Below are positions 1 through 64,000 of a DNA stretch of 64,000 nt, piece by piece. The notes under the pieces were generated by a model. It saw nothing but the letters and a program-made list of their open reading frames with translations, did no database searches and was not told the origin of the DNA. The stretch covers positions 62,001 to 126,000 of the forward strand of contig NZ_JACHFD010000001.1 in NCBI RefSeq assembly GCF_014201715.1. Direction: 5' to 3'. Positions within the stretch are counted from its first letter, which is position 1, and each line of letters starts with the position of its first letter. The stretch comes from Haloferula luteola (GTDB taxonomy: Bacteria > Verrucomicrobiota > Verrucomicrobiia > Verrucomicrobiales > Akkermansiaceae). Position numbers and translations under genes: made by a program.

Positions 1-1707
1 CTCGAGGTTTTCCGCGTCCGAAGCCGCGATGAAGAAATCGACATCTGCAGGATCGACGCAGACGGCCATGCGTTCCTGTGACTCTGAGATCGCGAGTTCT
101 GTGCCGTCGAGGCCGTCGTATTTCTTGGGAACGGCATCGAGATCGATGTCGAGAGAAGGGGCGATTTCCCCGATGGCAACCGAGACGCCGCCGGCGCCGA
201 AGTCGTTGCAGATTTTGATGCGACGGGAGAGGTCCGGGTTTCGGAACAGGCGCTGGATTTTGCGTTCGGTGGGGGCATCGCCCTTTTGCACCTCAGCGGA
301 GTTTTCCAAGGCGGTGTCGGTGTGCTCCTTCGATGATCCTGTGGCGCCTCCAACGCCATCGCGACCGGTGCGGCCGCCGATCAACAGAATCACATCGCCC
401 GGCACAGGAGTTCCGCGGAAAACATTGGAGCGAGGAGCGGCCGCGACCACCGCGCCAATTTCAAGCCGTTTGGCCACGTAACCAGGGTGATACACTTCAG
501 CGACTTGGCCTGTGGCGAGGCCAATTTGATTGCCATATGAGGAATATCCACGCGCGGCGACCTGGCAGATTTTTCGCTGAGGAAGTTTGCCCGGCAGGGT
601 TTCGGAGATGGGCACGGTAGGATCCGCCGCGCCGGTGACTCGCATGGCCTGATAAACGTATGAGCGGCCCGAAAGGGGGTCGCGAATGCATCCGCCAAGA
701 CAGGTTGCAGCCCCCCCGAAAGGTTCGATCTCCGTGGGGTGATTGTGAGTTTCGTTTTTGAACTGGATCAGCCACTCTTCCGGTTGGACCGAGCCATCGG
801 GTTTGGAGATCTCCGCGGTGACGATGATCGAAGCGGCGTTGACCTCCTCCGACTCCTCAAGATTGTCGAGCTCGCCTGAGGCGCGAAGTTCGCGCATTCC
901 GATCAGAGCGATGTCCATTAGGGTGACATCGCGATCCTGGCGGCCGAGTTTTTCTCGAACGGCTAGATAATTCTCCCAGGCTCTCCTCACGGGATCCGTG
1001 CCCTCACCAAATGTGGCTTCGGCAATCCGGGTCAGGAAAGTCGTGTGGCGGCAGTGATCGGACCAGTAGGTGTCGAGCATCCGAATTTCAGTGATGCTCG
1101 GTGCTCGGCCTTCTTCGTCACGGAAGTAGTTTTGGCAGAATGCCACATCCTCCGAAGACATGGCGAGACCCAGTTCCCTGCGAAGCGCCACGGGATCGGC
1201 CTGGCAAAACCCATCAAGCACCACCACGTCACCAGGGACGCTGGGCATAGCCTGGAAAGAGGGGGCGTCGAGAGAGACCTCGTGGGAATCGACGGTGTTG
1301 ATCAGGAAATTCTTGATCCGGGAGATTTCGTCGGGCTCAAGAGCTCCTCCGGGCAAAATGACCCGTGCTGAAGCGACCCGAGGGCGCTCCAATCCGGTAA
1401 GAATCTGAATGCACTGGGCTGCGGAATCGGCGCGTTGATCGAATTGCCCAGGAAGATACTCGATGACAAAAGGATGCTCGTTCTCCGCCACTCGGAGTTC
1501 GCGACTGGCGAGGTCGATTTGAGGCTCGCTGAGGATTCCACCGATGGCGTCCTCAAACTGTGCATCGTTCAGTCCATCCACATCGTATCGCTGGACCAAG
1601 CGCAGGGTTTCGAGGTGGGGAACGTCGAGGGATTCCTGGAGTTCGTGGAGGAGGTGGCGCGCTTCGTTGGAGAATGCCGGCGTTCTTTCGACGAAAAGAC
1701 GGTGCAT
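1..1707 (-). CDS. purL: Phosphoribosylformylglycinamidine synthase, large single-chain type (N-terminal 569 residues)
   Basis: The reverse strand reads as an open frame from an ATG at 1707 to the window edge, so the C-terminal half is missing because of the window and not because of decay. PurL converts FGAR and glutamine to FGAM with ATP in purine synthesis. The signature region is visible: LDTYWSDHCRHTTF near residue 215, followed by FKNETHNHPTEIEPFGGA and GGCIRDPLSGR, which form the ATP/FGAR-binding AIRS-like domain. The N-terminal residues VERTPAF resemble the PurS-like domain of the long, fused form. The cytosolic enzyme would normally exceed 1200 residues with a C-terminal glutamine amidotransferase domain that cannot be seen here. 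No Shine-Dalgarno sequence is obvious before the start. Confidence 0.93.
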   Translation of the reverse strand, partial: MHRLFVERTPAFSNEARHLLHELQESLDVPHLETLRLVQRYDVDGLNDAQFEDAIGGILSEPQIDLASRELRVAENEHPFVIEYLPGQFDQRADSAAQCIQILTGLERPRVASARVILPGGALEPDEISRIKNFLINTVDSHEVSLDAPSFQAMPSVPGDVVVLDGFCQADPVALRRELGLAMSSEDVAFCQNYFRDEEGRAPSITEIRMLDTYWSDHCRHTTFLTRIAEATFGEGTDPVRRAWENYLAVREKLGRQDRDVTLMDIALIGMRELRASGELDNLEESEEVNAASIIVTAEISKPDGSVQPEEWLIQFKNETHNHPTEIEPFGGAATCLGGCIRDPLSGRSYVYQAMRVTGAADPTVPISETLPGKLPQRKICQVAARGYSSYGNQIGLATGQVAEVYHPGYVAKRLEIGAVVAAAPRSNVFRGTPVPGDVILLIGGRTGRDGVGGATGSSKEHTDTALENSAEVQKGDAPTERKIQRLFRNPDLSRRIKICNDFGAGGVSVAIGEIAPSLDIDLDAVPKKYDGLDGTELAISESQERMAVCVDPADVDFFIAASDAENLE

Positions 1708-1820
1708 GAGTGAGTGGTTCGCGGTGCGAAACCGCGGAGGGTAGCGATGGAAGCCCCGAGGGCAAGACGGGGTTTCGACCGCAGGGTCAAAAGGCGCAGG
1801 GATCGGCTGGATCGGATCGG

Positions 1821-2810
1821 TCAGGCGCCGGGGAATGGCCGGGCTTTGCCTTCATCGATGCACTCGCAAAGCCAATCGATGAGGCTGGCGGTTTCTTCAC
1901 TTTCCCTCCTCAGCGCTTCCATGGCGCCCCATTCGATGTGCTGACGGTGGCGGGGCGCGGCAATGCGCTCGAACTGAAGTCGTTCCAGCAAAGCCTCAGT
2001 TTCCTTCGGGTGCGCATTGAGGATATTCGCCGCCCGGGGAAGATCATCGAGAGCTTCGACATCGAGTCCGAAGGAGCTGACGCCGACACCAAAGGCGGCG
2101 TTGAGGGCGCGCAGGCCATCCGCCAAGGCCTCATCAAGAATCGGGGCGGCATAGATGAGTTCCGCACCTTGGGTCCAAGTCGAGGCGGAGAGCGCTTGGA
2201 AGAAGTCTTCGCGGAACCCATGAAGGGAGGCCTGAATGCGCAACCGTGCGCCGGTCAGGCGGAAAGGCGGGAGCCCCAGCCGCTGTTTGAGGGATAGCAT
2301 GCGTGACTCCAGCACCATGGCTTCGTCGTTCTCCTCTCCGGTCTGCCAGTCGACGAGGATCATTTCCGGATACTTCCAAAGATTGCCGAGGGGTGAGCCC
2401 GCGGTGAAGACATTCCGGAATTCAAAGGGAAAGCGAGAGTTTAGCTCATTGAACCGGCGAACAATGGCGCGAAATTTTTTGACACGCTCGAGTGCATGGT
2501 CGATCGCCTTGCTGTCGCCGCCGAGGTCATCGAGGCGACCTTGGCTTAGGGAAACCAGTTCTTGAGCCCCGGAAAGGGCAGGAACCGGTGCGGTGCGTCG
2601 GTAATACCCCTGGCCTTTTTCCACCTTGGCGATCGGCGAGGCCGGATCGCAGGACATGATGGAGAAGTGATAGCGCAGGGAGGCATCCGAATAATTTCCG
2701 GTCAGCTGCAGGCGCACGAGCCGAATGAGCTCGGTGCCCTTGATCGCATCGGCGGGGTTGCTGGGGAGAAGGGTAGGAAGGAGATCCGATAGCTGATTGC
2801 GGAGGCTCAT
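1821..2810 (-). CDS. Hypothetical protein with winged-helix-like N-terminus
   Basis: About 329 residues, starting at an internal ATG (MSLRNQLSDLL) and not at the longer upstream start at 2912, whose extra residues are proline/arginine-rich and look untranslated. The N-terminal third (GTELIRLVRLQL through KGQGYYRR) has the spacing of a winged-helix domain. The middle has VFTAGSPLGNLWKYPEMILV, followed by a mixed alpha/beta region. There is no signal peptide or membrane segment, so it is probably cytosolic. It lies 114 bases downstream of purL on the same strand, but nothing ties it to purine synthesis. I do not recognise the family. The long, coherent frame and backbone-like composition argue that it is real. 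Confidence 0.7.
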   Translation of the reverse strand: MSLRNQLSDLLPTLLPSNPADAIKGTELIRLVRLQLTGNYSDASLRYHFSIMSCDPASPIAKVEKGQGYYRRTAPVPALSGAQELVSLSQGRLDDLGGDSKAIDHALERVKKFRAIVRRFNELNSRFPFEFRNVFTAGSPLGNLWKYPEMILVDWQTGEENDEAMVLESRMLSLKQRLGLPPFRLTGARLRIQASLHGFREDFFQALSASTWTQGAELIYAAPILDEALADGLRALNAAFGVGVSSFGLDVEALDDLPRAANILNAHPKETEALLERLQFERIAAPRHRQHIEWGAMEALRRESEETASLIDWLCECIDEGKARPFPGA

Positions 2811-2990
2811 GGTCAGGAAAGGGCGCCGAGGGGGAGGCCGGGCGATATCCAAGGGGAGCGCCAGCCAGCCCGACAAGCTCCAATGGTGCCTTTTTTGCAT
2901 TTTTGAAAGCAAGCCTTGGGAGATCGTGGCGAGATTTTTGAATGGGGGAATCCTGCTTGCTGTCCGGGGTCATCCAGACGAGAGGGAGGC

Positions 2991-3602
2991 ATGAACCATT
3001 GGGAAGCTTGCTGGAGCGAGGGAAACACGCCTTGGGACCGTGGAGCAGCGGCCCCGCCCCTGATAGAATTGCTCGATTCTGAGTGGGCGGGGTTTTTGAA
3101 AGATGCCCGGGTCTTGGTTCCGGGGTGTGGGTCTGGACATGATGTTCGCGCATTGGCGGAGTTCGGAGCTTTTCCCGTCGGCTTGGATTTGGTGCCGCGA
3201 GCCCTCGAAGTTGCTCGCGAAATCCCGTCGCCCGGCAGGGTTCAATACGAGGCGGGTGATTTCCTCGACGCATCCCGCGTGGGCTTCGATGGGCTTTGGG
3301 AGCATACTTGCTTCTGCGCCATCTCCCCGGATCGCCGCGAAGACTATGTCAGGGCCGCCGCCCGGGCGGTTCGGCCGGGCGGTTACCTCTACGCGGTGTT
3401 TTTTCTGAATCCGGATCACGAAGAAGAGGGACCTCCTTTTCGATCGACTCGAGAAGAGATCCACCAATCCTTTTCTCCCCACTTTGAATTCTTAGCGAGT
3501 TGGATTCCTGAGCGCGCCTATGCGGGCCGAGAAGGTCGGGAATGGTTGGTCGTGGCACAGCGCCGGGCCGAAGAAGTTGCGTCCGAGCCCTCCGGGGGTT
3601 AA
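2991..3602 (+). CDS. Thiopurine S-methyltransferase (TPMT)-family SAM-dependent methyltransferase
   Basis: 203 residues, the usual length for small bacterial TPMT-family enzymes. The start MNHWEACWSEGNTPWDRG carries the W-x-x-GxTPWD-like N-terminal motif typical of the family. Motif I for SAM binding is VLVPGCGSGHDV, then ALAEFGAFPVGLDLV with the acidic residue of motif II. FCAISPDRREDY is the family's substrate-side helix. The ATG at 2991 is preceded by GAGGGAGGC, a good ribosome binding site, so it is preferred over the ATG at 2916. Substrates are unknown: family members methylate thiols, selenium or tellurium compounds, or halides. It is followed 18 bases later by the HtrA pair on the same strand. 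Confidence 0.88.
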   Translation: MNHWEACWSEGNTPWDRGAAAPPLIELLDSEWAGFLKDARVLVPGCGSGHDVRALAEFGAFPVGLDLVPRALEVAREIPSPGRVQYEAGDFLDASRVGFDGLWEHTCFCAISPDRREDYVRAAARAVRPGGYLYAVFFLNPDHEEEGPPFRSTREEIHQSFSPHFEFLASWIPERAYAGREGREWLVVAQRRAEEVASEPSGG

Positions 3603-3620
3603 GGGATCCTCTAGGCGAGC

Positions 3621-4601
3621 ATGTTGGCACTGCGCATTACTCTTCTTCTTTCCCTCACCACGCTGGCGTCGGTGGCGGAGCCGTTGTCGATCAATCAGAA
3701 GCGCGTTCCTGAATCCCGGGACGATTTGAAGCAGATCCAGCGGTTGATGCAGTCAGCCCTACCTGCTGCGCGTGCTGCCACCGTCTGCATCCAGTTGGGG
3801 CAGGGTTCCGGAAGCGGGGTGGTGGTCAGCGAGGATGGACTCATCATGACGGCGGCGCACGTGACGGGAGGTGTCGGCCAGGAGTTCACCGTGGTATTTG
3901 AGGATGGGCGGGAGGTGAAAGCGGAGTCGTTGGGGTTGGATTCGGAGGTCGATGCCGCGCTGGCGCGGATTGTTGAACCTGGAAAGTATCCTTTCGTCGA
4001 AATCGCGAGGGATCATCCGGCGCAGCTAGGTGATTGGGTTTTTGCCCTAGGCCACTCCGGAGGATTTGATCTGAAGCGCGGCGTGGTCTTTCGTCCCGGT
4101 CGGATCGTACGCACCACCGATACCACTCTGCAGTCGGACTGCAGCTTGATTGGTGGGGATTCGGGTGGGCCTCTTTTCGATCTTATGGGGCGGCTGATTG
4201 GGATTCATTCGCGAGTCGGCGCCAAATTGCCGGAAAACATGCACGTGCCCGTGTCGGCCTTCCTCCGGGATTGGCAGGGCCTGATGGATGCTCAATTCAT
4301 CGGGGATGGGCCTTTCGCGGAGCGTCCAGAGGTAGGCAAAGCCTTTCTAGGTTTGTTGGTTGAGGCACGGAGCGAAGGCGGGGTGGTTGTCAAGCGAGTG
4401 GGCCGTGAATCTCCAGCCGAAAAAGCCGGATTGAAGGAGGGTGATATCCTTCTGAGTGTTGATGGAAAGCCACTGAATGATCGGGATGGCCTGCAGGAAT
4501 GGTTGGCGTCGAAGGCTCCTTCCGATCAGGTGGCTTTCGAACTGCTTCGCGATGGAGAGTCTGAAACCCTCACTCTTCGATTGGGAGACCGTGATGCATA
4601 A
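3621..4601 (+). CDS. HtrA/DegP-like S1C serine protease with one PDZ domain
   Basis: 326 residues with an N-terminal Sec signal (hydrophobic residues 5-18). The catalytic triad is intact: H80 in MTAAHV, D111 in SEVDAAL and S181 in GGDSGGPLF. A C-terminal PDZ domain covers about residues 230-320 (LGLLVEARSEGGVVVKRV, ESPAEKAGLKEGDILLSVDG). HtrA proteins degrade or refold damaged envelope proteins in the periplasm, and one PDZ is typical of the DegS type. The stop overlaps the start of the next gene by eight bases, implying translational coupling with a related but catalytically dead paralogue. Confidence 0.9.
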   Translation: MLALRITLLLSLTTLASVAEPLSINQKRVPESRDDLKQIQRLMQSALPAARAATVCIQLGQGSGSGVVVSEDGLIMTAAHVTGGVGQEFTVVFEDGREVKAESLGLDSEVDAALARIVEPGKYPFVEIARDHPAQLGDWVFALGHSGGFDLKRGVVFRPGRIVRTTDTTLQSDCSLIGGDSGGPLFDLMGRLIGIHSRVGAKLPENMHVPVSAFLRDWQGLMDAQFIGDGPFAERPEVGKAFLGLLVEARSEGGVVVKRVGRESPAEKAGLKEGDILLSVDGKPLNDRDGLQEWLASKAPSDQVAFELLRDGESETLTLRLGDRDA

Positions 4602-5604
4602 GGGCACGATTCCATTTTTGGCGCTGATCCTCGCGCTGCCATCTCCGGCGGCGCGTTCTCTGGAGTCTGCCTATCGAATGGGAGGTAAGGAAATGCATCG
4701 AGCTTTCGAGCCGGTGCAAGCCTTCCTCCAGCAGGGAAGTGCGGTGATCAAGCGAGGTTTCCACGAAGTGATTTTTGGCGTGGTGGTTTCCTCAGACGGC
4801 TATCTTTTGACCAAAGCGAGCGAACTGGGGGAGGTTGGAGATTTGACCATCACCGTCGACGATCAGCGCTACGAAAAGCCGGTTCTGGCCGCGGTGGATA
4901 CCGAGTGGGATGTCGCCCTATTGAAAGTTTCGGCGACGGGCTGGCATCCGGTGGATTTGTCCCGCACTGAGGATCTCGAGCGAGGCGAATGGATCGTGGC
5001 CAACGGCGCAACCACTCGCAAATATCGACGGGTTCAAATCGGAATGGTGGCCGCAAATACCCGCGAGATTCCTCCCAGTGGCGGAGCCGTTCTCGGGGTG
5101 ATGCTTGAAGAGGAGGAAGAAGGGCTGAACTTGTCCTCCATCACGGAAGGCAGCGGGGCGGAAAAAGCCGGGCTGCAGAAGGGAGATCGATTGTTGGCGA
5201 TCGACGGAACGGAGGTCAATCTGCGCGAAGAAGTCCTGAGTTGCTTGGATACCCGTCGAGTGGGTGAGTCCGTGAGATTGACCATTCTCCGTGGGGATGA
5301 AAAAATCGAAGTGGAAGTCGAACTCGCGGGACGTACCGATATTTTCGGTGAGTCCATGACGCGGAACGACCAGATGAGTGGCGATTTTTCAACCCGACGC
5401 ACGGGATTTCCACGGATCATGCAACATGACATCATCGGCAACCGTCATTTTATGGGCGGCCCTGTTCTCGATCTCGAAGGCCGCTGCGTCGGAATGAATA
5501 TCGCTCGCTTTAGCCGTTGCGAAACCTATGCCATCCCGGCTCGGGACCTCGCTGAGTTGGTCGATTCTCTGATCAAACGTTCGACGATGATTTCTGCCGA
5601 TTGA
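4594..5604 (+). CDS. HtrA-like pseudoprotease with PDZ domain inserted in the protease fold
   Basis: 336 residues from the ATG at 4594, which overlaps the upstream protease gene and gives a clean signal peptide (IPFLALILALPSPAARS). The fold is recognisable: FGVVVSSDGYLLTKASEL matches the His-loop strand, but the histidine position is S76. The Asp loop (TEWDVALLKV, D106) is kept. The Ser loop reads HFMGGPVLDLEGRCVG, with methionine replacing the serine. A PDZ domain (about 165-255; VLGVMLEEEEEG, GAEKAGLQKGDRLLAIDG) sits between the two halves of the protease and not at the C-terminus. It is therefore predicted inactive, perhaps a scaffold or regulator of the intact HtrA encoded just before it. 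Its 3' end overlaps the convergent gene by 32 bases. Confidence 0.82.
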   Translation: MHKGTIPFLALILALPSPAARSLESAYRMGGKEMHRAFEPVQAFLQQGSAVIKRGFHEVIFGVVVSSDGYLLTKASELGEVGDLTITVDDQRYEKPVLAAVDTEWDVALLKVSATGWHPVDLSRTEDLERGEWIVANGATTRKYRRVQIGMVAANTREIPPSGGAVLGVMLEEEEEGLNLSSITEGSGAEKAGLQKGDRLLAIDGTEVNLREEVLSCLDTRRVGESVRLTILRGDEKIEVEVELAGRTDIFGESMTRNDQMSGDFSTRRTGFPRIMQHDIIGNRHFMGGPVLDLEGRCVGMNIARFSRCETYAIPARDLAELVDSLIKRSTMISAD

Positions 5605-6703
5605 GCCAGGCATCGATGCCACCCTCGATGTTGATGGCATTCCGACCTGTGGTGCGCAACATCGCGACCGCCTTGGCAGAACGCATTCCCGATTTGCAGT
5701 GAACGTAGAGAGGGGACCCATGAGGCACCTCATCGAGCCGATGTTCCAACTCGTGAAGTGGAATAAGGACACTGCCTGGAATCGAAGCGACGGCGAATTC
5801 TTCAGGTCGACGAACATCGAGTAGCGCGACGGGCCCGCCTGCCAGCAAGTTTGCCAAATTCTCCACCGACAAGCTCGGCAAGGATGGGTCTTCGACGGCG
5901 CAATGGGCCGAGGCAAGTGTTTCAGGATTGTGCAACGAAGTGACGGTAGGAGTGGTGCCGCATAGCGCGCACTGGGGATCGGCCGCCAGTCGAAGGGTGC
6001 GAAATGAGGTACGCAAAGCGTCGTAGCAAATCAGCTTCCCCAGCGGAAGCTGGCCAACTCCGAGGAGAAATTTGATCGCCTCCATGGCCTGGAGGCTGCC
6101 AACGATTCCCGGCAAAACACCAAGGACTCCGGCTTCTTCGCAACTCGGTGCCGCGCCCGACGGCGGCACACTCGGCAACATGCATCGATAGCACGGACCA
6201 CCAAGATGGGGGGCGAAAACCGTCACTTGCCCTTCAAAGCGAAATATCGACCCGTAGACGCAGGGCTTCTTTTGTTGGAAACACACGTCGTTGGTCAAAA
6301 AACGCGTGGGAAAGTTGTCGGATCCATCGAGAACCAGATCATATTGGGAAACTAGGTCCGCGGCGTTGTCAGGCGTCAGCCGGCAGGCATGAGGTTCAAC
6401 TTGAACGTGCGGGTTCACTTCCGCCAGGCGCTGCACTGCACTCTCGAGCTTGGGCTTTCCCACCCAGGATTCGCCGTGAAGAATCTGCCGCTGGAGGTTC
6501 GACCGAGAAACGACGTCGTCGTCCACCAACCCCATCCGACCCACCCCCGCCGCTGCCAGATAGAGGGCAGCAGGGGAGCCGAGGCCTCCCGTTCCGACCA
6601 ACAGCACGGACGATTCCTTGAGGCGGGATTGGCCCTCAAGCCCGATGCCGGGGACCGTGAGGTGGCGGGCGTAACGATCGAGTTCGGCGGAGCTGAGTTC
6701 CAT
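5573..6703 (-). CDS. MoeB/ThiF-family adenylyltransferase fused to a C-terminal rhodanese domain
   Basis: 376 residues. The N-terminal E1-like domain has the nucleotide-binding glycines VGTGGLGSPAALYLAAAGVG, the acidic GLVDDDVVSRSNLQRQ stretch and two zinc-binding CxxC pairs (CYRC and CALC). The rhodanese domain (about 280-370) has the active cysteine in VHCKSGMRSAKA. This arrangement, as in MoeZ/MOCS3-type proteins, adenylates the C-terminus of a ubiquitin-like sulfur carrier (ThiS/MoaD type) and then transfers persulfide sulfur to it for thiamine, molybdopterin or tRNA thiolation. It is cytosolic. No carrier-protein gene is adjacent, so the pathway cannot be assigned. It converges with, and overlaps, the pseudoprotease gene. 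Confidence 0.92.
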   Translation of the reverse strand: MELSSAELDRYARHLTVPGIGLEGQSRLKESSVLLVGTGGLGSPAALYLAAAGVGRMGLVDDDVVSRSNLQRQILHGESWVGKPKLESAVQRLAEVNPHVQVEPHACRLTPDNAADLVSQYDLVLDGSDNFPTRFLTNDVCFQQKKPCVYGSIFRFEGQVTVFAPHLGGPCYRCMLPSVPPSGAAPSCEEAGVLGVLPGIVGSLQAMEAIKFLLGVGQLPLGKLICYDALRTSFRTLRLAADPQCALCGTTPTVTSLHNPETLASAHCAVEDPSLPSLSVENLANLLAGGPVALLDVRRPEEFAVASIPGSVLIPLHELEHRLDEVPHGSPLYVHCKSGMRSAKAVAMLRTTGRNAINIEGGIDAWLNRQKSSSNV

Positions 6704-6798
6704 GGACGCCGCAACTTGGAACGGATCCCGAGGCTTGGCAACCGCGGCTGGGAGAATCGTCGCTTGACGACCCGCGACGCGCGAAGGAGGGAATGGTC

Positions 6799-7380
6799 AT
6801 GGCCGAAACTCCCTCCACCTTTCTTCTCAAGTCCGGCGAGCCCGCACCCTGCTTTGCGCTTCCCGATGCGACGGGACGAGAGCATCGCCTGGACGAGGTG
6901 TCAGGACCTCGCGGGACGCTGGTGGTGTTTGTCTGCAACCATTGTCCCTACGTCGTTATGCTGGCGAGTGCCTTAGGATCATTGGCGGACGAATGGAAAA
7001 CTCGGGGCATCGGAGTGGTGGCCATCACGTCCAATGACGTGGAGAACTACCCTCAGGACGGCCCGGAATACATGGGCGATTTCGCCAGCAAACACGGCTG
7101 GAATTTCCCCTACCTCTACGACGCCACACAAGAAGTCGCTCATGCTTACGGAGCTGCCTGCACTCCAGACTTCTTCCTATTTGACGGAGAAGGCGCGCTT
7201 TTCTACGCAGGTCAGTTCGACGACTCTCGGCCGAAGAACGAAATTCCCCCTTCCGGAAATGATCTTTCGGCGGCCGTCGATGCCCTGCTTTCCGGCGCAG
7301 AGCCACCCTCCCCGGCTCGGCCAAGCACAGGATGCAATATCAAATGGAAAAAGGGGATGGAGCCGGAATCGTTCGGCTGA
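6799..7380 (+). CDS. Thioredoxin-like/AhpC-TSA family protein with CNHCP motif
   Basis: About 193 residues. The second ATG (6799) is chosen because AAGGAGG at 6784 is correctly spaced for it and too close to the ATG at 6793. The core is GTLVVFVCNHCPYVVML: the CxxC pair of a thioredoxin fold, here CNHC, as in a widespread family of thioredoxin-domain proteins annotated as redoxins. ACTPDFFLFDGEG provides the cis-proline strand. No signal peptide is present, so it is probably a cytosolic oxidoreductase or thiol peroxidase; the substrate is unknown. It is divergent from the MoeB-like gene and 60 bases upstream of trpD. Confidence 0.86.
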   Translation: MAETPSTFLLKSGEPAPCFALPDATGREHRLDEVSGPRGTLVVFVCNHCPYVVMLASALGSLADEWKTRGIGVVAITSNDVENYPQDGPEYMGDFASKHGWNFPYLYDATQEVAHAYGAACTPDFFLFDGEGALFYAGQFDDSRPKNEIPPSGNDLSAAVDALLSGAEPPSPARPSTGCNIKWKKGMEPESFG

Positions 7381-7440
7381 TTTTAGCTTCTTTCTTCTCC
7401 ACGGTTGCACGTCGGGGGGGGCGGGCGCTAGTTTCTCGAA

Positions 7441-8484
7441 ATGGACGCGATCATTCACCACCTCGAATCCGGCCAGGAGTTGAGCCGCCGCGAGATTGAT
7501 GTCGCAGCACGCCTGCTGCTCGATCCGGATGGCGACGAAGGCAAGAAGCTTCAATTGCTGGAAGCTCTCTCCAAAAAAGGAGAGAGCGCAGCGGAAATCG
7601 CGGGATTCGTGGAAGAGTTTCTCGAACATGCCGTCAATCCTCATGTAGGGCTGGCCGATATAGAGGGCCCGACAATCGATGTTTGCGGAACAGGCGGGGA
7701 CAAGCTCAACCTCTTCAATGTATCGACGACAACGATGTTTGTCGTGGCCGCGGCCGGAGGGGTGGTGGTAAAGCACGGCAATCGCGGAATCACTTCCAAG
7801 AGTGGTGGTGCGGATGTACTGGAAGCTCTGGGAATTCGTATCGATCTCGATCCCGAGGGTTTCCGCAGATGTTTGGAAAAGGCCGGGATCGGTTTCCTGT
7901 TCGCACCTTCCTATCACCCCGCTTTCAAGGCGGTGGTCGGAGTTCGCAAAAAACTCGCCGAAAGGGGAGTGCGGACGATTTTCAATTTGATCGGTCCGCT
8001 CCTTAATCCGGCCCGGCCGGATTGTCAGCTCGTCGGCGTGTTTGAGCGGGCTTGGTGCCCGGTTTTCGCGGAAATCCTCCAACGCTTGGGTCGCGAGAGT
8101 GCTTGGGCGGTGCATGGAACCACGGCCGATGGACGGTCCGTTGATGAAGTTAGCCTACTCGGTTCGACCCGCATTTGTAAGGCAGGGGCCTATCAGGACA
8201 TGGAAGACGAGGAGGTTCGTCCACGAGATTTCGGGCTCGTGCATGCAGAGCTGGCGGACCTGCAAGGTGGAGATGCTCCGGTTAATGCCGCGATTCTTGA
8301 ATCCATCCTCGCAGGCAAAGATACGGGATCGAAGGCCGATATGGTGCTTTTGAATGCAGGAACGGCCCTCGCATGCTGTGGGCTGGCCGATGATATTGGC
8401 GGCGGAATCGAACTCGCACGTGCCGTCATTCAAGATGGCAGCGCTCTGGATCGGTTGCGGGCGCTCCAGTCGGTCGCCCGCTAA
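7441..8484 (+). CDS. trpD: Anthranilate phosphoribosyltransferase
   Basis: 347 residues, normal length. The PRPP/Mg-binding glycine motif DVCGTGGDKLNLFNVST is near residue 80, followed by KHGNRGITSKSGGADVLEALG, which lines the anthranilate tunnel, and FNLIGPLLNPARP. TrpD joins anthranilate to PRPP in the second step of tryptophan synthesis in the cytosol. Other trp genes are not adjacent; a split trp pathway is common outside the enterobacteria. No SD is obvious before the ATG at 7441, so the start rests on the family's usual N-terminus. Confidence 0.95.
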   Translation: MDAIIHHLESGQELSRREIDVAARLLLDPDGDEGKKLQLLEALSKKGESAAEIAGFVEEFLEHAVNPHVGLADIEGPTIDVCGTGGDKLNLFNVSTTTMFVVAAAGGVVVKHGNRGITSKSGGADVLEALGIRIDLDPEGFRRCLEKAGIGFLFAPSYHPAFKAVVGVRKKLAERGVRTIFNLIGPLLNPARPDCQLVGVFERAWCPVFAEILQRLGRESAWAVHGTTADGRSVDEVSLLGSTRICKAGAYQDMEDEEVRPRDFGLVHAELADLQGGDAPVNAAILESILAGKDTGSKADMVLLNAGTALACCGLADDIGGGIELARAVIQDGSALDRLRALQSVAR

Positions 8485-8502
8485 GGAGTTGTCGGGGGTT
8501 GG

Positions 8503-9762
8503 TCAGTTCACCGTTGGAGTGATGGTGAATACTCCCGTCGTCGCACGGAATGCATCGCGAATTTTCATTTTCTTCTTCTCATGCCCAGCTCCCCAGGAGT
8601 CGGAGAAGATGACCTTTCGCTGATCGAGATTGTATCCGATGATCATACGCATGTGTCCGCCACGTGCCTGTGGGGAAATGGCTGGCTCTTCAGGAAACAT
8701 CCCGAGTTGCAGACTCCACAACAAGGGAATCCCGGCATCTACATGCCTCACGATCTGCTTTTCGAAGTCTCGTTCGTCGAATTCGGTGCCGGCATCGAAA
8801 CGGTCGCCCGACCGCACTTTGACGCTATAGAGTTGGCCATTGGTGAATTCGACACCCAGAACGTCAAAGCGGGTTTTGAAGCGGTAGTCGATCTTCCCAA
8901 GCAGTCCCATGATGGCGATCGATGAGGTGCCCGAATCGGCATCCGAATCGGCCATTTCTGCGATTTGATGCTGATCGCAGGGAATGCCATAGTATTCGAA
9001 GAGCCTCTGAACGGAGGCCACGACGCAATAACCCTTCGGTCCTTGGTCGACCATGGGAATCGGGTCGATCCACACATCACCGTCCTGACTGTGGACGAAG
9101 GTCGGCAGGTCTGACTTGCGAACACGGCTGCTGTTTCCAGGACGTACCGAATTGGCGATCGGTCCTGACGCCTTGGTCGGGGCGATCCGAAGGCGCAAAA
9201 ATTCAAGATGGCCTTGAGAGGCTTCGGGATTGCGCTCAAGCACCGCCATGCTGTCGCGATCCGTCCAACTCCATCCTTCGGTCAGAAGGCCTTGGCTTGG
9301 ATTCGGTTTGCGTGCCATCACCCGTCCGCCGATTTTCTCTCCCATCTTCTTCCCCGTGGCCTTAAAGCGCCGTTCGAACTCAGACGAGTCGACTCCTTCG
9401 CTGTCCGCTCGATTGTAGATACTAAGGCTGATTCCACTGATTCCCTCGTCGGAGAAGTCGATGGTGACCTCTTCGCAGGGAACTTCTCCCCCGAAGAGAG
9501 AGAATTCAACCTTTCTGCCCTTTTCCCAGGCGGACTTCATGAACACGGCTCGGTCGCGATCTTGCGTCATCCATGCAAACGCCTTGGTTTCTTCAGCCGC
9601 GGGCGTTTGATACAGTTTCTCAAAAGCATCTTGAGAGATCGCGAACGATTGAGGGAGCTCAAGAAGAGGGTCGAAGTTAACTTTTATTCCTTGATCATTG
9701 ATCTCCACCTGAGACCAGGCCAAGGAGCTTAACCCTCCTAATATCAAAAAACTCCGTATCAC
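8503..9762 (-). CDS. Secreted C39-like (papain-fold) cysteine peptidase, hypothetical
   Basis: 419 residues from a GTG at 9762 that gives a signal peptide (MIRSFLILGGLSSLAWSQ). The C-terminal half has the Peptidase_C39_2-like layout: nucleophile cysteine in QGPKGYCVVASVQRLFEYYG, histidine in GGHMRMIIGYN and aspartate in IFSDSWG. The N-terminal half (about 30-210) is mixed alpha/beta and unrecognised. It probably acts outside the inner membrane. The GTG lies inside the nuo operon terminator hairpin, which is odd: either translation starts there on a transcript from a promoter within or just before the hairpin, or the true start is a TTG slightly downstream. Family assignment is moderately sure; substrate unknown. 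Confidence 0.75.
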   Translation of the reverse strand: MIRSFLILGGLSSLAWSQVEINDQGIKVNFDPLLELPQSFAISQDAFEKLYQTPAAEETKAFAWMTQDRDRAVFMKSAWEKGRKVEFSLFGGEVPCEEVTIDFSDEGISGISLSIYNRADSEGVDSSEFERRFKATGKKMGEKIGGRVMARKPNPSQGLLTEGWSWTDRDSMAVLERNPEASQGHLEFLRLRIAPTKASGPIANSVRPGNSSRVRKSDLPTFVHSQDGDVWIDPIPMVDQGPKGYCVVASVQRLFEYYGIPCDQHQIAEMADSDADSGTSSIAIMGLLGKIDYRFKTRFDVLGVEFTNGQLYSVKVRSGDRFDAGTEFDERDFEKQIVRHVDAGIPLLWSLQLGMFPEEPAISPQARGGHMRMIIGYNLDQRKVIFSDSWGAGHEKKKMKIRDAFRATTGVFTITPTVN

Positions 9763-9783
9763 GGGGAAAACGTGACACGGAGT
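9745..9783 (-). terminator. Rho-independent terminator of the nuo operon
   Basis: A 13-base inverted repeat (9751-9763 with 9771-9783, one mismatch, seven-base loop) is followed on the minus strand by a run of T from 9751 down to 9746. It lies just after the nuoN stop. It also contains the putative GTG start of the C39-like peptidase gene. Confidence 0.85.
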
Positions 9784-9813
9784 GATGATATCTCCAAGAG
9801 CGGAGTTGTCGGT

Positions 9814-11295
9814 TTAACCGATCAACCAAAGAATAGGCGCCGGGAATACCCCTAGAATGAGGATGGCAAGTGTCAGAGTGATCACAACCACTCGGCTGAT
9901 CCCTGGAAGTTGAACCACGGGAGCATCGGCCGAAGCTTCCACCCACCACATGGCGCGGATCAACTTGAAGTAGTAGTAAAAGCCTGCAGCAGCGCCGATG
10001 GTCGCCAGGGCAACGCACCACCAGAGTCCCTGATTCACGGCCAGGGAGAAGACGAACCATTTGCCCCAGAATCCGGCCGTCAGTGGAACACCGGCCATGG
10101 CCGCCATGATCACGGTGAGCGCGTGGGCAAGCATCGGCGAACGCTTGCCGAGACCATTGAAAGCATCAATCTCCTCCGAACCACTCTGCAGCCGCACTTG
10201 AGCAAGGATGAAGAAGGCGGCCAGGGTCATGAGCAGATAGGTCGCCAAATAGAAGCTGACGGTGGTGACCGAACCCATGGCCGTGGCGGATGAAGTCTGC
10301 CAGGAGGCCAGTGCCAGAGTGAGGAACCCCGCGTGGGAAATCGAGGAATAGGCCAGCAAGCGCTTGAAGTTGGTTTGGGCGATCGCCGCAAGGTTTCCAA
10401 CCAAGAGGGTCGCACCTGCAAGGATGGCGAGCATCACCATGACGTGCTTGGCCACGGGGGAGCCCACTTGAAGCAAGGGATCAAGGAAGCGCAACAGCAG
10501 CACAAAACCTGCAGCCTTCGAACCCACGGAGAGGAAAGCAGTGGTGGGCGTCGGTGCGCCTTGATACACATCGGGGATCCAGACGTGCATCGGAACCGCG
10601 CCAATCTTGAAGGCCAGGGAAACCAGCACCAAACCTACGCCAAGCAACAAGGCGGGCGAGGCCTCCGTCGCGGTGGCCAACTTCAGACCAAGGGCCTGCA
10701 AATTCATGGTCCCGGTGCTGCCGTAAATCCAGGCGATGCCATAGACGAGGAAGCCCGTGCTCAAAGCACCGAGAATGAGGTATTTCACACCGGCCTCAAG
10801 CGATCCGAGATTGCGGCGGAGGAAGGCGACAAGAATGTAGAAGGTGATGGTAACAAGCTCCAGCGCAACAAAGGCGGAGGCCAAATCCTTAGCAGAAGCC
10901 ATCCACATCATGCCTGCACAGGCGAAGACGGGCAGCGCATAGTACTCGCCTGTCGCCGCCTCGCTACCGGGATGGTCGGTGAACCTAGCGAGAATCGGGC
11001 GGTAATCCAGCGCCATGAGAATCACCAGTGCGGTGCAGGCGAGGGCAAATCCTTTGTAAAAGCGGGCGATCCCGTCGTAGCCATACAAATTCCAGAGTGG
11101 CCACCCGGCCCAAGCCGAATCGGGTCGCGCCTGATCTGGGCCGATCGCGAAAAGGTTGAAGATGAAAATCAGCCCGAGTCCGCAGGCAGCAATCAAGCCG
11201 ATATGGCGCTTGGAGTGCGCAGGACCAAAGGCCTCAAGCATCAAGAGAACGATGCCGAGAGTGACCGTAAGGGCTTCGAGGTAATAGGCGGGCAT
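9814..11295 (-). CDS. nuoN: NADH-quinone oxidoreductase subunit N
   Basis: 493 residues with about 14 transmembrane helices, the antiporter-like subunit of the membrane arm of complex I. The central helices carry conserved charges: KYLILGALSTGFLVYG and FKIGAVPMHVWIPDVYQGAP, the TM7-8 signature of NuoL/M/N proteins. It contributes a proton channel to the NADH dehydrogenase in the inner membrane. It is the last gene of the operon, 33 bases after nuoM, and is followed by a strong terminator. Confidence 0.94.
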   Translation of the reverse strand: MPAYYLEALTVTLGIVLLMLEAFGPAHSKRHIGLIAACGLGLIFIFNLFAIGPDQARPDSAWAGWPLWNLYGYDGIARFYKGFALACTALVILMALDYRPILARFTDHPGSEAATGEYYALPVFACAGMMWMASAKDLASAFVALELVTITFYILVAFLRRNLGSLEAGVKYLILGALSTGFLVYGIAWIYGSTGTMNLQALGLKLATATEASPALLLGVGLVLVSLAFKIGAVPMHVWIPDVYQGAPTPTTAFLSVGSKAAGFVLLLRFLDPLLQVGSPVAKHVMVMLAILAGATLLVGNLAAIAQTNFKRLLAYSSISHAGFLTLALASWQTSSATAMGSVTTVSFYLATYLLMTLAAFFILAQVRLQSGSEEIDAFNGLGKRSPMLAHALTVIMAAMAGVPLTAGFWGKWFVFSLAVNQGLWWCVALATIGAAAGFYYYFKLIRAMWWVEASADAPVVQLPGISRVVVITLTLAILILGVFPAPILWLIG

Positions 11296-11328
11296 GGTGG
11301 AAAAGAAAAGGGTGGGACCCGGCGGGAA

Positions 11329-12759
11329 TTACTGGAGAAGAGAAAGAAGGAGGTTCGGGAATATGCCGACAGCCAACAACACGCCAGCCAGCAACAGCGA
11401 TGGGGCTCGTTCACAGAGCGACAAGTCGGTCGCCGTTTCCGTAGACGGGCGGGTCGGGCCGTGAAAGGTCCGTCGGAACGCACGCAGGCCATAGACGGCA
11501 CTGATCACGACACCCCAAATCGCGAGGACGCAGGTGATTTGGACCGGACCCATGCCTTCGGCTGGGAGGTAATTGCGGAAGGAGGAGACGAAGACCATCA
11601 CTTCTCCTGCGAAGTTGGCCAAACCTGGCAAGCCGATGCTGGCCATGGTTGCCAGGCCAAAGAGAAATGCCAGACCCGGTGCTGGCTTGGCCAGGCCCCC
11701 GAGATCGGCGAAGTCGAGGGATCCGGTCTTGCGCTCGATGCGGTCGGCGAGCCCGAAGCCAAGTGCGATCGAAATGCCGTGGGCAAACATCAGAAGCACG
11801 GCAGCAGGCAGAGCGAGATCGTTCATCGGCGAAGCCGCGAGAGCCGCGATGGCCAGAAAGATGTAGCCCATGTGCATCACAGACGAGTGACCCAACACGC
11901 CATCAAGACGCCGCTGGTTCAGAGTGACAAAGCCCACCCATAGAATGTTGCCCAGCAGCAATACACACAATGGAGTCAGCCACGCGTGCATTCCGGAAGG
12001 CAGCAGCGGAATCGCAAGGCGAAGCAGCCCATAAAGACCAAATTTCTTGAGCACCCCGGCGTGAAGCATGGCGGTCGGGGCCGGTGCGCTGGCATAGGCA
12101 GGAGCCGCCCAGGAGTGGAACGGGAAGAGCGAGACCAGGATGCCAAAACCCACGATGAGGAGCGCTGCGATCCCTTTCTGAGAAGCGGCATCCACTGGGC
12201 CGCGAGCCAGCATTTCTGGGATGCTGAAAGTTCCTGCGACATGGGCGAGCCACAGCAGCCCGGCCAGCAATATCAAGGAACCGAAGCCCAGATAGAGGGT
12301 GATCTTCCAGGCAATGGCCCGGCGATCACCACGGCCAAGAATCCCAATCATCAGGAATGTCGGAATCAGGGCCAGTTCGTGGAAGGCGTAGAAGAAGAAA
12401 AGGTCCGTGGCGACGAAAGCCCCGATCGCTCCGGCTGAAATCAGCAGAGAGGAGGCATAGTAGAGCTTTTCACGACCTTCCGGAGCTTTCCCGGAAAGCA
12501 CAGCCGCCAGGGTCACGATCACGGCAAGAAGCAGCATCACCACGCTCATGCCATCGTAGAGACCCAAGGCAAGGTGGATGTCGGGCCGACTCAGGACGCT
12601 GCAAGAGATCGACCAAAATGGAGCGGCCGGTTGCAACGCGGCAGCGATGCCAAGCGCGAGGTTAAGACCCGCAGCCACCAAGGCAGCCATGCGAGCTTGG
12701 GCACCGCCAAGGATGGCGAGAGCGGCGAGAATAGGGATCAGGACAAGGGCGAGGAGCAT
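11329..12759 (-). CDS. nuoM: NADH-quinone oxidoreductase subunit M
   Basis: 476 residues, polytopic antiporter-like subunit. FFYAFHELALIPTFLMIGI carries the conserved TM5 glutamate. PFHSWAAPAYASAPAPTAMLHAGVLKKFGLYGLLR carries the TM7-8 region (given here as one span only for orientation). Conserved order and spacing between nuoL and nuoN support the call. It forms one of the proton-translocating modules of complex I. Only 15 bases separate it from nuoL. Confidence 0.93.
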   Translation of the reverse strand: MLLALVLIPILAALAILGGAQARMAALVAAGLNLALGIAAALQPAAPFWSISCSVLSRPDIHLALGLYDGMSVVMLLLAVIVTLAAVLSGKAPEGREKLYYASSLLISAGAIGAFVATDLFFFYAFHELALIPTFLMIGILGRGDRRAIAWKITLYLGFGSLILLAGLLWLAHVAGTFSIPEMLARGPVDAASQKGIAALLIVGFGILVSLFPFHSWAAPAYASAPAPTAMLHAGVLKKFGLYGLLRLAIPLLPSGMHAWLTPLCVLLLGNILWVGFVTLNQRRLDGVLGHSSVMHMGYIFLAIAALAASPMNDLALPAAVLLMFAHGISIALGFGLADRIERKTGSLDFADLGGLAKPAPGLAFLFGLATMASIGLPGLANFAGEVMVFVSSFRNYLPAEGMGPVQITCVLAIWGVVISAVYGLRAFRRTFHGPTRPSTETATDLSLCERAPSLLLAGVLLAVGIFPNLLLSLLQ

Positions 12760-12774
12760 GAGAAAACCGGGCGC

Positions 12775-14607
12775 TTAGTTCCAGAAAGTGGTGAAGTAGA
12801 TGACCAGCACGACGCCAATCCCGAGAAGGAAGGCGTAGCCCTGAAGGTTGCCCGCCTGAGCTCGGCGGAAGAGGTTGCCAAACGATTGGGAGAGGCGCGC
12901 AGAACCACCAACAAGGAGTCCATTGATCACCCAGACATCGAGGAAGTGAATCAGCGCGGCGAGACCGTCCTGAAGGAGTTTCACGACACCCTTTTCATAC
13001 ACCACATCGATGTAAAAACGGTTTTGGAGAAGGGGCAGATCGATGGGGTCTTTGTCCTTCCCTCGATACAGGAGAAATCCGGCAAGCAATCCGAGCACCA
13101 GTGCAGCAGCTGACAACCCGAGGATGAGAAGATGCCCTTCTGCGTGTTCCTCGGCATGATGAATCAGCCGCGGATCCACGGCACTGAGGGGTTTGGTGAG
13201 CCAGGATGAGCCGATCGCCATCAGTGCCAGCAAGCAGAGCGGAGCCAGCATCAGGGGGCCCACTTCATGGGCATGATCGGAACCGTGATCCCGCGGCTTG
13301 CCAAGGAAGGCGACCACAAATGCTCGGGTCATGTAGAAGGTCGTGAGGAAAGCCACGAAGACAGCGATTCCAAACAGAATCTTGTTCTTCGCATAAGCCG
13401 TCGCGAGGATTTCTTCCTTGGAATAGAAACCGGAAGTGACGAAAGGAACCGCGATCAGGGCAGCGGTGCCGATGGCGAAGGTCAGGGTAGTGATCGGCAT
13501 CTTCTTGATCAGGCCGCCCATCTTCCAGATGTCCTGCTCGTGATGGCAGGCGTAAATCACTGCGCCAGAGCCCAAGAAGAGGAGGGCCTTGAACCAAGCG
13601 TGGGTGAAAAGGTGGAACATGCCGGCTTCCGCTCCGCCCAGACCCACAGCCATCACCATGTAGCCCAGTTGCGAGAGAGTGGAGTAAGCCAGCACGCGTT
13701 TGATGTCGTTCTGCTGAGTGGCCATCAGGGCGGCGCACAGCGACGTGAAGCCACCTACCCAGGCAATGGCGTTTCCGGCAACTCCTTCGAAGGCCTCGGC
13801 ACCGAGAGAAAGTTGCACGCGGAAGAGCATGTAGACACCTGCCGCCACCATGGTCGCGGCGTGGATCAGAGCTGAAACCGGGGTTGGTCCTTCCATGGCA
13901 TCGGGCAACCAAACGTGGAGGGGCATCTGAGCGGATTTGCCCACAGCACCGCAGAACACACAAAGAATGGCCGCGGCAAGGAGCCCACCGACGAGGTCGG
14001 GATGCAGGGCAGCAAAGTTGTTCAAGCCGACCTTCATGTCGTCGAACACAAAGGTTCCTGTGAGGCCAAAGGTGAGGAGAATGCCAATCAGAAATCCGAA
14101 GTCACCGACGCGATTGACCATGAAAGCCTTGTTGGCGGCGTCTGCTGCCGAGTCCTTTTCATACCAGTGACCGATCAGCAAATAGGAACTCAAACCCACC
14201 AGCTCCCAAAAAATGAAAGTCATGATGAAGTTCCCCGCCAAAACGATGCCGGTCATGGAGAACATGAAAAGCGAGAGGCAGGTAAAGAAGCGCGCCTTGG
14301 CGCCATCCTCCGCCATGTAGGCGAGGGAGAAAATATGCACCAGGGCGCCGATCCCGGTGACCACGATCATCATGCCCGTCGACAGAGCGTCGAGCTTCAG
14401 TTGAATCGGCAATTGGAAATCCCCGATCGAGATCCAGGAATAGCTGGGGCCGCCGTCTGTCTTTCCGAGGAGAAGGAAGGAAACGATCAGCGTCACCACC
14501 ACCGATGCCACGGAGAGCATCGAAGCAAGAAACGCGTTCCGCTTCAGATAGAGCTGATTCACCGCTGCAGAGCAGAGGGGAAGGAGGAGAAGGAGCCAGG
14601 GCAGCAT
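12775..14607 (-). CDS. nuoL: NADH-quinone oxidoreductase subunit L
   Basis: 610 residues, the largest antiporter-like subunit, with around 16 membrane helices and the long amphipathic lateral helix expected near the C-terminus. Diagnostic stretches include FWELVGLSSYLLIGHWYEK, NRVGDFGFLIG, KSAQMPLHVWLPDAMEGPTP and ALIHAATMVAAGVYM. These carry the key glutamate, lysines and histidines of the distal proton channel. It is located in the inner membrane and follows nuoK in the operon. Confidence 0.95.
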   Translation of the reverse strand: MLPWLLLLLPLCSAAVNQLYLKRNAFLASMLSVASVVVTLIVSFLLLGKTDGGPSYSWISIGDFQLPIQLKLDALSTGMMIVVTGIGALVHIFSLAYMAEDGAKARFFTCLSLFMFSMTGIVLAGNFIMTFIFWELVGLSSYLLIGHWYEKDSAADAANKAFMVNRVGDFGFLIGILLTFGLTGTFVFDDMKVGLNNFAALHPDLVGGLLAAAILCVFCGAVGKSAQMPLHVWLPDAMEGPTPVSALIHAATMVAAGVYMLFRVQLSLGAEAFEGVAGNAIAWVGGFTSLCAALMATQQNDIKRVLAYSTLSQLGYMVMAVGLGGAEAGMFHLFTHAWFKALLFLGSGAVIYACHHEQDIWKMGGLIKKMPITTLTFAIGTAALIAVPFVTSGFYSKEEILATAYAKNKILFGIAVFVAFLTTFYMTRAFVVAFLGKPRDHGSDHAHEVGPLMLAPLCLLALMAIGSSWLTKPLSAVDPRLIHHAEEHAEGHLLILGLSAAALVLGLLAGFLLYRGKDKDPIDLPLLQNRFYIDVVYEKGVVKLLQDGLAALIHFLDVWVINGLLVGGSARLSQSFGNLFRRAQAGNLQGYAFLLGIGVVLVIYFTTFWN

Positions 14608-14662
14608 GGAAGGCGGATGTTAGGTCGAGGAAAAAGTCTCTTGGGGAAGTGGGTTCCGAGCG

Positions 14663-14980
14663 TCAGTCTTTCAGCGCAGTCAATTCGTCGGTGTGGATCG
14701 TCTGGCGGGCTCGATAGAGGGCGACGATGATGGCCAACCCGACGGCGACCTCGGCCGCTGCTACCGTGATCACGAAGAAGACCAGCATCTGGGCGCTGTA
14801 GTCAGGCAGCCCTCCGGTGCCGTTGAATCGCGAAAAGGCGACCAGGGTGAGGTTGGCGGCACTCAGCATCAGCTCGAGGCACATGAACACCACGATGATG
14901 TTCCGGCGCATGACCACGCCGGAAAGGCCGATGATGAACAGGAGGCCGGAAACAAAGAGGTAGGAATTCAGAGAGGCCAT
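14663..14980 (-). CDS. nuoK: NADH-quinone oxidoreductase subunit K
   Basis: 105 residues, the family's usual length, with three transmembrane helices. [20 protein letters not shown] and [17 protein letters not shown] carry the two conserved membrane glutamate/charged positions of the E-channel (the glutamate in CLELMLSA is the key one). It sits between nuoJ and nuoL, three bases after nuoJ. Confidence 0.94.
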
Positions 14981-14983
14981 GGC

Positions 14984-15541
14984 TCAGGTCGTCTGGCGTT
15001 TGGAAAGCACCACCACTCCAACGGTGGCAACGAGGAGAAGCACGCCGACAATTTGAAGCGGCAAATTGTAGCTGGTGAAAGCGACCTGACCGACGAGGTT
15101 GACGTCTGGCAAATGCCCAGCGGCGAGTTTGGCGGAAATGCCGGGGCTGGTCTCTGCCATGGCGACTGAAGCGGCAGTGAGGTCAAGCGGTTCCGCCGCT
15201 TTGTCAGGAGTGCTTCCCAGCACACCCAGCAGCTGAATGGTGAACGCCAGCACGATCCCTAGTCCGCCGATCACAGGAACAAGCTTGGGCGTGCGCTTCT
15301 CTTCGGTCTTCAAATCAAGAAGCATAATGATGAAGAGAAACAGCACCATGATGGCACCGGCATAGACGAGGATTTGCATCACCCCGACGAAGAAGGCATT
15401 GAGGCCGACGAACAGTCCGGCGAGTCCGACAAAGGACACCACCATCGACAACGCTGAGGCCACCGGATTGGGCAGCACCACCACGGCAAGGCCGCCGAGC
15501 AACATCAGGATGGCGAAAATCCAGAACAGAAGGAGAGGCAT
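14984..15541 (-). CDS. nuoJ: NADH-quinone oxidoreductase subunit J
   Basis: 185 residues with five predicted membrane helices. FVGVMQILVYAGAIMVLFLF is the NuoJ signature of TM3, which undergoes the pi-bulge rearrangement in complex I. It is a membrane-arm core subunit. It lies between nuoI and nuoK on the minus strand, 36 bases after nuoI. Confidence 0.94.
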   Translation of the reverse strand: MPLLLFWIFAILMLLGGLAVVVLPNPVASALSMVVSFVGLAGLFVGLNAFFVGVMQILVYAGAIMVLFLFIIMLLDLKTEEKRTPKLVPVIGGLGIVLAFTIQLLGVLGSTPDKAAEPLDLTAASVAMAETSPGISAKLAAGHLPDVNLVGQVAFTSYNLPLQIVGVLLLVATVGVVVLSKRQTT

Positions 15542-15577
15542 GGCTAAAGAATGGGAAAGGAGGTCAGGGCGATACGG

Positions 15578-16144
15578 TCACTTCAGCTCGTTCCACTTGT
15601 TGACGAGGCCGACGCGGACTCCGCCGATTTCGTAGAGCTTCTTCTTGTCATGCACCATCTCGGCACGGCTGCCGCCGGTGATGAGGTAGTCCTTTCGCAG
15701 GAAGATGGCCTGCTCGGGGCAGACTTCCTCGCACATGCCGCAGTAGATGCAGCGGGTCATGTCGATATCGAACTCCTTGGGACGCTTTTCCACCTTGGCC
15801 CAAGCATCATCATTAGGGATTTCACCGGGCTCGATGCGAATCGCCTTGGGCGGGCAGATGAACTCACAAAGTTGGCAGGAAACGCAGCGTTCGCGACCTT
15901 GTTCGTCGGTCACCAGCGTGGGGGCTCCGCGATAGTATTCGGGCATCTGGTCGTCCCACCGCTGTTCAGGGAACTGCATCGTGGCCCCGAGTCCTGACGA
16001 CTTGAGGGTATCCGCTCCACGGGTTTTCCCGCGCAGCGAATCGAAGGCGTGCTTCATCGTGATGAAGAAGCCTTTGACGATGGCTCCGAGGTAGACCTTT
16101 TCGCCGGCGGCGAGTTCGGGGCGTTTGACTTTGACGACTGGCAT
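15578..16144 (-). CDS. nuoI: NADH-quinone oxidoreductase subunit I (2 x [4Fe-4S] ferredoxin)
   Basis: 188 residues. Two CxxCxxCxxxCP cluster motifs are visible: CVSCQLCEFICPPKAIRIE and CIYCGMCEEVCPEQAIFL. They bind clusters N6a and N6b, which pass electrons from the NuoG clusters toward N2 near the quinone site. It is a peripheral subunit on the cytosolic face of the inner membrane. It begins 15 bases after the nuoH stop. Confidence 0.96.
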   Translation of the reverse strand: MPVVKVKRPELAAGEKVYLGAIVKGFFITMKHAFDSLRGKTRGADTLKSSGLGATMQFPEQRWDDQMPEYYRGAPTLVTDEQGRERCVSCQLCEFICPPKAIRIEPGEIPNDDAWAKVEKRPKEFDIDMTRCIYCGMCEEVCPEQAIFLRKDYLITGGSRAEMVHDKKKLYEIGGVRVGLVNKWNELK

Positions 16145-16159
16145 CGATGAGGAAGGGGT

Positions 16160-17428
16160 TCAGTTGGAGCCTAGCAGACCGTAATTCGGAGCGGCTTTCG
16201 GTTCGGAGGCGCGAAGCACCCACAACAGTGCGGCGGAAACGATCACGAGCAGGACAGCGCCCACGACAGTGATGACCGTGCCAAGTTGGGGAGCCGCGAT
16301 GACCAGAGCGGCCAGGAAGACATTGATCAGCGCCGCTTCGAAGAAGATCACCCAACCCAAGCGCATGAGTTGGTCGTAACGGAACCGAGGCACCGTCCAA
16401 CGCACCAGAATGAAGAACAGGATGAAGGCTACTAGCTTCGCCATAAAGATGGCGAGATGGATCAGTCCACCAATTTTGAATCCGCCAATCGCCAGTCCGG
16501 AGATAAAAGCATCGCTCCCGAAGCCCAGCGACCAGCCGCCGAGAAATAGCGTAATGATCATGGCAGACCCAATGACCATGGCCGCGTATTCGCCCATGAA
16601 GAACATGGCGAATTTCATGGAGGAATACTCGGTGTGGTAACCTCCGACGAGTTCGGTTTCGCACTCGGGAAGGTCAAAGGGCATCCGGTTCGTCTCCGCA
16701 AAGATCGAAACCGTGAAGATCAGGAAAGCGATGAACGCCGGAATCCAAAATAGCAGCTTCGACACCAAGGTGTGGTCGGCATCATGACCCCACAGCGGCA
16801 GCAACAGCCACCCGTGCTTGGCCTGGTGCTCGACGATGTTCGAGAGATTCAGGTCTCCATAGTAGAGGAGCACTGGAATGATCGAAAGTCCGAGGGCAAT
16901 TTCGTAGGAAATCATCTGCGCCGTCGAACGCACGCCGCCCACGAAGGGGTATTTGGAATTCGAAGACCAGCCGGCCAAGGTGATGCCATACACCGACAGC
17001 GATGCGATGGCGAAAACGAAGAGTGGGCCCACGTCGAGGTCAGCGATGACCAGTTTGACCTCCTCGCCCGTGAATCCGATCGAGGAACCAAACGGCACGA
17101 CACAAACGGTGATCAAAGACGGCACAATCACCAGCGCCGGAGCCAACCAGAAATAGGCCTTACGGACGTGAACCGGGGTGAAGTCCTCCTTGAGAAACAA
17201 CTTGAGGCCGTCCGCCATCGGTTGGACCAAACCAAAGAAGGAGATGTCCTTCTTTCCCCCTAGGAGGGTGAGTGGAATGCCGACTCGGTTCGGACCGACC
17301 CGGTCTTGGATGATCGCTGAAAATCGGCGTTCAAAATACACCGAGATCGGCACCAGTGGCAACACGATCAGGAACGTGAGGCCGATGACCTTGGCTGCAA
17401 TGATCGCGAGTTGGATGAGAAGCTCCAT
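16160..17428 (-). CDS. nuoH: NADH-quinone oxidoreductase subunit H
   Basis: 422 residues with about eight to nine membrane helices. FSAIIQDRVGPNRVGIP and PFDLPECETELVGGYHTEYS are diagnostic for NuoH: the latter contains the conserved glutamates of the quinone-to-channel linkage. NuoH anchors the quinone chamber of complex I. At 422 residues it is somewhat longer than typical (about 330-350), with a C-terminal extension of two extra hydrophobic segments (VVGAVLLVIVSAALLWVLRA). Confidence 0.94.
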   Translation of the reverse strand: MELLIQLAIIAAKVIGLTFLIVLPLVPISVYFERRFSAIIQDRVGPNRVGIPLTLLGGKKDISFFGLVQPMADGLKLFLKEDFTPVHVRKAYFWLAPALVIVPSLITVCVVPFGSSIGFTGEEVKLVIADLDVGPLFVFAIASLSVYGITLAGWSSNSKYPFVGGVRSTAQMISYEIALGLSIIPVLLYYGDLNLSNIVEHQAKHGWLLLPLWGHDADHTLVSKLLFWIPAFIAFLIFTVSIFAETNRMPFDLPECETELVGGYHTEYSSMKFAMFFMGEYAAMVIGSAMIITLFLGGWSLGFGSDAFISGLAIGGFKIGGLIHLAIFMAKLVAFILFFILVRWTVPRFRYDQLMRLGWVIFFEAALINVFLAALVIAAPQLGTVITVVGAVLLVIVSAALLWVLRASEPKAAPNYGLLGSN

Positions 17429-17452
17429 GGATTCAGGAAGGGAAGGGAAGGG

Positions 17453-19192
17453 TCAGCCGACGATCTCACCCGAAGCCTTGCGGGCGCGCTCGTTTTCAAG
17501 AAGGGGAATGGTCACGCCAGTTTCGGTCACCACGACTCCGAGGTCGCCGATTTTCGAGAGGGAGAGGTCGGCAAACTCCGAGACGGATCCGGCCATGTCT
17601 TTGAAGACATCTTCGATCAGATAGGGGCCTACAGAACCAGCCAGATCACGGAGGATTTCCCAATCGTCACGAGCCTCTTCAGGGGGCTCCACGGCTCGAT
17701 TGAGGCGTTGCAAGCGCCCGGTGACATTGACCATCGAACCTCGCTTTTCAGCGAAGGCGGCACCCGGGAGAACCACATGGCTGGCTTCGGCGGTGGGCCC
17801 GGCAAGCAGTTGAACCGAAGCCATGAACTCGGGCTTGCTGAGGTCTTCTTGAGTGAAGCCCGCCTCGGCGGTAAGATCCTCTCCGAATACGAGCAGCGCC
17901 TTGATTTCACCGCTACGAACGCCATCGAGAATGGCCGAAAGTCGGAATGCGGGATCTTCTCGTTTCCAAACCAAGCGAGTTCCCGTGGTGTTCGGATTGC
18001 GGTCGGCAGAGATCAGTTTCCCGTCGCTCTCGCCGATGCGCGGCACGGTCGAAATCTGATCAATGCCGTGGCCTTCAGCAAGTTTGCGCACCATGTGAAG
18101 CTCCTCATTGGTCATTCGTGAGGAGGCGATGATGGCGATTTGCTGTGCTGGGTAGTTGGTCAGAGCCTCCCGCACCAAGCGGATGGACTGATCCCATGTG
18201 GCGGGCTGATGCACGCCATCGAGCTTCACCATCGGCTCAGTGAGTCGCTCAGGGCCATCGATATAGTGAAAATTGAGGCGATGCGAATCGGGCATCCAGC
18301 AGGAATTCACTTCGTCATTTTGACGAGGAGTGATCCGGTAGACGCGATTGCCACGGGTCCAAACGATGATGTTGGCTCCGGTCCCGCAGTTGACGTCGAT
18401 GGTTTTGGTTTCCTTGAGGAACCAAACACGCATTTCGAAGCGGAAATCGTTGCTGGTGAGGGCACCCACCGGGCAGATGTCGGCGGTGTTCAGCGAGTAG
18501 TTGGAATCGAGCTTGCGGCCCGGGTGGACGGTGAGGGTGGTGTAGGTGCCGCGCTGAGTAAATCCAAGCACCGGATCATCAGCCACTTCCGCCATGAAAC
18601 GAATGCAACGGCTGCACATGATGCAGCGCTCGTCATCGAGTCGAATGCGTGGTCCGATGTCGACGTTCTTCGGCTTCTTCACCTTCATGTCGATGAAGCG
18701 CGAAACGCCCCGGCCGTAACCCACCGAGTGCTCTTGAAGTCGGCACTCGCCTGCTTGGTCGCAGATGGGGCAATCCAGCGGGTGATTGATCAGGAGGAAC
18801 TCCATGACCCCTTGGCGCACCTTGTCGACCAGATCGCCCGTGGTACGGATGCCCATGTTCTCCGTCACCGTATTGGCGCAGGCAATCACTGGGCGGGGCA
18901 TCCAGCCGATATCGAGGTAGCCCTCGTCATTGTAGCTGGGTTCCTGACCCGGAGCCGGGCGTGGTGGCATGCCCATTTGAACCAGGCACATGCGGCAGTT
19001 GCCCGGAGAAGACAGCTTCGGATGGTAGCAGTAGTGGGGGACGTCGACGCCGAACATCCGACAGGCCTCGATCATGCGGGTGCCTTTCGGAACCTGGCAC
19101 CAAACGCCATTGATCTGCACGTTGACCATGCCTTTTTCGGCGGCAAGATCCTTGGGAAGGCGGGCTTCTGTGGTCGATGCGGAGTCGCTCAT
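17453..19192 (-). CDS. nuoG: NADH-quinone oxidoreductase subunit G
   Basis: 579 residues. The N-terminal [2Fe-2S] domain has HYCYHPKLSSPGNCRMC. The His-Cys-type N5 site is HPLDCPICDQAGECRLQ, and the following ferredoxin-like clusters include CIMCSRCIRF. The C-terminal molybdopterin-oxidoreductase-like domain is shortened and lacks the extra N7 motif. NuoG receives electrons from NuoF. It is the first gene of this operon; nuoA-F are not in the window and must lie elsewhere. Confidence 0.94.
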   Translation of the reverse strand: MSDSASTTEARLPKDLAAEKGMVNVQINGVWCQVPKGTRMIEACRMFGVDVPHYCYHPKLSSPGNCRMCLVQMGMPPRPAPGQEPSYNDEGYLDIGWMPRPVIACANTVTENMGIRTTGDLVDKVRQGVMEFLLINHPLDCPICDQAGECRLQEHSVGYGRGVSRFIDMKVKKPKNVDIGPRIRLDDERCIMCSRCIRFMAEVADDPVLGFTQRGTYTTLTVHPGRKLDSNYSLNTADICPVGALTSNDFRFEMRVWFLKETKTIDVNCGTGANIIVWTRGNRVYRITPRQNDEVNSCWMPDSHRLNFHYIDGPERLTEPMVKLDGVHQPATWDQSIRLVREALTNYPAQQIAIIASSRMTNEELHMVRKLAEGHGIDQISTVPRIGESDGKLISADRNPNTTGTRLVWKREDPAFRLSAILDGVRSGEIKALLVFGEDLTAEAGFTQEDLSKPEFMASVQLLAGPTAEASHVVLPGAAFAEKRGSMVNVTGRLQRLNRAVEPPEEARDDWEILRDLAGSVGPYLIEDVFKDMAGSVSEFADLSLSKIGDLGVVVTETGVTIPLLENERARKASGEIVG

Positions 19193-19322
19193 GTCGATGC
19201 GAGGAAACGTGCGTTCGGCACGGTCGGGAAACGGCGCGGCGGGAATATGAAAACCACCCCAGCCAGCGGCAAGCGCACTTTGTGAAAAATTTCACAAACT
19301 CAGGCCGGCGGCGAGGAAAGAA

Positions 19323-19359
19323 AGGCCGGAAATGCACCCAAGCTGGGCAAATCCGGCCT
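19323..19359 (-). terminator. Rho-independent terminator downstream of efp
   Basis: Eight-base inverted repeat AGGCCGGA (19323-19330) with TCCGGCCT (19352-19359), followed on the minus strand by TTTCTTTCC. It lies 11 bases beyond the efp stop and upstream of nuoG. Confidence 0.7.
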
Positions 19360-19370
19360 CTTGAGGCTCT

Positions 19371-19934
19371 TTAGGCGCGGCTGATGTAGGATCCGTCCTC
19401 GGTTTTGATCAGCAACTTTTCACCGGGATTGATGAAAAGAGGAGCCTGCACGACCAAGCCGGTCTCCATCACCACGGTCTTGTTCGCGTTGTTGGCGGAG
19501 TCGCCCTTGATGCCCTCGGGGGCTTCGGCAACGGTCATGACCATCGACGGCGGAAGCTCGATGTCAGCCACCACACCGTCTGCGAAGAGCAAGGTGTAGA
19601 TTTGAGCCTCGATCAGGTAGTCCCTCACGATCTCGATGATCTCCTCAGGAACCACGACGTCGTCGTAGGTCTCATTGTGGAGGAAGTGGTGACCGGCAGA
19701 GTCCTTGTAGGAGTATTCGTGGGGGATGCGCTCCAGCATCACGCCTTCCATCGAATCGTTCGAGGTGAGGCGAAGGTTCGACACCTTCTTGGTCGCCACG
19801 CTGCGGATCGACATCTGAACGTAGGACGCCATTCGAGGAGGCGTTTTGAGCTCGTGGGAGATCACGACGCAAACGTCGCCATTATGACGAACCGCGTGTC
19901 CGCGGCGGAGGTTGATGACAGGAGTGCTAGCCAT
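19371..19934 (-). CDS. efp: Elongation factor P
   Basis: 187 residues from the ATG at 19934 (MASTPVINLRRGHAV); the longer start at 19973 adds a proline-rich tail absent from the family. The three beta-barrel domains are recognisable: KVSNLRLTSNDSMEGVMLER, the YSYKDSAGHHFLHNETYD strand pair typical of domain II, and LVVQAPLFINPGEKLLIKTEDGSY in domain III. EF-P relieves ribosome stalling at polyproline. The domain I loop that normally carries the modified lysine reads HELKTPPRMAS: spacing to the following strand places an arginine (R34) at the tip, as in EarP-type factors, although a lysine (K30) is nearby. It is monocistronic with its own terminator. Confidence 0.94.
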   Translation of the reverse strand: MASTPVINLRRGHAVRHNGDVCVVISHELKTPPRMASYVQMSIRSVATKKVSNLRLTSNDSMEGVMLERIPHEYSYKDSAGHHFLHNETYDDVVVPEEIIEIVRDYLIEAQIYTLLFADGVVADIELPPSMVMTVAEAPEGIKGDSANNANKTVVMETGLVVQAPLFINPGEKLLIKTEDGSYISRA

Positions 19935-20086
19935 GTTGCGGGGCGAAATAGGTGCCCACCCGCCCGATGGCAAGGATGGAGTCGTGCGAAGGGCTTGGGA
20001 GAGAAGGGGCTGGCTTGATATGCGGCGCTGTCTCGATCTCCCTCGGGAAACTCGAGAAGGGCGATTTCACAATGGAAGCTCGCCAT

Positions 20087-20239
20087 GTGACAGAAGGTTC
20101 ACGCAAACTGGAGCATTCCATCCAGGCAAAGAACCTACAACCCGCTTCCAGTAAAGGAAAAGGGCAGGTTTTTCGCCTCGCCCGCTCGGCGTGACAAAAG
20201 CGTCACACAACATCACTCCCGGGTGACGGGGTTGTCACC
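20087..20239 (+). promoter_or_regulatory. Candidate PhoB-box array upstream of the phosphate porin
   Basis: GTGAC/GTCAC half-sites begin at 20191, 20202, 20223 and 20234, with a degenerate ATCAC at 20212, so steps are 11, 10, 11 and 11 bases: the periodicity of tandem Pho boxes. A looser pair (GTGAC at 20087, TTCAC at 20098) lies upstream. The array ends about 40 bases before the porin start. The 20087-20239 span otherwise has no gene: it is the intergenic region between efp and the porin. Regulation by a PhoB-like protein is inferred from the pattern and from the genes downstream. Confidence 0.6.
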
Positions 20240-20281
20240 CTAGGAAGCGCCCGGTCAAAATCCATGACTTCCCACGCAACC

Positions 20282-21586
20282 ATGAAATCGTTCGAAATTG
20301 CCCTCGCTCAAGGGCTTCGCATGGCCCTCCTCGGGCTCGGTGTCTCCACCGCCCTCGCGGGTGAACCCCAAGAACTCATCGCCCCTCCCACAGGGACGGC
20401 AACTGGGGCAGGGGACTGGTGCGAGTGGCTCTCCAACAAGCCTGGCACTCTCTACAAAGGGGAGAATCCGTTCATTCAGGAAATCGGCATCTTCGGACGC
20501 TTCCAATGGCAAGCGGCTTACGTCGCCGGGCAGGATGTCAATGGCTACGAATTCAGCGATGACTACACCGAACTGCGACGGTTTCGACTCGGCGCTCAGG
20601 TCAAGTTCCTGAACTACTTTGCGGCGAAGGCAAACGTGAACCTGGTTGATGACGCGCGGCATGCGACCAGCCGCTTTCCCGGGGATGATCAGCTCGGATG
20701 GGGCTACGAGGATTTCGATGAAGCCCTGCTTTTCTTCGATGCCAAGAAGGCTTTCGGCATCGAGGCTCTGGATGCCCTTGAGGTGGCTTATGGCCGGCAT
20801 AAATTCACGCTCGGATCGGAAGCGAGGGAGTCATCGAAGAAGCTTCTCACCGTGGAGCGCTCAGCCATTTCCAACAAAGTTTACGACAGCCTCCGCCCCA
20901 CAGGCGTGACCATCTCCGCCGAAAAAGGACCATGGTCTGCCATGGTGGGAGTCTTCAGTACCGACACCAATGAAGATGGGGACAATGTCGACTTCATCGG
21001 TGGCTGGCACGATGGTCTGGCCTATACAGTGGGCCTTGGCTATGCGGCGAGCGAGCAGTGGTCGTTTTACTGGGATTTCGTCCAAAACGATGCCGACGCG
21101 ACCCAAGGAGAGGACAGCCTCTGGAACTACGCTTGGGCCACCAGCTTCACCGCTGAGTACGATGCGGAAACCTGGGGGGTCATCGGGGACCTTTACTACG
21201 GCGATAACGGAAGTGCCGGCAACGGAGTCGGCCGGCGCAGTCGCCAGGGCGAATTTTGGGCCTTGGTGGTGATGCCCCATGTCTGGCTGGTAAAGGACAA
21301 GCTTGAGGGCGTCGTTCGCTACCAATATGCCGGGTCATCTGAGGACCAAGGCATTCGAGCCAATAGCCGCTACGTGCGTCGCGACCACGGGCCTGTCGTG
21401 AACGTCAATTCCGGGCGAGGCAATGAACACCAATCCATTTACGCAGGCCTCAACTATTACCTTTGTGGCCATAACCTCAAAGTTCAAGGCGGCGTCGAAT
21501 ACGAATGGATGAACACGCCCGGCGTGGGAAGCCAAGGAGACTACGATGCGGTCACTACCTGGTTCGGCTTCCGCAGCTTCTTCTGA
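20282..21586 (+). CDS. Phosphate-selective porin (OprP/OprO-like) outer-membrane protein
   Basis: About 434 residues from the ATG at 20282, which gives a compact signal peptide (MKSFEIALAQGLRMALLGLG, cleavage after ALA). An alternative ATG lies at 20264. The body is a series of alternating beta strands rich in Tyr and Trp, with porin-style turns (RRFRLGAQVKFLNYFAAKAN, YAGLNYYLCGHNLKVQGG), and it ends in aromatic FGFRSFF, the outer-membrane insertion signal. It resembles the porin O/P family that passes phosphate across the outer membrane. Position directly before pstS and after a PhoB-box-like array supports a phosphate role. Confidence 0.8.
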   Translation: MKSFEIALAQGLRMALLGLGVSTALAGEPQELIAPPTGTATGAGDWCEWLSNKPGTLYKGENPFIQEIGIFGRFQWQAAYVAGQDVNGYEFSDDYTELRRFRLGAQVKFLNYFAAKANVNLVDDARHATSRFPGDDQLGWGYEDFDEALLFFDAKKAFGIEALDALEVAYGRHKFTLGSEARESSKKLLTVERSAISNKVYDSLRPTGVTISAEKGPWSAMVGVFSTDTNEDGDNVDFIGGWHDGLAYTVGLGYAASEQWSFYWDFVQNDADATQGEDSLWNYAWATSFTAEYDAETWGVIGDLYYGDNGSAGNGVGRRSRQGEFWALVVMPHVWLVKDKLEGVVRYQYAGSSEDQGIRANSRYVRRDHGPVVNVNSGRGNEHQSIYAGLNYYLCGHNLKVQGGVEYEWMNTPGVGSQGDYDAVTTWFGFRSFF

Positions 21587-21638
21587 TGGAAAACGCTCTC
21601 CGTCACCCGAGGGTCCGAGGTGTCTGCCGAGGAGGGTC

Positions 21639-21690
21639 GGGTGACGGCTTTGACATGCCTTTCGAAAGCCCAGCGTGACAACTCCGTCAC
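21639..21690 (+). promoter_or_regulatory. Candidate PhoB box upstream of pstS
   Basis: GTGAC at 21675 and GTCAC at 21686 are 11 bases apart, the same architecture as the porin-upstream array. A weaker partner (GTGACGGCTTTGACA) lies at 21641-21655. The pair is about 105 bases before the pstS start. Confidence 0.5.
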
Positions 21691-21793
21691 CATAGATCCA
21701 CTGGCAAAAGCCTCAACATTTCCGATGTCTCTGCCGCGCCTACCAAGCGCTTCTGTTCTGTTAACACCTGATCCACGCCAAACCACTTTTCCC

Positions 21794-22747
21794 ATGAAAG
21801 CAATCCTGACTGGTATCCTCGCCGCCGGCATGGCCACCGCCATGGCCGCTGAATCTCACCTCGATGAAAACCTGCCTGCCTACGAGTCGGTTTCCGGAGT
21901 TTCGGGCAGCCTGAGCTCGGTGGGATCGGATACGCTCAATAACCTCATGACCCTTTGGGCAGAAGGCTTCAAAAAGGCCTACCCGAATGTGACCATCTCG
22001 ATCGAGGGCAAAGGGTCATCCACCGCTCCGCCAGCGCTGATCGAAGGCACGTCCCAACTCGGGCCCATGAGCCGTCCGATGAAGGCTGAAGAAATGGACG
22101 CCTTCGAAAAGAAATTCGGCTACAAGCCGACGGAGGTGAAAGTCGCGATTGATGCGCTTGCGGTCTTCGCCCACAAGGACAACCCCTTGAAGGGACTGTC
22201 TTTGGCCCAAGTCGACGGGATCTTTTCCAGCACTCGCAAGAGCGGGAGCCAGGACCTCACGGAGTGGGGGCAACTGGGCCTCGATGCCTGGAAGGGCCGT
22301 CCGATCTCCCTTTACGGCCGCAACTCCGCCTCCGGCACCTATGGCTTCTTCCAAGAACACGTGCTGGGCAAGGGTGACTACAAGCCAACGGTGAAGGAAC
22401 AGCCCGGCTCTTCGGCCGTCGTGCAGGGGGTGGGAGGAGATCTCTACGCTCTCGGCTACTCGGGGATCGGATACAAAACTTCGGGAGTCCGCGCGCTACC
22501 ACTTTCCAGCGATGGCGGTGAGTTCTTTGAAGCGACCTACGACAACGCCCTCTCGGGTGACTATCCCCTGGCTCGTTTCCTTCTGATTTACGTCAACAAG
22601 AAGCCCGGTGAACCCCTCGCAAAGACTTCTCTCGAGTTCATGAAATTCGTGCTCTCGAAAGACGGTCAGGAAGTCGTGGAAAAAGATGGCTACTTCCCCC
22701 TTCCTGCGGAACTGGCCACTGAGGTGTTGGAATCGCTCTCGAAGTGA
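21794..22747 (+). CDS. pstS: Phosphate ABC transporter substrate-binding protein
   Basis: 317 residues from the ATG at 21794, with a signal peptide (MKAILTGILAAGMATAMAAE) that excludes the longer upstream start. The PstS phosphate-binding motifs are present: SLSSVGSDTLNNLMTLWAEG, EGKGSSTAPPALIEGTSQLG and YGRNSASGTYGFFQEHVL, which supplies the Arg/Ser/Thr ligands. It binds phosphate in the periplasm for delivery to PstC/PstA. It is encoded between the porin and pstC, in the same direction. Confidence 0.95.
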   Translation: MKAILTGILAAGMATAMAAESHLDENLPAYESVSGVSGSLSSVGSDTLNNLMTLWAEGFKKAYPNVTISIEGKGSSTAPPALIEGTSQLGPMSRPMKAEEMDAFEKKFGYKPTEVKVAIDALAVFAHKDNPLKGLSLAQVDGIFSSTRKSGSQDLTEWGQLGLDAWKGRPISLYGRNSASGTYGFFQEHVLGKGDYKPTVKEQPGSSAVVQGVGGDLYALGYSGIGYKTSGVRALPLSSDGGEFFEATYDNALSGDYPLARFLLIYVNKKPGEPLAKTSLEFMKFVLSKDGQEVVEKDGYFPLPAELATEVLESLSK

Positions 22748-22857
22748 TCTGACGCATTGACCCCAAGCCCGTCTGGGACCAGCAATATCCGCGTCCAAGT
22801 TGTCACTTGGGTGGAGTTGTCCCCTGACGGGCCTCTCTCTTGATTCAGCGCTCCCGA

Positions 22858-25119
22858 ATGAGTTCCGCCAAGCCTCCAGCTCCCGATCCCAAGAGGTTCG
22901 AGGTCTCCAAGCGCACCCTGATGCTCGATCGCGCGATGACCCAGCTCATCCGCATCGGAGGTCTGGCGGTCATCATTGCCGTCTTCGGGATCTTCTTTTT
23001 CATTGTTCGGGAAATCCTGCCCTTGTTTTCGGGTGCCCAAGTGGAAGCCGAAGAGGTGGTTTCCACTCCGGGGGGAGACGTCCAGATCCTCGGCGTCGAT
23101 GAATGGGGTGAGCATCCTTTCCTCTATCGCGGCGGCGATGAGGTGGTGTTCATCGATATGGTGAGCGGAGAGCGCTCAGTTCTCGACGTCCCCTCATTGA
23201 AGGATGTTGAAGTCACGGCGAGCTCCTTCGATCCCGTGCATCGGAGAGTCGCGGTCGGCTTAGCCGATGGACGTGTCGGATCCTTCCTCGTCGTCTATCA
23301 GACAGAATTTTCCGAGGACGGGACGCGGACGATCGTTCCCACCATCGAAACGGAACCTTGGTTCACGGTCTCGACTGGAGAAGGGAAAGTGACCGCCTTG
23401 TCGTACGGCGATGGCGGCGACAAACGCCTGTTGATGGTCGCCCGTGATCAAGGCCTTGCCGCGCTGCGACTGGGGAAAAAGCGCGCTCTGATCGGGAAAC
23501 CCAAACTCACTCTCCAAGGCACCGTCGACCTGACGGAAAGCATGACTTCCGGGGTGGTCTCGGTGACCGCCTCACAAAACGGACAGGCGGGGCTGGTTTC
23601 CGGTGCTGATGGCCAAGTACGTTACTTCCAGGAGTCGGGAGGCGAGGTGACGCTGGTTCAAACCTTTGAGCCCTTCCACGGCGCACCACCGGTGCGCATG
23701 GACTATCTTTTCGGAGGGGTCTCCGTGGCTCTCACGGATGCCGCAGGGGATCAAAAAGTGTTCAGCTTGTTCCGCCCTGAAGGTTCGAACCAGCGGCTTT
23801 TCGGAGAAACCAAAGAGTTTCCCGGAATTGGCACGGGTGCTCCGGTTTTTGCCCCCAGCTTACGCAACAAAAGCTTCCTCACCGGCGCTGGGGGACAACT
23901 TTCCGTGCGCCATCTCACCTCAGGGGCGGTGCGCTGGGAGGGGTTCGCCGAATTTGAACCGGTCGCCGCCACCATTGATGGCAAAACCGAACATTTCTTC
24001 ATCGTGGGCCACGAAGGCCAGGTCCAACGATTCTCCCTGAAGGACCCTCATCCAGAAGCGGGATGGCGGGCGTTTTTCGGAAAGGTATGGTATGAAGGAG
24101 GCTCAGAGCCGGTATTCCAATGGCAATCGACCGGAGGTTCGGATGATTTTGAGCCCAAGCTCTCTCTGATTCCTCTGATCGTGGGGTCCCTGAAGGGCAC
24201 GTTTTACGCCCTCTTGTTTTCCCTCCCGATCGCTCTCTTGGCGGCAGTGTTCTCGGCGGCTTTCCTGCCGCACGACATGAAACGGGTGGTCAAACCTGCC
24301 ATGGAGATCATGGCGTCGCTGCCCTCCGTGGTGCTGGGGTTCCTTGCGGGGATCTGGTTGGCACCGATCATTGAAGACAAAGTTCCATCGATTTTGTTGG
24401 TCTGCCTCTCCCTGCCATTGTCAGCGATGCTTGTGGGAGTGATCTGGAGCCGCCAACCGATCCAAGTTCGGGGTCGCTTTGAAGGGGGCCGGGAGTGGAT
24501 GGTGATGGTTCCGGTCGTTCTCTTGATCGGCTGGCTTGCTTGGATGGCGGGCCCGCTGTTGGAGAAAGCAGTTTTTATCTACAAAGAACCGGAGAGCGGG
24601 CGAGAGATCGCAGATTTCAGACTCTGGTGGCCTCAGGCAACTGGCTTGTCGTTTGACCAACGGAACTCGTTGGTGGTCGGATTCATGATGGGTTTCGCGG
24701 TCATTCCGGTGATTTTCACCATTGCCGAAGATGCTCTTTCGAACGTTCCCAAAACCCTCACCGCAGCCTCCGCCGCACTCGGCGCCAGCCGCTGGCAGGT
24801 CGTGAGAACGGTGATCATTCCCGTGGCCTCCCCCGGGATCTTCTCAGCGCTGATGATCGGCTTTGGACGAGCCGTAGGCGAAACGATGATCGTCGTCATG
24901 GCCACCGGCAACACCCCGGTGACCGAATGGAACATCTTCAGCGGGATGCGCACGCTTTCCGCAAATATCGCCGTCGAGCTGCCAGAAGCCGCCCCGGGTT
25001 CGACTCATTATCGAACCCTGTTCCTCGGCGCTCTCGTGCTGTTCATGCTGACCTTCATCCTCAACAGCGTGGCGGAGGTGATGCGCCAACGCCTGAGGGA
25101 GAAAAACAAGCTCGTCTGA
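22858..25119 (+). CDS. pstC: Phosphate ABC transporter permease PstC with large periplasmic insertion
   Basis: 753 residues from MSSAKPPAP, far above the roughly 320 of E. coli PstC. One N-terminal membrane helix (about 31-50: IGGLAVIIAVFGIFFFIVR) is followed by some 370 residues of repeated beta-strand segments resembling a propeller (for example ALSYGDGGDKRLLMVARDQG, LLSFRPEGSNQ-like stretches), then the permease helices. The permease EAA loop is present near the end: LTAASAALGASRWQVVRTV. This long type is known in Pseudomonas-like and other phyla. Together with PstA it forms the inner-membrane channel for phosphate. Confidence 0.92.
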   Translation: MSSAKPPAPDPKRFEVSKRTLMLDRAMTQLIRIGGLAVIIAVFGIFFFIVREILPLFSGAQVEAEEVVSTPGGDVQILGVDEWGEHPFLYRGGDEVVFIDMVSGERSVLDVPSLKDVEVTASSFDPVHRRVAVGLADGRVGSFLVVYQTEFSEDGTRTIVPTIETEPWFTVSTGEGKVTALSYGDGGDKRLLMVARDQGLAALRLGKKRALIGKPKLTLQGTVDLTESMTSGVVSVTASQNGQAGLVSGADGQVRYFQESGGEVTLVQTFEPFHGAPPVRMDYLFGGVSVALTDAAGDQKVFSLFRPEGSNQRLFGETKEFPGIGTGAPVFAPSLRNKSFLTGAGGQLSVRHLTSGAVRWEGFAEFEPVAATIDGKTEHFFIVGHEGQVQRFSLKDPHPEAGWRAFFGKVWYEGGSEPVFQWQSTGGSDDFEPKLSLIPLIVGSLKGTFYALLFSLPIALLAAVFSAAFLPHDMKRVVKPAMEIMASLPSVVLGFLAGIWLAPIIEDKVPSILLVCLSLPLSAMLVGVIWSRQPIQVRGRFEGGREWMVMVPVVLLIGWLAWMAGPLLEKAVFIYKEPESGREIADFRLWWPQATGLSFDQRNSLVVGFMMGFAVIPVIFTIAEDALSNVPKTLTAASAALGASRWQVVRTVIIPVASPGIFSALMIGFGRAVGETMIVVMATGNTPVTEWNIFSGMRTLSANIAVELPEAAPGSTHYRTLFLGALVLFMLTFILNSVAEVMRQRLREKNKLV

Positions 25120-25129
25120 TTTTCGTTTC

Positions 25130-26752
25130 ATGCCTGCCAAGCCTTCCAATTTTGCCAGCACCGGACGATCGCGTCGCGGCGAGCCCTTTGTGTGGCTCAC
25201 GGCCGCCGGCCTCGCCATTGGCGTGCTCTTGACCGTCGGACTGCTCGGTCTGGTCGTGACAAAGGGACTTGAGTCCTTTTGGCCAGGTCGCATCGAAGTT
25301 TGGAAAGTCGACCGCGAAGGAACCCTCGAGACGGTCGCTGGGTATGTGGTGCAGGAACGCAGTCGCCGCGCCATGGACGGCAGCGCTCACGAGGAGATCC
25401 AAATCTTTCGCGGCAATGGAGAACTCTACGGAGAAAAGTTCCTCTACGTCGATCAGGCGCAAATCCAAGAAACCCAGCAACCCGAAGATTTGGCGCTCAT
25501 TGAGCGACTCGAAGGTGGCTTAGTGATCGGGCGCATCCAATCGATCCAGCTTCATGATGGCGCGACGGTGGAAGGAACCTCCTCGGATTTCCGAAAGCAA
25601 CTCACTCAGCGCATCCGAGAAGCTTCTGACCGTCGGGATCAATTGGAAGACATCGAAAAAGACCGTATCGGCCGCAACGCCAAGGAGGTCAAAGAACTCC
25701 GCCTGAAGGAGAAGTTGTCGGGAACCTCTCCTGAGATCACGGCTCGATTGGAAGCCCTGCAAACGGAATTTGCTCAACTCGATGAACAGCGCACCGAAAT
25801 TCGCCAGGAACTGGAGGCCGATCATCTGGTGGTCGAATCCATCGATGGCCGCCCGCTGTCGCTTCCAGTGGGAGAATTGCTCCACGTATTCCGTCCCAAT
25901 GAAGTCGGGTTCTTCGGAAGAATCGGTGAGATGCTGCGTCGCATTGGCAGCTTCCTCATTAGCGATCCCCGTGAAGCCAATACGGAAGGTGGAGTCTATC
26001 CTGCGATCTTCGGAACGGTGGTGATGACCCTGGTGATGAGCCTGTTCGTGACTCCATTTGGCGTCATCGCGGCCATCTACCTGCGCGAGTATGCGAAACA
26101 GGGACCACTAGTGAGAGCCGTTCGCATCTCTGTCAACAACCTCGCTGGGGTTCCATCGATCGTCTTCGGCGTCTTTGGCCTCGCCTTCTTCATCTATTTT
26201 GTCGGCGGCGTGGTGGACGATTGGTTCTTCCCGACCAGTGAAGAGCCAGTGTTCAAGAGCGGGGGGATTTTGTGGGCTTCGTTGACGTTGGCTCTGTTGA
26301 CCGTTCCCGTGGTGATTGTGGCCACGGAAGAAGCATTGGCCGCGGTGCCTCGCGGCGTCCGTGAGGCCGCCCTCGCGTGCGGAGCCTCAAAGTGGCAGGC
26401 GATCCAGCGGGTCGTTCTCCCCGCTTCTCTTCCAGGCATTCTCACGGGGGTCATTCTCGCCATGGCCCGCGGAGCCGGGGAGGTGGCACCGCTGATGCTC
26501 GTAGGCGTCGTGAAGAGCGCTCCAGATCTTCCCATCGATGGCACCGCTCCCTTCATCCATGCAGAGCGGCAATTCATGCACCTCGGTTTCCATATCTACG
26601 ACCTCGGTTTCCAATCGCCTGACTCGGAAGCGGCAAAGCCTATGGTCTTTGCGACCACGCTGCTGCTGATCACGATCGTGGTCGTGATGAATCTGTCCGC
26701 GATCATCATTCGTAACCGTCTCCGGAAGAAGTACGCCACCAGCAGTTTCTGA
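25130..26752 (+). CDS. pstA: Phosphate ABC transporter permease PstA with periplasmic coiled-coil insertion
   Basis: 540 residues, again almost twice the standard length. The first helix (residues 24-45, [20 protein letters not shown]) precedes about 240 residues with a heptad-rich, charged stretch ([40 protein letters not shown]), likely a periplasmic coiled coil. The remaining helices carry the permease motif [17 protein letters not shown]. It pairs with PstC. The stop TGA shares its last base with the ATG of pstB, a 1-base overlap. Confidence 0.93.
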
Positions 26753-27513
26753 TGCCCCGCGAAGATTTTATCGCCGTCGACCACTTCAGTTTCTTCTACG
26801 GACCGAAGCAGGCTCTGTATGGCATCGACATGAGAATACCGGAGCGCCAGGTCACAGCCCTGATTGGGCCGTCTGGTTGTGGTAAGTCGACGCTGTTAAG
26901 AAACATGAATCGGATGAACGACCTCATCGATGGGGTGCGACATCAAGGTGACATCCGCTTGAATGGCAACAGCCTGTATGACCCCAAGGTCGAAGTGATT
27001 TCCCTGCGAAAGCGCGTGGGAATGGTTTTCCAGAAATACAATCCATTCGCCAAATCGATCTACGAAAACGTCGTTTTCAGTCTCCGGGTCGCAGGACGCA
27101 ATCGAAAGAAGGAACTCGACGAAGTCGTGGAGCGTTCTTTGCGCTCCGCAGCGCTCTGGGATGAAGTGAAGGACCGCCTGCACGATAGCGCCTTCGGCCT
27201 TTCGGGGGGGCAGCAACAGCGGCTTTGCATCGCCCGAGCCATCGCCAATCAGCCGGAGATCTTGCTGATGGATGAACCTTGCGCGGCGCTGGATCCCACC
27301 GCCACTCTCAAGATTGAGGCTCTGATTCGCGAGTTGAAGGAGCAATTCACGATCGTGATCGTCACTCACAATATGGAACAGGCCACCCGTTGTTCGGATC
27401 GTACGGCGTTTCTCTACATGGGTCGACTCATCGAGTATGGTCCTACCTTGGAGGTCTTCGAAAACCCCAAGCAAGAGGAAACGGAAGCCTACATCTCCGG
27501 TCGCTTCAGCTGA
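26752..27513 (+). CDS. pstB: Phosphate ABC transporter ATP-binding protein, first copy
   Basis: 253 residues. Walker [20 protein letters not shown], the PstB-specific Q-loop [19 protein letters not shown], signature [14 protein letters not shown] and Walker [14 protein letters not shown] are intact, as is the switch histidine in IVTHNMEQA. It powers phosphate import in the cytosol with PstC/PstA. It is translationally coupled to pstA in front and to a second pstB behind, each by a one-base overlap. Confidence 0.96.
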
Positions 27514-28304
27514 TGAATGCTTCATCTTCCAACGATTCGAACTCGCGTCCGTCTGCCATTTCGGTCGAAAACGTGGATTTTTGTTACGGCAAATCCCGTG
27601 CGTTGAAAGGGATCTCTCTTGAGGTCACCCGCAATGAGATCGTCGCATTTATCGGCCCCTCAGGCTGCGGGAAATCGACTTTGTTGCGCTGCTTCAACCG
27701 CATGAACGACCTCGTTCCTGGGGCTCGGGTGACCCAGGGCACGATCCACATCGAAGGGGTCGAGATCCATAGCCCTGAAGTCGATCCGGTTGAACTCCGT
27801 CGACGAGTGGGGATGGTCTTTCAGAAGAGCAACCCTTTCCCTAGGTCGATTTATGAAAATGTCGCCTATGGACCTCGCCTGGCGGGCACTTCAGAAAAGG
27901 GCGCGCTCGATAGTATCGTCGAAAAAGCGCTGCGGGGGGCTGCCCTTTGGGATGAGGTGAAAGACCGCCTCGGAGAAAGCGCCTTCGGGCTCTCCGGAGG
28001 ACAGCAGCAGCGACTCTGCATTGCCCGGACAATCGCGGTGAAGCCTGAGATTGTCCTGATGGACGAACCTTGCTCAGCGCTCGATCCCGTGGCTACAGCG
28101 AAGGTCGAGGAGCTGATTCTCGAACTAAAAAGGGAATTCACCATCGTGATCGTGACCCATAATATGCAGCAAGCGACACGGATTTCTGATCGGACTGCAT
28201 TCTTTTATCTCGGGGAATTGGTGGAATTCGACGAAACTGGGCGGATCTTTTCCAATCCCCGCCGCCAGGAAACTGAAGACTACGTTACTGGCCGCTTCGG
28301 CTAA
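27513..28304 (+). CDS. pstB: Phosphate ABC transporter ATP-binding protein, second copy
   Basis: 263 residues from the ATG at 27513, overlapping the first pstB stop. All ATPase motifs are complete: Walker [21 protein letters not shown]-loop [20 protein letters not shown], signature [14 protein letters not shown], Walker [14 protein letters not shown] and the switch histidine in [10 protein letters not shown]. The two copies differ throughout, so this is not a recent duplication. They could form a PstB heterodimer. It is followed 16 bases later by phoU. Confidence 0.96.
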
Positions 28305-28320
28305 TCTCCCTCCTACTGCC

Positions 28321-29043
28321 ATGCCACCAAATCATCCGCACATCATCCGCGATTTCGACGAATCGATCCGCAAGCTTTCGGAAAGTGTCATTTCGATGGG
28401 AAATCAAAGCCGGTTGAACCTGCAGCGCGCTGTCGAAGCGTTGATCCAGCGGGACATCGATCGCTGCAAGGCTGTGATTGCTGATGATAGCGAGATCGAC
28501 GAAGCCGAGCGATCGGTCGACGCCATGGGCATGGATATTCTTCTGCGATTCCATCCGGTGGCTCGAGATCTCCGCCTGGTGATCAGTTCGATGAAAGCCG
28601 TCGCCAGCCTCGAGCGCATCTCCGACCACGCCGTCAACATCGCCAAACGCGCGAAAAAGATGTTGAGCCGAGAAGAAATTCGCGAGGTGAGGTTGATCGA
28701 ACCGATTTACCTCATGGCAGACGAGTTGCTTCGAGACGCCTTGGCTTCCTTTGCTGACCGAGATTCAACGACGGGGCGGAATCTGGCCGTTCGGGATAAG
28801 GAGCTCGATCGCGCTCACAAACGGGTCGTCGCGACTCTCAGCCAACTTCTGGAAGAAGGAGGTGCCAATTCCGAAAGCTACCTCCATTTGATCCTTATCG
28901 TTCGTTCTTTGGAGCGGGTAGGGGACCTCGCCGTCAATGTGGGCGAAGACGCGGTCTTCCTCGATGCAGCTGAGGACATCCGCTATGCGCAGCGCCGCTA
29001 TGCGAGGGAAAGCGACGATCCGGACACGGATCCCGCGCCCTGA
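28321..29043 (+). CDS. phoU: Phosphate signalling protein PhoU
   Basis: 240 residues, all-helical, with two related three-helix bundles. The metal-binding motifs EIDEAERSVDAMGMDILLRF and LERISDHAVNIAKRAKKML in the first bundle, and LERVGDLAVNVGEDAVF in the second, match the E(D)xxxD signatures. PhoU ties Pst transport state to PhoR/PhoB signalling. No phoB or phoR is present in the window. It is the last gene of the pst operon. Confidence 0.94.
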   Translation: MPPNHPHIIRDFDESIRKLSESVISMGNQSRLNLQRAVEALIQRDIDRCKAVIADDSEIDEAERSVDAMGMDILLRFHPVARDLRLVISSMKAVASLERISDHAVNIAKRAKKMLSREEIREVRLIEPIYLMADELLRDALASFADRDSTTGRNLAVRDKELDRAHKRVVATLSQLLEEGGANSESYLHLILIVRSLERVGDLAVNVGEDAVFLDAAEDIRYAQRRYARESDDPDTDPAP

Positions 29044-29112
29044 CCCGTATCCGGAGACGGGGAAAGGGAGATCCTCCGCCCTTCACCCTTCTTCTCCTTG
29101 CTGAGAAAATCA

Positions 29113-29144
29113 ACAGCCCGGAACCCATCGAGGGTCCGGGCTGT
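29113..29144 (-). terminator. Hairpin terminator, convergent intergenic region
   Basis: A perfect 10-base stem (29113-29122 with 29135-29144) lies between the convergent phoU and the large secreted-protein gene. A T-rich tract (TTGATTTTCTC) follows on the minus strand, so it fits the minus-strand gene best, though it could serve both. Confidence 0.65.
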
Positions 29145-29191
29145 GGAGAATGGGAAGGGGCCTCTTGGACGGGAAACCGTCCGTCTTTGAA

Positions 29192-32100
29192 TCAATCGGG
29201 CAGGGAGTATCGAGTACCGTCGATAACCAGGTCTTCAGCACCCAAATGGACGTCACCACGGAGGATTCCGGTATTTCCACCGGTGAGATCCGAGTCCATG
29301 GCAGTCCCCATGAGGGAATAGGGTGCTTCGCCCGTCGATTGTGCCAGCTCGACGTGCAGTCCAAGATCGTCCAGATCGAGCATTCCATAGGAATTCTGGC
29401 CCGCGAAAGCGAATGCCAGCGCAGGGGCCTTGCCCTTGGAGACCTGAATTCCAAAGCTCTGATCGATGGTGAACGAGTCTCCAGCAACGTGTGCTTCATC
29501 AACGTCCACATCGAGATGGATGTTCTTCTTGTAGGTCAGCGGTTTGATCTTCTTAGAAACGTCCAGCTCGACTCCACCCGCACGGATGAGCCAGCGGGAC
29601 TTCTTGCCGTCAGCCGTGACCTGATACCAAAGCTGGCCGTTGCTTATTGGTGATTTCGCCACGGTGCTGATCCACTCGCACAATTGCGCCGTGTCGACGG
29701 GGACATCCTGGCGGGTCCCTTCGCTGTCAGCGTAACGGAGACCGAGGTCAAAATCGAGTTGGCGTTCGATGACCACCGTCTTGCCACTTGGCAGGGCCGT
29801 CTCTGCGCCGAGATCCACATTCCCGTAGAGGATTCCCATTTCGGTTCCCGTAAGAGCAGGATCGAGGAGAGAACCCATCAGGGTGTAGGGCATTTCCGTC
29901 GAGGTCGCTCCAGCAAGGTCGACGGGCAATCCAGTCGTTGACTCGGTAGCGCGCTGGAAGGTGCTGGTCCCATTGAAAATCAAGGTCAATGCGGGTTGCG
30001 TCTTCGCTCCCGTCACCACGAGTCCAAAGATTTCGTCGGCATCAAAGCTGGCGCCATCGACGTGAGGATCCACCACTTCAGTGTTCAAGGTGGCAGGTTT
30101 GGACCCCTTGAGAACGCCCATATACTTCGTCACATCCAACACGGCGGACTCTTGGCGCAACAGCCACAGCTGGCTGGTTCCGTCGAGGGATGTGCGCATC
30201 CAAAGCGTCGCATCGGTCATGGGCTGACCTGCCACAGTGCTCACCCATTGGGCAAACTGAGCGGTATCGATTGCCAAATCTTGTGCGGAACCCGTCGCAT
30301 CAAGCGTCCGAAGGGTTAGGTCCAAAGTGACTTCCCGTTCGATGTAGGCATTGGGAGCCGATTTTTTGTTCTTCGGATCGGTACCAAGGGCGATTTCCTG
30401 GGCATCCGTGAAGCCGTCCTTGTCGGTGTCGGCCATATCGGGGCGCGTTCCGTAGATTTTGACTTCGTCGCTATCGGAAATGCCATCGCCATCGGTATCT
30501 GGGTTGTAGGGATCGGCCTTATACTTCCGTTCCTCACTGTCGAGCAATCCGTCTTCATCGCTGTCACCATCCAGAGTCATCTTGAAGGTGAGGTTCTTGG
30601 TCGCCACTTCGGCGGTGATCTCGGCACCGGAGGTCAGCGCATTCAGTTCGGCCGACAAGGTATGGGTGGTATTGGATTTCACCCACAAGACCTCCTTCGC
30701 TTTGCCTTTGGTCAGCGTCACCTCAACGGGGGAACCGTCGAAATTCAAAATCGCCGTGTCCGAGTCCGCCGTGATGCCCTTGGCAAGGGCGAGATTGACG
30801 GTGATCGAGACCGGCTTGCTCAGTTTATCCAAAGGATCCGTGCCGGCTTCAATTTCAGCACCATCGGCGGCTTTATCCCCGTCGGTGTCCTTCTTTTTAG
30901 GATGGGTGAAGTAGACCCGAACTTCTTCATAGTCGGTCAACCCGTCCTTGTCCGTATCTGCCTTGTCCGCACGAGTTCCCAAGGCAACTTCCTCACTGTC
31001 GAGCAGCCCGTCCCCATCGGTATCGCCATCGAGTGCGAAGGTATAGGAGACAGGACCGTCAACCGTGAGCATCTCCGTGCGCTGCCCGTCCCAGGTGTCG
31101 AGCGATGCCGTGATCGCATACGTGGCACCCTTGAGAAGATACATGGTGCGAGCCGTCGCTCCGCTGATCAAATTCACCACCATGCCGGTCGGTGCTTCGT
31201 CGCCCTCTGCCAGGACCTGCGCTAAAGGATCTTTTTTCCCGAGCTTCAATCCGCTCTCCAATTCGACCCGCACAATCACCGGCACGGGGTAACGCACTTC
31301 CGTCGGGGTCTCTCCAGCCAACAGGCTTTTGATTCCGCTGACCACCCACCCGCGGCTCACACCGGCGCCATCGATGCTTTGACCGACGATGGTATCGCCA
31401 TCGTCCGAAATGCCCGTAGCCTCATAGAAGAACCAACTCGGAAGGGTCATCCCAGCACCTTCGAGAAGCGTGCGAAGGGATTGCAGTCCGTGCGTTTCAT
31501 CCCATACGGCAGCCTCCCGGCCGTTCGCCGAGACGCCGTATCCCACGGCGATTGTGCCATCGGCATTGACGTCGTTGAGGGAGCTGTTGGTGCTTCCCCC
31601 AGCGAGGTCTCCTATCGAGACCGGACCCTCATCGGTGAAAATGAGACCTACGGTTCCGGCAGAGGTTGTTCCAAGCCCCACAATGGTGCTGCCATCGGCA
31701 GAAATGGCGTTGGCGGAGGAACCCATGCCGCCACCATCAACGTCACCCAAAGCCACCATTCCACCCGCAGACGTCCATTTGAAGGCAAGGGTCCCATTCT
31801 GAGAACTGGTGTTACCGACAACAATTGATCCATCACCCGAAACTCCCGTCGCCACGGATGAGAGATTTGCCGTGTCAATGGACAGAGCACCCAAGTTCAC
31901 CATGCCAGTCGCACTGGTCCAGCGGAAGGCTCGCGTGCCATTGGAAGAAGAGGACACGCCCACCACCACCGAACCATCACTTGAAATCGCTCGACCGGTG
32001 GACGCGGTGATCGAAGTCGTCGAAATCAGGCCCAGATTGGTAAAAGTGCCGCTATCGGACCAGAGCACAGCCCGTGTCCCCGCGTTCGGAGTGCCTGAGC

Positions 32101-32395
32101 CCGTCCCTTTGCTGCCATCCGAAGACAACGCATAGAGAGATGAATCAACTGGCGATCCCGAGAGATCTCCCAATTGAGCAAATCCTTCAGACAATTTCCA
32201 TCGAAATGCTTCTTCGCCACTTTGCGTCGGGGCCGTTCCACAAATCCATTGTCCATCCCCCGAGACCCCAAAAACCGTCGAGCCCTTCGCTGTGTCGGCG
32301 GGACCCGTGATGACATTGAGAATCAGCGGACTGGGATCGGCCATCGCCGGAAAAACCACACCCGCTGCAAGGCAGGCCGTCAGGGAAAACTTCAT
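29192..32395 (-). CDS. Secreted HAF-repeat protein with calcium-type (thrombospondin-3-like) repeats and duplicated C-terminal module
   Basis: 1067 residues. A signal peptide (FSLTACLAAGVVFPAMA) leads into about 320 residues of HAF-type repeats of the form SxDGSxVVGxSxxxxGxxAFRW, as in the family of probable extracellular repeat proteins. The middle (about 450-660) has DTDGDGLLDSEE- and DTDKDGLTDYEE-like calcium-binding repeats. The end (about 690-1060) has two copies of a 170-residue module, each opening with DLxLRxxDxxGxxQDxxxDTAQ and closing with a LMGSxxDxxLTGxxxGIL motif. It is probably a surface or extracellular protein. The function is unknown, perhaps adhesion. Confidence 0.75.
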   Translation of the reverse strand: MKFSLTACLAAGVVFPAMADPSPLILNVITGPADTAKGSTVFGVSGDGQWICGTAPTQSGEEAFRWKLSEGFAQLGDLSGSPVDSSLYALSSDGSKGTGSGTPNAGTRAVLWSDSGTFTNLGLISTTSITASTGRAISSDGSVVVGVSSSSNGTRAFRWTSATGMVNLGALSIDTANLSSVATGVSGDGSIVVGNTSSQNGTLAFKWTSAGGMVALGDVDGGGMGSSANAISADGSTIVGLGTTSAGTVGLIFTDEGPVSIGDLAGGSTNSSLNDVNADGTIAVGYGVSANGREAAVWDETHGLQSLRTLLEGAGMTLPSWFFYEATGISDDGDTIVGQSIDGAGVSRGWVVSGIKSLLAGETPTEVRYPVPVIVRVELESGLKLGKKDPLAQVLAEGDEAPTGMVVNLISGATARTMYLLKGATYAITASLDTWDGQRTEMLTVDGPVSYTFALDGDTDGDGLLDSEEVALGTRADKADTDKDGLTDYEEVRVYFTHPKKKDTDGDKAADGAEIEAGTDPLDKLSKPVSITVNLALAKGITADSDTAILNFDGSPVEVTLTKGKAKEVLWVKSNTTHTLSAELNALTSGAEITAEVATKNLTFKMTLDGDSDEDGLLDSEERKYKADPYNPDTDGDGISDSDEVKIYGTRPDMADTDKDGFTDAQEIALGTDPKNKKSAPNAYIEREVTLDLTLRTLDATGSAQDLAIDTAQFAQWVSTVAGQPMTDATLWMRTSLDGTSQLWLLRQESAVLDVTKYMGVLKGSKPATLNTEVVDPHVDGASFDADEIFGLVVTGAKTQPALTLIFNGTSTFQRATESTTGLPVDLAGATSTEMPYTLMGSLLDPALTGTEMGILYGNVDLGAETALPSGKTVVIERQLDFDLGLRYADSEGTRQDVPVDTAQLCEWISTVAKSPISNGQLWYQVTADGKKSRWLIRAGGVELDVSKKIKPLTYKKNIHLDVDVDEAHVAGDSFTIDQSFGIQVSKGKAPALAFAFAGQNSYGMLDLDDLGLHVELAQSTGEAPYSLMGTAMDSDLTGGNTGILRGDVHLGAEDLVIDGTRYSLPD

Positions 32396-32579
32396 ATCAA
32401 AAACGTTCAGGGTTTGGGGAGAATGAGAGAAAAGCGAAGAGGAAATTCATTCATGAAATGACTTTCTTCCACCCGTTTCATGAGAGAGAAGATGGGGGAG
32501 AATCGAGAAAAAAGTACCCCCGGACGAGGCAAAAAACCGCCACGGAAACCCACCTCAAGGCTGAAAGTCGCGGGTCGGA

Positions 32580-33128
32580 TCAATCCAATTCGAGGCGATA
32601 TCGACGCACCGAGGGGTCGACCTTCTGGGACCACGCATCAATGCCACCGGCCATCGCGAACGTCTTTTTCAGACCATGCCCGCGAAACCAGGAACAATGA
32701 TCCAGAACGTGCCGTCCGAGGTGATCATAGAGCACGATGCTTTTCTCTGGATCACCGGCAAACAAAGCCTGCTGCAATTCCTGGGTCATGAACTCCGCCT
32801 CCTCAATCCGCACCGCTTCGAATTCCTCTCGAGTGCGTGTATCAATCACCAAGACGGACTCTCCTGCGTCCAATTGGGCACGGACCTCCTCTGGAGAAAT
32901 TTGCATGGCCTGGTCATGCAAATCGGCCGCGAGCAACTGGGCCAACATTTCCGCGGGATCCATCCCTCCGGACCGCGCTGCCAATTCCGCTAAAGTCTCC
33001 GAATCCGAGAATCCACAGCTTTGGCATCCACCGAGGTGGTAGTGGGAAAACAAGGCACGGCGGGCTCCGGGAAGCTTCTCCATGATGGCAGACATCGGAG
33101 ATTCGGGGCTCAAGTCAGTCGGATTCAT
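32580..33128 (-). CDS. DUF1858-like plus rhodanese-like protein lacking the catalytic cysteine
   Basis: 182 residues. The N-terminal 65 residues (MSAIMEKLPGARRALFSHYH, with GGCQSCGFS) resemble the small CxxC helical domain DUF1858, often linked to redox proteins. The C-terminal rhodanese domain has VLVIDTRTREEFEAVRIEEA and AMAGGIDAWSQ, but the active-site loop reads VLYDHLGRHVLD: aspartate replaces the persulfide cysteine. A later cysteine (LDHCSWF) is not in the loop position. It is probably non-catalytic, in the cytosol. It is divergent from pssA. Confidence 0.78.
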   Translation of the reverse strand: MNPTDLSPESPMSAIMEKLPGARRALFSHYHLGGCQSCGFSDSETLAELAARSGGMDPAEMLAQLLAADLHDQAMQISPEEVRAQLDAGESVLVIDTRTREEFEAVRIEEAEFMTQELQQALFAGDPEKSIVLYDHLGRHVLDHCSWFRGHGLKKTFAMAGGIDAWSQKVDPSVRRYRLELD

Positions 33129-33200
33129 GCCGCAAGCTAATCACCTCATCCGGAAATTTCCACTGTCACCCCACCCGACCTTGAGGCAGGCTGCAGGCAG

Positions 33201-34046
33201 ATGTCGACATCCCGGGACGAGCCGAAAATCTACCTTCTTCCGAATCTGATGACTGCAGGCAACCTCGCCTGCGGTTTCTTTGCGGTCCTCTCCATCTTCC
33301 AAGGAATTCTGGTCGCTACCAGCAAAGAGTCGGGTTACGACTTCTCACTTGCCCAGCCATTTTACGAACGGGCCATCATGCTGATCTTCGGATCGTGCAT
33401 CTTCGACCTACTCGATGGACGTCTCGCTCGCCTTGGAGGGCAAGAATCTCCGTTCGGACGTGAGTTCGACTCTCTGGCCGACGTCATCAGCTTTGGCATG
33501 GCTCCCTCGCTGCTCATGGCCAAAGCCGTGCTTTTCCCTCTCGATCGAATCATCGATGGCCTCGGGTGGGTGCTCGCTTGCATCTACGTCCTCTGCGGTG
33601 CCGTCCGCTTGGCACGGTTCAATTGCATCGCGGCTTCGACTCACCACAATCCGTCGGACACAGACTTTCGCGGAATTCCGATTCCCATGGCCGCGGGATT
33701 CATTTCCTCTCTGACCTTCCTCATCATCTACCTCAACGAGACCGATCGAGACCTCGGAACTTGGAAGTTCGTCCTTGCCGGAACCATGCTCGGACTCTCG
33801 ATCTTGATGATCAGCAACGTCCGCTACCCGAGCTTCAAGAAGTTGGACTGGAGGACGCGGGGCACTCCCATGGTGATCGTCGGAGCAGCGATCCTTTTGG
33901 TGATCACGGTGCGATATCGCTACGTGATGCCTGTCATCCTCTTCAGCCTCTACCTCATCTATGGTTTGGCGATTCGACCATTTCTCCCTCGGAGGGTGGT
34001 CAGTGAGATCGAGGACGAGCAGGAGCCCGATGACGACCTCGACTAA
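33201..34046 (+). CDS. pssA: CDP-diacylglycerol-serine O-phosphatidyltransferase
   Basis: 281 residues with about eight membrane helices. The CDP-alcohol phosphotransferase motif DG-x2-AR-x8-G-x3-D-x3-D is exact: DLLDGRLARLGGQESPFGREFDSLADVISFG. It catalyses CDP-diacylglycerol plus serine to phosphatidylserine, the first step to phosphatidylethanolamine, in the inner membrane. The N-terminal IYLLPNLMTAGNLACGFFA matches PssA type II. The C-terminus is an acidic tail (EIEDEQEPDDD). Confidence 0.93.
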   Translation: MSTSRDEPKIYLLPNLMTAGNLACGFFAVLSIFQGILVATSKESGYDFSLAQPFYERAIMLIFGSCIFDLLDGRLARLGGQESPFGREFDSLADVISFGMAPSLLMAKAVLFPLDRIIDGLGWVLACIYVLCGAVRLARFNCIAASTHHNPSDTDFRGIPIPMAAGFISSLTFLIIYLNETDRDLGTWKFVLAGTMLGLSILMISNVRYPSFKKLDWRTRGTPMVIVGAAILLVITVRYRYVMPVILFSLYLIYGLAIRPFLPRRVVSEIEDEQEPDDDLD

Positions 34047-34095
34047 TTTCAAAAAGTTTTTGCTTAATATTTGCTAAGCATTTAAAACGGACTCC

Positions 34096-34701
34096 GTGAA
34101 GAGCCCGTCCTTCTTCCTGCGAATCCTTCTCTTCGTCGGCCTATGGCTGACATTGACGTCATTCTCCACCGCCGCTCGATTCTCGACGGTGGTCATCGAT
34201 GCCGGGCATGGAGGCAAGGACAAGGGAGCCCTGTGGGGCGGCATCCGGGAGTCCACTCTCAATCTGAAGGTGGCCAAGGAGCTCGAAGGTCGCCTTAAAA
34301 AGCGGGGGATTCGTACCGTGATGACCCGACGCTCGGATGTTTTCATCTCGCTGAGGAGTCGAGCGAATGTGGCCAATCGCTATCGTGATGCAGTCTTCGT
34401 AAGCATCCATTTCAATGCCTCCCACAACCGCGGGATCAAAGGCACGGAAACCTACTATTGGGGCAATCAGGGACGCATCCTCGCCGGAGCCATTCAAAGA
34501 CGCCTCCCGGCCCGCCTCAAGACATCAAACCGCGGGATCCACCGTCGCGGCCTCGCTGTTTTGCTTCACACTCGATGCCCGGCAGTTCTTGTCGAATGTG
34601 GTTTCATGAGCAACTCCCGGGAACGAGGTCGCTGCGCCACCGCCTGGTACCAACAAACGGCTGCAGGCGCGATTTATGATGCGCTGATGGCCTATCGTTG
34701 A
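34096..34701 (+). CDS. N-acetylmuramoyl-L-alanine amidase (Amidase_3)
   Basis: 201 residues from a GTG at 34096, with a signal peptide (FFLRILLFVGLWLTLTSFST). Zinc ligands are visible: H in VVIDAGHGGKDKG, E in IRESTLN and H in FVSIHFNASHN. The catalytic glutamate is in AVLVECGFMSN. It cleaves the amide between MurNAc and the stem peptide, in the periplasm during cell separation or recycling. It is shorter than most AmiC proteins and has no AMIN targeting domain. It begins 49 bases after pssA. Confidence 0.9.
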   Translation: MKSPSFFLRILLFVGLWLTLTSFSTAARFSTVVIDAGHGGKDKGALWGGIRESTLNLKVAKELEGRLKKRGIRTVMTRRSDVFISLRSRANVANRYRDAVFVSIHFNASHNRGIKGTETYYWGNQGRILAGAIQRRLPARLKTSNRGIHRRGLAVLLHTRCPAVLVECGFMSNSRERGRCATAWYQQTAAGAIYDALMAYR

Positions 34702-34797
34702 GATCCCTCCCTCAAATGCGACGGGGTTCTGGAGAGATTTGCCCTAGACGCCGACTCGCTACTTGTCAGGAGCGACGGTGGGGCCGATGGGAGGGGG

Positions 34798-35637
34798 GTG
34801 AATGAGGACCGCTCGACCCAGCACTGGATGCCAATCGCCCTCGTGGGATTCCCATTGGGGCTGGTGATTTTCACAGGCCTTGCCTGGTGGAAATGGCATG
34901 CCCGTGGCCCTGAGGTTGAGGAACTCCATGCTTTCACGCTTCCCATCACTCTTGAGGGGCTCGCGGCGGATCGACGAAAGATCGAAGAATTCGCCGCTCC
35001 TCGATATGCCGGAGATGTGCAAGCCGAGCAGGGGCTCAAAAGCATGGCGGCGATGATTGACGGCACTTTGGGGCCGGAAAATGCAGGATACCGCATGGAA
35101 CTCCTTCCCGGACCTGGGAATTCTGGGGAGAATTGGCCGATCATTATTGCTCACGCCGAAGCTCAGGATGGCTCGAAGCCGCCTCTCTGGATCGTCACTC
35201 CCTACGACACCGACCCCTCACGCCCGGACCACTCCGCAGTGGAAACAACCTTAGCGGTGGCGGGAGGCATGGCCGGACAGCAGTTCAAACGCTCGCTTTC
35301 ATTCGCGTTCCTTCCCCATGGCCAGCAGCTCGGGCCTCAGGCCGAAGAAACTCGGACGAAGTTGCAAAAGCGCATCGGTGAGAACGCCCGCGTGATGTGG
35401 ATCGAAGCGGTGTCTTGGCCGAGCCTGCTGGAAGGGTCCCGCCACAATCCCTCATTGAGTCAATGGCTCTCCAAAGAAGTGGGCCTGGTGGCCGGCGAAG
35501 CCACCGACTCGAGCTCATCATCCTCATGGATCGACTTCAAATTGACCCGGGGCTCGCAGGATGAAGACACCCCTGAAAACCGTTATCGGGCAGCTCTCAC
35601 CGTGGCGGATTTGATCCGATTTCTCGCCACGCAATAA
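34798..35637 (+). CDS. Membrane-anchored hypothetical protein, M28-peptidase-like without recognisable metal site
   Basis: 279 residues from a GTG at 34798. One N-terminal membrane helix (residues 12-27, PIALVGFPLGLVIFTGLAWW) anchors a periplasmic domain. The order of segments WIVTPYDTDPSRPDHS, SLSFAFLPHGQQLG and LTVADLIRFLATQ follows the Zn-aminopeptidase (M28) fold, but the HxD and EE metal ligands are not obvious. It could be a degenerate peptidase-like protein. No SD is visible, and the function is unknown. Confidence 0.65.
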   Translation: MNEDRSTQHWMPIALVGFPLGLVIFTGLAWWKWHARGPEVEELHAFTLPITLEGLAADRRKIEEFAAPRYAGDVQAEQGLKSMAAMIDGTLGPENAGYRMELLPGPGNSGENWPIIIAHAEAQDGSKPPLWIVTPYDTDPSRPDHSAVETTLAVAGGMAGQQFKRSLSFAFLPHGQQLGPQAEETRTKLQKRIGENARVMWIEAVSWPSLLEGSRHNPSLSQWLSKEVGLVAGEATDSSSSSSWIDFKLTRGSQDEDTPENRYRAALTVADLIRFLATQ

Positions 35638-35650
35638 AGCAAGGCGACGG

Positions 35651-35687
35651 AAAAAAGCTCCCGCCGCCGTTGAGCGATCGGGAGCTT
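35651..35687 (-). terminator. Terminator of gltB
   Basis: Stem AAGCTCCCG (35655-35663) with CGGGAGCTT (35679-35687), followed on the minus strand by a T run from 35656 to 35651. It lies about 50 bases past the gltB stop. Confidence 0.8.
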
Positions 35688-35734
35688 GTGAAGAAAGTGG
35701 GCAGGTTCAACTCACCTCGCCCTAAAAGAAGCGC

Positions 35735-38700
35735 CTATCGGCTGGCAGTCGGTTCCGCTGCTGCCTCGTGTTGCTCTTCTGCGGCTTCCAGGGCTGCCCG
35801 CTCTTTGGGAATCACTCGCACAAACTTGCGTCCGTGCTCTTCCCAATTGGCGAGAATGGCCTTGCCATGAGGACTTCCGGTAGCGGCCACGTGTGCTTCA
35901 ATCAATGCCTTCAGGGTGACCACATCTGCTTCACGCTTGGTGGGCAGGGCAACGACCATTTCGTTGTTCACTCGGGAATAGAAACGTCCATCAACATCGT
36001 AAACGAAAGCGGTTCCTCCCGACATCCCGGCGCCGAAGTTCTTCCCGGTGCGACCCAGAATCACGATCGTGCCATTGGTCATGTATTCGCATCCGTGATC
36101 GCCCACGCCTTCGACCACCGCCACTGAGCCCGAATTTCGCACGGCGAAACGCTCTCCGGCTCGACCATTGAGGAACAATCGTCCGCCCGTGGCACCATAA
36201 AGACAGGTATTCCCGGCGATCGAATTCTGGTGGAACTCAAAGCGCGCGTCGGACGGCGGGTGGACGATGATTTCGCCTCCGGCCATGCCCTTGCCGACAT
36301 AGTCATTGGCTTCACCAGTCAACTCAATCCGCATACCCGAAACCATAAAGCAGCCCAACGATTGTCCGGCCGTGCCCGAAAGTCGCAGGGTCACGGCGGT
36401 CTGATCCGAGAATCCATGATTCCCGTGAACCTCTGCAATCCGCCCGGCCAAACGCGTGCCGATGTTGCGATCGGTGTTCACCACATCGTAGGAGAGAGTC
36501 ACCGGCTCGCGATCAGGCAACAGCGCAATGGCTTCCAACGTGCTTTCCTCAACCGATCCGACTCCGTAGTGGATGGCAGCGGGTTCTGCGCTGCCTCCCA
36601 TGCCCAACTCGCGCTTGAGATCGGCGAGAATCTGCAAATCCAGGGCGGGCTTGGAAATCCCGTCGTTGCGCTCTTGGGTGCGCACTCGTGCGAGCGTGTT
36701 CGGTTCGACGCCTCGCTGCGCGGCAAGACTCGGCACGACGTCCTTCAGCACAGGACCAAGATCCAGAGTGTTGGCCTTCGGGTGCCCTGGGACCTCACGT
36801 TGACGCAAGAATTCGGGCCGACCAATCAGCTCATCCAAACTCCGGACTCCCAAACTGGCCATGATTTCACGGGCTTCTTGCGACACTCCATCGAGGAAAT
36901 GAATCACCATCTCCGGCGTCCCCTTGAACTTGGCGCGCCACTTCGGATCGGTCGTCGCCACTCCTACCGGGCAGTTGTTCAAGTGGCACTTGCGCACGTA
37001 AACGCATCCCATCGCAATCATGGCGATGGTGCCGAAGTTGTATTCCTCAGCACCCAAGATCGCAGCAATCACAATGTCCCGACCGTTGCGCAGACCGCCA
37101 TCAGTACGGAGCACCACGCGGTTGCGAAGATTGTTGATCATCAGTGTTTGCTGGGCCTCAGAAAGTCCCAACTCCCAGGGCGAACCCGCGTGCTTGGTCG
37201 ACGAAAGAGGCGATGCCGCCGTGCCGCCATCGTGACCTGAGATCAAAATGTTATCGGCGCTAGCCTTTGCCACCCCTGCGGCCACCGTGCCGACGCCGGT
37301 TTCTGCCACCAACTTCACCGTCACCCGAGCCCGCGGATTGACCTCTTTCAGGTCGTGAATCAACTGCGCCAGGTCCTCGATACTGTAAATATCGTGGTGG
37401 GGCGGGGGAGAGATCAGTTGCACGCCGGGCTGAGTGTTACGCAGCTTTGCGATCAAACCGTTGACCTTGTGACCCGGAAGCTGCCCACCCTCACCAGGCT
37501 TGGCTCCTTGGGCCATCTTGATCTCCAACTCGTCGGCGTTGACCAGGTAATGTGCGGAAACACCAAACCGCCCGGAGGCAATCTGCTTGATATACGAACG
37601 GGCCAAATCGCCATTGGGATAAGGCCGGAATCGCTTCGTGTCCTCTCCACCTTCACCGGAATCCGACTTCGCACCAATGCGGTTCATCGCAATCGCCAAG
37701 GTCTCGTGAGCCTCCGGAGACAGCGCACCCAAAGACATGGCAGCCGTCGTGAAGCGCCGACGAATGGATTCGATCGGCTCGACCTCATCGATCGGCACCG
37801 GACCCGCAGAAGAAGGAACGAACTCAAACAAGTCCTTAATGGCCATGGGCTGGTTCTCTAGCGAAGCCTTCACGTAGCCCTCATAATCTTCAGCCTTTCC
37901 GCTTTTGACGTAGGTGTGGAAATTCTTGATCACCTCGGTCGTCAACGCGTGACGCTCACCGCTCTTACGGAATCGGTTGTACCCCGGATCCCCAAGATCC
38001 AGAGATGTGCCCTCCGCCACCTCGGTGGTGTAGGCTGCGCGGTGCCGAATCAGAGACTCCTCTGCAATTTCCGCAAATCCAATGCCGCCAATCTTGGACT
38101 GCATCCCGGCAAACGAAGCGCTGATGACTTCCTTGCCGATTCCGATCGCCTCCAGAATCTGAGCACCTTGATAGGAATTGAGCACGGAGATGCCCATCTT
38201 CGACATGATCTTCAGCAAGCCTTTCTCCAAGGCCTTGCGATAGTTCTCCATCGCCTTCTCGGCCGTCATCTCGTCACCCAACTTGGATCGATCCTGCGTG
38301 ACCAACTGACGCACCGTCGCAAAGCCGAGATAAGGACACACCACCGTGGCTCCCACGCTGAACACGCAGGCCACTTGATGAGTGTCGCGCACTTCGCCGG
38401 ACTCCAAAACCAAGGAACACCGCAACCGCTTGCGCACCCGGATCAAATGGTGGTGGACCGTTCCCGTTGCCAACATGGACGGAATCGGCACCCGGTCCTT
38501 GGAAATCCCCCGGTCAGAGAGAATCAAAATATTCGCGCCGCCATCAATGGCAGCCTCGGCCTCACGGCACAACGCGTCGAGCCGTGCCTTCATGCCCTCA
38601 GGGCCAGAAGATACGTCCCAGGTCATGTCCAAAACACCGGCCGGAAAACCCTCCGATGCCAGCTCCTTGATCCGCTCGACCTGATGCTCGAACAGGATTG

Positions 38701-40411
38701 CGGCATCCACATTCACGATCTTGCAATGTTCCGGCGTCTCCGCCAGCCAGTTGCGCTCTTGCCCCAAGCCAGCCGAAACCGTCATCACCGCCCACTCTCG
38801 AATCGGATCGATCGGGGGATTGGTGACCTGAGCAAAGCGCTGCTTGAAGTAGGTGTAAAGCAACCGAGGATAGCTCGAAAGGACGGCCAACGGAATGTCA
38901 TCACCCATCGAGAAAACCGCTTCCTGGGCACCCTTGATCATCGGCGGAAACACCATGTCGAGTTCCTCCAACGAAATAGCGTGGGCCACCTGCTGTCGCG
39001 ACAACTCCGTCGCTCCGAAATCATCTTCGGGAGCATGCGCTTCCGGCGAAACGAATCGACGCAGCTCCAAGCGATTCTCGTCGATCCACTGCCGATAGGG
39101 CTTTTGCTTGGCCAAGGCCTCTTTGATCTCTCGGTCGTTCTTGAACTCGCCAGTCAGCGTATTGGCAGAAAGCATTTGCCCCGGACCCAGCCGTCCCTTG
39201 CGCACCACTGTGCAATCATCAATCACCACCGCACCGGCTTCTGAGCCAATGTAGAGCAGCCCGTCCTCAGTGAGCTTGAATCGAGAAGGGCGGAGACCAT
39301 TCCGGTCCAGCGAAGCACACAACTTCACGCCATCCGTATACACCAAACCTGCGGGACCATCCCACGGCTCGGAGAACGAGCGGATGTATTGATAGAAAGC
39401 CCGCAGGTCGTCTGAAATGTCTTCGTCATTCCGATACGCCGGTGGCACGAGCATGCACATCGAATGCTCGAGGGATCGGCCCGAGAGCACCAAAACCTCC
39501 AAGGCATGATCAAGGGAAGAAGAGTCGGACTCGCCTTCGCGAATCAAGTTCTTGAGCAACTCGATATCGTCGCCCCAAACCTCCGATTCGAAGTAATCCT
39601 CGCGGCTGGAGAGCCAGTTTCGATTTCCCTCCACCGTGTTGATTTCGCCATTATGGGCGAGCATGCGGAAAGGCTGACCCAACGGCCACGCCGGGAAAGT
39701 GTTGGTCGAAAAGCGCTGGTGGTAGAGAACAATCGCCGTTTCGAAATCCGGATCCTGCAAATCACAGTAAAATCCCTTCAAGGCTTCCGGCATCGCCAGC
39801 GCCTTGTAGGAAATCAGACGACCCGAAAAACTGGGAATGTAGAAATCCCGAACCTCACGCGTCTGCAATTCAATCCGGCGGCGGCACAAGAACAACTGTC
39901 GTTCGAAAGCATCGCCATCGACCTCCTCCGGGCGACGCATCAAAAGATGCTCGATCTGAGGTTGGGTGGCCTTGGCCAAAACGCCGAGAGCCTCGGGATC
40001 CACGGGGACCACCCGCCATCCAATGATCTCAATTCCGCGTTCGGCCACTGCCGCCTCGGCCTTCGCACGGATATCCGAAATCACGGCTTCGTTCCCGACC
40101 GGGAAGAAGAACACCCCAACGGCAATCGACTCTCCAGGGAGTTCGACCCCCAAATCCTTCGCGGCCTTCTCAAAAATCGGGTGGGGGATCTGCGAGAGAA
40201 CTCCTGAACCGTCACCCGTCTTCATGTCCGCATCCACTGCACCCCGGTGGGTCATGCAACTCACGGATCGGAGCGCGTATTCCAGAACCTTGTGGCTGCG
40301 TTCACCGTTCAGGTTCGCAATCGCTCCCATACCGCAGTTGTCGTGTTCTTCACGCAGGGTATGGAGGGAACCGGGAACGGAAGGGGTGGAAGAGTGATAG
40401 AAGCGGTTCAT
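35735..40411 (-). CDS. gltB: Glutamate synthase large subunit
   Basis: 1558 residues from the ATG at 40411, full length for the family. The class II glutamine amidotransferase domain begins at DNCGMGAIANLNGE, with the Cys that becomes N-terminal after propeptide removal. The FMN domain has ISGHDGGTAASPLSS. The [3Fe-4S] cysteines are in CVYVRKCHLNNCPVG, and the C-terminal beta-helix domain has GATGGRLFLNGRAGERF. It makes two glutamates from glutamine and 2-oxoglutarate in the cytosol. The small subunit gltD is not adjacent. It is monocistronic, with its own terminator. Confidence 0.96.
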   Translation of the reverse strand: MNRFYHSSTPSVPGSLHTLREEHDNCGMGAIANLNGERSHKVLEYALRSVSCMTHRGAVDADMKTGDGSGVLSQIPHPIFEKAAKDLGVELPGESIAVGVFFFPVGNEAVISDIRAKAEAAVAERGIEIIGWRVVPVDPEALGVLAKATQPQIEHLLMRRPEEVDGDAFERQLFLCRRRIELQTREVRDFYIPSFSGRLISYKALAMPEALKGFYCDLQDPDFETAIVLYHQRFSTNTFPAWPLGQPFRMLAHNGEINTVEGNRNWLSSREDYFESEVWGDDIELLKNLIREGESDSSSLDHALEVLVLSGRSLEHSMCMLVPPAYRNDEDISDDLRAFYQYIRSFSEPWDGPAGLVYTDGVKLCASLDRNGLRPSRFKLTEDGLLYIGSEAGAVVIDDCTVVRKGRLGPGQMLSANTLTGEFKNDREIKEALAKQKPYRQWIDENRLELRRFVSPEAHAPEDDFGATELSRQQVAHAISLEELDMVFPPMIKGAQEAVFSMGDDIPLAVLSSYPRLLYTYFKQRFAQVTNPPIDPIREWAVMTVSAGLGQERNWLAETPEHCKIVNVDAAILFEHQVERIKELASEGFPAGVLDMTWDVSSGPEGMKARLDALCREAEAAIDGGANILILSDRGISKDRVPIPSMLATGTVHHHLIRVRKRLRCSLVLESGEVRDTHQVACVFSVGATVVCPYLGFATVRQLVTQDRSKLGDEMTAEKAMENYRKALEKGLLKIMSKMGISVLNSYQGAQILEAIGIGKEVISASFAGMQSKIGGIGFAEIAEESLIRHRAAYTTEVAEGTSLDLGDPGYNRFRKSGERHALTTEVIKNFHTYVKSGKAEDYEGYVKASLENQPMAIKDLFEFVPSSAGPVPIDEVEPIESIRRRFTTAAMSLGALSPEAHETLAIAMNRIGAKSDSGEGGEDTKRFRPYPNGDLARSYIKQIASGRFGVSAHYLVNADELEIKMAQGAKPGEGGQLPGHKVNGLIAKLRNTQPGVQLISPPPHHDIYSIEDLAQLIHDLKEVNPRARVTVKLVAETGVGTVAAGVAKASADNILISGHDGGTAASPLSSTKHAGSPWELGLSEAQQTLMINNLRNRVVLRTDGGLRNGRDIVIAAILGAEEYNFGTIAMIAMGCVYVRKCHLNNCPVGVATTDPKWRAKFKGTPEMVIHFLDGVSQEAREIMASLGVRSLDELIGRPEFLRQREVPGHPKANTLDLGPVLKDVVPSLAAQRGVEPNTLARVRTQERNDGISKPALDLQILADLKRELGMGGSAEPAAIHYGVGSVEESTLEAIALLPDREPVTLSYDVVNTDRNIGTRLAGRIAEVHGNHGFSDQTAVTLRLSGTAGQSLGCFMVSGMRIELTGEANDYVGKGMAGGEIIVHPPSDARFEFHQNSIAGNTCLYGATGGRLFLNGRAGERFAVRNSGSVAVVEGVGDHGCEYMTNGTIVILGRTGKNFGAGMSGGTAFVYDVDGRFYSRVNNEMVVALPTKREADVVTLKALIEAHVAATGSPHGKAILANWEEHGRKFVRVIPKERAALEAAEEQHEAAAEPTASR

Positions 40412-40575
40412 TTCAAAAATAGCGGGATGGGCCCACATTCATGAGCTCCGGTGCTGGAAGGAAAACCACGGGTCTCCCTTTTCCGGAGCGGGGCAGGGAA
40501 TAAACGGCAGGCGACGAAGACTGCCAAGCAGGAATTGTGCCCCGGGATCAGGCGGTTGGAGGGATTCTTCCGCCC

Positions 40576-41421
40576 CTAAACCACATCATCAAAGGGATTC
40601 GGCTCCAAGAGCCCTAGATCGACCAAAAAATGATCCGCAGCCTTGGTCGTCAGCTCGAAATAAAATTCCGAAACATTGAAATTGAAGAACGAGTGCTCAG
40701 CTTTTTCGTAGTCCACGATCTCCACCTGATTCTTCCGCCACTTCATCTTCCTCGCGAACTTCGCCAGAGCCGGGAAGGGGGTCAATCGGTCACGCCGACC
40801 ATGGAAAAAAATCATCGGGGGAGCGTGTCTCCGAGGTCGCCGCAACGGGTTGAACTTCTTGGCAAGACCGTCCTGAGGAAATCGAGCTGCGATCTCCGGT
40901 GCCGTCGTGTTCACCAAAGCACTGTAGAGAATCAACGCCTTTGCCGGAGGATTCTCCACCGAACTCGTCTTGTCCTTGCCCGGGACTCTCAGCGCCTGAT
41001 CAAGAGCCAAAAAGGCACCACCTGCCGTTCCTCCTAATACCAACCGGTCCAGCTTCAAGCGCACCTCCTCCGACTTTTCCCTGAGCCAGGCAAAGAACGC
41101 GTCCACATCCTCAATGGCTTCCATCGGGCCCGTTCCATGGACTCCTTGCAAGCGGGTCTCAATCACCCCAGCAATGGCACCCCGCGAAGCGAAATGCAGG
41201 CACTGCGGGACAAACTGAGTGATCATTGGTGAATCCCAGAAGCCCCCATGGAAAAACAACACCAGAGTGCGCTCATCGCCCTCCTGATGTCCTTCAGGGA
41301 GAAAGAAATGGCCACTGAGCGGCCCTTGCTCCGTTTCCTTGTAGGCGAATGAAATCGCCGATTTCATCATTTCCTTCTGGCGGGCCTGGCCGATGGGAGG
41401 AACTCGGAATAGAACGCTCAT
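40576..41421 (-). CDS. Alpha/beta hydrolase-fold protein (dienelactone/BD-FAE-like), nucleophile position Thr
   Basis: 281 residues from an ATG at 41421, chosen because the longer frame runs into the divergent gene. TLVLFFHGGFWDSPM is the oxyanion-hole HGG motif. The nucleophile elbow reads RLVLGGTAGGAFLALD, so the usual GxSxG serine is replaced by threonine. Asp (FFHGRRDRLTPF) and His (YEKAEHSFFNF) are in place. There is no signal peptide. It may be inactive, a Thr-nucleophile variant, or a binding protein. It is divergent from the secreted hypothetical at 41480. Confidence 0.8.
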   Translation of the reverse strand: MSVLFRVPPIGQARQKEMMKSAISFAYKETEQGPLSGHFFLPEGHQEGDERTLVLFFHGGFWDSPMITQFVPQCLHFASRGAIAGVIETRLQGVHGTGPMEAIEDVDAFFAWLREKSEEVRLKLDRLVLGGTAGGAFLALDQALRVPGKDKTSSVENPPAKALILYSALVNTTAPEIAARFPQDGLAKKFNPLRRPRRHAPPMIFFHGRRDRLTPFPALAKFARKMKWRKNQVEIVDYEKAEHSFFNFNVSEFYFELTTKAADHFLVDLGLLEPNPFDDVV

Positions 41422-41479
41422 GCGGGTGCGGAAAAAGGAGTGTTGTGTCCCGAGGCGGCTTATCCAACTCTTTTTGGCA

Positions 41480-42376
41480 ATGAATCCATGCAAATCTCTC
41501 GCAATCGCCCTGACGACCTTGATTGCGACCTCTGCTGCGGATGCCCAAGATGTTCGACCTGAACTCGGCAAGACTCTCTCAAGCACCTACAATGCCTGGC
41601 GCAACGCTCTTGTGCAGAAAGATTTTCGAGTCTGGCAAGCGCTCACCGCGCCTCACCGCCAAATGGAGGTCAAAAACCGCATCCTATCAGAAAAACGCCC
41701 ATTTCCTGGTGCCGTCTTTCAGGTGCCGGTGCCGCCGCCTGGATTGGATGGCTTGAAGCTCGTCCGACTCTCTCAGGTAGGTGCCACTGCCAAAGGCGTG
41801 TGGTTCGGACCGGTTGATTTCGGAGTGGATGGGGAACCCACTGACAACTTGCTGGCTCTGTCCTTCGTCCAACAAGGTGGACGTTGGCTCTACGATCGTG
41901 CGGATTTCGTCAACCTTTCCGAACTCCCGGCCGCCCGCAAGGAAATGGCGGAAGGCGACTTCCACTACGTAGACGAAATTCCAGAAGCGAAAGCCAGTGG
42001 ACAAATCCCTCCTGTGCCCATGGAAGTGAACCGGGCAAAATACATCGCCAAGGTGTACGCATTTTGTCCGGGCCGGGAAGTCAATGTGCAGGTCAATCGC
42101 ATCAGCCGTCATCGTTTTGCCAATACACGAGAGGCCGAAATCATCATGGGTGGAGCCGTCGATGGTCGCAACGAGATCACGTATTCGGTAAAACCCATGG
42201 AAGGCTCGACCGGAAAAGAGGCGTTCGCATTGAGAGTTTACCTGATGTCAGAAATCGAAGGCACCAAACCGGTGATCGCTTTCGAGCGCCTCGCTCAAGA
42301 AGGCGAACCCGTCAAAGGCTTCGAAACTCAGACCTTCAATTTGGATCCCGAAACCGCAAAGAAGCTGGTTCCGTAA
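41480..42376 (+). CDS. Secreted hypothetical protein
   Basis: 298 residues from the ATG at 41480, with a signal peptide (CKSLAIALTTLIATSAADAQ). The mature part has two mixed alpha/beta halves: the first (AWRNALVQKDFRVWQALTAP, RWLYDRADFVNLSEL) is like an NTF2/SnoaL-type cone domain. The second (YIAKVYAFCPGREVNVQVN) is beta-rich. I do not recognise a function. It ends 43 bases before the first dif-like site, so it is the last host gene before the mobile block. Confidence 0.72.
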   Translation: MNPCKSLAIALTTLIATSAADAQDVRPELGKTLSSTYNAWRNALVQKDFRVWQALTAPHRQMEVKNRILSEKRPFPGAVFQVPVPPPGLDGLKLVRLSQVGATAKGVWFGPVDFGVDGEPTDNLLALSFVQQGGRWLYDRADFVNLSELPAARKEMAEGDFHYVDEIPEAKASGQIPPVPMEVNRAKYIAKVYAFCPGREVNVQVNRISRHRFANTREAEIIMGGAVDGRNEITYSVKPMEGSTGKEAFALRVYLMSEIEGTKPVIAFERLAQEGEPVKGFETQTFNLDPETAKKLVP

Positions 42377-42418
42377 TCGATTGAGGAGGAGAAAGACGTG
42401 ATCAATGGCCTCCATATT

Positions 42419-42446
42419 ACTTGTGACAATGTATGTAATGCGGAAT
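42419..42446 (+). other. dif-like Xer site, left end of inovirus element
   Basis: Left arm ACTTGTGACAA (42419-42429) resembles the bacterial XerC-arm consensus. A six-base core TGTATG follows (42430-42435), then a right arm TAATGCGGAAT (42436-42446). The core and right arm recur at 53548-53564, and nearly at 55619-55635, while the left arm differs there. That is the pattern expected if XerC-side strand exchange joined a host left arm to element DNA. Confidence 0.7.
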
Positions 42447-42589
42447 TGACTTCCGACATTTTTCTTGCTAGCCGCCGGGTGGTTTGTAGGCTCCGCGTCG
42501 TTATTTGGATGCGCGCAAGCGTCTCTGCACTGCTCGAAGGACTGCTACCCTGAGAGCGAAATAATCTCGGGTGCTAAGCATCTGCGATC

Positions 42590-42627
42590 GCCCCGGCGGG
42601 ATTGCTACCCCGTCGGGGCATTTTTTG
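42590..42627 (+). terminator. Rho-independent terminator inside the element's left end
   Basis: An 11-base stem (42590-42600 with 42609-42619, one G-T pair) is followed by six T. It insulates the element from transcription arriving from the left, or from its own right end when circular. Confidence 0.75.
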
Positions 42628-42630
42628 TCC

Positions 42631-43140
42631 ATGGATTCGAATCAGATTTTTCTACTCGGCGTGATGGTGGTGCTCCTGGTCATCGCCAAAAAACTTGGAG
42701 CTTCTGGCGGATCAGGTAGACGAGCTCGGATCGATTACGTTCACAAGCCGCTCCTCACACCGGCGGAACGCTCGTTTTTCGGGGTTCTTCAATCCGTGGT
42801 TCCTCCTGGCTACTTCGTCGCCATCAAGCCACGGATGGCCGATGTCCTGGACCCTTCGCCGAAACTTCGCGGCCGGGTCAGACACGCGACTTTCTTTAGA
42901 ATTTCGTCCAAACATTTCGATTTTGTGGTCTGTGAAACCGGCGGTTTCGAGCCTGTCGTCGTCATCGAATTGGACGATTCCTCACACAATAAATCCCGTG
43001 CAAAAGCCACGGATTTCTTTAAGGATCAAAGCCTAGCCTCTGCAAAGCTACCAATCCTGCGAGTGAAGGCCGCCCGCTCCTATGTCGCTGCGGACCTTGC
43101 GGCTTCTCTCAATCAAAAGGTCTCGGAGAGATTTTCTTGA
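42631..43140 (+). CDS. DUF2726 (restriction-endonuclease-like) protein with N-terminal membrane helix
   Basis: 169 residues from the ATG at 42631. A membrane helix (FLLGVMVVLLVIAKKLG) leads to a DUF2726-like domain: PLLTPAERSFFGVLQSVVPP, HFDFVVCETGGFEPVVVIEL, then DDSSHNKSRAKATDFFKDQS. The acidic and basic positions match the PD-(D/E)XK-like nuclease fold that this family is related to. As a phage-carried accessory gene it could act in exclusion of other phages or in DNA processing. No SD is visible; a terminator sits directly before it. Confidence 0.7.
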   Translation: MDSNQIFLLGVMVVLLVIAKKLGASGGSGRRARIDYVHKPLLTPAERSFFGVLQSVVPPGYFVAIKPRMADVLDPSPKLRGRVRHATFFRISSKHFDFVVCETGGFEPVVVIELDDSSHNKSRAKATDFFKDQSLASAKLPILRVKAARSYVAADLAASLNQKVSERFS

Positions 43141-43358
43141 CGTCTCTAGTTAGGTCGTTCTAAGCGTCGAATACGTTCCGCGGTGCGGTTCGTCCGGTGT
43201 AGCAGCCGGAGGGTGTAGCAGCCCATTCACCATCCAAATAACAACCTAGCATCAGAGACCAACAATGCGCCCCGCATGCGTACCCGTGTGTGTGCCTACC
43301 CTTTCCGGGGTGTGGCGTTTGATCTATTCCCGCCTCTGCTGCGTAACACGCGGCCGAC
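43141..43358. other. Non-coding interval in phage element, possible origin region
   Basis: No gene is supported. It carries a GTGTGTG tract (43290-43296) and GGGGTGTGGCG (43310-43320); the latter recurs at 51412-51422 inside a hairpin. GTAGCAGCC is repeated at 43198 and 43218. Repeats before a rolling-circle initiator gene are compatible with an origin, but no nick site can be assigned. Confidence 0.35.
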
Positions 43359-43673
43359 GTGCAGGCTAAGGCAGCAAATCTGTTAGGATCGGGGGCAACC
43401 CCTACAGAACTGCCCGCCCTTCGATGCCGAGAGGCTTGCTCGGATATGGCCGACTCGTCGCCGGGCGCTCTCGGGAAGTCTTCTCAGGGTGTCCGGCGGC
43501 AGGCCCATCCGTTCTTCACGGATCGCCGCAAATGGCGGAATCACCGTTGCCCTCTGGTGACGGATGCCTGGGCAACGGGATCGGGCGATGCCGTCGAACT
43601 TCTCACCGGTCAACTGGCCTTCCCCTTTTTCGGGCAGGATCACTTGCCCCTCTCGAAAGGAGGTCGCCGATGA
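43359..43673 (+). CDS. Small hypothetical phage protein
   Basis: 104 residues if it starts at the GTG at 43359; an in-frame ATG lies at 43446. Its TGA overlaps the ATG of the next gene as ATGA, and the shared SD (AAAGGAGGT) falls in its last codons. This coupling, repeated at the next junction, is the main evidence that it is translated. The sequence is polar with no recognised domain, and its composition is not clearly protein-like. Confidence 0.4.
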   Translation: MQAKAANLLGSGATPTELPALRCREACSDMADSSPGALGKSSQGVRRQAHPFFTDRRKWRNHRCPLVTDAWATGSGDAVELLTGQLAFPFFGQDHLPLSKGGRR

Positions 43674-43984
43674 TCTGCCACGCGACGCTCAATGTAGCAT
43701 CCGTGCACCTTTCGGCCCCCACCCGTGGAGAACGTGAGCAATGGGTCAAACTCGCTGTGGCCACCTGGTGCCGTTCGAGTGCCTTTGCCGAGTGCTTCTC
43801 GGAATATTGGGGCACCGTTCCGGGCGTTGAGTTCACTCTCTCAGGTGCCCATTGCCATCTCACGCTTCTGGTCCGGAAGCGTCTGACCTCCTCTCAGCTC
43901 GAACTTTTGAAAAGCGCATGGGGGCTTGGTCACATTGGCCTCCAATACCCCACCACCAAGAAAGGAGGTCGCCGTGCCAGCTGA
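43670..43984 (+). CDS. Small hypothetical phage protein before rep
   Basis: 104 residues. The ATG at 43670 is preceded at seven-base spacing by AAAGGAGGT, a near-perfect ribosome binding site. The sequence has EREQWVKLAVATWCRSSAFA and a hydrophobic-rich strand pattern (VEFTLSGAHCHLTLLVRKRL) but no known motif. Its stop overlaps the rep start by 11 bases. Position directly before the replication gene suggests a role in replication or its control; this is inference. Confidence 0.65.
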   Translation: MICHATLNVASVHLSAPTRGEREQWVKLAVATWCRSSAFAECFSEYWGTVPGVEFTLSGAHCHLTLLVRKRLTSSQLELLKSAWGLGHIGLQYPTTKKGGRRAS

Positions 43985-45299
43985 GCGATTGAATCGGTTA
44001 GAAGCGGGTCGACCATCGCTCGAAAACGGTGCTCTGCGTCTTCGTCCGGTGCGAGCCGACGAGATCGAGGACGCTCGCAAGCGCTACGCCGAAGCCTGCG
44101 CCCGTTTTGGCTTCGATTCCTGTTTCCCAACTTTCTGCCGGGAAGTTCGCGGATGGTCCTGGGACGATCTTTTCGGCTGGATGGCTGAGCCCTCGCGCAC
44201 AGCCTCGCCGATTTCGCCGGACGGCCGGCGCATGTATACCCTTACCCGGTCGGCTCAGCCCGACTCCCCTGGGAGGGAGCGGCCAGAAAGGTCGAGGGGG
44301 GCCGGCCGGGTTCTCCGTCAATCGGCCCCTGCCCCTGGCGGTTTCCTCCCCGGGTCGGCGCTCCACGTGCGCCAGCAATTTCCCCCATCCTGGTTCACCC
44401 CTGCGGGAGTAGCCAAAAAGCGCCGGCTTTTGGAGGCGAAAGGCCTTCCGTCGTTCAAGGGCTGGCGCTTCATCACTCTCACCCTGGCCCGCGACAACTT
44501 CGGCGGCTGCCCACTGACCGGCTTCCTTGAAGGCCGCGAAAAACTCCGGCGCTTCATGGAGTCGGCCCGCCGCCTCGGTCTCTGGAAGCGTGGGGTGAAG
44601 TGGGCATGGAAGCTCGAATTTCAGCGCGACGGCTGGGCCCACTGGCATCTCCTCATCGATCGCAAGGCGAAGTTCTCGATTGCCGAGATGGAAACCGTGG
44701 ATCGGATTTGGGGGCTCGGCCGCACCAATTGTCGCCGCATCTCCAAGAGCGAGTTCGGGTATCAATTCAAATACGCCTTCAAGGGCGTCTACCAGGACGA
44801 CGGATCGGGCCTCGCTGTCCCGCAATGGTTCCTCAGTTACTACGAAGCATCTAGTAAAGGGAAACGTCCCCTGGCCTTTTCGCGCTGCCGCTTCTGGCAG
44901 ACATCCAAAGATTTTTACACTGGAGCGCGAGCAAAGGTGGATGAACGGAAAGCGAAAAATTCGTCCCTGGTCCCCCGCCCTCTTTCCGAGGTGCTCGAAG
45001 ATCAGGGGCGAAGTGTCGTCATCTGCGCTCGCGATCATTCGGGCCGATACGTCGAGGGCAAGACCCTCCGTCTGGCCGTCGATTTCAAGGACTTCCTCCG
45101 ACTGTTCCTCTGGGACGTGGAGAACCGGGCCGGGGTGGTGCTCTCCGTCCGGTCGTTCGTCGTAGCACCCGACACATTGGATCGAACCATCAACCAACAC
45201 GAAAAATGGCAACTGCAACCCCTACACCAACGAAACCGGCTGACACTTCGAACGGCCAACCGAATCCGCCACGAGCGGCGCAACCTGGAAACATGCTGA
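43974..45299 (+). CDS. Rolling-circle replication initiator (HUH endonuclease, inovirus Rep/pII-like)
   Basis: 441 residues from a GTG at 43974 that follows AAAGGAGGT by four bases. Motif I is WRFITLTLARDNFGG. Motif II (HUH) is DGWAHWHLLIDRKAKF, with the HxH metal pair. Motif III is EFGYQFKYAFKGVYQ, whose tyrosines and lysine match the nicking Tyr region. Such proteins nick the double-stranded origin to start ssDNA synthesis in filamentous phages and related plasmids. The N-terminal 140 residues are unrecognised. It overlaps the next gene by 94 bases. Confidence 0.85.
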   Translation: MPAERLNRLEAGRPSLENGALRLRPVRADEIEDARKRYAEACARFGFDSCFPTFCREVRGWSWDDLFGWMAEPSRTASPISPDGRRMYTLTRSAQPDSPGRERPERSRGAGRVLRQSAPAPGGFLPGSALHVRQQFPPSWFTPAGVAKKRRLLEAKGLPSFKGWRFITLTLARDNFGGCPLTGFLEGREKLRRFMESARRLGLWKRGVKWAWKLEFQRDGWAHWHLLIDRKAKFSIAEMETVDRIWGLGRTNCRRISKSEFGYQFKYAFKGVYQDDGSGLAVPQWFLSYYEASSKGKRPLAFSRCRFWQTSKDFYTGARAKVDERKAKNSSLVPRPLSEVLEDQGRSVVICARDHSGRYVEGKTLRLAVDFKDFLRLFLWDVENRAGVVLSVRSFVVAPDTLDRTINQHEKWQLQPLHQRNRLTLRTANRIRHERRNLETC

Positions 45300-45574
45300 C
45301 GCGGGCTGACTATGGTTTGGCGATTACGGGCCGGGTCGATGCCATTGAGCCGTTGCGGCATCGCCAGGGCGTCGGCAAAGGCAGCGGGCAGCCCTACAGC
45401 TTCTGGCAACAATCGGCCTCGATCGCGATCGGCGGCGAGATGTTCGAGGTGAATTTCCGTGCTGATACCGACCCCGGCGGCGACCTGGTTCCCTTCGAGC
45501 TCGATGAAGTCGTGCGGATCCGCGTGGGCGCTCCTCGCGTCTACAACGGGAAAACCTCTTTCGACGCGGCGTAA
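45206..45574 (+). CDS. Candidate phage ssDNA-binding protein (pV-like)
   Basis: 122 residues. A disordered Pro/Thr-rich N-terminus (about 30 residues) leads to a compact beta-rich domain: LTRADYGLAITGRVDAIEPL, SIAIGGEMFEVNFRADTDPG, then LDEVVRIRVGAPRVY. That is compatible with an OB fold. Location immediately after rep, overlapping it, is where filamentous phages place the ssDNA-binding gene V product. The assignment rests on position and fold-like pattern, not on a conserved motif. Confidence 0.55.
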   Translation: MATATPTPTKPADTSNGQPNPPRAAQPGNMLTRADYGLAITGRVDAIEPLRHRQGVGKGSGQPYSFWQQSASIAIGGEMFEVNFRADTDPGGDLVPFELDEVVRIRVGAPRVYNGKTSFDAA

Positions 45575-45810
45575 TGGATTCCGTCGTTGCGCAGAAAGCG
45601 GAGGCGTCGGCCTTTGATGAATGGTGGGCCAGCGAGGCTCCTGACTTCACGGACCCTGAGCGGGCGGCTCGGCTCGCCTGGGATGCTGCGTTGTGTGCGG
45701 CTGGCTCGGCATGCCTGCAACCCGCCGAGGCGGGCCCCCTGCCTCCGAAGAACGGCAACGAGATCCATTCGGCTGTCACTCGCCTGCATTCCTGGAACTC
45801 ACGGCAGTAA
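45574..45810 (+). CDS. Small hypothetical phage protein
   Basis: 78 residues. The ATG overlaps the previous stop by one base (TAATG), so it is translationally coupled. The core ASEAPDFTDPERAARLAWDA is helical and acidic. There is no membrane segment and no recognised domain. It is the last gene before a strong terminator, closing the replication module. Confidence 0.6.
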   Translation: MDSVVAQKAEASAFDEWWASEAPDFTDPERAARLAWDAALCAAGSACLQPAEAGPLPPKNGNEIHSAVTRLHSWNSRQ

Positions 45811-45866
45811 AACCCCGGGTGGTTGCCCCGCGCCAGCGGGGCAGCCCCCGGGGTTTCCTTTCCTCG
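45810..45866 (+). terminator. Double-stem terminator after replication module
   Basis: Outer stem AAACCCCGGG (45810-45819) with CCCGGGGTTT (45847-45856) encloses an inner stem GCCCCGC (45825-45831) with GCGGGGC (45836-45842). TTTCCTTTCC follows. It separates replication from structural genes. Confidence 0.85.
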
Positions 45867-45893
45867 TTTAACAAAAACATAACTGACAAACAC

Positions 45894-46163
45894 ATGCCCT
45901 TCCTCCCCTGCGCCCGGTGCGGCGATCAAATCGAATGCGATCAAGAGGATTACGATTTGGCGAATGATCCTGAAGCCTTCCTTGGTGGGTGCGGGACCAT
46001 CTGTGCGTCCTGCGCTGAAGAGCGGGATGCCGACGTTTGTACGACATGTGCCGTAGAGCGCGAGGAGTGCAGCGAGTGCGGGGAAATGTTCGTTCCTGGT
46101 CAGCTGTGGAACGGGCAATTCAGGGACAAGTGCAACGACTGCATCGAGGCGGAATACAACTGA
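45894..46163 (+). CDS. Cysteine-rich zinc-ribbon-like phage protein
   Basis: 89 residues from the ATG at 45894. Five CxxC pairs are visible: CARC, CASC, CTTC, CSEC and CNDC, spaced as for two or three zinc ribbons, with acidic residues between (DQEDYDLANDPEAF). There is no membrane segment. It could bind nucleic acid or act as a small regulator. It sits between the replication terminator and the coat genes. The longer upstream frame crosses the terminator and is rejected. Confidence 0.65.
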   Translation: MPFLPCARCGDQIECDQEDYDLANDPEAFLGGCGTICASCAEERDADVCTTCAVEREECSECGEMFVPGQLWNGQFRDKCNDCIEAEYN

Positions 46164-46260
46164 GCCCGATAGGCACACGCCAAAGATTTTCACCCTTTCC
46201 CCACTGAGTTCTTGGAGCCGCGGCCCTGGGTTCCATGGGAAAACCAAGACGCAAAACAAC

Positions 46261-46362
46261 ATGGATTGGATCGCATTTTCCGCTGCCGCTGGGGCGATGG
46301 TCACCGCGTCGGCCATCATCATCGTTCAGTCAACGGTGAGGCGGGCAATCGATTCAATCTGA
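46261..46362 (+). CDS. 33-residue membrane protein, minor coat candidate
   Basis: A short open frame, MDWIAFSAAAGAMVTASAII followed by IVQSTVRRAIDSI. It has an acidic start, one hydrophobic helix (about 4-22) and a basic end (RR), the layout of filamentous-phage coat proteins pVII/pIX and of coat proteins without a signal peptide. It lies directly before the 43-residue major coat candidate. It is too short for routine gene calling. SD is weak. Confidence 0.6.
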   Translation: MDWIAFSAAAGAMVTASAIIIVQSTVRRAIDSI

Positions 46363-46376
46363 TCCACTACAAAGCA

Positions 46377-46508
46377 ATGGACGAAGCCATCACCACCGCC
46401 ATCACTTCCCTTACCGGCACTGTGACCGGGATCGGAACGGCAGCCATGGCCCTTGTCGTCGCGTTCGCCATCTGGCGCAACGTCCGCAAGGCCGGTAACA
46501 AGGTGTAA
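46377..46508 (+). CDS. Major coat protein candidate (pVIII-like)
   Basis: 43 residues: acidic, amphipathic N-terminus (MDEAITTAITSLTG), a hydrophobic membrane helix (about 19-32, GIGTAAMALVVAFA) and a basic C-terminus (WRNVRKAGNK) to face the DNA. Length and charge pattern match Pf3-type major coat proteins, which also lack a signal peptide. A rho-independent terminator follows eight bases later, as after gene VIII in Ff phages, which boosts coat expression. Confidence 0.78.
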   Translation: MDEAITTAITSLTGTVTGIGTAAMALVVAFAIWRNVRKAGNKV

Positions 46509-46515
46509 ACCGTTG

Positions 46516-46547
46516 GCCCCTCTTCGGGAGACCGGAGAGGGGCTTTT
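46516..46547 (+). terminator. Terminator after the major coat candidate
   Basis: Stem GCCCCTCT (46516-46523) with AGAGGGGC (46536-46543), followed by TTTT. It is the equivalent of the central terminator behind gene VIII in filamentous phages. Confidence 0.82.
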
Positions 46548-46564
46548 GTAGTCATCCCCTCCCC

Positions 46565-48079
46565 ATGCATGGATCCTCAACAATTCGCGGAAATCGTAGC
46601 GCACTTGGAAGCGCTGCAGGAAATCGGATCGATCACGGCCGGACTCATGGTCGGCGGGTTCTTGGGTATTTTGCTCTCGCGTTGGGTTGGCTGAACTTCG
46701 CCCAATCTGCCGAGTTCAATCACTCGGCGCCGCACGCGACGATCAACGCCACAGTTGGGCGCAGTGTGGTCACCACAGGGAGCGGGACCTTTGAATATAG
46801 TTTCAACGGTTCGACCTGGGTCACAAAGACGGCGGGTGCGTTCATCGGTGAGGAGTTCAAGAGCAGTGGCTACACCTATTGGTACGGCACCTTCAAGGAG
46901 ACGCAGGAGATTCCGATGAACACTGTTAGTCCGATGTATTCCTCCATTTGGACGGTTTGGGTTCGTCGGTCTTCCGGCCACGATTCCGTGGTCTTTGACG
47001 TTACATTGGACGATTCCACCGTGAACTATAAGGGCGGCTCAAGTGGTGGTAGCGCTCCTCACTTTGTTTTAGATCCGGTCACGATTGACCTGGGCGCGGA
47101 TGCGTCGGCTCCAATCACGGTTGATGATCCGTATTTTCAGGAGCCCGAGCCGAGTCCCTGGGAGAAGTTTTGGGGCAAGGACATCACTGTCCCCATCGTC
47201 TCTGAGCCTGGGCAAGATTACGTTGAAATTGAGATCGGCGGGAAAACCTACCAATTCCCGGTCGAGCCATCCGGGAGCGATGAGTATGGATCGCTCGCCT
47301 ACGTGACGCTCCCGATCCCTGAAGGCTGGGACGGCACTGCGACGATTGACGGGGTCACGGGGCAATTTGCCCCGAACATCATTTCCACGGGCAATGAGAC
47401 CATGCCCTACATCCTCAATCCCTACGCCGGATCTAGTAGCAGCCTCCCAACAGGCATGTCTTGGGGTGTGGTCGATCTCCCTGAGGGAATGACGCGGGGC
47501 GGCGTGGTCCCCCTCCCCGATGGCATGACTCGAGTTGATTTTGGGGCATCCACTGGCGGTTGGCTCCCGGTGATCCTGGGCAACTCGAACGGCTCCACGA
47601 CGGTGCACAATCAATCCATGGATCAGATTGTTTCCTCCTCGGTGTCTGGAACAGTGACCAGCTCAGGAGGCTCGACAAGTGGCGGCAGTGTTTCCAATTC
47701 AGGTTCGAACTCGTCAGCTTCGACGGGCTCCACCGGTCTTGAAGATTTGGAAGAACAGGCGATCGATGCAGGCTCAGCGGCAGGCTTTAATGGCGGCGGA
47801 GATGAGGAAGGCCCGAACGAATCGCTCCAAGGCATCGCCGGTCAGTGGGAGACGATCAAGTCTCAGATTCAAGGCAAGTTTGGCGGGTTTGCTCCATTGG
47901 CAACTGGAGGCCTTCCGACTCAATCGAATCTCACTTTGAATCTCGACTTCGGCCGTTTCGGCTCTCGGCAACTGGTGATCGATCTGACCGCAACCCCCTT
48001 CCCCACCATTCGCTCCCTCTCCCTGGTCATCCTCACCTTTCACGCTGCCTGGTTCTTCATCCGATGGATTAAGGTCTAA
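46565..48079 (+). CDS. Attachment/adsorption protein (pIII-like minor coat)
   Basis: Up to 504 residues. A signal sequence is embedded at about residues 30-48 (GRRVLGYFALALGWLNFAQS). Two beta-rich N-terminal regions follow (HATINATVGRSVVTTGSGTF; DYVEIEIGGKTYQFPVEPSG), then a Gly/Ser-rich linker (SSGGSTSGGSVSNSGSNSSA) and a C-terminal membrane anchor (SLSLVILTFHAAWFFIRW) with a short basic tail. This receptor domain-linker-anchor layout is that of pIII, which binds the host pilus or receptor at the virion tip. The true start is uncertain: the only in-frame ATG gives a long arginine-rich leader and overlaps the 41-residue frame. Confidence 0.75.
   Translation: MHGSSTIRGNRSALGSAAGNRIDHGRTHGRRVLGYFALALGWLNFAQSAEFNHSAPHATINATVGRSVVTTGSGTFEYSFNGSTWVTKTAGAFIGEEFKSSGYTYWYGTFKETQEIPMNTVSPMYSSIWTVWVRRSSGHDSVVFDVTLDDSTVNYKGGSSGGSAPHFVLDPVTIDLGADASAPITVDDPYFQEPEPSPWEKFWGKDITVPIVSEPGQDYVEIEIGGKTYQFPVEPSGSDEYGSLAYVTLPIPEGWDGTATIDGVTGQFAPNIISTGNETMPYILNPYAGSSSSLPTGMSWGVVDLPEGMTRGGVVPLPDGMTRVDFGASTGGWLPVILGNSNGSTTVHNQSMDQIVSSSVSGTVTSSGGSTSGGSVSNSGSNSSASTGSTGLEDLEEQAIDAGSAAGFNGGGDEEGPNESLQGIAGQWETIKSQIQGKFGGFAPLATGGLPTQSNLTLNLDFGRFGSRQLVIDLTATPFPTIRSLSLVILTFHAAWFFIRWIKV
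46569..46694 (+). CDS. 41-residue membrane protein, minor coat candidate (nested)
   Basis: An open frame beginning MDPQQFAEIVAHLEALQEIG has an acidic amphipathic segment, one hydrophobic helix (about 20-36, SITAGLMVGGFLGILLS) and a terminal RWVG. It overlaps the start of the pIII-like gene in a different frame. Composition and size resemble pIX/pVII. Only one of the two overlapping frames may be used in the first 130 bases, or both; the coat-like pattern makes this one credible. Confidence 0.5.
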   Translation: MDPQQFAEIVAHLEALQEIGSITAGLMVGGFLGILLSRWVG

Positions 48080-48093
48080 TTGCACCTCTTCTA

Positions 48094-48432
48094 ATGGCGT
48101 CTCCTACTATTTTTTGGCTCAATAACACCGCAAAGGTGCTTGGGAAGATGGTCCCTCTTATCGGGACCATTTTCGGTTGGTTTGTGTGGGTCAATGACCT
48201 GGGCGAGAGAATCATCGCTGGCGGTCTGAATTTCATCATCGATCGCTTGGACGCGATCGACACAACAGCCTTTTCTAATGCCTCCTTCGCCTCTGTGGCA
48301 GGGATCGGCATTGCCAATGCGGTCTTCCCCCTGAGCGAAGCCATCACGATGTGGAGTGCTCTCTTTACGGCGATGCTGGCAATCATCGTCATTCGCTGGG
48401 TCAAATCCTTCATTCCGACCGTCTCCAACTGA
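48094..48432 (+). CDS. Minor coat protein (pVI-like), three membrane helices
   Basis: 112 residues with three hydrophobic helices: MVPLIGTIFGWFVWVNDLG, a middle amphipathic/hydrophobic one (FASVAGIGIANAVFPLSEAI) and MWSALFTAMLAIIVIRWVKS with a basic end. Size, topology and position between the pIII-like and Zot genes match gene VI. It would sit at the virion tip with pIII. It ends directly before the zot ATG, with no gap. Confidence 0.72.
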   Translation: MASPTIFWLNNTAKVLGKMVPLIGTIFGWFVWVNDLGERIIAGGLNFIIDRLDAIDTTAFSNASFASVAGIGIANAVFPLSEAITMWSALFTAMLAIIVIRWVKSFIPTVSN

Positions 48433-49170
48433 ATGATCCAGTTCGTTACAGGAACTCTTGGAGCCGGGAAAACTTTCCATTCCATGCGTCTCCTCATGGA
48501 GGGCTTGGCCGGGGGGAAAACGGTCGTTACCAATATCGACGTTGACCGGGAGAAGGTCTTTCGGCGTGTCGCGATCCATCACCGGCGGAAGCTTGAGGAA
48601 GACCAACTGCGCGTCATCGACGTAGAAGAGACTCCGGATTGGGAATCAGAAATTCCCTATGGCGAAGCCGAGGGAACCGTCTTGGTCGTGATGGACGAGG
48701 CACACCTCTTCTACAACTCTCGCGACTGGGCCGAGACGGCTTCGAAGCACAAGCGGCTTTTGTCCTTTCTCACGCAGTCCCGGAAAGCCGGCGTCGATGT
48801 GATTTGGATCACTCAGAGCGGCGGGAACGTGGACAAGCAATTCCGCGAGCTGGCTGAGTGGCAATTGGCAATCGTCAACGCGAGGCACCTTCCCTTGGGC
48901 TGGCTCGGCGCGGTTCCGTGGCAAGCCTACATCGTCAAGCGGATCTCCGTTTCCGGCGGCTACGTCGTGAAGAAGTCTTGGCACTCCTATGATTCCTGGA
49001 TCAAGGGCACCTACCGGACGCAAGCGCTTCTAGACTCGACAATGCGCGGCCTTGCCGAGCGAGCCGAATGGCTCGGCTTAAGAAAGCTCTCCAAAGTGGG
49101 ACTCTTGGAGCAAGCCCGGCTTCGTTGGCTCGATTGGTGGCCGCAAATTCGAACCAAGTTTGCCAAATGA
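48433..49170 (+). CDS. zot: Zot/pI-like phage assembly ATPase
   Basis: 245 residues. Walker A is GTLGAGKT (residues 7-14) and Walker B is VLVVMDEA (83-90), followed by HLFYNSRDW and FLTQSRKAGVDVIWITQS, which is the characteristic sensor segment of the Zot/FtsK-like family. It drives extrusion of the virion through the inner membrane. Typical pI proteins continue into a membrane helix and periplasmic domain; here the protein stops before one, and the next gene, overlapping by four bases, opens with a hydrophobic helix. Confidence 0.9.
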   Translation: MIQFVTGTLGAGKTFHSMRLLMEGLAGGKTVVTNIDVDREKVFRRVAIHHRRKLEEDQLRVIDVEETPDWESEIPYGEAEGTVLVVMDEAHLFYNSRDWAETASKHKRLLSFLTQSRKAGVDVIWITQSGGNVDKQFRELAEWQLAIVNARHLPLGWLGAVPWQAYIVKRISVSGGYVVKKSWHSYDSWIKGTYRTQALLDSTMRGLAERAEWLGLRKLSKVGLLEQARLRWLDWWPQIRTKFAK

Positions 49171-50369
49171 GGTTCTTTCTTATCCTGATTGGGCTCGGGC
49201 TGGCGGGTTGGTATGGCTGGCGGTCGGTGAAGTCGGCGTTGTCGTTCGAGTCGGCAAAGGAGGTCATCCAGAAGGTGGAGGATCAAACTCAGCCGCAAAA
49301 GAAGCCCCGCAAGCCGATCGAGAACGGAATAGCCTCAGGGATCCGGCAGAGCCTGGGCACGGACAAGGAACAAGCCCCCTTTTACGCTCGAACGGTTCGC
49401 TTTGAGAATCGGCCGGCACCTGCCGTCGAGATGCTCTCTCAGCTGGCAACCGTTGGCGTCAATGCATTCGCTGACTCGGTCACGCGCTCGATCGTGCTCA
49501 CCGGCCCGGGCGACCGGGTCGAGGCCATCGCTCTTGCCCTGGAGAGCGGCGATTGGGTTCCCGGTTCCTGCGGGTGCCAAGCATTTGCGGTGTACGTCTC
49601 CAGGAAGGCCGAGAAGGGTTTCGATCTAGTGGCTGCACTTTCGGCCGTGGGAGGTCACAAGACGACGGCATCCATCGGCGGCGGCGATGTGGTGGTCACG
49701 CTGGGGCTGGATGAAGTGGTGGCCGCTCTCCAGGTCATTGCCGATGGCGAGGCGGTCGACGTGATCCAGCGGCCCCACGTGCGGCTTCTGGACGGAGTTC
49801 CGGCGCGTGTTGAAGCGATTGAGGAAGTTCCGGTTCCTTCGACCGTCGTCTCTCAGGGCATCGCGCAAACCTCCATCGAGTTCCGCAAGGTTGGCCTGCA
49901 GCTGACGGTGGAACCCGTGTTCCTGGGCGGCGATCGCGTGCGCCTGTCGATCCGACAGGAAAACGGGCTTCTTGGCTCGCCGGTCGAGATCGAGGGCAAT
50001 GATATCCCCGTGATTCAGACTCAGGCAGTGGAATCCGGAGTTGAGCTCACCGTTGGCCAGTCGGTTGTCCTGGGAGGAATGAGGACTTACCGGAAGACGC
50101 TTTCGCGTGGCCTTCTGCGCAACGTGGAGAGCGTTGAAGAGGGAGCCTTGTATGTGATTCTCTCGACGTTCTCAGACGCTCCACGGGCGACGCTGCCGGT
50201 TCCTGACGCCTCCGGCCCGCTCGAAGGTCCAGAATGGTTTGAAGACGACTCCAGCGGCCCCCTTCCCTCCCCTGCGGATTGGATCGATGGGGAGCTGTTG
50301 CCCCGAAAGGGTTGGGAAGAAGAAGAGCGTGAGTTGATTCGCTCGAAGCTTGGCCATCCTGCAAAGTGA
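49167..50369 (+). CDS. Phage-encoded secretin (pIV-like)
   Basis: 400 residues from the ATG overlapping zot. An N-terminal hydrophobic segment (FFLILIGLGLAGWYGW) acts as signal or anchor. The N-domain region (FENRPAPAVEMLSQLATVGV, SVTRSIVLTGPGDRVEAIAL) matches secretin N1-type folds. The secretin core has VGLQLTVEPVFLGGDRVRLS and QAVESGVELTVGQSVVLGG, the signature strands. pIV forms the outer-membrane exit pore. Having its own secretin frees the phage from host type II/IV secretins. The C-terminal 60 residues are acidic and Pro-rich. Confidence 0.85.
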   Translation: MRFFLILIGLGLAGWYGWRSVKSALSFESAKEVIQKVEDQTQPQKKPRKPIENGIASGIRQSLGTDKEQAPFYARTVRFENRPAPAVEMLSQLATVGVNAFADSVTRSIVLTGPGDRVEAIALALESGDWVPGSCGCQAFAVYVSRKAEKGFDLVAALSAVGGHKTTASIGGGDVVVTLGLDEVVAALQVIADGEAVDVIQRPHVRLLDGVPARVEAIEEVPVPSTVVSQGIAQTSIEFRKVGLQLTVEPVFLGGDRVRLSIRQENGLLGSPVEIEGNDIPVIQTQAVESGVELTVGQSVVLGGMRTYRKTLSRGLLRNVESVEEGALYVILSTFSDAPRATLPVPDASGPLEGPEWFEDDSSGPLPSPADWIDGELLPRKGWEEEERELIRSKLGHPAK

Positions 50370-50563
50370 GGAAAATTCTCTGCACCTGTCGGCTTCCTCG
50401 ATCAAAGTGGCCTGACCCATGGCCTGATGGGATGCTTTGCCGGAAGTGTCGGGGAAATCGTGGTGTTGCGAAGCCCTGGGAATTATCAGCGGCTCGGTCG
50501 CTTGTGCGCTCGGTAATGGCTGCTCGTGCTCGTATCTTGGTGGACAGAATGAAAAAAAGCTAA
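50366..50563 (+). CDS. Small Cys-containing phage protein
   Basis: 65 residues from a GTG overlapping the secretin stop by four bases. CTCRLP and CRKCRG provide a possible zinc site, and the C-terminal half is basic (LVRSVMAARARILVDRMKKS). It resembles a small nucleic-acid-binding or regulatory protein. Coupling to the secretin gene is the main evidence. Confidence 0.5.
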   Translation: MRKILCTCRLPRSKWPDPWPDGMLCRKCRGNRGVAKPWELSAARSLVRSVMAARARILVDRMKKS

Positions 50564-50675
50564 AAATCAATTGATTTGAATAACCTGAACTCAATGCCAC
50601 CCTTCGCACCGCAACGGCACAGAACGCCCTCACCCCCCTGATCTTTAGTTGCTTGTCACCAGAAACAAAATCAGC

Positions 50676-50813
50676 ATGAACTTTGACGTGGTTTCGATTT
50701 TTGATCCACAATGGCCCACCGTAAATTTACTGATTATTTTTATAGGAGTTGTCATTATTTCATATTGGATTGCGTCAGAAATTAGGCACTGGCGATCCCG
50801 AAGAAAGAAATGA
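50676..50813 (+). CDS. 45-residue membrane protein, phage element
   Basis: An open frame, MNFDVVSIFDPQWPTVNLLI and then a membrane helix (IIFIGVVIISYWIA) with a basic end (RHWRSRRKK). It is coat-like in topology, but lies after the secretin in AT-rich DNA. It could be a holin-like, immunity or second minor coat protein. There is no SD. Confidence 0.4.
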   Translation: MNFDVVSIFDPQWPTVNLLIIFIGVVIISYWIASEIRHWRSRRKK

Positions 50814-50973
50814 ATTGAAAATCAGATCGTTATGCGATTGGCATGATGAAAATTATTCAGAAATAGGGATTTTCCACACGCGTCTTCGCGTTATTTCTCA
50901 GAGAATTCGCGTAAATCGGGCGATTAATATTGCTCGGAAGTCGGGCGTTATATTTTATCCGGCCGCCTCCTAG
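50749..50973 (+). CDS. Possible small phage protein overlapping the 45-residue frame
   Basis: 74 residues. The part beyond the overlap (KIRSLCDWHDENYSEIGIFH, then RLRVISQRIRVNRAINIARK) has protein-like composition in AT-rich DNA and ends 43 bases before a terminator. Only the position and composition support it, and the start is unclear. Confidence 0.3.
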   Translation: MSLFHIGLRQKLGTGDPEERNELKIRSLCDWHDENYSEIGIFHTRLRVISQRIRVNRAINIARKSGVIFYPAAS

Positions 50974-51015
50974 CAGGCTACATACATCGTTCCCCCGAGC
51001 TGCATGTAAACCAGC

Positions 51016-51080
51016 GGCTCCTGCTCTCGACGCTCGAACACCCCCAAAGGTTCACTAGCAACGGGAGCAGGAGCCTTTTT
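51016..51080 (+). terminator. Long-stem terminator of the phage late operon
   Basis: Stem GGCTCCTGCTC (51016-51026) with GAGCAGGAGCC (51065-51075) and five T after it. The loop is 38 bases. It closes the transcript that carries the structural and assembly genes. Confidence 0.7.
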
Positions 51081-51246
51081 CGTCTTTTTGGCTTCTCATT
51101 GATGCCCAATGTGGTCTCCTGAAATCGCTTACAGTTTAAGGGAAGGCCACAACGATTATTTGTGACTTGCCAAGCTAAGATCTCCACCAACTTCACCAAA
51201 AAACCCTTCAAAATTGGCGAGTTGGTGGGGATCGATCTCTTCAAAT

Positions 51247-52026
51247 ATTTTACATGGCTGCGGGAGGCCGACTTGTCACTTCTTCGGAAGATAGGTGAAC
51301 TGAGTATTAGGCATTGAGAGCTTACGACTGCCCGCGTAGAAGGCGTTACCTCCCTAGTCCACCGATATTCGGGTACAGGAAATTGGTGACTAACCTGGGA
51401 TGGTGTGTGTAGGGGTGTGGCGAAAGAGACTTCGTCACACCCCGATCACGAAAGAAAAAATGCGAGGTCCCCTTCCAGGCCTCCCTCCACCAATGAATCC
51501 ACCCGAGCTACTTCAGGTCATAGGGATCTGATTTTTAAGCGTTTACCGCTAATTCGGAGGAGATGAAATCTTGTTCATCAACTTGATTTGCACGGTGAGC
51601 TTTTAAAATCACCCATGTTCAAAATCAGAAAACCTTGAACAATCGGCCCGTTATGGTCGATTGTTCAGACAATGCAGATTGCGAAGTGGAGCCGAGAGTC
51701 CCTGGGGGGGGATTCCGTCTCAAGCGCCAATGTTTGCGCCGCTGTAACTCTGCAGGACTCCACATGCATTGACGTCGGGGGACGTCAGACACTGTGGGCG
51801 GGCTCGGCGTCTCTTAGACGTCGGGCCCGTTAAATTTGCGGATTTCCCCCCAATTGAGGGGGTTGGCCTTTGTTGTTCGTTGGATGACAGTGATATCCAT
51901 GGGAGGCCAGTCGTCTCGACGTTGGTCTGCTTCGGCCGCTCAGGAGCGAAGCAGCCCCCCTAATCTTCGGGTGAGAAGTCCGGGGGCTCCCATCAGCCAA
52001 TCCCACTACGATAAGTTGCAGTTAAC
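51247..52026. other. Non-coding interval in the phage element, with a strong hairpin
   Basis: I see no gene I can support in these 780 bases. They contain a 13-base stem (51412-51424 with 51431-51443, one G-T pair) whose left arm begins with GGGGTGTGGCG, repeated at 43310. Poly-G/C tracts follow at 51706 and 51846. An intergenic region with hairpins after the late genes is where filamentous phages keep packaging and origin signals. Confidence 0.4.
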
Positions 52027-52359
52027 ATGAAATCTCTAGATCTTGATTGGGACCATGTATCGTCCTTTAATGTGATAGTAACAATAAGAAGTGGCCTTGG
52101 GAATCATTCCGTTGAATCGACTCACTTTTTTTCGGAAAAAGACGTGCTTCCTCTGAGAATAAAATGCTTAAATTCACGCTGCGAGGATGGCGGCTTCGAT
52201 CCTAAGGAACTAATTCAAGGAGCTCTAGTAGCTAACAATGGAAAGATTGACATCAATCAATCGATTGATTGCGGAGGGATAATTCAGATTCTCAGCAAGG
52301 AATCTAAGTCATGCGGTTGCAAGTGTATTGTTGTCGGAAGGATCGTCACCAAGGGGTGA
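52027..52359 (+). CDS. Hypothetical cargo protein, phage element
   Basis: 110 residues, AT-rich. The sequence has LDWDHVSSFNVIVTIRSGLG and a CxC-rich end (IQGALVANNGKIDIN; SCGCKCIVVGRIV), with cysteines at CLNSRC and CGCKC spaced as in a zinc-binding domain. There is no signal peptide. It does not resemble phage structural proteins, and its codon use differs from the core. Function unknown; it could be a moron gene. Confidence 0.5.
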   Translation: MKSLDLDWDHVSSFNVIVTIRSGLGNHSVESTHFFSEKDVLPLRIKCLNSRCEDGGFDPKELIQGALVANNGKIDINQSIDCGGIIQILSKESKSCGCKCIVVGRIVTKG

Positions 52360-52464
52360 GAGACCCCTTATATCCTGGTTAGTTCATTCGGGCGAAGCCT
52401 CGGATCAAGTGACTTTTGGGCCGTGAAACCAACGATCGGGGCTGGCCCATTCAAAGTGGGGGTT

Positions 52465-52562
52465 TGGGGGAGAGCATTTCCCCCAGCCGCCGGAGGCTGA
52501 ATGCTTGGGGGGTCTAGGGGGTTCTCCCCCATGCGGGGGAGTTTGAGGGGGCGGGCCCCCTC
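52465..52562. repeat. Three GC-rich hairpins in tandem
   Basis: TGGGGGA/TCCCCCA (52465-52471 with 52479-52485), CTCCCCC/GGGGGAG (52524-52530 with 52535-52541) and GAGGGGGC/GCCCCCTC (52545-52552 with 52555-52562). G runs lie between them. The cluster is not followed by T runs, so it does not look like terminators. Confidence 0.5.
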
Positions 52563-52605
52563 GAGGGTTTGCGGGCCCGATCTGGCGACCGGACCCGTAT
52601 TACGG

Positions 52606-52839
52606 TTAGAGTTGGAAGTGATGCACCTCCCCTTGGGCTTCGAACAAGTGCCCCTGCTCGATGGATTTGAGGACTTTCACTGCCCCAAACGCTCTAACGG
52701 GGAAAGCCCTGCAGGCGTCGACGACGGTGTAATCGGCCCAAAGATAGTGCTCATTTTCGACGACGGCTTTCAGTTCGATGGCTGAGGCGTCGGTGTAGAT
52801 GTTGGCGAGGGCGGCTTGAATTCGGTCTACGAGGTTCAT
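52606..52839 (-). CDS. Small hypothetical protein, minus strand of phage element
   Basis: 77 residues from the ATG at 52839 (MNLVDRIQAALANIYTDASA), the only clear minus-strand gene in the element. The sequence is coherent (IELKAVVENEHYLWADYTVV, then ACRAFPVRAFGAVKVLKSIE) and GC-rich. Position opposite to the main operon, next to the right-end regulator, would suit a repressor or immunity protein, but there is no HTH. Upstream 389 bases to 53228 hold no other gene. Confidence 0.5.
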   Translation of the reverse strand: MNLVDRIQAALANIYTDASAIELKAVVENEHYLWADYTVVDACRAFPVRAFGAVKVLKSIEQGHLFEAQGEVHHFQL

Positions 52840-53228
52840 AGTATTAAACGGTGCGAATGCGCACGCTACGCGCGCGCAATTCTTGGGAGCCGATCCGCCC
52901 AGGTGGGGTCCCAGCGCAGTCACCGAGTGCAACGAGGGGAACCCCCGTTCGAGCATGGCACGCAGGTGCTTAGGGACTCGTTCCCTTAGCACGCTGCCGC
53001 CACGCGGAGATAAGCGGGGTTGACGGCGCGGGGTGCCTGGGGCGGGGTCCGGTCTTCCGGACGGGGTGCGGAGCTGCGGAGGGTCGGCGACGGTTCCTCA
53101 ATGCCCCCTTCCCTGCCCTCTTTTTATCCATCCCTTGCTCAATAGACTTGCTAACAAGTAAACCTAACTTAATATTTTCCCGCCTTCCTGAAGGCGTTAA
53201 ATATCAAGTAAAATTTGGGTTTTTGACG
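52840..53228. other. Non-coding interval between divergent small genes, operator at its right end
   Basis: No supportable frame. The region is GC-rich up to 53110, then turns AT-rich and carries the palindrome at 53147 and the sequence conserved in the second element. It probably contains the promoters of both flanking genes. Confidence 0.4.
53147..53158. promoter_or_regulatory. Conserved palindromic operator candidate, first copy
   Basis: CTTGCTAACAAG, an inverted repeat, followed by TAAAC; the same 12 bases and similar flanks occur at 55219-55230 before the related gene. It is 70 bases upstream of the right-end HTH gene in both copies. Confidence 0.5.
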
Positions 53229-53534
53229 ATGGGCACAGTTTCACGAAAAGAGGCGCTCCGGGTGAGAGCCTGGGAGAAGTTTTGCGAGAAGGAATGTGGG
53301 GTCTACCCACCCAAGCTTGCAGCGGCGGAATTGGGCATGACCACTCAGGGGGTCCGATCTGCCTCAGATGCCGGTTGGATCAGTTACTTCCTGGTGGGAA
53401 GAGAACGCTTTTATTCCCGCCGGGACGTGTCACGCTACCGGCACAATCCGAGGCGGCCGGGGTGCCCAAATACCCTCCCTCCCCCTCATCTTGGGACCGC
53501 AAATAAGACGCGGGAGATGATTGATTCACTGTAA
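53229..53534 (+). CDS. Small HTH-like DNA-binding protein at the right end of the phage element
   Basis: 101 residues from the ATG at 53229. Residues 20-65 (CGVYPPKLAAAELGMTTQGV, then WISYFLVGRERFYSRRDVSR) have the pattern of an excisionase/MerR-like winged helix: helix, turn, recognition helix, then an aromatic wing. Three bases after its stop begins the dif-like site. The gene and its upstream region are duplicated at 55219-55618. Placement at the attachment site suggests control of Xer recombination or repression of the phage; this is inference. Confidence 0.6.
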   Translation: MGTVSRKEALRVRAWEKFCEKECGVYPPKLAAAELGMTTQGVRSASDAGWISYFLVGRERFYSRRDVSRYRHNPRRPGCPNTLPPPHLGTANKTREMIDSL

Positions 53535-53536
53535 GT

Positions 53537-53564
53537 CGTTGATATAGTGTATGTAATGCGGAAT
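53537..53564 (+). other. dif-like Xer site, right end of the inovirus element
   Basis: Left arm CGTTGATATAG (53537-53547), core TGTATG (53548-53553) and right arm TAATGCGGAAT (53554-53564). Core and right arm equal those at 42430-42446. The left arm and the six bases before it (GTAAGT) equal those at 55602-55618, so these belong to the elements and not to the host. Confidence 0.7.
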
Positions 53565-53718
53565 CAACTCAAGGGACTGTAGAAAAGAATCGAAACAGCT
53601 TGGGGAATCAGGTGCGAAGGTGCATTATTGGGTGTTGAGACTCATTTCAGGGTGAACCACATACTCTAGAGATTCGTTTTGGCGATGTTCCGCAATTCTA
53701 AGATCTCTAATCACTGAA

Positions 53719-54210
53719 ATGAAATCACATTATCTTCACTTTCTCCTAATATCCCTAATTTCAAGTCAATTGTTGGCGTGCGCATTTACACCAAGTGAAC
53801 TTCACTACAACGCACCCAAAGACATTGTTCAATTTGGAGTTTTTCAAAAGGATGCATTTATTCCAGACGAAAAGCCACTCTCACAAAACATATCTCACGA
53901 TTTAAGGGAGATTGCTCTGAGTCTGCCGATCTGGGATGGCGGATGGATAAATTCAGAGCAATGGATATACAAAAACTCTAGTAGTGGCATTGACTCTCAA
54001 GAATGGGCAATCCCGGCGGATGGCGCCCAAATTTCATATAATTTGAGGCGGCTTCATTCTTCTGAAGATGGAGCGATACGAGTTGAATTACGACGCCCCT
54101 CTTCAAAATTATTCACTCCTAGCGGAGGTAGATATCTACCATGGACTGCTATCATTAGACGAACCAGCAATGGATGGATTATCGAATCCAACTCAAAGAC
54201 AATTATTTAG
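53719..54210 (+). CDS. Putative lipoprotein, satellite element
   Basis: 163 residues. The signal sequence has a lipobox, LISSQLLACAF, with cysteine at 21. The mature part is polar and beta-rich (FGVFQKDAFIPDEKPLSQNI; LPIWDGGWINSEQWIYKNSS). There is no known domain. It is AT-rich with codon use unlike the backbone, a sign of transfer. A surface lipoprotein on a phage element could block superinfection, as known for other prophages; here that is only inference. Confidence 0.6.
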   Translation: MKSHYLHFLLISLISSQLLACAFTPSELHYNAPKDIVQFGVFQKDAFIPDEKPLSQNISHDLREIALSLPIWDGGWINSEQWIYKNSSSGIDSQEWAIPADGAQISYNLRRLHSSEDGAIRVELRRPSSKLFTPSGGRYLPWTAIIRRTSNGWIIESNSKTII

Positions 54211-54676
54211 AGCTGACTTAATGACCCAATCTCCGTCATCGCCTTTTCTTCCTTTGATCTCTCATTCGGTCATATTGCCTTCTCCATTTCGGCTTAAACA
54301 AATCTCTAAGGCATCGTTTGATCTTCTGGGAGAACTTGAAAAAATTCATATGGGACTTTAAGTTTTTGGTTTTCTTGGTGTTGGAATGCCTCCGGAATCC
54401 CAGCAAACTCAATGAGATGCCCAAAAACTTTTGCTTCCTCGAATAGGTATTGGCTTAATCTTAAGGGGTGCGTCTACCAGTTTCACCCGTTCGAAGGCCA
54501 TTCCCTTCGCTTAGCCATGGCAATGGTGTTTGCATTTCTTGGGGAATGTCGAACACCAATTGCATGTTTTTGATTTCTCAAAAATGAATGAAATCTTCAA
54601 TCCCCCTAAGCTGTTGATGGTAGGCATGTTAAATTTCACATCTCGACATTATTGTTTGGAGGCTTACCTTCGAACG
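54211..54676. other. Non-coding interval, AT-rich
   Basis: I see no gene. Short frames here have no SD and no coherent composition. It probably holds the promoter for the XRE-type gene that follows. Confidence 0.4.
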
Positions 54677-55141
54677 ATGGCATCAACAGGAAGCAGGCTC
54701 AGCAAAGCTCGGGAATCTCAAGGCCTCACGGTTTTTCAGGCCTCCTCAAAAACAGGGCTCTCCGCTCAACAAATCGAGGATTTTGAGAGCGATACGATTC
54801 ACCCAACTCCGCTTGAAATTCGAGGGATTTTAGCTGGGCTCGGATACTCAAGGGATGAGGCTGTTCAGTTTCTGAAGGGGGCGACTGGGACCACAATTGG
54901 GGAATTCCAAAGACGGAAGGCGAGTTTACCCCCTGCCCCACCATTTGTGACTTTCTCAAAGGGAAGAATATCACTTCATGACCGGGGTTCGAAACGAAAT
55001 GACTACTGTATAGAAGGAACCCAGGTCGATTCAGCCGACAAAATCCTATCTCTTATTGATCATTTGTCTCGAAAGGAATGGATCACCAAAAAGCATCTAA
55101 GAGATTTTGTTCGATTCTCTTCCCAACTTCTTGACGACTGA
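54677..55141 (+). CDS. XRE-family (lambda-repressor-type HTH) regulator, satellite element
   Basis: 154 residues from the ATG at 54677. The N-terminal HTH is clear: GSRLSKARESQGLTVFQASS, KTGLSAQQIEDFESD, with the QxxxSxxTGLSxxxIxxFE pattern of XRE proteins. The C-terminal half (SADKILSLIDHLSRKEWITK) is helical and may dimerise or sense a signal. It is the likely repressor of the element. The longer start at 54530 adds unlikely sequence. Confidence 0.72.
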   Translation: MASTGSRLSKARESQGLTVFQASSKTGLSAQQIEDFESDTIHPTPLEIRGILAGLGYSRDEAVQFLKGATGTTIGEFQRRKASLPPAPPFVTFSKGRISLHDRGSKRNDYCIEGTQVDSADKILSLIDHLSRKEWITKKHLRDFVRFSSQLLDD

Positions 55142-55218
55142 TCCTAAGAACAGCGGGACAAACTCCAGGCCTCTGCTTTGTTGCCAGCCATGAATTTGCG
55201 TGAACCTCCGCTTACCAT

Positions 55219-55230
55219 CTTGCTAACAAG
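55219..55230. promoter_or_regulatory. Conserved palindromic operator candidate, second copy
   Basis: CTTGCTAACAAG, identical to 53147-53158, with the same distance to the downstream frame. Conservation although the gene behind it has decayed suggests recent or constrained homology. Confidence 0.45.
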
Positions 55231-55294
55231 TAAACTAAACTTAAGGAGTTCCCGCTTTCCCTGACGCATTAAATATCAATTAAAATTTGAGTTT

Positions 55295-55618
55295 TTGACG
55301 ATAGTCACGGTTTCACGGAAAGAGGTGCTTGAGGTGAAAGCTTTGGAGAAGTTTCTTGAGCAGGTATGCGGGGTGTACCCACCCAAGCTTGCTTCGGCTG
55401 AATTGGGTGTGACCACTCAGGTGTCCGATTTGCCTCAGACGCCGGTTGGATCAGTGACTTCCTTATTGGAAGAGATCGCTTTTATTCCCCCCCGAGACGT
55501 GTCACGCTACCCGCACAATCCGAGGCTGCTGAGGTCTTCAGATCTCTTTCCTCCCCTCCATCTCGGTACCAAAATCAGACGCGGAAGATGCTTGAAACGC
55601 TGTAAGTCGTTGATATAG
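55295..55618 (+). pseudogene. Decayed copy of the right-end HTH gene
   Basis: Homologous to the 101-residue gene at 53229. The ATG of that copy is ATA here, so only a TTG start remains. A one-base loss after the TTQ codons shifts the middle of the protein (VSDLPQTPVGSV...) and a one-base gain before RDVSRY restores the frame. The HTH N-terminus (CGVYPPKLASAELGVTTQ) is kept. The stop again lies at the dif-like site. Confidence 0.65.
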
Positions 55619-55635
55619 TGTATGTAATGCGGAGT
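55608..55635 (+). other. dif-like Xer site, right end of satellite element
   Basis: Left arm CGTTGATATAG (55608-55618), core TGTATG (55619-55624), right arm TAATGCGGAGT (55625-55635), one base different from the other two. It marks the return to host DNA. Confidence 0.65.
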
Positions 55636-56085
55636 CGTCTTTTCCCAAGAACGTCTCCTAGCCGTTCAGCTGTTTCATTGTCGGTGGCAACCCGCTGCCC
55701 TTCCGTGCCGCGGAGATGACACCGTGACGAGGACCCGTCTCTCACCGGATCCGAATGATGTTCCAGATAGCGAGTGCCACCACTCCGACATTCGTCGGTA
55801 TCTGCTGGATCCCCGTCAAGGGAGGGAGATGGAGAGCATCCCCCAGAGAAATCATGCACCAAGATTTCCAACCACTGAGCCTTCCAACCGTGGGCGGAAA
55901 CGGCGGACATCGCCGAACACCCCTTCCCGGAGTCTTCTGGGCAACGCAGAGAGCCGTTGAAGACGATGGGATTCTCTTGACGGACTTCAGACGTTCCAAT
56001 GAGCGAGGCTTCTGATTCCTGATCCATCGGCTCCCCCTTCAGCGGCCAGAATGATTTGGCCGTGTGGACAAATGGGTCACGCAGC
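55636..56085. other. Interval without a supportable gene
   Basis: Several frames are open on both strands but none has coherent protein composition, start signal or family pattern. It is flanked by the satellite and the IS5 remnant and is probably degraded coding or insertion debris. Confidence 0.4.
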
Positions 56086-56090
56086 CAATC

Positions 56091-56770
56091 CATTGAGGCA
56101 GCGAGGAATACGCAGGAAAGCGTCGATCTCGGCGATCCGGTCGTAGCGAGTGCCGATTCGACGGAAGCACTTGATACTCCCGAAGAAGTTCTCAACCACG
56201 TAGCGGCGTTTGCCGACATCCTTCACTTACAAGTGCTGAGACTCCGGTTCTTGCGGCAGGGAATGTTGGCAACGCCTTCCAATGCACAGGATCGATGGTC
56301 GGATCGTGTCGCTGTCGTAGCCCATGTCGGCCATTACCACGAGTCCGGCCATTTCCCCGAGTACTTCAATGGCGCTGCTCCAAGTCCGACTCGCTGCTTG
56401 GCACAAGCTTGAGGTTGATCAGCTTGCCTCTGCTTTTGGTAACCGCGTTGAGCCTGGAGTTTCGTCCGCCTTTGGTCTTGCCGAAGCCTTGTTGCTCCGG
56501 GGTTCTGGAGAAGTGGCTAGCGCCCTGATGGACCTACGCGTAGGTGGCGTCGATGATCTTCAACTCATCGACCGCTGCCGACGCACGTGCCGTTTCCTCG
56601 ACCATCCGTTTGAACAAGCCGCGTTTGGTCCATCGGTTGTGGAAGCGGTAGACGCTCTTCCTTTGGCGATCCTTCGCGGGGAGTGGGTTCCACTGGCAAC
56701 CCGATACGAGGATCCACCCGATGTCGCCAAACGTTTTGAAAAGATCGGCCAGAAGGCGGCCTTCAATCTA
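56091..56770 (-). pseudogene. IS5-family transposase, multiply frameshifted remnant
   Basis: Reading the minus strand across frames gives an N-terminal part (ILVSGCQWNPLP, SVYRFHNRWTKRGLFKRM), DELKIIDATY for the first catalytic Asp region, and the C-terminal DDE signature KRRYVVENFFGSIKCFRRI with Y-x2-(x)-E-x6-K spacing. At least two frameshifts and stops lie between them, and about 150 bases are missing in the middle. Terminal inverted repeats were not found, so the ends are approximate. It is inactive. Confidence 0.8.
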
Positions 56771-56916
56771 AATGCAGGTCAGCACGACCTATCGTTAGGG
56801 CAATCTTTAACTTGCTCGAGAATCACGTCCGATATCTCTGTCACATAATCACTCAAAGCACCAATGGAGCCCAGAAATCCTTTGATCTCTCAAGCACTTC
56901 AATTTGTCCACACGGA

Positions 56917-57006
56917 CTTAGCGTGACGACTGAAACCATCCGCTGGCGACTGAAGCAGATCTATGGCAAACTGGATGTTCACGGTCGCATTGAGGCCGCT
57001 CTGTGA
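56917..57006 (+). pseudogene. LuxR-type HTH fragment
   Basis: The last 30 residues of a LuxR/FixJ-family regulator: LSVTTETIRWRLKQIYGKLD then VHGRIEAAL, the turn and recognition helix with typical end. Upstream sequence to 56812 is open but does not read as the rest of the domain. The gene was probably cut by the IS remnant next to it. The remaining 288 bases to 57293 have no gene. Confidence 0.6.
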
Positions 57007-57293
57007 AGTCCATCAGCCTGAAAGAAAATACAGGAGCCTGGATTACGTCTTTCCTTATGAGGGCATCACCATGAAGGCACGTTCGAAGCAAACTACCCGC
57101 TTGGGGGGGGCGCTTACGTCTGACGCCACTGGACTTGCAGGCAGTTTTCATGTTCGACTCCGACTCCTCGGCAAGCCTCTCCTTGCTCCGATGTTACAGC
57201 AGCTCTCGTGTCGTAGCAGGCCGATTCACACATGCTCGAAGGGGCCCTGCCCGTTCCTCCTCGTAATTCCAGCTGAATTTCAAATCCAAATCC

Positions 57294-58679
57294 ATGATTT
57301 ATTCTTTGGCAAGAACCGGCCTAGTGGCCTTGGCATCCATGCTCATTTTCACCTCGATGAGTGCCCATGGACAAGGCCCCGAAGGTCATGGATACCTAGA
57401 CATTCTCGATGAAAATCTCGTGGAGGGTGCCAACTGGAGCGTCGATCCCAATGGTCGCAAGGAGCTGCGTGAAGGGGGATTCAATAGCAGCACTTATCTA
57501 TACATGACCGGTCAGGACAGCCCGATTTCGATCCGCGGACTCAACATTCCAATCCGCGAAAACCCGGGACCCGGCGAATTCCGCTTCCTTTCCTTCGCCT
57601 GGCGGAAATGGGGAAGCGGTCCCATCGCCATCAAATTCGAACTCAGCAACCCAGAGAACCAGGAAGGCAGCTTGGGAGCAAAGGATGACTACACACTCTA
57701 CGCTGGCGAGCGGCCTCCCAAGAAGGGGAAAGGGCTTCAATTGACCGATCAACTCGGCGGCGGCTGGCAGGACATGCCGCTCGATCTCTGGCAGACGTTC
57801 GGCGAGTTCACCGTCACCGGACTCACCTTCATCGTCGAGTCCCGCGATGCTGGCTTCGATGCCGTGGCTTTCGCCGCAACCCTGGACGGATTCTCCTCCT
57901 CCGCCCCGCTGGTCCAGCCGAAGATCGCGGATTCCGTGGAAACCGGAGAGTCGGCTCCCAGCAGCAACTCCGAAGCCGTGAGGGAGGACGGTACGACTGA
58001 CGAGGTGAAGATCGACTGGGCGGGCCAGATCAAAGCCGGCGGCATCTGGATGTATCCGCTCTATGTTTGCGCGATTGCCGCGATGGTCATCTCCGTCCAG
58101 CGCCTCCTGACGATCCGGGAGTCTCGCCTTGCTCCGCCCGCCCTTTGCCAGGCTCTTGGCCACGGAGCGGCGAAGGGCAACTTCGAGTCTGTCATCAAAG
58201 CCTGCGATGCAAATCCATCCACCTTGGCCAACGTCGTCCGTTTTATTCTCGAACACCCCCACGCCGGCATCGATGTCGTCAATCAGACTGCCGGCGACAT
58301 CGCTTCACGCGATATTCGAGGTCACCTTGCACGGATCTATCCGCTGTCGTTGATTTCGTCCATTTCCCCTCTACTCGGTCTGCTGGGCACGATTATCGGG
58401 ATGGTCGAGGCATTCGGCATCGTCGCGCTTTACGGCGATGAGGGTGGCGCAAGCATCCTGTCGGATTCGATTTCCAAGGCCCTGATCACCACCGCTGCGG
58501 GCCTCATTGTGGCGATCCCGTGCATCGCGGTCTACTTCACCCTGAAAAACCGCATCATGACGTTCGCCACGCTCATCGAAGTCGAAGTCGAGCAACTCAT
58601 CACGCACCTCTACTTGCGTCCTGGCTCGAACGCCGGTTCCGGTGTGATGGCCAACGAAACCCACCTCGGAAATAGCTGA
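57294..58679 (+). CDS. MotA/TolQ/ExbB-family proton channel protein with N-terminal periplasmic domain
   Basis: 461 residues. A signal sequence (GLVALASMLIFTSMSAHG) leads to about 220 residues that resemble a beta-sandwich domain (GEFRFLSFAWRKWGSGPIAI, DLWQTFGEFTVTGLTFIVES). The ExbB core follows: first helix MYPLYVCAIAAMVISVQRL, then LISSISPLLGLLGTIIGMVE and ALITTAAGLIVAIPCIAVYF, the family's signature helices. ExbB complexes use the proton gradient to energise envelope work. Long periplasmic extensions on ExbB are common in this phylum and in planctomycetes. It starts an operon with two exbD genes. Confidence 0.85.
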   Translation: MIYSLARTGLVALASMLIFTSMSAHGQGPEGHGYLDILDENLVEGANWSVDPNGRKELREGGFNSSTYLYMTGQDSPISIRGLNIPIRENPGPGEFRFLSFAWRKWGSGPIAIKFELSNPENQEGSLGAKDDYTLYAGERPPKKGKGLQLTDQLGGGWQDMPLDLWQTFGEFTVTGLTFIVESRDAGFDAVAFAATLDGFSSSAPLVQPKIADSVETGESAPSSNSEAVREDGTTDEVKIDWAGQIKAGGIWMYPLYVCAIAAMVISVQRLLTIRESRLAPPALCQALGHGAAKGNFESVIKACDANPSTLANVVRFILEHPHAGIDVVNQTAGDIASRDIRGHLARIYPLSLISSISPLLGLLGTIIGMVEAFGIVALYGDEGGASILSDSISKALITTAAGLIVAIPCIAVYFTLKNRIMTFATLIEVEVEQLITHLYLRPGSNAGSGVMANETHLGNS

Positions 58680-58687
58680 CCTACGTT

Positions 58688-59158
58688 ATGCGAATCGACT
58701 TGGAAGAGGACAACGAGATCGGCGTCGACATGGCACCGCTCATCGACTGCGTGTTCCTGCTGCTGATCTTTTTCCTCGTGACCACGATGATGAAGAAGTG
58801 GGAAACCCAGATTCCGCTAACTCTGCCCGAGAGCACCTCAAGTCTTTCGACGAGCAAGACCAACGAGAGTTCTGAAGTGATCGCTTTGGGCATCGACAAG
58901 ACGCTCTATACCGTCGCCGGGCGCAACACTTACACGGGCGAGACGACCTACAAGCCGATCGACGACCTTGAGCGTCATCTCTCGGACCTCAAGGCAGCCC
59001 GCGGCAGCGATATCCCACTGGAAATCGCTGCCGACCGAAGCATCCCCGTCAAGCGGGTGATCGAGATCTTCGACATCTGCCAGCTCAGCGGCTTCAAGCA
59101 GACCCGGGTACGACTTGGCAGTCGACCGAACATGGAACCGGAGGTGGAAGCCCCGTGA
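58688..59158 (+). CDS. ExbD/TolR-family protein, first copy
   Basis: 156 residues. A cytosolic N-terminus, then a membrane helix with the conserved Asp: MAPLIDCVFLLLIFFLVTT (the Asp of PLIDCVF is the proton-linked residue). The periplasmic part (about 50-150) has the EIAADRSIPVKRVIEIFDIC segment of the ExbD/TolR domain. It pairs with the upstream ExbB. It starts nine bases after the exbB stop, and its own stop overlaps the next GTG by four bases. Confidence 0.9.
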   Translation: MRIDLEEDNEIGVDMAPLIDCVFLLLIFFLVTTMMKKWETQIPLTLPESTSSLSTSKTNESSEVIALGIDKTLYTVAGRNTYTGETTYKPIDDLERHLSDLKAARGSDIPLEIAADRSIPVKRVIEIFDICQLSGFKQTRVRLGSRPNMEPEVEAP

Positions 59159-59577
59159 AGATCAATCTCCATGACAACGAGCAGCCCGAGGTGTCGATGT
59201 CGCCGCTCATCGACTGTGTCTTCCTGCTGCTGATCTTCTTCCTAGTCGCCAGCATGGCAAAGGTGAAGAACAAGGACATTTCGGTGGATCTCCCCGAGTC
59301 CGAAGCCGCGATCCAGCTCCGTCCCCACGACAACCAGGTGGTCATCGGCATCGACCCGGACAGCCAACTCTACTGGGAAGGCTCACCCTGCACGACGAAC
59401 TTCCTGCTCGAGCAACTTCGCGACCTCTGCATTGAGGACCCGGAGCGACAGATCCGCGTCGACATGGATAAAGAGGCTCCGTTCGGCCGCTTTGTTGAAG
59501 TGATGGACGCTTGCCAGTTCTACGACTTGAAAAACGTGGGAATCCGCACCTTCGATGAGAGCTACAATCGAGACTGA
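59155..59577 (+). CDS. ExbD/TolR-family protein, second copy
   Basis: 140 residues from a GTG overlapping the first exbD. The helix MSPLIDCVFLLLIFFLVAS again carries the Asp. The periplasmic domain (DKEAPFGRFVEVMDACQFYD) is ExbD-like but only distantly similar to the first. Two ExbD paralogues with one ExbB suggest a mixed dimer in the channel. Its end overlaps the following gene by 23 bases. Confidence 0.88.
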   Translation: MKINLHDNEQPEVSMSPLIDCVFLLLIFFLVASMAKVKNKDISVDLPESEAAIQLRPHDNQVVIGIDPDSQLYWEGSPCTTNFLLEQLRDLCIEDPERQIRVDMDKEAPFGRFVEVMDACQFYDLKNVGIRTFDESYNRD

Positions 59578-61060
59578 CCGGCGGGCAAAGCTCGTGTCTT
59601 GGTCAATCGCGGCAGTCGTCGCGATTGTCGGTGCACTCGTGATCGTGCTGACGCCCAAGCCAGACAACAGCAAGGTGCGCCTACCCGAGCTGCAGGTGCC
59701 CAAGCTTCAAAAGCCGGACAACTCCAAGAAGAACAAGAAACCGCTGCCCGAGGAACTTGTGGAGGCGCGTCTCGAATCGTCCGAGATGATTGTCAGAAAA
59801 GAACTCCGCAAGCGGCTCGATCTCTTTGAGGAAATCAACCGGGAGGTAGCCTCCGAGCTGGTAAGCCATCTCGAAGCCGTCGCGAGCCGCCCGCTCCACG
59901 AGGGAATCACGGCTGATCCCAATGACGTTTCGTCGGCCCGTGAGATCATCGATTCGCGACCCCCGACTCTGGGCGACGGCCCCACTGTGGAGGATTTCTA
60001 CAACCAACTGGCGGCCTATGAGGATCGCATCCTTAACAGCCATCTGGCCAATCTTGCCGCTGCCAAGGCACTTAAGGAAGGAACCTCGTTCCCGGGTGTC
60101 CTCGAATCGATGCAGCAAATCGCCACCCGCATGCCGGACTACGGGTCGCTGGTGGATGAGGTGAAGAAACAGCATGGGATCGATGGCAAATGGTTGCCTC
60201 CCAAAGGCCACCGAAGCACCGACGACATCAACCGTTACCGTGAGCTTCTCGGCCAGACCTCCCGACAATCCGGGCTTGCCGAAAGCCGCTTGCTCGGGCT
60301 CGTCAGCAAAGTGGGTCGCAAGCCACCACCGCCAGTCCAGGCAAGGAGTAAGGGCCCGAACGGTGACGGCGACGGCGGAATGAAGGTCGAGAGCGCCGAG
60401 ATCAAGAAGGCGCTCTACAACCTCCACGAACCGAAATTCGAGAGTGAGGAACTGGTCGCCGCCCAGGCGCTTCCCGGCCGCCGCTTCTCCCGCAACTCCG
60501 AGCGCCGCGGATGGCTCTACGTCAACACTTGGTACATGATCGGCCCCTGGGACTCCCGCGGACGCAATGATTTCTCCCTGAGCCACCCCCCCGAACAGGG
60601 TGTGGATCTCGATGCCGTTTACCACGACGGCCAGGTCGGCCCTGGAGTGGCCGAGACCGACTCCCACTGGCTCAACGTCGTGGGTGACGAAGTCGAACTT
60701 GATGGCACCCTGCGCTGGAAGTTCATGCAGAGCGAGGCGATGCACAATGTGATGCCGGTCACCACCGACCGCTCGACCTGCTACGCGTACACCGAACTCT
60801 ATTTCGACGAAGCAGAAACCATGCTGGTGGCCATCGGAACCGATGACAGCGGCAAACTGTGGATCAACGGTCGCGAGATTTGGAACGACGCTGGCGCGAG
60901 CTGGTATCACATCGACGAGCACCTTGAGCCGATCGCTTTCCTGCAAGGCTGGAACCGGGTCCTCATTCGAATCGACAACAACGGTGGCTCCGCCAGTGGC
61001 TTCAGTTTCCTAATCTGCCCGCCCGATGCCCCGGTTCGCGACGGCGCTAGGGCCCGCTAG
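59555..61060 (+). CDS. Membrane-anchored partner protein with coiled coil and carbohydrate-binding-like C-terminus
   Basis: 501 residues. One N-terminal membrane helix (about 15-33, WSIAAVVAIVGALVIVLT) is followed by a Pro/Lys-rich stretch (VPKLQKPDNSKKNKKPLPEE) like the rigid spacer of TonB. A coiled coil (about 60-230) follows. The C-terminal 200 residues (WYMIGPWDSRGRNDFSL; MLVAIGTDDSGKLWINGREI, then GWNRVLIRIDNNGGSASGFS) resemble a PA14/GH2-type sugar-binding sandwich. In place of TonB, it could transmit ExbBD energy to a surface polymer. No TonB C-terminal domain is present. Confidence 0.7.
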   Translation: MRATIETDRRAKLVSWSIAAVVAIVGALVIVLTPKPDNSKVRLPELQVPKLQKPDNSKKNKKPLPEELVEARLESSEMIVRKELRKRLDLFEEINREVASELVSHLEAVASRPLHEGITADPNDVSSAREIIDSRPPTLGDGPTVEDFYNQLAAYEDRILNSHLANLAAAKALKEGTSFPGVLESMQQIATRMPDYGSLVDEVKKQHGIDGKWLPPKGHRSTDDINRYRELLGQTSRQSGLAESRLLGLVSKVGRKPPPPVQARSKGPNGDGDGGMKVESAEIKKALYNLHEPKFESEELVAAQALPGRRFSRNSERRGWLYVNTWYMIGPWDSRGRNDFSLSHPPEQGVDLDAVYHDGQVGPGVAETDSHWLNVVGDEVELDGTLRWKFMQSEAMHNVMPVTTDRSTCYAYTELYFDEAETMLVAIGTDDSGKLWINGREIWNDAGASWYHIDEHLEPIAFLQGWNRVLIRIDNNGGSASGFSFLICPPDAPVRDGARAR

Positions 61061-61135
61061 AGCCTGACACAGCTTGCAGCCGCCCAACCCGCTTTTCGCA
61101 CCACGACTCCCTAAATCTCCTTTAAGCCAAAACCC

Positions 61136-61687
61136 ATGACCCAACACCTTATTTTGGCGCTCGCTCTGGCTTCATTGGCTTCAGCCAAGAACTTCGACTG
61201 GGAGGAAGCCGACGTCCTCCGCGTCCATACGGAAGCACCCCGGGCCACCACCATGGCCTTCCCTGACAAAGACTCCGCGCAGACCCTGCTACGACTGGAG
61301 TCCACCTGGTGCCACATGCTCAACGGATCCTGGAAGTTCCACCACGTCGGCAACCCTGCCAACAACCCGCATGGATTCGAGATGCCCGGTTTCGACGACT
61401 CGACGTGGGATGGAATTCCCGGTCCGTCGAACTGGCAGCTCCATGGGTATGGCATCCCATCTCCCTCGATACCCACATCACCTATCGCCAAGATTGCCGC
61501 GAACTTCCGGGGCGTCGGTGACAAGGGCGCGAGCTGCGCCACTATCCGCTCGGATGCGTTCGACGCTCTTTGGGAGGCCATGCGGCGTGGCAACCCGTTG
61601 GCCCATCCCGAATGTGTCGACGCTTTCGACATTCACTCCTGCCGCATGGTCGAAGGGATGGTCAATTACCCCCTGCTCTCTGAATGA
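61136..61687 (+). pseudogene. Truncated GH2 beta-galactosidase N-terminus fused to an unrelated C-terminus
   Basis: The first 115 residues carry a signal peptide (LILALALASLASAK) and the GH2 sugar-binding start: CHMLNGSWKFHHVG, FDDSTWDGIPGPSNWQLHGY. Just after GYGIP a different frame reads PISLDTHITY, the expected continuation, so a frameshift is present. The remaining 55 residues (ATIRSDAFDALWEAMRRGNP, DAFDIHSCRMVEGMVNYPLL) belong to another protein end that I cannot identify. The catalytic domain of the glycosidase is gone. It is a deletion scar, overlapping the start of the next frame. Confidence 0.65.
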
Positions 61688-61713
61688 CAAACTCTCGCTT
61701 ATACCTTCCGACG

Positions 61714-63831
61714 ATGCGTGCTCGTCACCACTCGGTTGCTGCACTTCTACTGGCGGCCCTGACGACGGGCGAGGTTCGAGCGGAAACGAAGCCACAAGTC
61801 GTGATCCTCCGGGGTGATGCTCCCAGCAAACTTTTCGAAGGCATCGGCATGGTCAACGGTGGCGGGGCAACCTCGGTCCTGCTCAAGGACTACCCGGAGC
61901 CCCAGCGCAGCCAAATCCTCGACATGGTTTACAGGCCGAAGTTCGGCGCCTCGGTGAGCGCGCTGATGGTCGAGATTCCCGGCGACGGCAACTCGACCCA
62001 AGGGTCGATGCCCAGCCACATGCATACCCGCGACGACCTCGACTACACCCGCGGATACACTTGGTGGATCCTTCGCGAGGTCAAACAACGCAACCCGCAA
62101 ATCACCCTTGATGGCGCAGCGTGGAGCGCGCCCGGGTGGATCGGCAACGGTGAGTTTTGGTCGCAGGACGCCGCCGATTACTACGTCCAATGGCTTGAAG
62201 GTCTGCGTGACGTGCACGGCATCGAGCTCGATGCCATCGGTTGCCGCAACGAAAAGGGCGTGAGCTACGAGTTCGCGAAGAAGCTGAGGGCAACTCTCGA
62301 TGCCAAAGGATTCGACAAGGTACGACTGCACGCCTTCGACAACTGGCCCGACAACAAGTTCGACTTCGTGAACGACATGCTAAAGGACGAGGATTTGCGC
62401 GATGCGATCAACATCCTCGGCGCTCACGTTCTGTTCGCCAACAAGCACGCCTCCGAGGAAGTGCAACGGACGGCGGCGAAAATGAACAAGCCAATCTGGA
62501 ACACCGAGGACCACGTTTACCTGAAAGGCTTCGATTGCGCGATCACGCTGGTGAAATGCTTCAACGAGAATTTCATCCGCAGTGGTGCCACCCGCATCGT
62601 GAACTGGTACGACATCGGCGGGGTGTATCCGATCGAGCCCTACTCCGAAGATCCGCCGGTGATCCTCGCGCACTCGCCATGGAGTGGACACTACGAGGTG
62701 CGCGAAGCGCTGTGGGGCTACGCTCACTACGGCCAGTTCACCGAGGCCGGCTGGGATTACCTCAAGGACTCCTGTGGCGACCTCCACGGCGGCGGCACTT
62801 TCGTGACGCTGAAGTCCCCGCAAAAGGACTACAGCGTGATTCTCGAAACCAAGGATGCCGAACGACCACAGCAGCTCCGCTTCGAGGTCGGAGGCGGCTT
62901 GTCCGGAAAAGAGCTGTGCGTCTGGCGAAGCAATGAGGCGGACCAGTTCGTCCAACAGGAATCCATCAAACCGAAAGGCGGCGAGTTCACGCTTACCCTC
63001 GAGCCGGATTCCATCTACTCGCTGTCCACCACCACCGGCCAGCAGAAGGGCGGCTTTGACGATATTCCGGCCGCCAAATCCTTCCCCTTCCCCTACTACG
63101 AAACCTTCGAAAGTTACGAATCGCCCGAGGCTCACGGCGGGCTGCCGCGCTACACGGCGGACATATCCGGCGCTTTTGAGATCACCGACCGCCCCGGCGG
63201 GAGCGGAAAATGCATGCGCCAGGCGGCGCCGATTCCCACCCTCTCGTGGGCCCCGGATTGGCAGCCCTACACGATCATCGGGGACGACAAGTGGACCGAC
63301 TACGAGGTGTCCGCCGACGTCCGACTGGACCCCGGTGATTCCGCTGCGGTGATGGGCCGCGTGAACCACGTGGGCACTGGCTGGGGTTTCATTCCGAAAG
63401 GGTATTTCCTGGAACTTGGTGCCGACGGCCAGTGCCGCCTCGTCGTGATCCGTGGCAAAACGGACAAGAAAACGCTTGTCGGCGATGCCGAGCAGCAGGC
63501 CGCCATCGCTGCTGCGAAGGACGACAGCGAAGGGGGCGAAAAGGAACTCGGAAAAGCCACGGTCCCGGGTGTTCAGCCCGGCGGATGGCACCAACTCATG
63601 CTGCGCTTCGAGGATTCCACCATCACCGCCCTGGTCGATGGCAAACCCGTGATCAGCGCCACCGATGACCTCTATGAGCACGGCATGGCAGGTCTGCTGG
63701 CCGGTGCCCGGAAAAAAACCCTAAGCATGCCGTATTTCGACAACCTGCAGATTAAGGCAGTCGGCACTCCCACGCCGGATCCATCAACAGCCCTGCCCGG
63801 CCAGTCGCCGATCTACGATATTTCCCGTTAG
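61714..63831 (+). CDS. Galactosylceramidase (GH59) homologue
   Basis: 705 residues from the ATG at 61714, which starts a good signal peptide (MRARHHSVAALLLAALTTGE); an ATG at 61684 is possible. It closely follows animal GALC through the chain: GIGMVNGGGATSVLLKDYPE, RSQILDMVYRPKFGASV, PSHMHTRDDLDYTRGYTWW. The acid/base glutamate is in GCRNEKGVS and the nucleophile in IWNTEDHVYL. YSEDPPVILAHSPWSGHYEV and the C-terminal lectin-like domain (IIGDDKWTDYEVSADVRLDP) are also kept. GH59 removes galactose from galactosylceramide and related substrates, or similar beta-galactosides. It is probably periplasmic or secreted. Confidence 0.92.
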   Translation: MRARHHSVAALLLAALTTGEVRAETKPQVVILRGDAPSKLFEGIGMVNGGGATSVLLKDYPEPQRSQILDMVYRPKFGASVSALMVEIPGDGNSTQGSMPSHMHTRDDLDYTRGYTWWILREVKQRNPQITLDGAAWSAPGWIGNGEFWSQDAADYYVQWLEGLRDVHGIELDAIGCRNEKGVSYEFAKKLRATLDAKGFDKVRLHAFDNWPDNKFDFVNDMLKDEDLRDAINILGAHVLFANKHASEEVQRTAAKMNKPIWNTEDHVYLKGFDCAITLVKCFNENFIRSGATRIVNWYDIGGVYPIEPYSEDPPVILAHSPWSGHYEVREALWGYAHYGQFTEAGWDYLKDSCGDLHGGGTFVTLKSPQKDYSVILETKDAERPQQLRFEVGGGLSGKELCVWRSNEADQFVQQESIKPKGGEFTLTLEPDSIYSLSTTTGQQKGGFDDIPAAKSFPFPYYETFESYESPEAHGGLPRYTADISGAFEITDRPGGSGKCMRQAAPIPTLSWAPDWQPYTIIGDDKWTDYEVSADVRLDPGDSAAVMGRVNHVGTGWGFIPKGYFLELGADGQCRLVVIRGKTDKKTLVGDAEQQAAIAAAKDDSEGGEKELGKATVPGVQPGGWHQLMLRFEDSTITALVDGKPVISATDDLYEHGMAGLLAGARKKTLSMPYFDNLQIKAVGTPTPDPSTALPGQSPIYDISR

Positions 63832-64000
63832 TCCAGCTCGCCTCCAGCCCAAGACCTCTGCCATCCTTCGCCTACACGCCCTCTCCGCATCGCTCGCCGG
63901 ACTCGGGATTCTTCTGCAAACCGCCAACGCCTTTTGCTCCTCGGTTTTGGTGCTCCCCGTGTTTGCAGGGCCGATGCGATTCGAGGAAGTCGCGGTGAAG
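63832..64000. other. Right-edge interval, no supportable gene
   Basis: One frame is open to the window end and encodes a hydrophobic run (LSASLAGLGILLQTANA) like a signal peptide, but has no ATG before it. An ATG at 63974 begins MRFEEVAVK. It may be the start of a following gene or another remnant; too short to say. Confidence 0.25.

Follow-up and report, generated by a model that had tools for sequence, protein, structure and literature searches.

A 2.07-kb unit beside a filamentous prophage at dif of Haloferula luteola is probably the rump of an older prophage

The 64,000-nucleotide stretch of Haloferula luteola DNA analysed here (the window) contains a filamentous prophage and, directly to its right, a unit of 2071 bp in which genes for a lipoprotein and an XRE-type protein are followed by a copy of the phage's right end. 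What kind of element such a unit represents was the question raised by this locus. The initial annotation had offered two readings, a satellite depending on the neighbouring phage for mobility or the remnant of a second phage; the former was not supported by the analysis described below, and the latter is the one that we favour.

Three Xer sites, all direct repeats, were found in the window in a tandem layout:

42419-42446, + strand: site L, chromosomal dif, with D arm ACTTGTGACAA, core TGTATG and C arm TAATGCGGAAT
53537-53564, + strand: site M, with the phage-type D arm CGTTGATATAG, core TGTATG and C arm TAATGCGGAAT; right end of the phage and left end of the 2-kb unit at once
55608-55635, + strand: site R, with the phage-type D arm, the core and C arm TAATGCGGAGT, followed by the chromosomal flank

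In the whole genome (4.9 Mb), the 14-mer TGTATGTAATGCGG, made up of core and C arm, has three copies, those at L, M and R, and a 25-mer common to M and R has two matches in the window, against 0.00 expected by chance. M and R have the same D arm, the same core and largely the same C arm, at a core-to-core distance of 2071 bp; with L they have core and C arm in common but not the D arm.

Most members of the genus have a single copy of the motif ACTTGTnACAA-TGYATG-TAATGCGG in their genome, and in G008, G013 and G016 the dif motif lies just after a 327-aa gene, the same gene that is found to the left of L. L was therefore identified as the chromosomal dif, an assignment made by conservation. The GC-skew showed no clear switch at dif within the window.

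The att site of TLC-phi agrees with dif in its XerC and central parts, its XerD site being different (PMC4246890). The same pattern was observed when M and R were compared with L and with the dif sites of the genus: C arm and core match, the XerD arm does not. Since both carry the phage-type D arm, M and R are, judging by their sequence, att sites rather than dif, and the true dif is the left site of the phage, L. A unit of about 2.07 kb between Xer sites had been placed correctly to within a few bases, its flanks being att sites and not dif.

The phage lies between L and M, and its features are as follows:

42436-53553, + strand: neighbouring filamentous phage, about 11.1 kb, with Pfam/PHROGs matches and relatives in seven genomes
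53229-53534, + strand: right-end gene of the phage, intact, coding for a Xis/BldC/MerR-like winged helix according to alignment and structure model

Its gene content comprises DUF2726, Rep (REP_ORF2-G2P), an ssb-like gene, a 504-aa virion-like gene, Zot, secretin, a cargo region and the right-end winged-helix gene. The dif-type flanks, which include the chromosomal dif, together with Rep, Zot/pI and secretin (Pfam, PHROGs), identify it as a filamentous prophage of the Xer-exploiting kind. It resembles CTX-phi, VGJ-phi and their relatives in Rep, Zot and secretin, in insertion at dif with the left dif kept and in the possibility of arrays, but differs from them in its verrucomicrobial host, in having a left-end hairpin and, next to att, a conserved Xis-like gene. 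Rep and the terminal protein had no match among 50,697 phage records, the XRE protein of the unit had none in phage records either, and IMG/VR scans with the terminal protein, the lipoprotein, the XRE protein and Rep gave no match.

The best structural neighbour of the right-end protein model (pLDDT 73) was BldC (Z 6.2, rmsd 2.1, 53 aligned), and the Xis of mycobacteriophage Pukovnik was also matched (Z 6.1, rmsd 2.3, 52 aligned), these middling Z values being indicative of fold class only. XafT, the XerD-activating factor of TLC-phi, may be an analogue, as another small protein of a Xer-using phage; it was not among the listed structural neighbours, which does not count against it. The gene is thus characterised by its predicted fold class and its position, and a XafT-like role is possible but putative.

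Complete filamentous relatives of the phage occur in seven further genomes of the order (G001, G004, G009, G127, G146, G414 and G173). All seven end with the same small right-end gene followed by a TLC-type att, and their left site is of dif type. The D arm of the left site is ACTTGTnACAA, the chromosomal type, in six of them (in G146 the sequence of the locus covers the last bases only of this arm) and ACTTCGCACAA in G173. Zot and secretin are common to the seven relatives and Rep was matched in five; it had no match in G414, and the G173 locus sequence begins inside the phage. In each of the eight phages a GC-rich hairpin, with a weaker stem in G173, lies 106-160 nt inside the left end and is followed by a T-rich stretch, and the sequence between secretin and terminal gene is variable. 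This family of 8-12 kb phages of verrucomicrobial hosts, in which a conserved Xis-like gene lies next to a TLC-type att, documents dif-integrated filamentous phages in the Akkermansiaceae and in another family of the order, together with a likely tandem array (see below).

The 2-kb unit between M and R contains:

53719-54210, + strand: intact 163-aa lipoprotein gene, its product belonging to a small family of Akkermansiaceae lipoproteins
54677-55141, + strand: XRE-type HTH regulator gene, 154 aa from the ATG at 54677 in an ORF open from 54530, intact
55219-55636, + strand: diverged copy of the phage right end, 82% identity, in which the winged-helix gene is a pseudogene

The lipoprotein and XRE reading frames are real, since frames of such length (at least 163 aa) never occurred together in dinucleotide shuffles (0/500). 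Homologues of the lipoprotein were found in eight other genomes of the family, the best with 45% identity in G248; over 162 codons, the differences between lipoprotein and homologue were distributed 78/70/110 over the codon positions, an excess at the third. Its structure model (pLDDT 79) gave no clear structural match. The XRE-type gene matched the Pfam domains HTH_25 (E 3e-6) and HTH_3 (E 3e-5); no relative was found at E 1e-5 among 387 genomes of the order (one genome per species), and weak partial matches were seen in G007, G010 and G155.

A promoter-like sequence, TTGATT-16-TATAGT (53521-53548, + strand), overlaps M and reads into the lipoprotein gene; it is a weak prediction, with one such sequence found against 0.6 expected in shuffles. 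In the circular form of the phage, the same sequence at att would point into the phage's left end.

The right-end copy (55219-55636) aligns with the last 419 bp of the phage (53147-53565) at 82% identity over 420 columns. As the right-end gene and att end seven other complete phages, the shared 419 bp correspond to the terminal module of the phage. In the unit the winged-helix gene has lost its start codon (the ATG at 53229 in the phage is ATA) and has acquired three single-base indels, and its differences from the phage gene are spread over the codon positions (16/16/24), so that the term "decayed", applied earlier to this copy of the HTH gene with its attachment arm, is correct. By these lesions the gene reads as dead, a pseudogene. 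The att end of the copy differs at 1 of 31 positions. Had the two cargo genes accumulated indels as fast as the dead gene, they should contain about nine, yet both frames are still open. The shared block starts at a palindrome, ACTTGCTAACAAGT in the phage (53146-53159) and TCTTGCTAACAAGT in the unit (55218-55231), which is a possible operator.

The absence of replication and coat genes, noted previously, was confirmed: Pfam, PHROGs and tblastx revealed no replication or virion gene in the unit. In tblastx against the eight phages the right end was the sole match and no fossil core gene was seen; the k-mers common to the phages and the unit were those of att only. The unit also lacks the left-end hairpin that each of the eight phages has, the one in G173 being weaker. 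A simple motif scan detected no integron attC in the unit, and scanning the region against Rfam and for tRNA genes gave no hits.

These results bear on the proposal that the unit is a satellite of its neighbour that never had core genes, excised by Xer recombination between M and R, replicated and coated by the helper phage and integrated at dif. The shared D arm and core of M and R would suit such an element, as would the phage terminal module in the unit, the phage providing the intact right-end protein. The unit, however, has no replication gene, no left-end hairpin and a dead right-end gene, and no further copy was found in the genomes searched; we therefore regard a satellite as rather unlikely. 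The more specific assignment to the RS1/TLC type does not hold, since RS1 and TLC-phi have replication modules and Pfam, PHROGs and tblastx found none in the unit. RS1, the satellite of CTX-phi, is like the unit in its tandem position with a filamentous prophage at dif and in having one module in common with that prophage, but it carries replication and repressor genes. TLC-phi, which has an autonomous replication module (PMC4246890), is similar in its lack of virion genes, in its tandem position with a filamentous prophage at dif and in an att with dif-like C arm and core and a diverged XerD arm; it replicates itself and is mobile, whereas the unit has no replication module and its terminal gene is dead.

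The 2.07-kb unit is probably what remains of a diverged filamentous prophage that occupied the same dif earlier, lost its core by deletion and retained two cargo genes. The older phage would have inserted at dif through the host XerC/XerD, using a TLC-type att in which C arm and core, but not the D arm, are those of dif. Every such insertion would leave a full dif on the left side, so that a later phage inserts there and the older one moves to the right; the present phage would have arrived later at that dif and shifted the older prophage rightwards. Deletion would then have removed from the older prophage the genes for replication, coat, Zot and secretin together with the left-end hairpin. 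Its redundant right-end gene would have decayed, while the lipoprotein gene, the XRE regulator gene and both att sites were kept intact.

In the complete phages the stretch between secretin and terminal gene is where the two genes of the unit would fit as cargo, and the decay of the right-end gene is consistent with age. The open frames of the cargo genes, the tandem phage ends in G173 and the restriction of clustered sites to the surroundings of phages among the scan matches listed (see below) also favour a remnant. The initial annotation had named, as an outcome that would refute a satellite, related genomes in which the region belongs to a longer, once-complete phage; this is largely what was seen, in that right-end gene and att form the terminal module of eight phages. 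The lipoprotein and XRE genes themselves were found in none of the complete phages. The unit combines the family's terminal module, at an att linked to dif, with an absence of core genes, and neither traces of core genes nor a relative combining core genes with this cargo was seen; as tblastx against the eight phages gave no core-gene traces, remnant status is what we infer. If correct, the unit illustrates what arrays may leave behind, cargo genes that outlive their phage.

Several observations argue against a remnant. Besides the lack of a fossil core gene in the unit and of its two cargo genes in the complete phages, the sequence that directly follows att at the left end of the unit resembles none of the eight phage left ends, and the deletion would therefore have to begin within a few bases of the site. 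In addition, the bases around the core are the same in M and R despite 82% identity elsewhere, and the sites may therefore still be in use. One could picture the unit as a Xer passenger reduced to a minimum, having no genes for replication or packaging: two cargo genes under selection would lie between att sites that can still be used, and would be excised or taken along in trans by the Xis-like protein of the neighbour and the host XerC/XerD. This is a speculative idea, to which we give little weight; should the unit prove able to travel with the phage, it would rank as a Xer passenger of very small size.

Joint excision with the phage was also considered. The three sites share direct orientation, and recombination between L and R would excise phage and unit together as a 13.2-kb circle, the unit being cargo beyond the right end of the phage. 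TLC-phi has been reported to aid the excision of CTX-phi when in tandem (PMC4246890), and about 5 kb of cargo adjoin the right end of the G173 phage. A composite phage of this kind was found in no genome. We regard such a circle as distinctly unlikely; it is compatible with an origin as a prophage rump and does not exclude it.

A Xer-bounded cargo module resembling pdif modules, in which two genes are moved by XerC/XerD independently of phages, would also be small, with two intact cargo genes and a Xer site at each end. The sites found here repeat the phage att in direct orientation and have its D arm, unlike plasmid dif sites, and the unit has the terminal gene of the phage; a module of this type is very improbable. 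The genome is a draft of 84 contigs, which could suggest an assembly artefact fusing two unrelated pieces. No N occurs within 42000-57000, and the two copies, at 18% divergence, cannot be a single sequence that the assembler duplicated, so that an artefact is hardly credible.

G173 has sites at C1:360759, 361078 and 373247, the first two 319 bp apart. In this interval the left 143 bases of the phage are separated by a single N, a one-base assembly gap, from its right 189 bases, counted up to where the second site ends; identity to the phage is 143/143 and 189/189. These sequences are likely the ends of a second, identical phage copy in tandem that was collapsed by the assembler; a real deletion derivative is possible. 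In a scan of 260 genomes of the family (G249-G259 covered in part), clustered sites occurred only around phages among the matches listed. The same scan (one genome per species) showed no second 2-kb unit among the matches listed. No convincing synteny was found to the right of dif in relatives, which makes the right flank uninformative.

Orphan copies of the terminal gene occur in G001, with an att-like end, and in G097, without a recognisable phage end. The G097 copy (L077:1942-4057) lies near a dif-like site, beside repeats and genes that by eye are DUF433/DUF5615-like. It was rejected as a second 2-kb satellite: the gene is present, there is no right att and the neighbours are toxin-antitoxin-like. 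The orphan phage right end of G001 lies away from dif (C1 at about 395 kb; L074:7887-9147, minus strand) and consists of a 115-bp inverted-repeat segment, one cassette-like gene, the terminal gene and an att with mutations; the 16.5-kb locus gave no match to any core gene of the phage. The inverted-repeat segment is common to L035:12275-12388, L037:11636-11754 and L074:9029-9147 and ends in GACTTGTTACAAC, which equals the D arm of the genus dif over 11 bases; the segment may belong to an attC-like site.

In the G173 phage, six attC-like repeats of about 130 nt lie between secretin and terminal gene (L112:5723-8996, G173:C1). The repeats are self-folding, with a GnnnAAC-type heptamer at the start and a GTTnnnC-type one at the end, and they separate small AT-rich genes on the reverse strand, two of them SMI1/KNR4-like by eye and several with signal peptides. 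By sequence they look like integron attC sites delimiting gene cassettes of integron type; the integron integrase of G173 is on a different contig from the phage. Integron parts in phages are already known (PMC9892861); the string "Inovir" is absent from the text of that paper. At the left end of the G004 phage (L036:2448-3347), a TIR-domain protein with a PADLOC match to TIR-TM (E 1.8e-49) is likely defence cargo.

Follow-up and report, generated by a model that had tools for sequence, protein, structure and literature searches.

A candidate proton-driven envelope motor in Haloferula luteola with a non-TonB transducer and predicted jelly-roll domains

Described motors and their arms

Described force-carrying arms of ExbB/TolQ-type motors across the periplasm include TonB, TolA and, since 2025, vWA proteins. 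According to Williams-Jones et al. 2025 (PMC12204202), vWA force transducers occur with a TolQ and two different TolR proteins, are found in PVC bacteria and Bacteroidetes and may, as suggested there, have a part in adhesion or motility. The text of PMC12204202 does not contain the words jelly, PA14, galactose-binding, beta-sandwich or lectin, and a search of the open literature, which takes in few subscription papers, found no ExbB/ExbD system described as having a transducer that binds carbohydrate.

A four-gene locus with conserved motor residues

In the window, by which we mean the whole stretch of 64,000 nucleotides of H. luteola DNA that was analysed, genes for ExbB, ExbD1, ExbD2 and a membrane-anchored protein, here called the anchor, lie on the same strand at 57294-61060 (Table 1). 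This is where an earlier note, made from the sequence, had placed such a set, and the ExbB, ExbD1 and ExbD2 domains (PF01618, PF02472) all exceed the Pfam gathering cut-offs. The note's description of the genes as overlapping holds for ExbD1/ExbD2 (4 bp) and ExbD2/anchor (23 bp), but not for ExbB/ExbD1, which are separated by 8 bp. Because the identical gene order is found again in other genomes, the arrangement is not due to chance. After a spacing of 75 bp, the anchor gene is followed by a GH2 remnant, in which only ~85 N-terminal residues of a LacZ-type enzyme are left (NCBIfam), and then by a GH59 gene, and neither tolB nor pal is found beside the motor genes in the window. A promoter and terminator scan gave no signal exceeding that of shuffled sequences, and searches of a plasmid collection and a phage collection for the module returned zero matches.

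Table 1. Features of the locus (positions in the window)
Feature	Position	Strand	Details
ExbB, 461 aa	57294..58679	+	PF01618 E 9.3e-20 at 341-428; signal peptide and CBM-like periplasmic domain (about aa 27-214)
Predicted CBM-like jelly-roll domain of ExbB (stretch modelled)	57372..57935	+	A5 alignment, model, fold matches
ExbD1, axle-type subunit	58688..59158	+	PF02472 E 4.9e-21; PLID Asp at residue 20
ExbD2, second, different axle-type subunit	59155..59577	+	PF02472 E 5.1e-31; PLID Asp at residue 20
Anchor, putative force transducer, 501 aa	59555..61060	+	Model; no TonB_C; conserved in 21-sequence alignment A3
Predicted GH2-N/PA14-like C-terminal domain of the anchor	60422..61039	+	Foldseek and structure comparison of the model
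LacZ-type GH2 remnant, 183 aa	61136..61687	+	NCBIfam NF052611 E 5.8e-15 at 24-108 of 1007-position model
GH59 (galactocerebrosidase family) glycosidase, neighbour; putative association with the system	61684..63831	+	PF02057 E 2.1e-88

The key motor residues TolQ Thr145 and Thr178 and ExbD Asp25, named in PMC12905483, all have equivalents in the window: the pore threonines of ExbB are T366 and T400, by alignment with TolQ (8odt), and the axle aspartate is D20 in both ExbDs, of which ExbD2 was aligned with a solved ExbD. Across the window and the other loci this pattern failed in three of 32 ExbB proteins, at the first threonine only, and in two of 55 ExbDs, the ExbD failures being probably a result of over-long ORF starts. 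With the axle aspartate and both pore threonines present, the proton-driven machine proposed earlier gains ground, and a proton motor of the 5:2 type is, as judged from sequence, a well-supported assignment for the four genes. Among NCBIfam models the ExbB is closer to TolQ than to ExbB (TIGR02796, E 1.7e-15 vs 4.4e-9), and TolQ (8odt) is also its nearest solved chain.

The anchor as a putative transducer

In its structural model, the anchor is composed of a transmembrane helix (residues 9-32), a disordered Pro/Lys linker (36-55), which agrees with the TonB-like spacer noticed previously, helices (66-250), a Gly-rich disordered stretch (252-291) and a beta-sandwich (about 298-488). The helical region had been described as a coiled coil, but the model shows no single long one and we abandon that description. 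No family in Pfam or NCBIfam covers the anchor, the sole match being a spurious one to Nnf1 (E 0.096); TonB_C (PF03544) gave no match at E 1 and no TolA family was found by Pfam. Hence, the suggestion that another protein takes the role of TonB is borne out to the extent that a partner without TonB_C occupies TonB's place.

The C-terminus of the anchor is predicted to form a GH2-N/PA14-like jelly roll: with the model as query, Foldseek retrieved PA14 (6xac, E 1.6e-4), and structure comparison retrieved the VIA GH2 N-domain (Z 10.9, 139 aa, 3.2 A). The sugar-binding-like end claimed in the earlier note thus has its counterpart in a predicted carbohydrate-binding-type fold, and the note's own ground for refutation, a C-terminal domain lacking such a fold, did not arise. 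In sequence searches, no PA14 or GH2-N profile in Pfam matched the anchor or its aligned members, no VWA Pfam match was found in any of 21 members, and the C-domain profile had no match among PDB sequences even at E 10. Residues D430-D431 are invariant in the 21-sequence alignment A3 and resemble the Asp-Asp site of PA14, a likeness and nothing beyond. PDB matches between the anchor profile and 'Bagel' beta-propeller designs (30-residue overlap) were judged chance, and the C-domain is not a sequence cousin of the adjoining GH2 remnant (no similarity, E 11). At four loci (L068, L069, L071 and L075) the anchor is split into a transmembrane protein and a separate, secreted-looking C-domain protein encoded after it, and these gene pairs tie the C-domain to the motor.

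The SxxxH motif, the form in which the SHLS motif was tested, is missing from the transmembrane helix in the window and in L041-L060 and present in L061, L063, L064, L067, L070 and L074 as well as, by eye, in a paralogue in the same genome and in the split transmembrane proteins. Since the window-type helix lacks this motif of TonB and TolA, any coupling of the anchor to the motor is putative. The anchor might instead be a TonB that has diverged but still contacts a receptor or a surface lipoprotein, and the system would then provide additional energy for glycan uptake of the TonB-dependent/SusCD type. Its gene layout and topology are similar to those of Ton operons, L054 has SusCD-type genes ~3.4 kb downstream and glycan-degradation genes are near other loci. 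Yet the anchor lacks TonB_C and the host genomes retain ordinary TonB, H. luteola having separate TonB_C proteins (two matches) and nine plugs. Furthermore, plug matches number zero in four draft Lentisphaeria genomes with a window-type module (G434, G154, G157 and G163), whereas other hosts have plugs; TonB_C matches are marginal in the last three (23.7-26.5 bits vs a cut-off of 24.6). We regard an energiser of this kind as improbable.

A predicted CBM-like domain on ExbB

The large periplasmic domain that had been assigned to ExbB is present, with ~215 residues, signal peptide included, preceding the core. It is predicted to be a second sugar-binding-type domain, a CBM-like jelly roll (alignment A5 of 14 orthologues; model pLDDT 81), and the model matches the fold of CBM8 (7t7y, Z 12.3, 140 aa, 3.2 A). 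G000, G154 and G427 each have one copy of the domain, G425 has one and a further weak one, and G013 and G443 have none. A PDB sequence match of the domain to TMEM147 was judged chance. Either jelly roll may bind sugar, although sharing a fold does not in itself show a function. The top Foldseek match of the ExbB domain is not a CBM but a protein of the ciliary doublet microtubule (6u42_3W, E 9e-6), in keeping with heads that bind protein partners, for instance parts of a secretion machine or of an appendage at the cell surface, as in GldLM or in the vWA transducers with their suggested link to adhesion or motility (PMC12204202). Against this, no conserved partner gene beyond the four was noticed among the flanks examined, and glycosidase genes are enriched nearby (see below); we hold protein ligands to be very unlikely.

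Recurrence, transfer and neighbourhood

A survey of co-occurrence, as proposed in the earlier note, found all four genes together, on one strand and usually overlapping, in 19 of the 39 named loci that carry the anchor domain, and ExbD2 accompanies this domain in 34. The window type accounts for 17 loci, in Akkermansiaceae, Lentisphaeria and Bacteroidota, and C-domain identity of 63-76% across these groups implies, at the sequence level, transfer of the module between phyla. An all-Verrucomicrobiota clade (window, L041, L061, L023 and the H. luteola paralogue) was rejected (p-AU 9e-12), but as the clade includes the paralogue, this says no more than that neither H. luteola copy is the closest relative of the other; a single Bacteroidota clade was not rejected (p 0.12), the tree test carrying a long-branch warning. 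The spread is sporadic, with the centre genome alone scoring strongly among 395 Bacteroidota genomes.

GH43 or GH28 genes lie near five of eight Bacteroidota loci against 0.88 expected (P 5e-4, with families chosen after the flanks had been seen and even placement assumed, though such genes cluster), in a scan covering 30 of 132 flank ORFs. Glycosidase genes on the same strand follow the module within 26 bp in L057 and 208 bp in L046. In L055, by contrast, the gene after the module is not a CAZyme and resembles, by eye, a gene of L049 that is aspartate-semialdehyde-dehydrogenase-like. For Lentisphaeria, the one flank gene scanned (L050) encodes a TPR protein, and several other flanks are likewise without glycosidases. 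The glycan link drawn in the earlier note is partly supported, by the Bacteroidota copies but not by these flanks, and its galactolipid or galactosylceramide part is dropped because, among the loci read, GH59 adjoins the module in the window alone.

Such varied neighbours, together with the TolQ-like ExbB, the lone Lentisphaeria flank gene and the MCE/MlaD-type lipid-transport genes that adjoin the H. luteola paralogue, would also suit a Tol-Pal-like role in envelope stability, in which the heads grip the cell's own peptidoglycan, an outer-membrane glycan or an outer-membrane protein and the nearby glycosidases are incidental. This alternative is rather unlikely, as a sporadic distribution is not that of a housekeeping system, and transfer across phyla and the glycosidase enrichment in Bacteroidota speak against it.

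A proposed mechanism

We hypothesize, with about an even chance of being right, that the products of the four genes make up a single proton-driven envelope motor whose non-TonB transducer handles glycans or glycan-bearing envelope parts. By homology and conserved key residues, ExbB would be the wheel, presumably pentameric, with the two different ExbDs as its axle. The anchor, fixed in the membrane by one N-terminal helix and reaching far into the periplasm, would act as force transducer at the place of TonB or TolA, tipped with a GH2-N/PA14-like jelly roll instead of TonB_C, while every ExbB would contribute one CBM-like jelly roll in the periplasm. These heads may grip a glycan or glycan-bearing envelope component, candidates being fragments of plant-type polysaccharides that have been imported, or glycan of the cell's own wall or outer membrane, and proton flow might then move or free the ligand with no TonB-dependent receptor required. 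Tentatively, and with much less confidence, we can picture a receptor-independent glycan machine in which up to five CBM-like ring heads and the lectin-like transducer pull polysaccharide through or off the envelope, the module having passed among Verrucomicrobiota, Lentisphaeria and Bacteroidota of the gut as an accessory for glycans of the pectin or galactan type.

A conserved transducer ending in a sugar-binding-type domain, on a motor with a CBM-like domain of its own, would add a further kind of arm and open to direct test the question of which other loads these motors can pull. Copies are present in cultured Bacteroides and Paraprevotella species, among them the type strains of B. faecis and B. 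finegoldii, so that a clean deletion is feasible and can be tested on defined glycans.

Comparison with known systems

Like TonB-ExbB-ExbD, the system has an ExbB/ExbD motor and, in a gene adjoining the motor genes, one N-terminal transmembrane helix and a Pro/Lys linker; in contrast, its anchor lacks TonB_C and SxxxH and is found in (draft) genomes without a plug-domain match. With TolQRA of Tol-Pal it shares a motor nearest to TolQ and a partly helical arm, but not the TolA family (Pfam), and glycosidase genes rather than tolB/pal come next in the window. The predicted fold of the anchor tip is that of GH2 N-terminal sugar-binding and PA14 domains, without a sequence match to them in Pfam or the PDB, and here it is mounted on a motor arm. 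An additional periplasmic domain on ExbB is also a feature of TtpC-like or N-extended ExbB proteins, whereas the domain here is CBM-like. Verrucomicrobial glycan handling is reportedly exemplified by the mucin-internalisation genes of Akkermansia, said to come from Davey et al. in 2023 and to depend on a complex in the periplasm; in genus g3, which we take to be Akkermansia, 15 genomes gave no match to the anchor domain.

The earlier statement that no described system has this layout is nearly right, but the vWA force-transducer class (PMC12204202) is the nearest published one found. Both have a TolQ-type gene, two different tolR-type genes and a transmembrane-anchored transducer with a disordered linker and a non-TonB globular tip. 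They differ in that the tip here is a predicted jelly roll and not a vWA domain, the ExbB carries a CBM-like domain, the window type lacks the SHLS histidine and no TPR gene is seen upstream in the window.

Module genes and motor subunits

The window (G000:C1:62001-126000) comes from a draft genome of 4.9 Mb, that of an Akkermansiaceae/Verrucomicrobiaceae-type bacterium. The four genes of the module are closely linked, with overlaps at two of the three junctions; the overlap between ExbD2 and the TonB-topology membrane protein, here called the anchor, is 23 bp, and counterparts of 20-44 bp are present in most related two-ExbD loci. Downstream follow a GH2 remnant, which by its sequence looks like an internally deleted gene within the operon, and then a GH59 gene. 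L024 and L026 also have ORFs of similar appearance to those of L040 (just 3' of the window), close to genes for the anchor domain.

Coordinates of the module, its paralogue and associated features
Location	Coordinates	Content
Window	57294-61060	ExbB, ExbD1, ExbD2 and anchor (501-aa membrane protein), all on one strand
Window, upstream of module	~50370-57290	sparsely coding, few long ORFs; GC 0.51 vs 0.59 in operon
Window	61136-61687	183-aa ORF; of a LacZ-type GH2 just the N-terminal ~85 residues remain
L040	12996-16653	weak similarity to proteins A and C of the Verru_Chthon cassette (pseudopilin-like)
L021 (G000:C10), own paralogue	6730-10892	ExbB of 275 aa, two ExbDs, 810-aa anchor
L023 (G039)	8020-8022	in-frame TGA within anchor gene; coding continues in frame to normal end; single-contig genome
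L060	9658-9936	C-domain fragment

The motor subunits are homologous to known ones. Solved TolQ and ExbB chains can be aligned with the window ExbB, placing TolQ Thr145 and Thr178 at T366 and T400, and the PLID aspartate is present in both ExbD1 and ExbD2, which may form one hetero-pair. Residues of the TolQ Thr145/Thr178 type and the ExbD aspartate are termed essential in PMC12905483. ExbD1 matches PF02472, and no solved relatives of it were found at E 0.01. The SxxxH pattern, part of the TonB/TolA SHLS motif, was not found in the anchors of the window and L041-L060; six distant anchors have it, and reading by eye also shows it in the genome's own paralogue and the split transmembrane proteins. 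This suggests that in the window type (the window and loci L041-L057) either the docking site has changed or the coupling is different. A role of such a motor in envelope stability seems rather unlikely to us.

Predicted folds of the anchor and the ExbB head

The anchor model, built from 21 sequences (mean pLDDT 75, pTM 0.45), predicts one transmembrane helix (9-32) and, after a short Pro/Lys linker that is disordered, helices over 66-250, Gly-rich disorder and a beta-sandwich. Compared with solved structures, the whole model matches PA14 carbohydrate-binding domains (6xac, E 1.6e-4) and glycosidase chains, and for residues 292-494 the GH2 N-domains of beta-glucuronidases and LacZ rank first (Z 10.9, 139 residues, 3.2 A). 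Sequence-profile searches yielded no match for this C-domain, in which D430 and D431 are invariant in all 21 aligned sequences. A Laminin_G_3-type insert was seen in a single anchor among the 21 scanned, probably L061, the long anchor of Luteolibacter. The same C-domain type occurs in related bacteria in proteins often of ~400 aa without adjoining ExbB/ExbD matches (L028-L039), and fragments of 69-94 aa are repeated in one Planctomycetota MAG (GH22; L076, L078 and L060).

For the periplasmic N-domain of ExbB (residues 27-214, mean pLDDT 81), the top structural matches are CBM8 (Z 12.3), then glucuronyl C5-epimerase and CBM29 (Z 10-11); on its own, Foldseek puts ciliary doublet-microtubule proteins at the top. 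This head occurs once each in G000, G154 and G427 and twice in G425 (one copy weak, in another ORF), and was not found in G013 and G443, whose ExbBs (L061, L059) are shorter. We propose that the anchor would act as a force transducer and that it and the ExbB heads may bind a glycan; we put the odds that this is, broadly taken, a glycan-handling motor at about even. Heads that bind protein partners instead would be very improbable.

Neighbouring glycosidase genes

Flanking genes were scanned for 30 of 132 flank ORFs, picked by eye. Directly 3' of the anchor in L046 (B. finegoldii) are GH88, DUF2264 and GH28 genes, followed by one resembling the GH35 that is the second gene of L043. GH43 precedes the module in L047, with GH88-DUF2264 and GH43 after it; M60 precedes and GH28 follows in L048, M60 precedes and GH43 follows in L049, and L057 has GH43 on both sides and a galactokinase-type gene further along. 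SusCD lies ~3.4 kb beyond L054 and GH16 ~7 kb beyond L041; the scanned flank gene of L050 (Lentisphaeria) encodes a TPR protein, and the next gene in L055, read by eye, is a non-CAZyme. Seven GH43/GH28 genes lie near five of eight Bacteroidota loci, against 0.94 genes and 0.88 loci expected from the measured genome-wide counts of both families (P 5.5e-5 and 5e-4, respectively); L055, on a 3.2-kb contig, was excluded, as were L044 and L045, which are nearly copies of L043. This enrichment is suggestive only, because even placement is presumed, the families were picked post hoc from the flanks and the genomes are rich in GH43/GH28.

Distribution and probable transfer between phyla

The C-domain profile found 39 loci in named genomes, with ExbD2 in 34 and all four genes in 19. 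Of the five loci that lack ExbD2, three (L062, L066 and L079) start at a contig end or close to one, and the other two are fragments, L076 with 94 aa and L078 with 69 aa. One subtype has two ExbDs (L041-L061, of which L053 and L055 are cut by contig ends, L023 and the own paralogue, which adjoins MCE/MlaD-type lipid-transport genes), another has one (L063-L077); in L068, L069, L071 and L075 two separate proteins replace the single anchor (a split form), one transmembrane and the other bearing the C-domain. The profile matches 106 of 387 genomes of the window's phylum at 1e-6, many in other architectures, and 36 of 395 Bacteroidota genomes at 1e-10, with a strong score in the centre genome only; the window type is therefore sporadic.

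Hosts of its 17 loci are one Akkermansiaceae MAG, Bacteroides, Paraprevotella, Sunxiuqinia, Sphingobacterium and Lentisphaeria or rumen bacteria. C-domain identity to the window is 63-76% in the 14 of these used for the tree and 41% in the own-genome paralogue. When 21 concatenated modules were placed in one tree, all 15 window-type rows grouped as a 100/100 clade, inside which the window and L041 pair. Transfer between phyla, in either direction, is the simplest reading of these sequences.

Relation to Ton and vWA systems

The module appears to stand apart from the Ton system. Outside it, its own genome has two TonB_C and nine Plug matches. No Plug matches were found in four Lentisphaeria-type drafts carrying the window type (G434, G154, G157 and G163; 92-94% complete where a figure exists), and for TonB_C, G434 gave no match and the other three gave marginal ones (23.7-26.5 bits, cut-off 24.6). 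The Plug absence is strong evidence but not final, because these genomes are drafts; that the module aids TonB-type uptake is improbable in our view.

The nearest described class that we found is that of the vWA force transducers, which, according to PMC12204202, are transmembrane-anchored and encoded next to one TolQ-type gene and a pair of differing TolR-type genes. The window module shares this layout and topology, whereas the tip is a vWA domain in those transducers and a predicted jelly roll in the anchor. Hence the module appears to be a variant on a vWA-transducer-like layout with a different tip.
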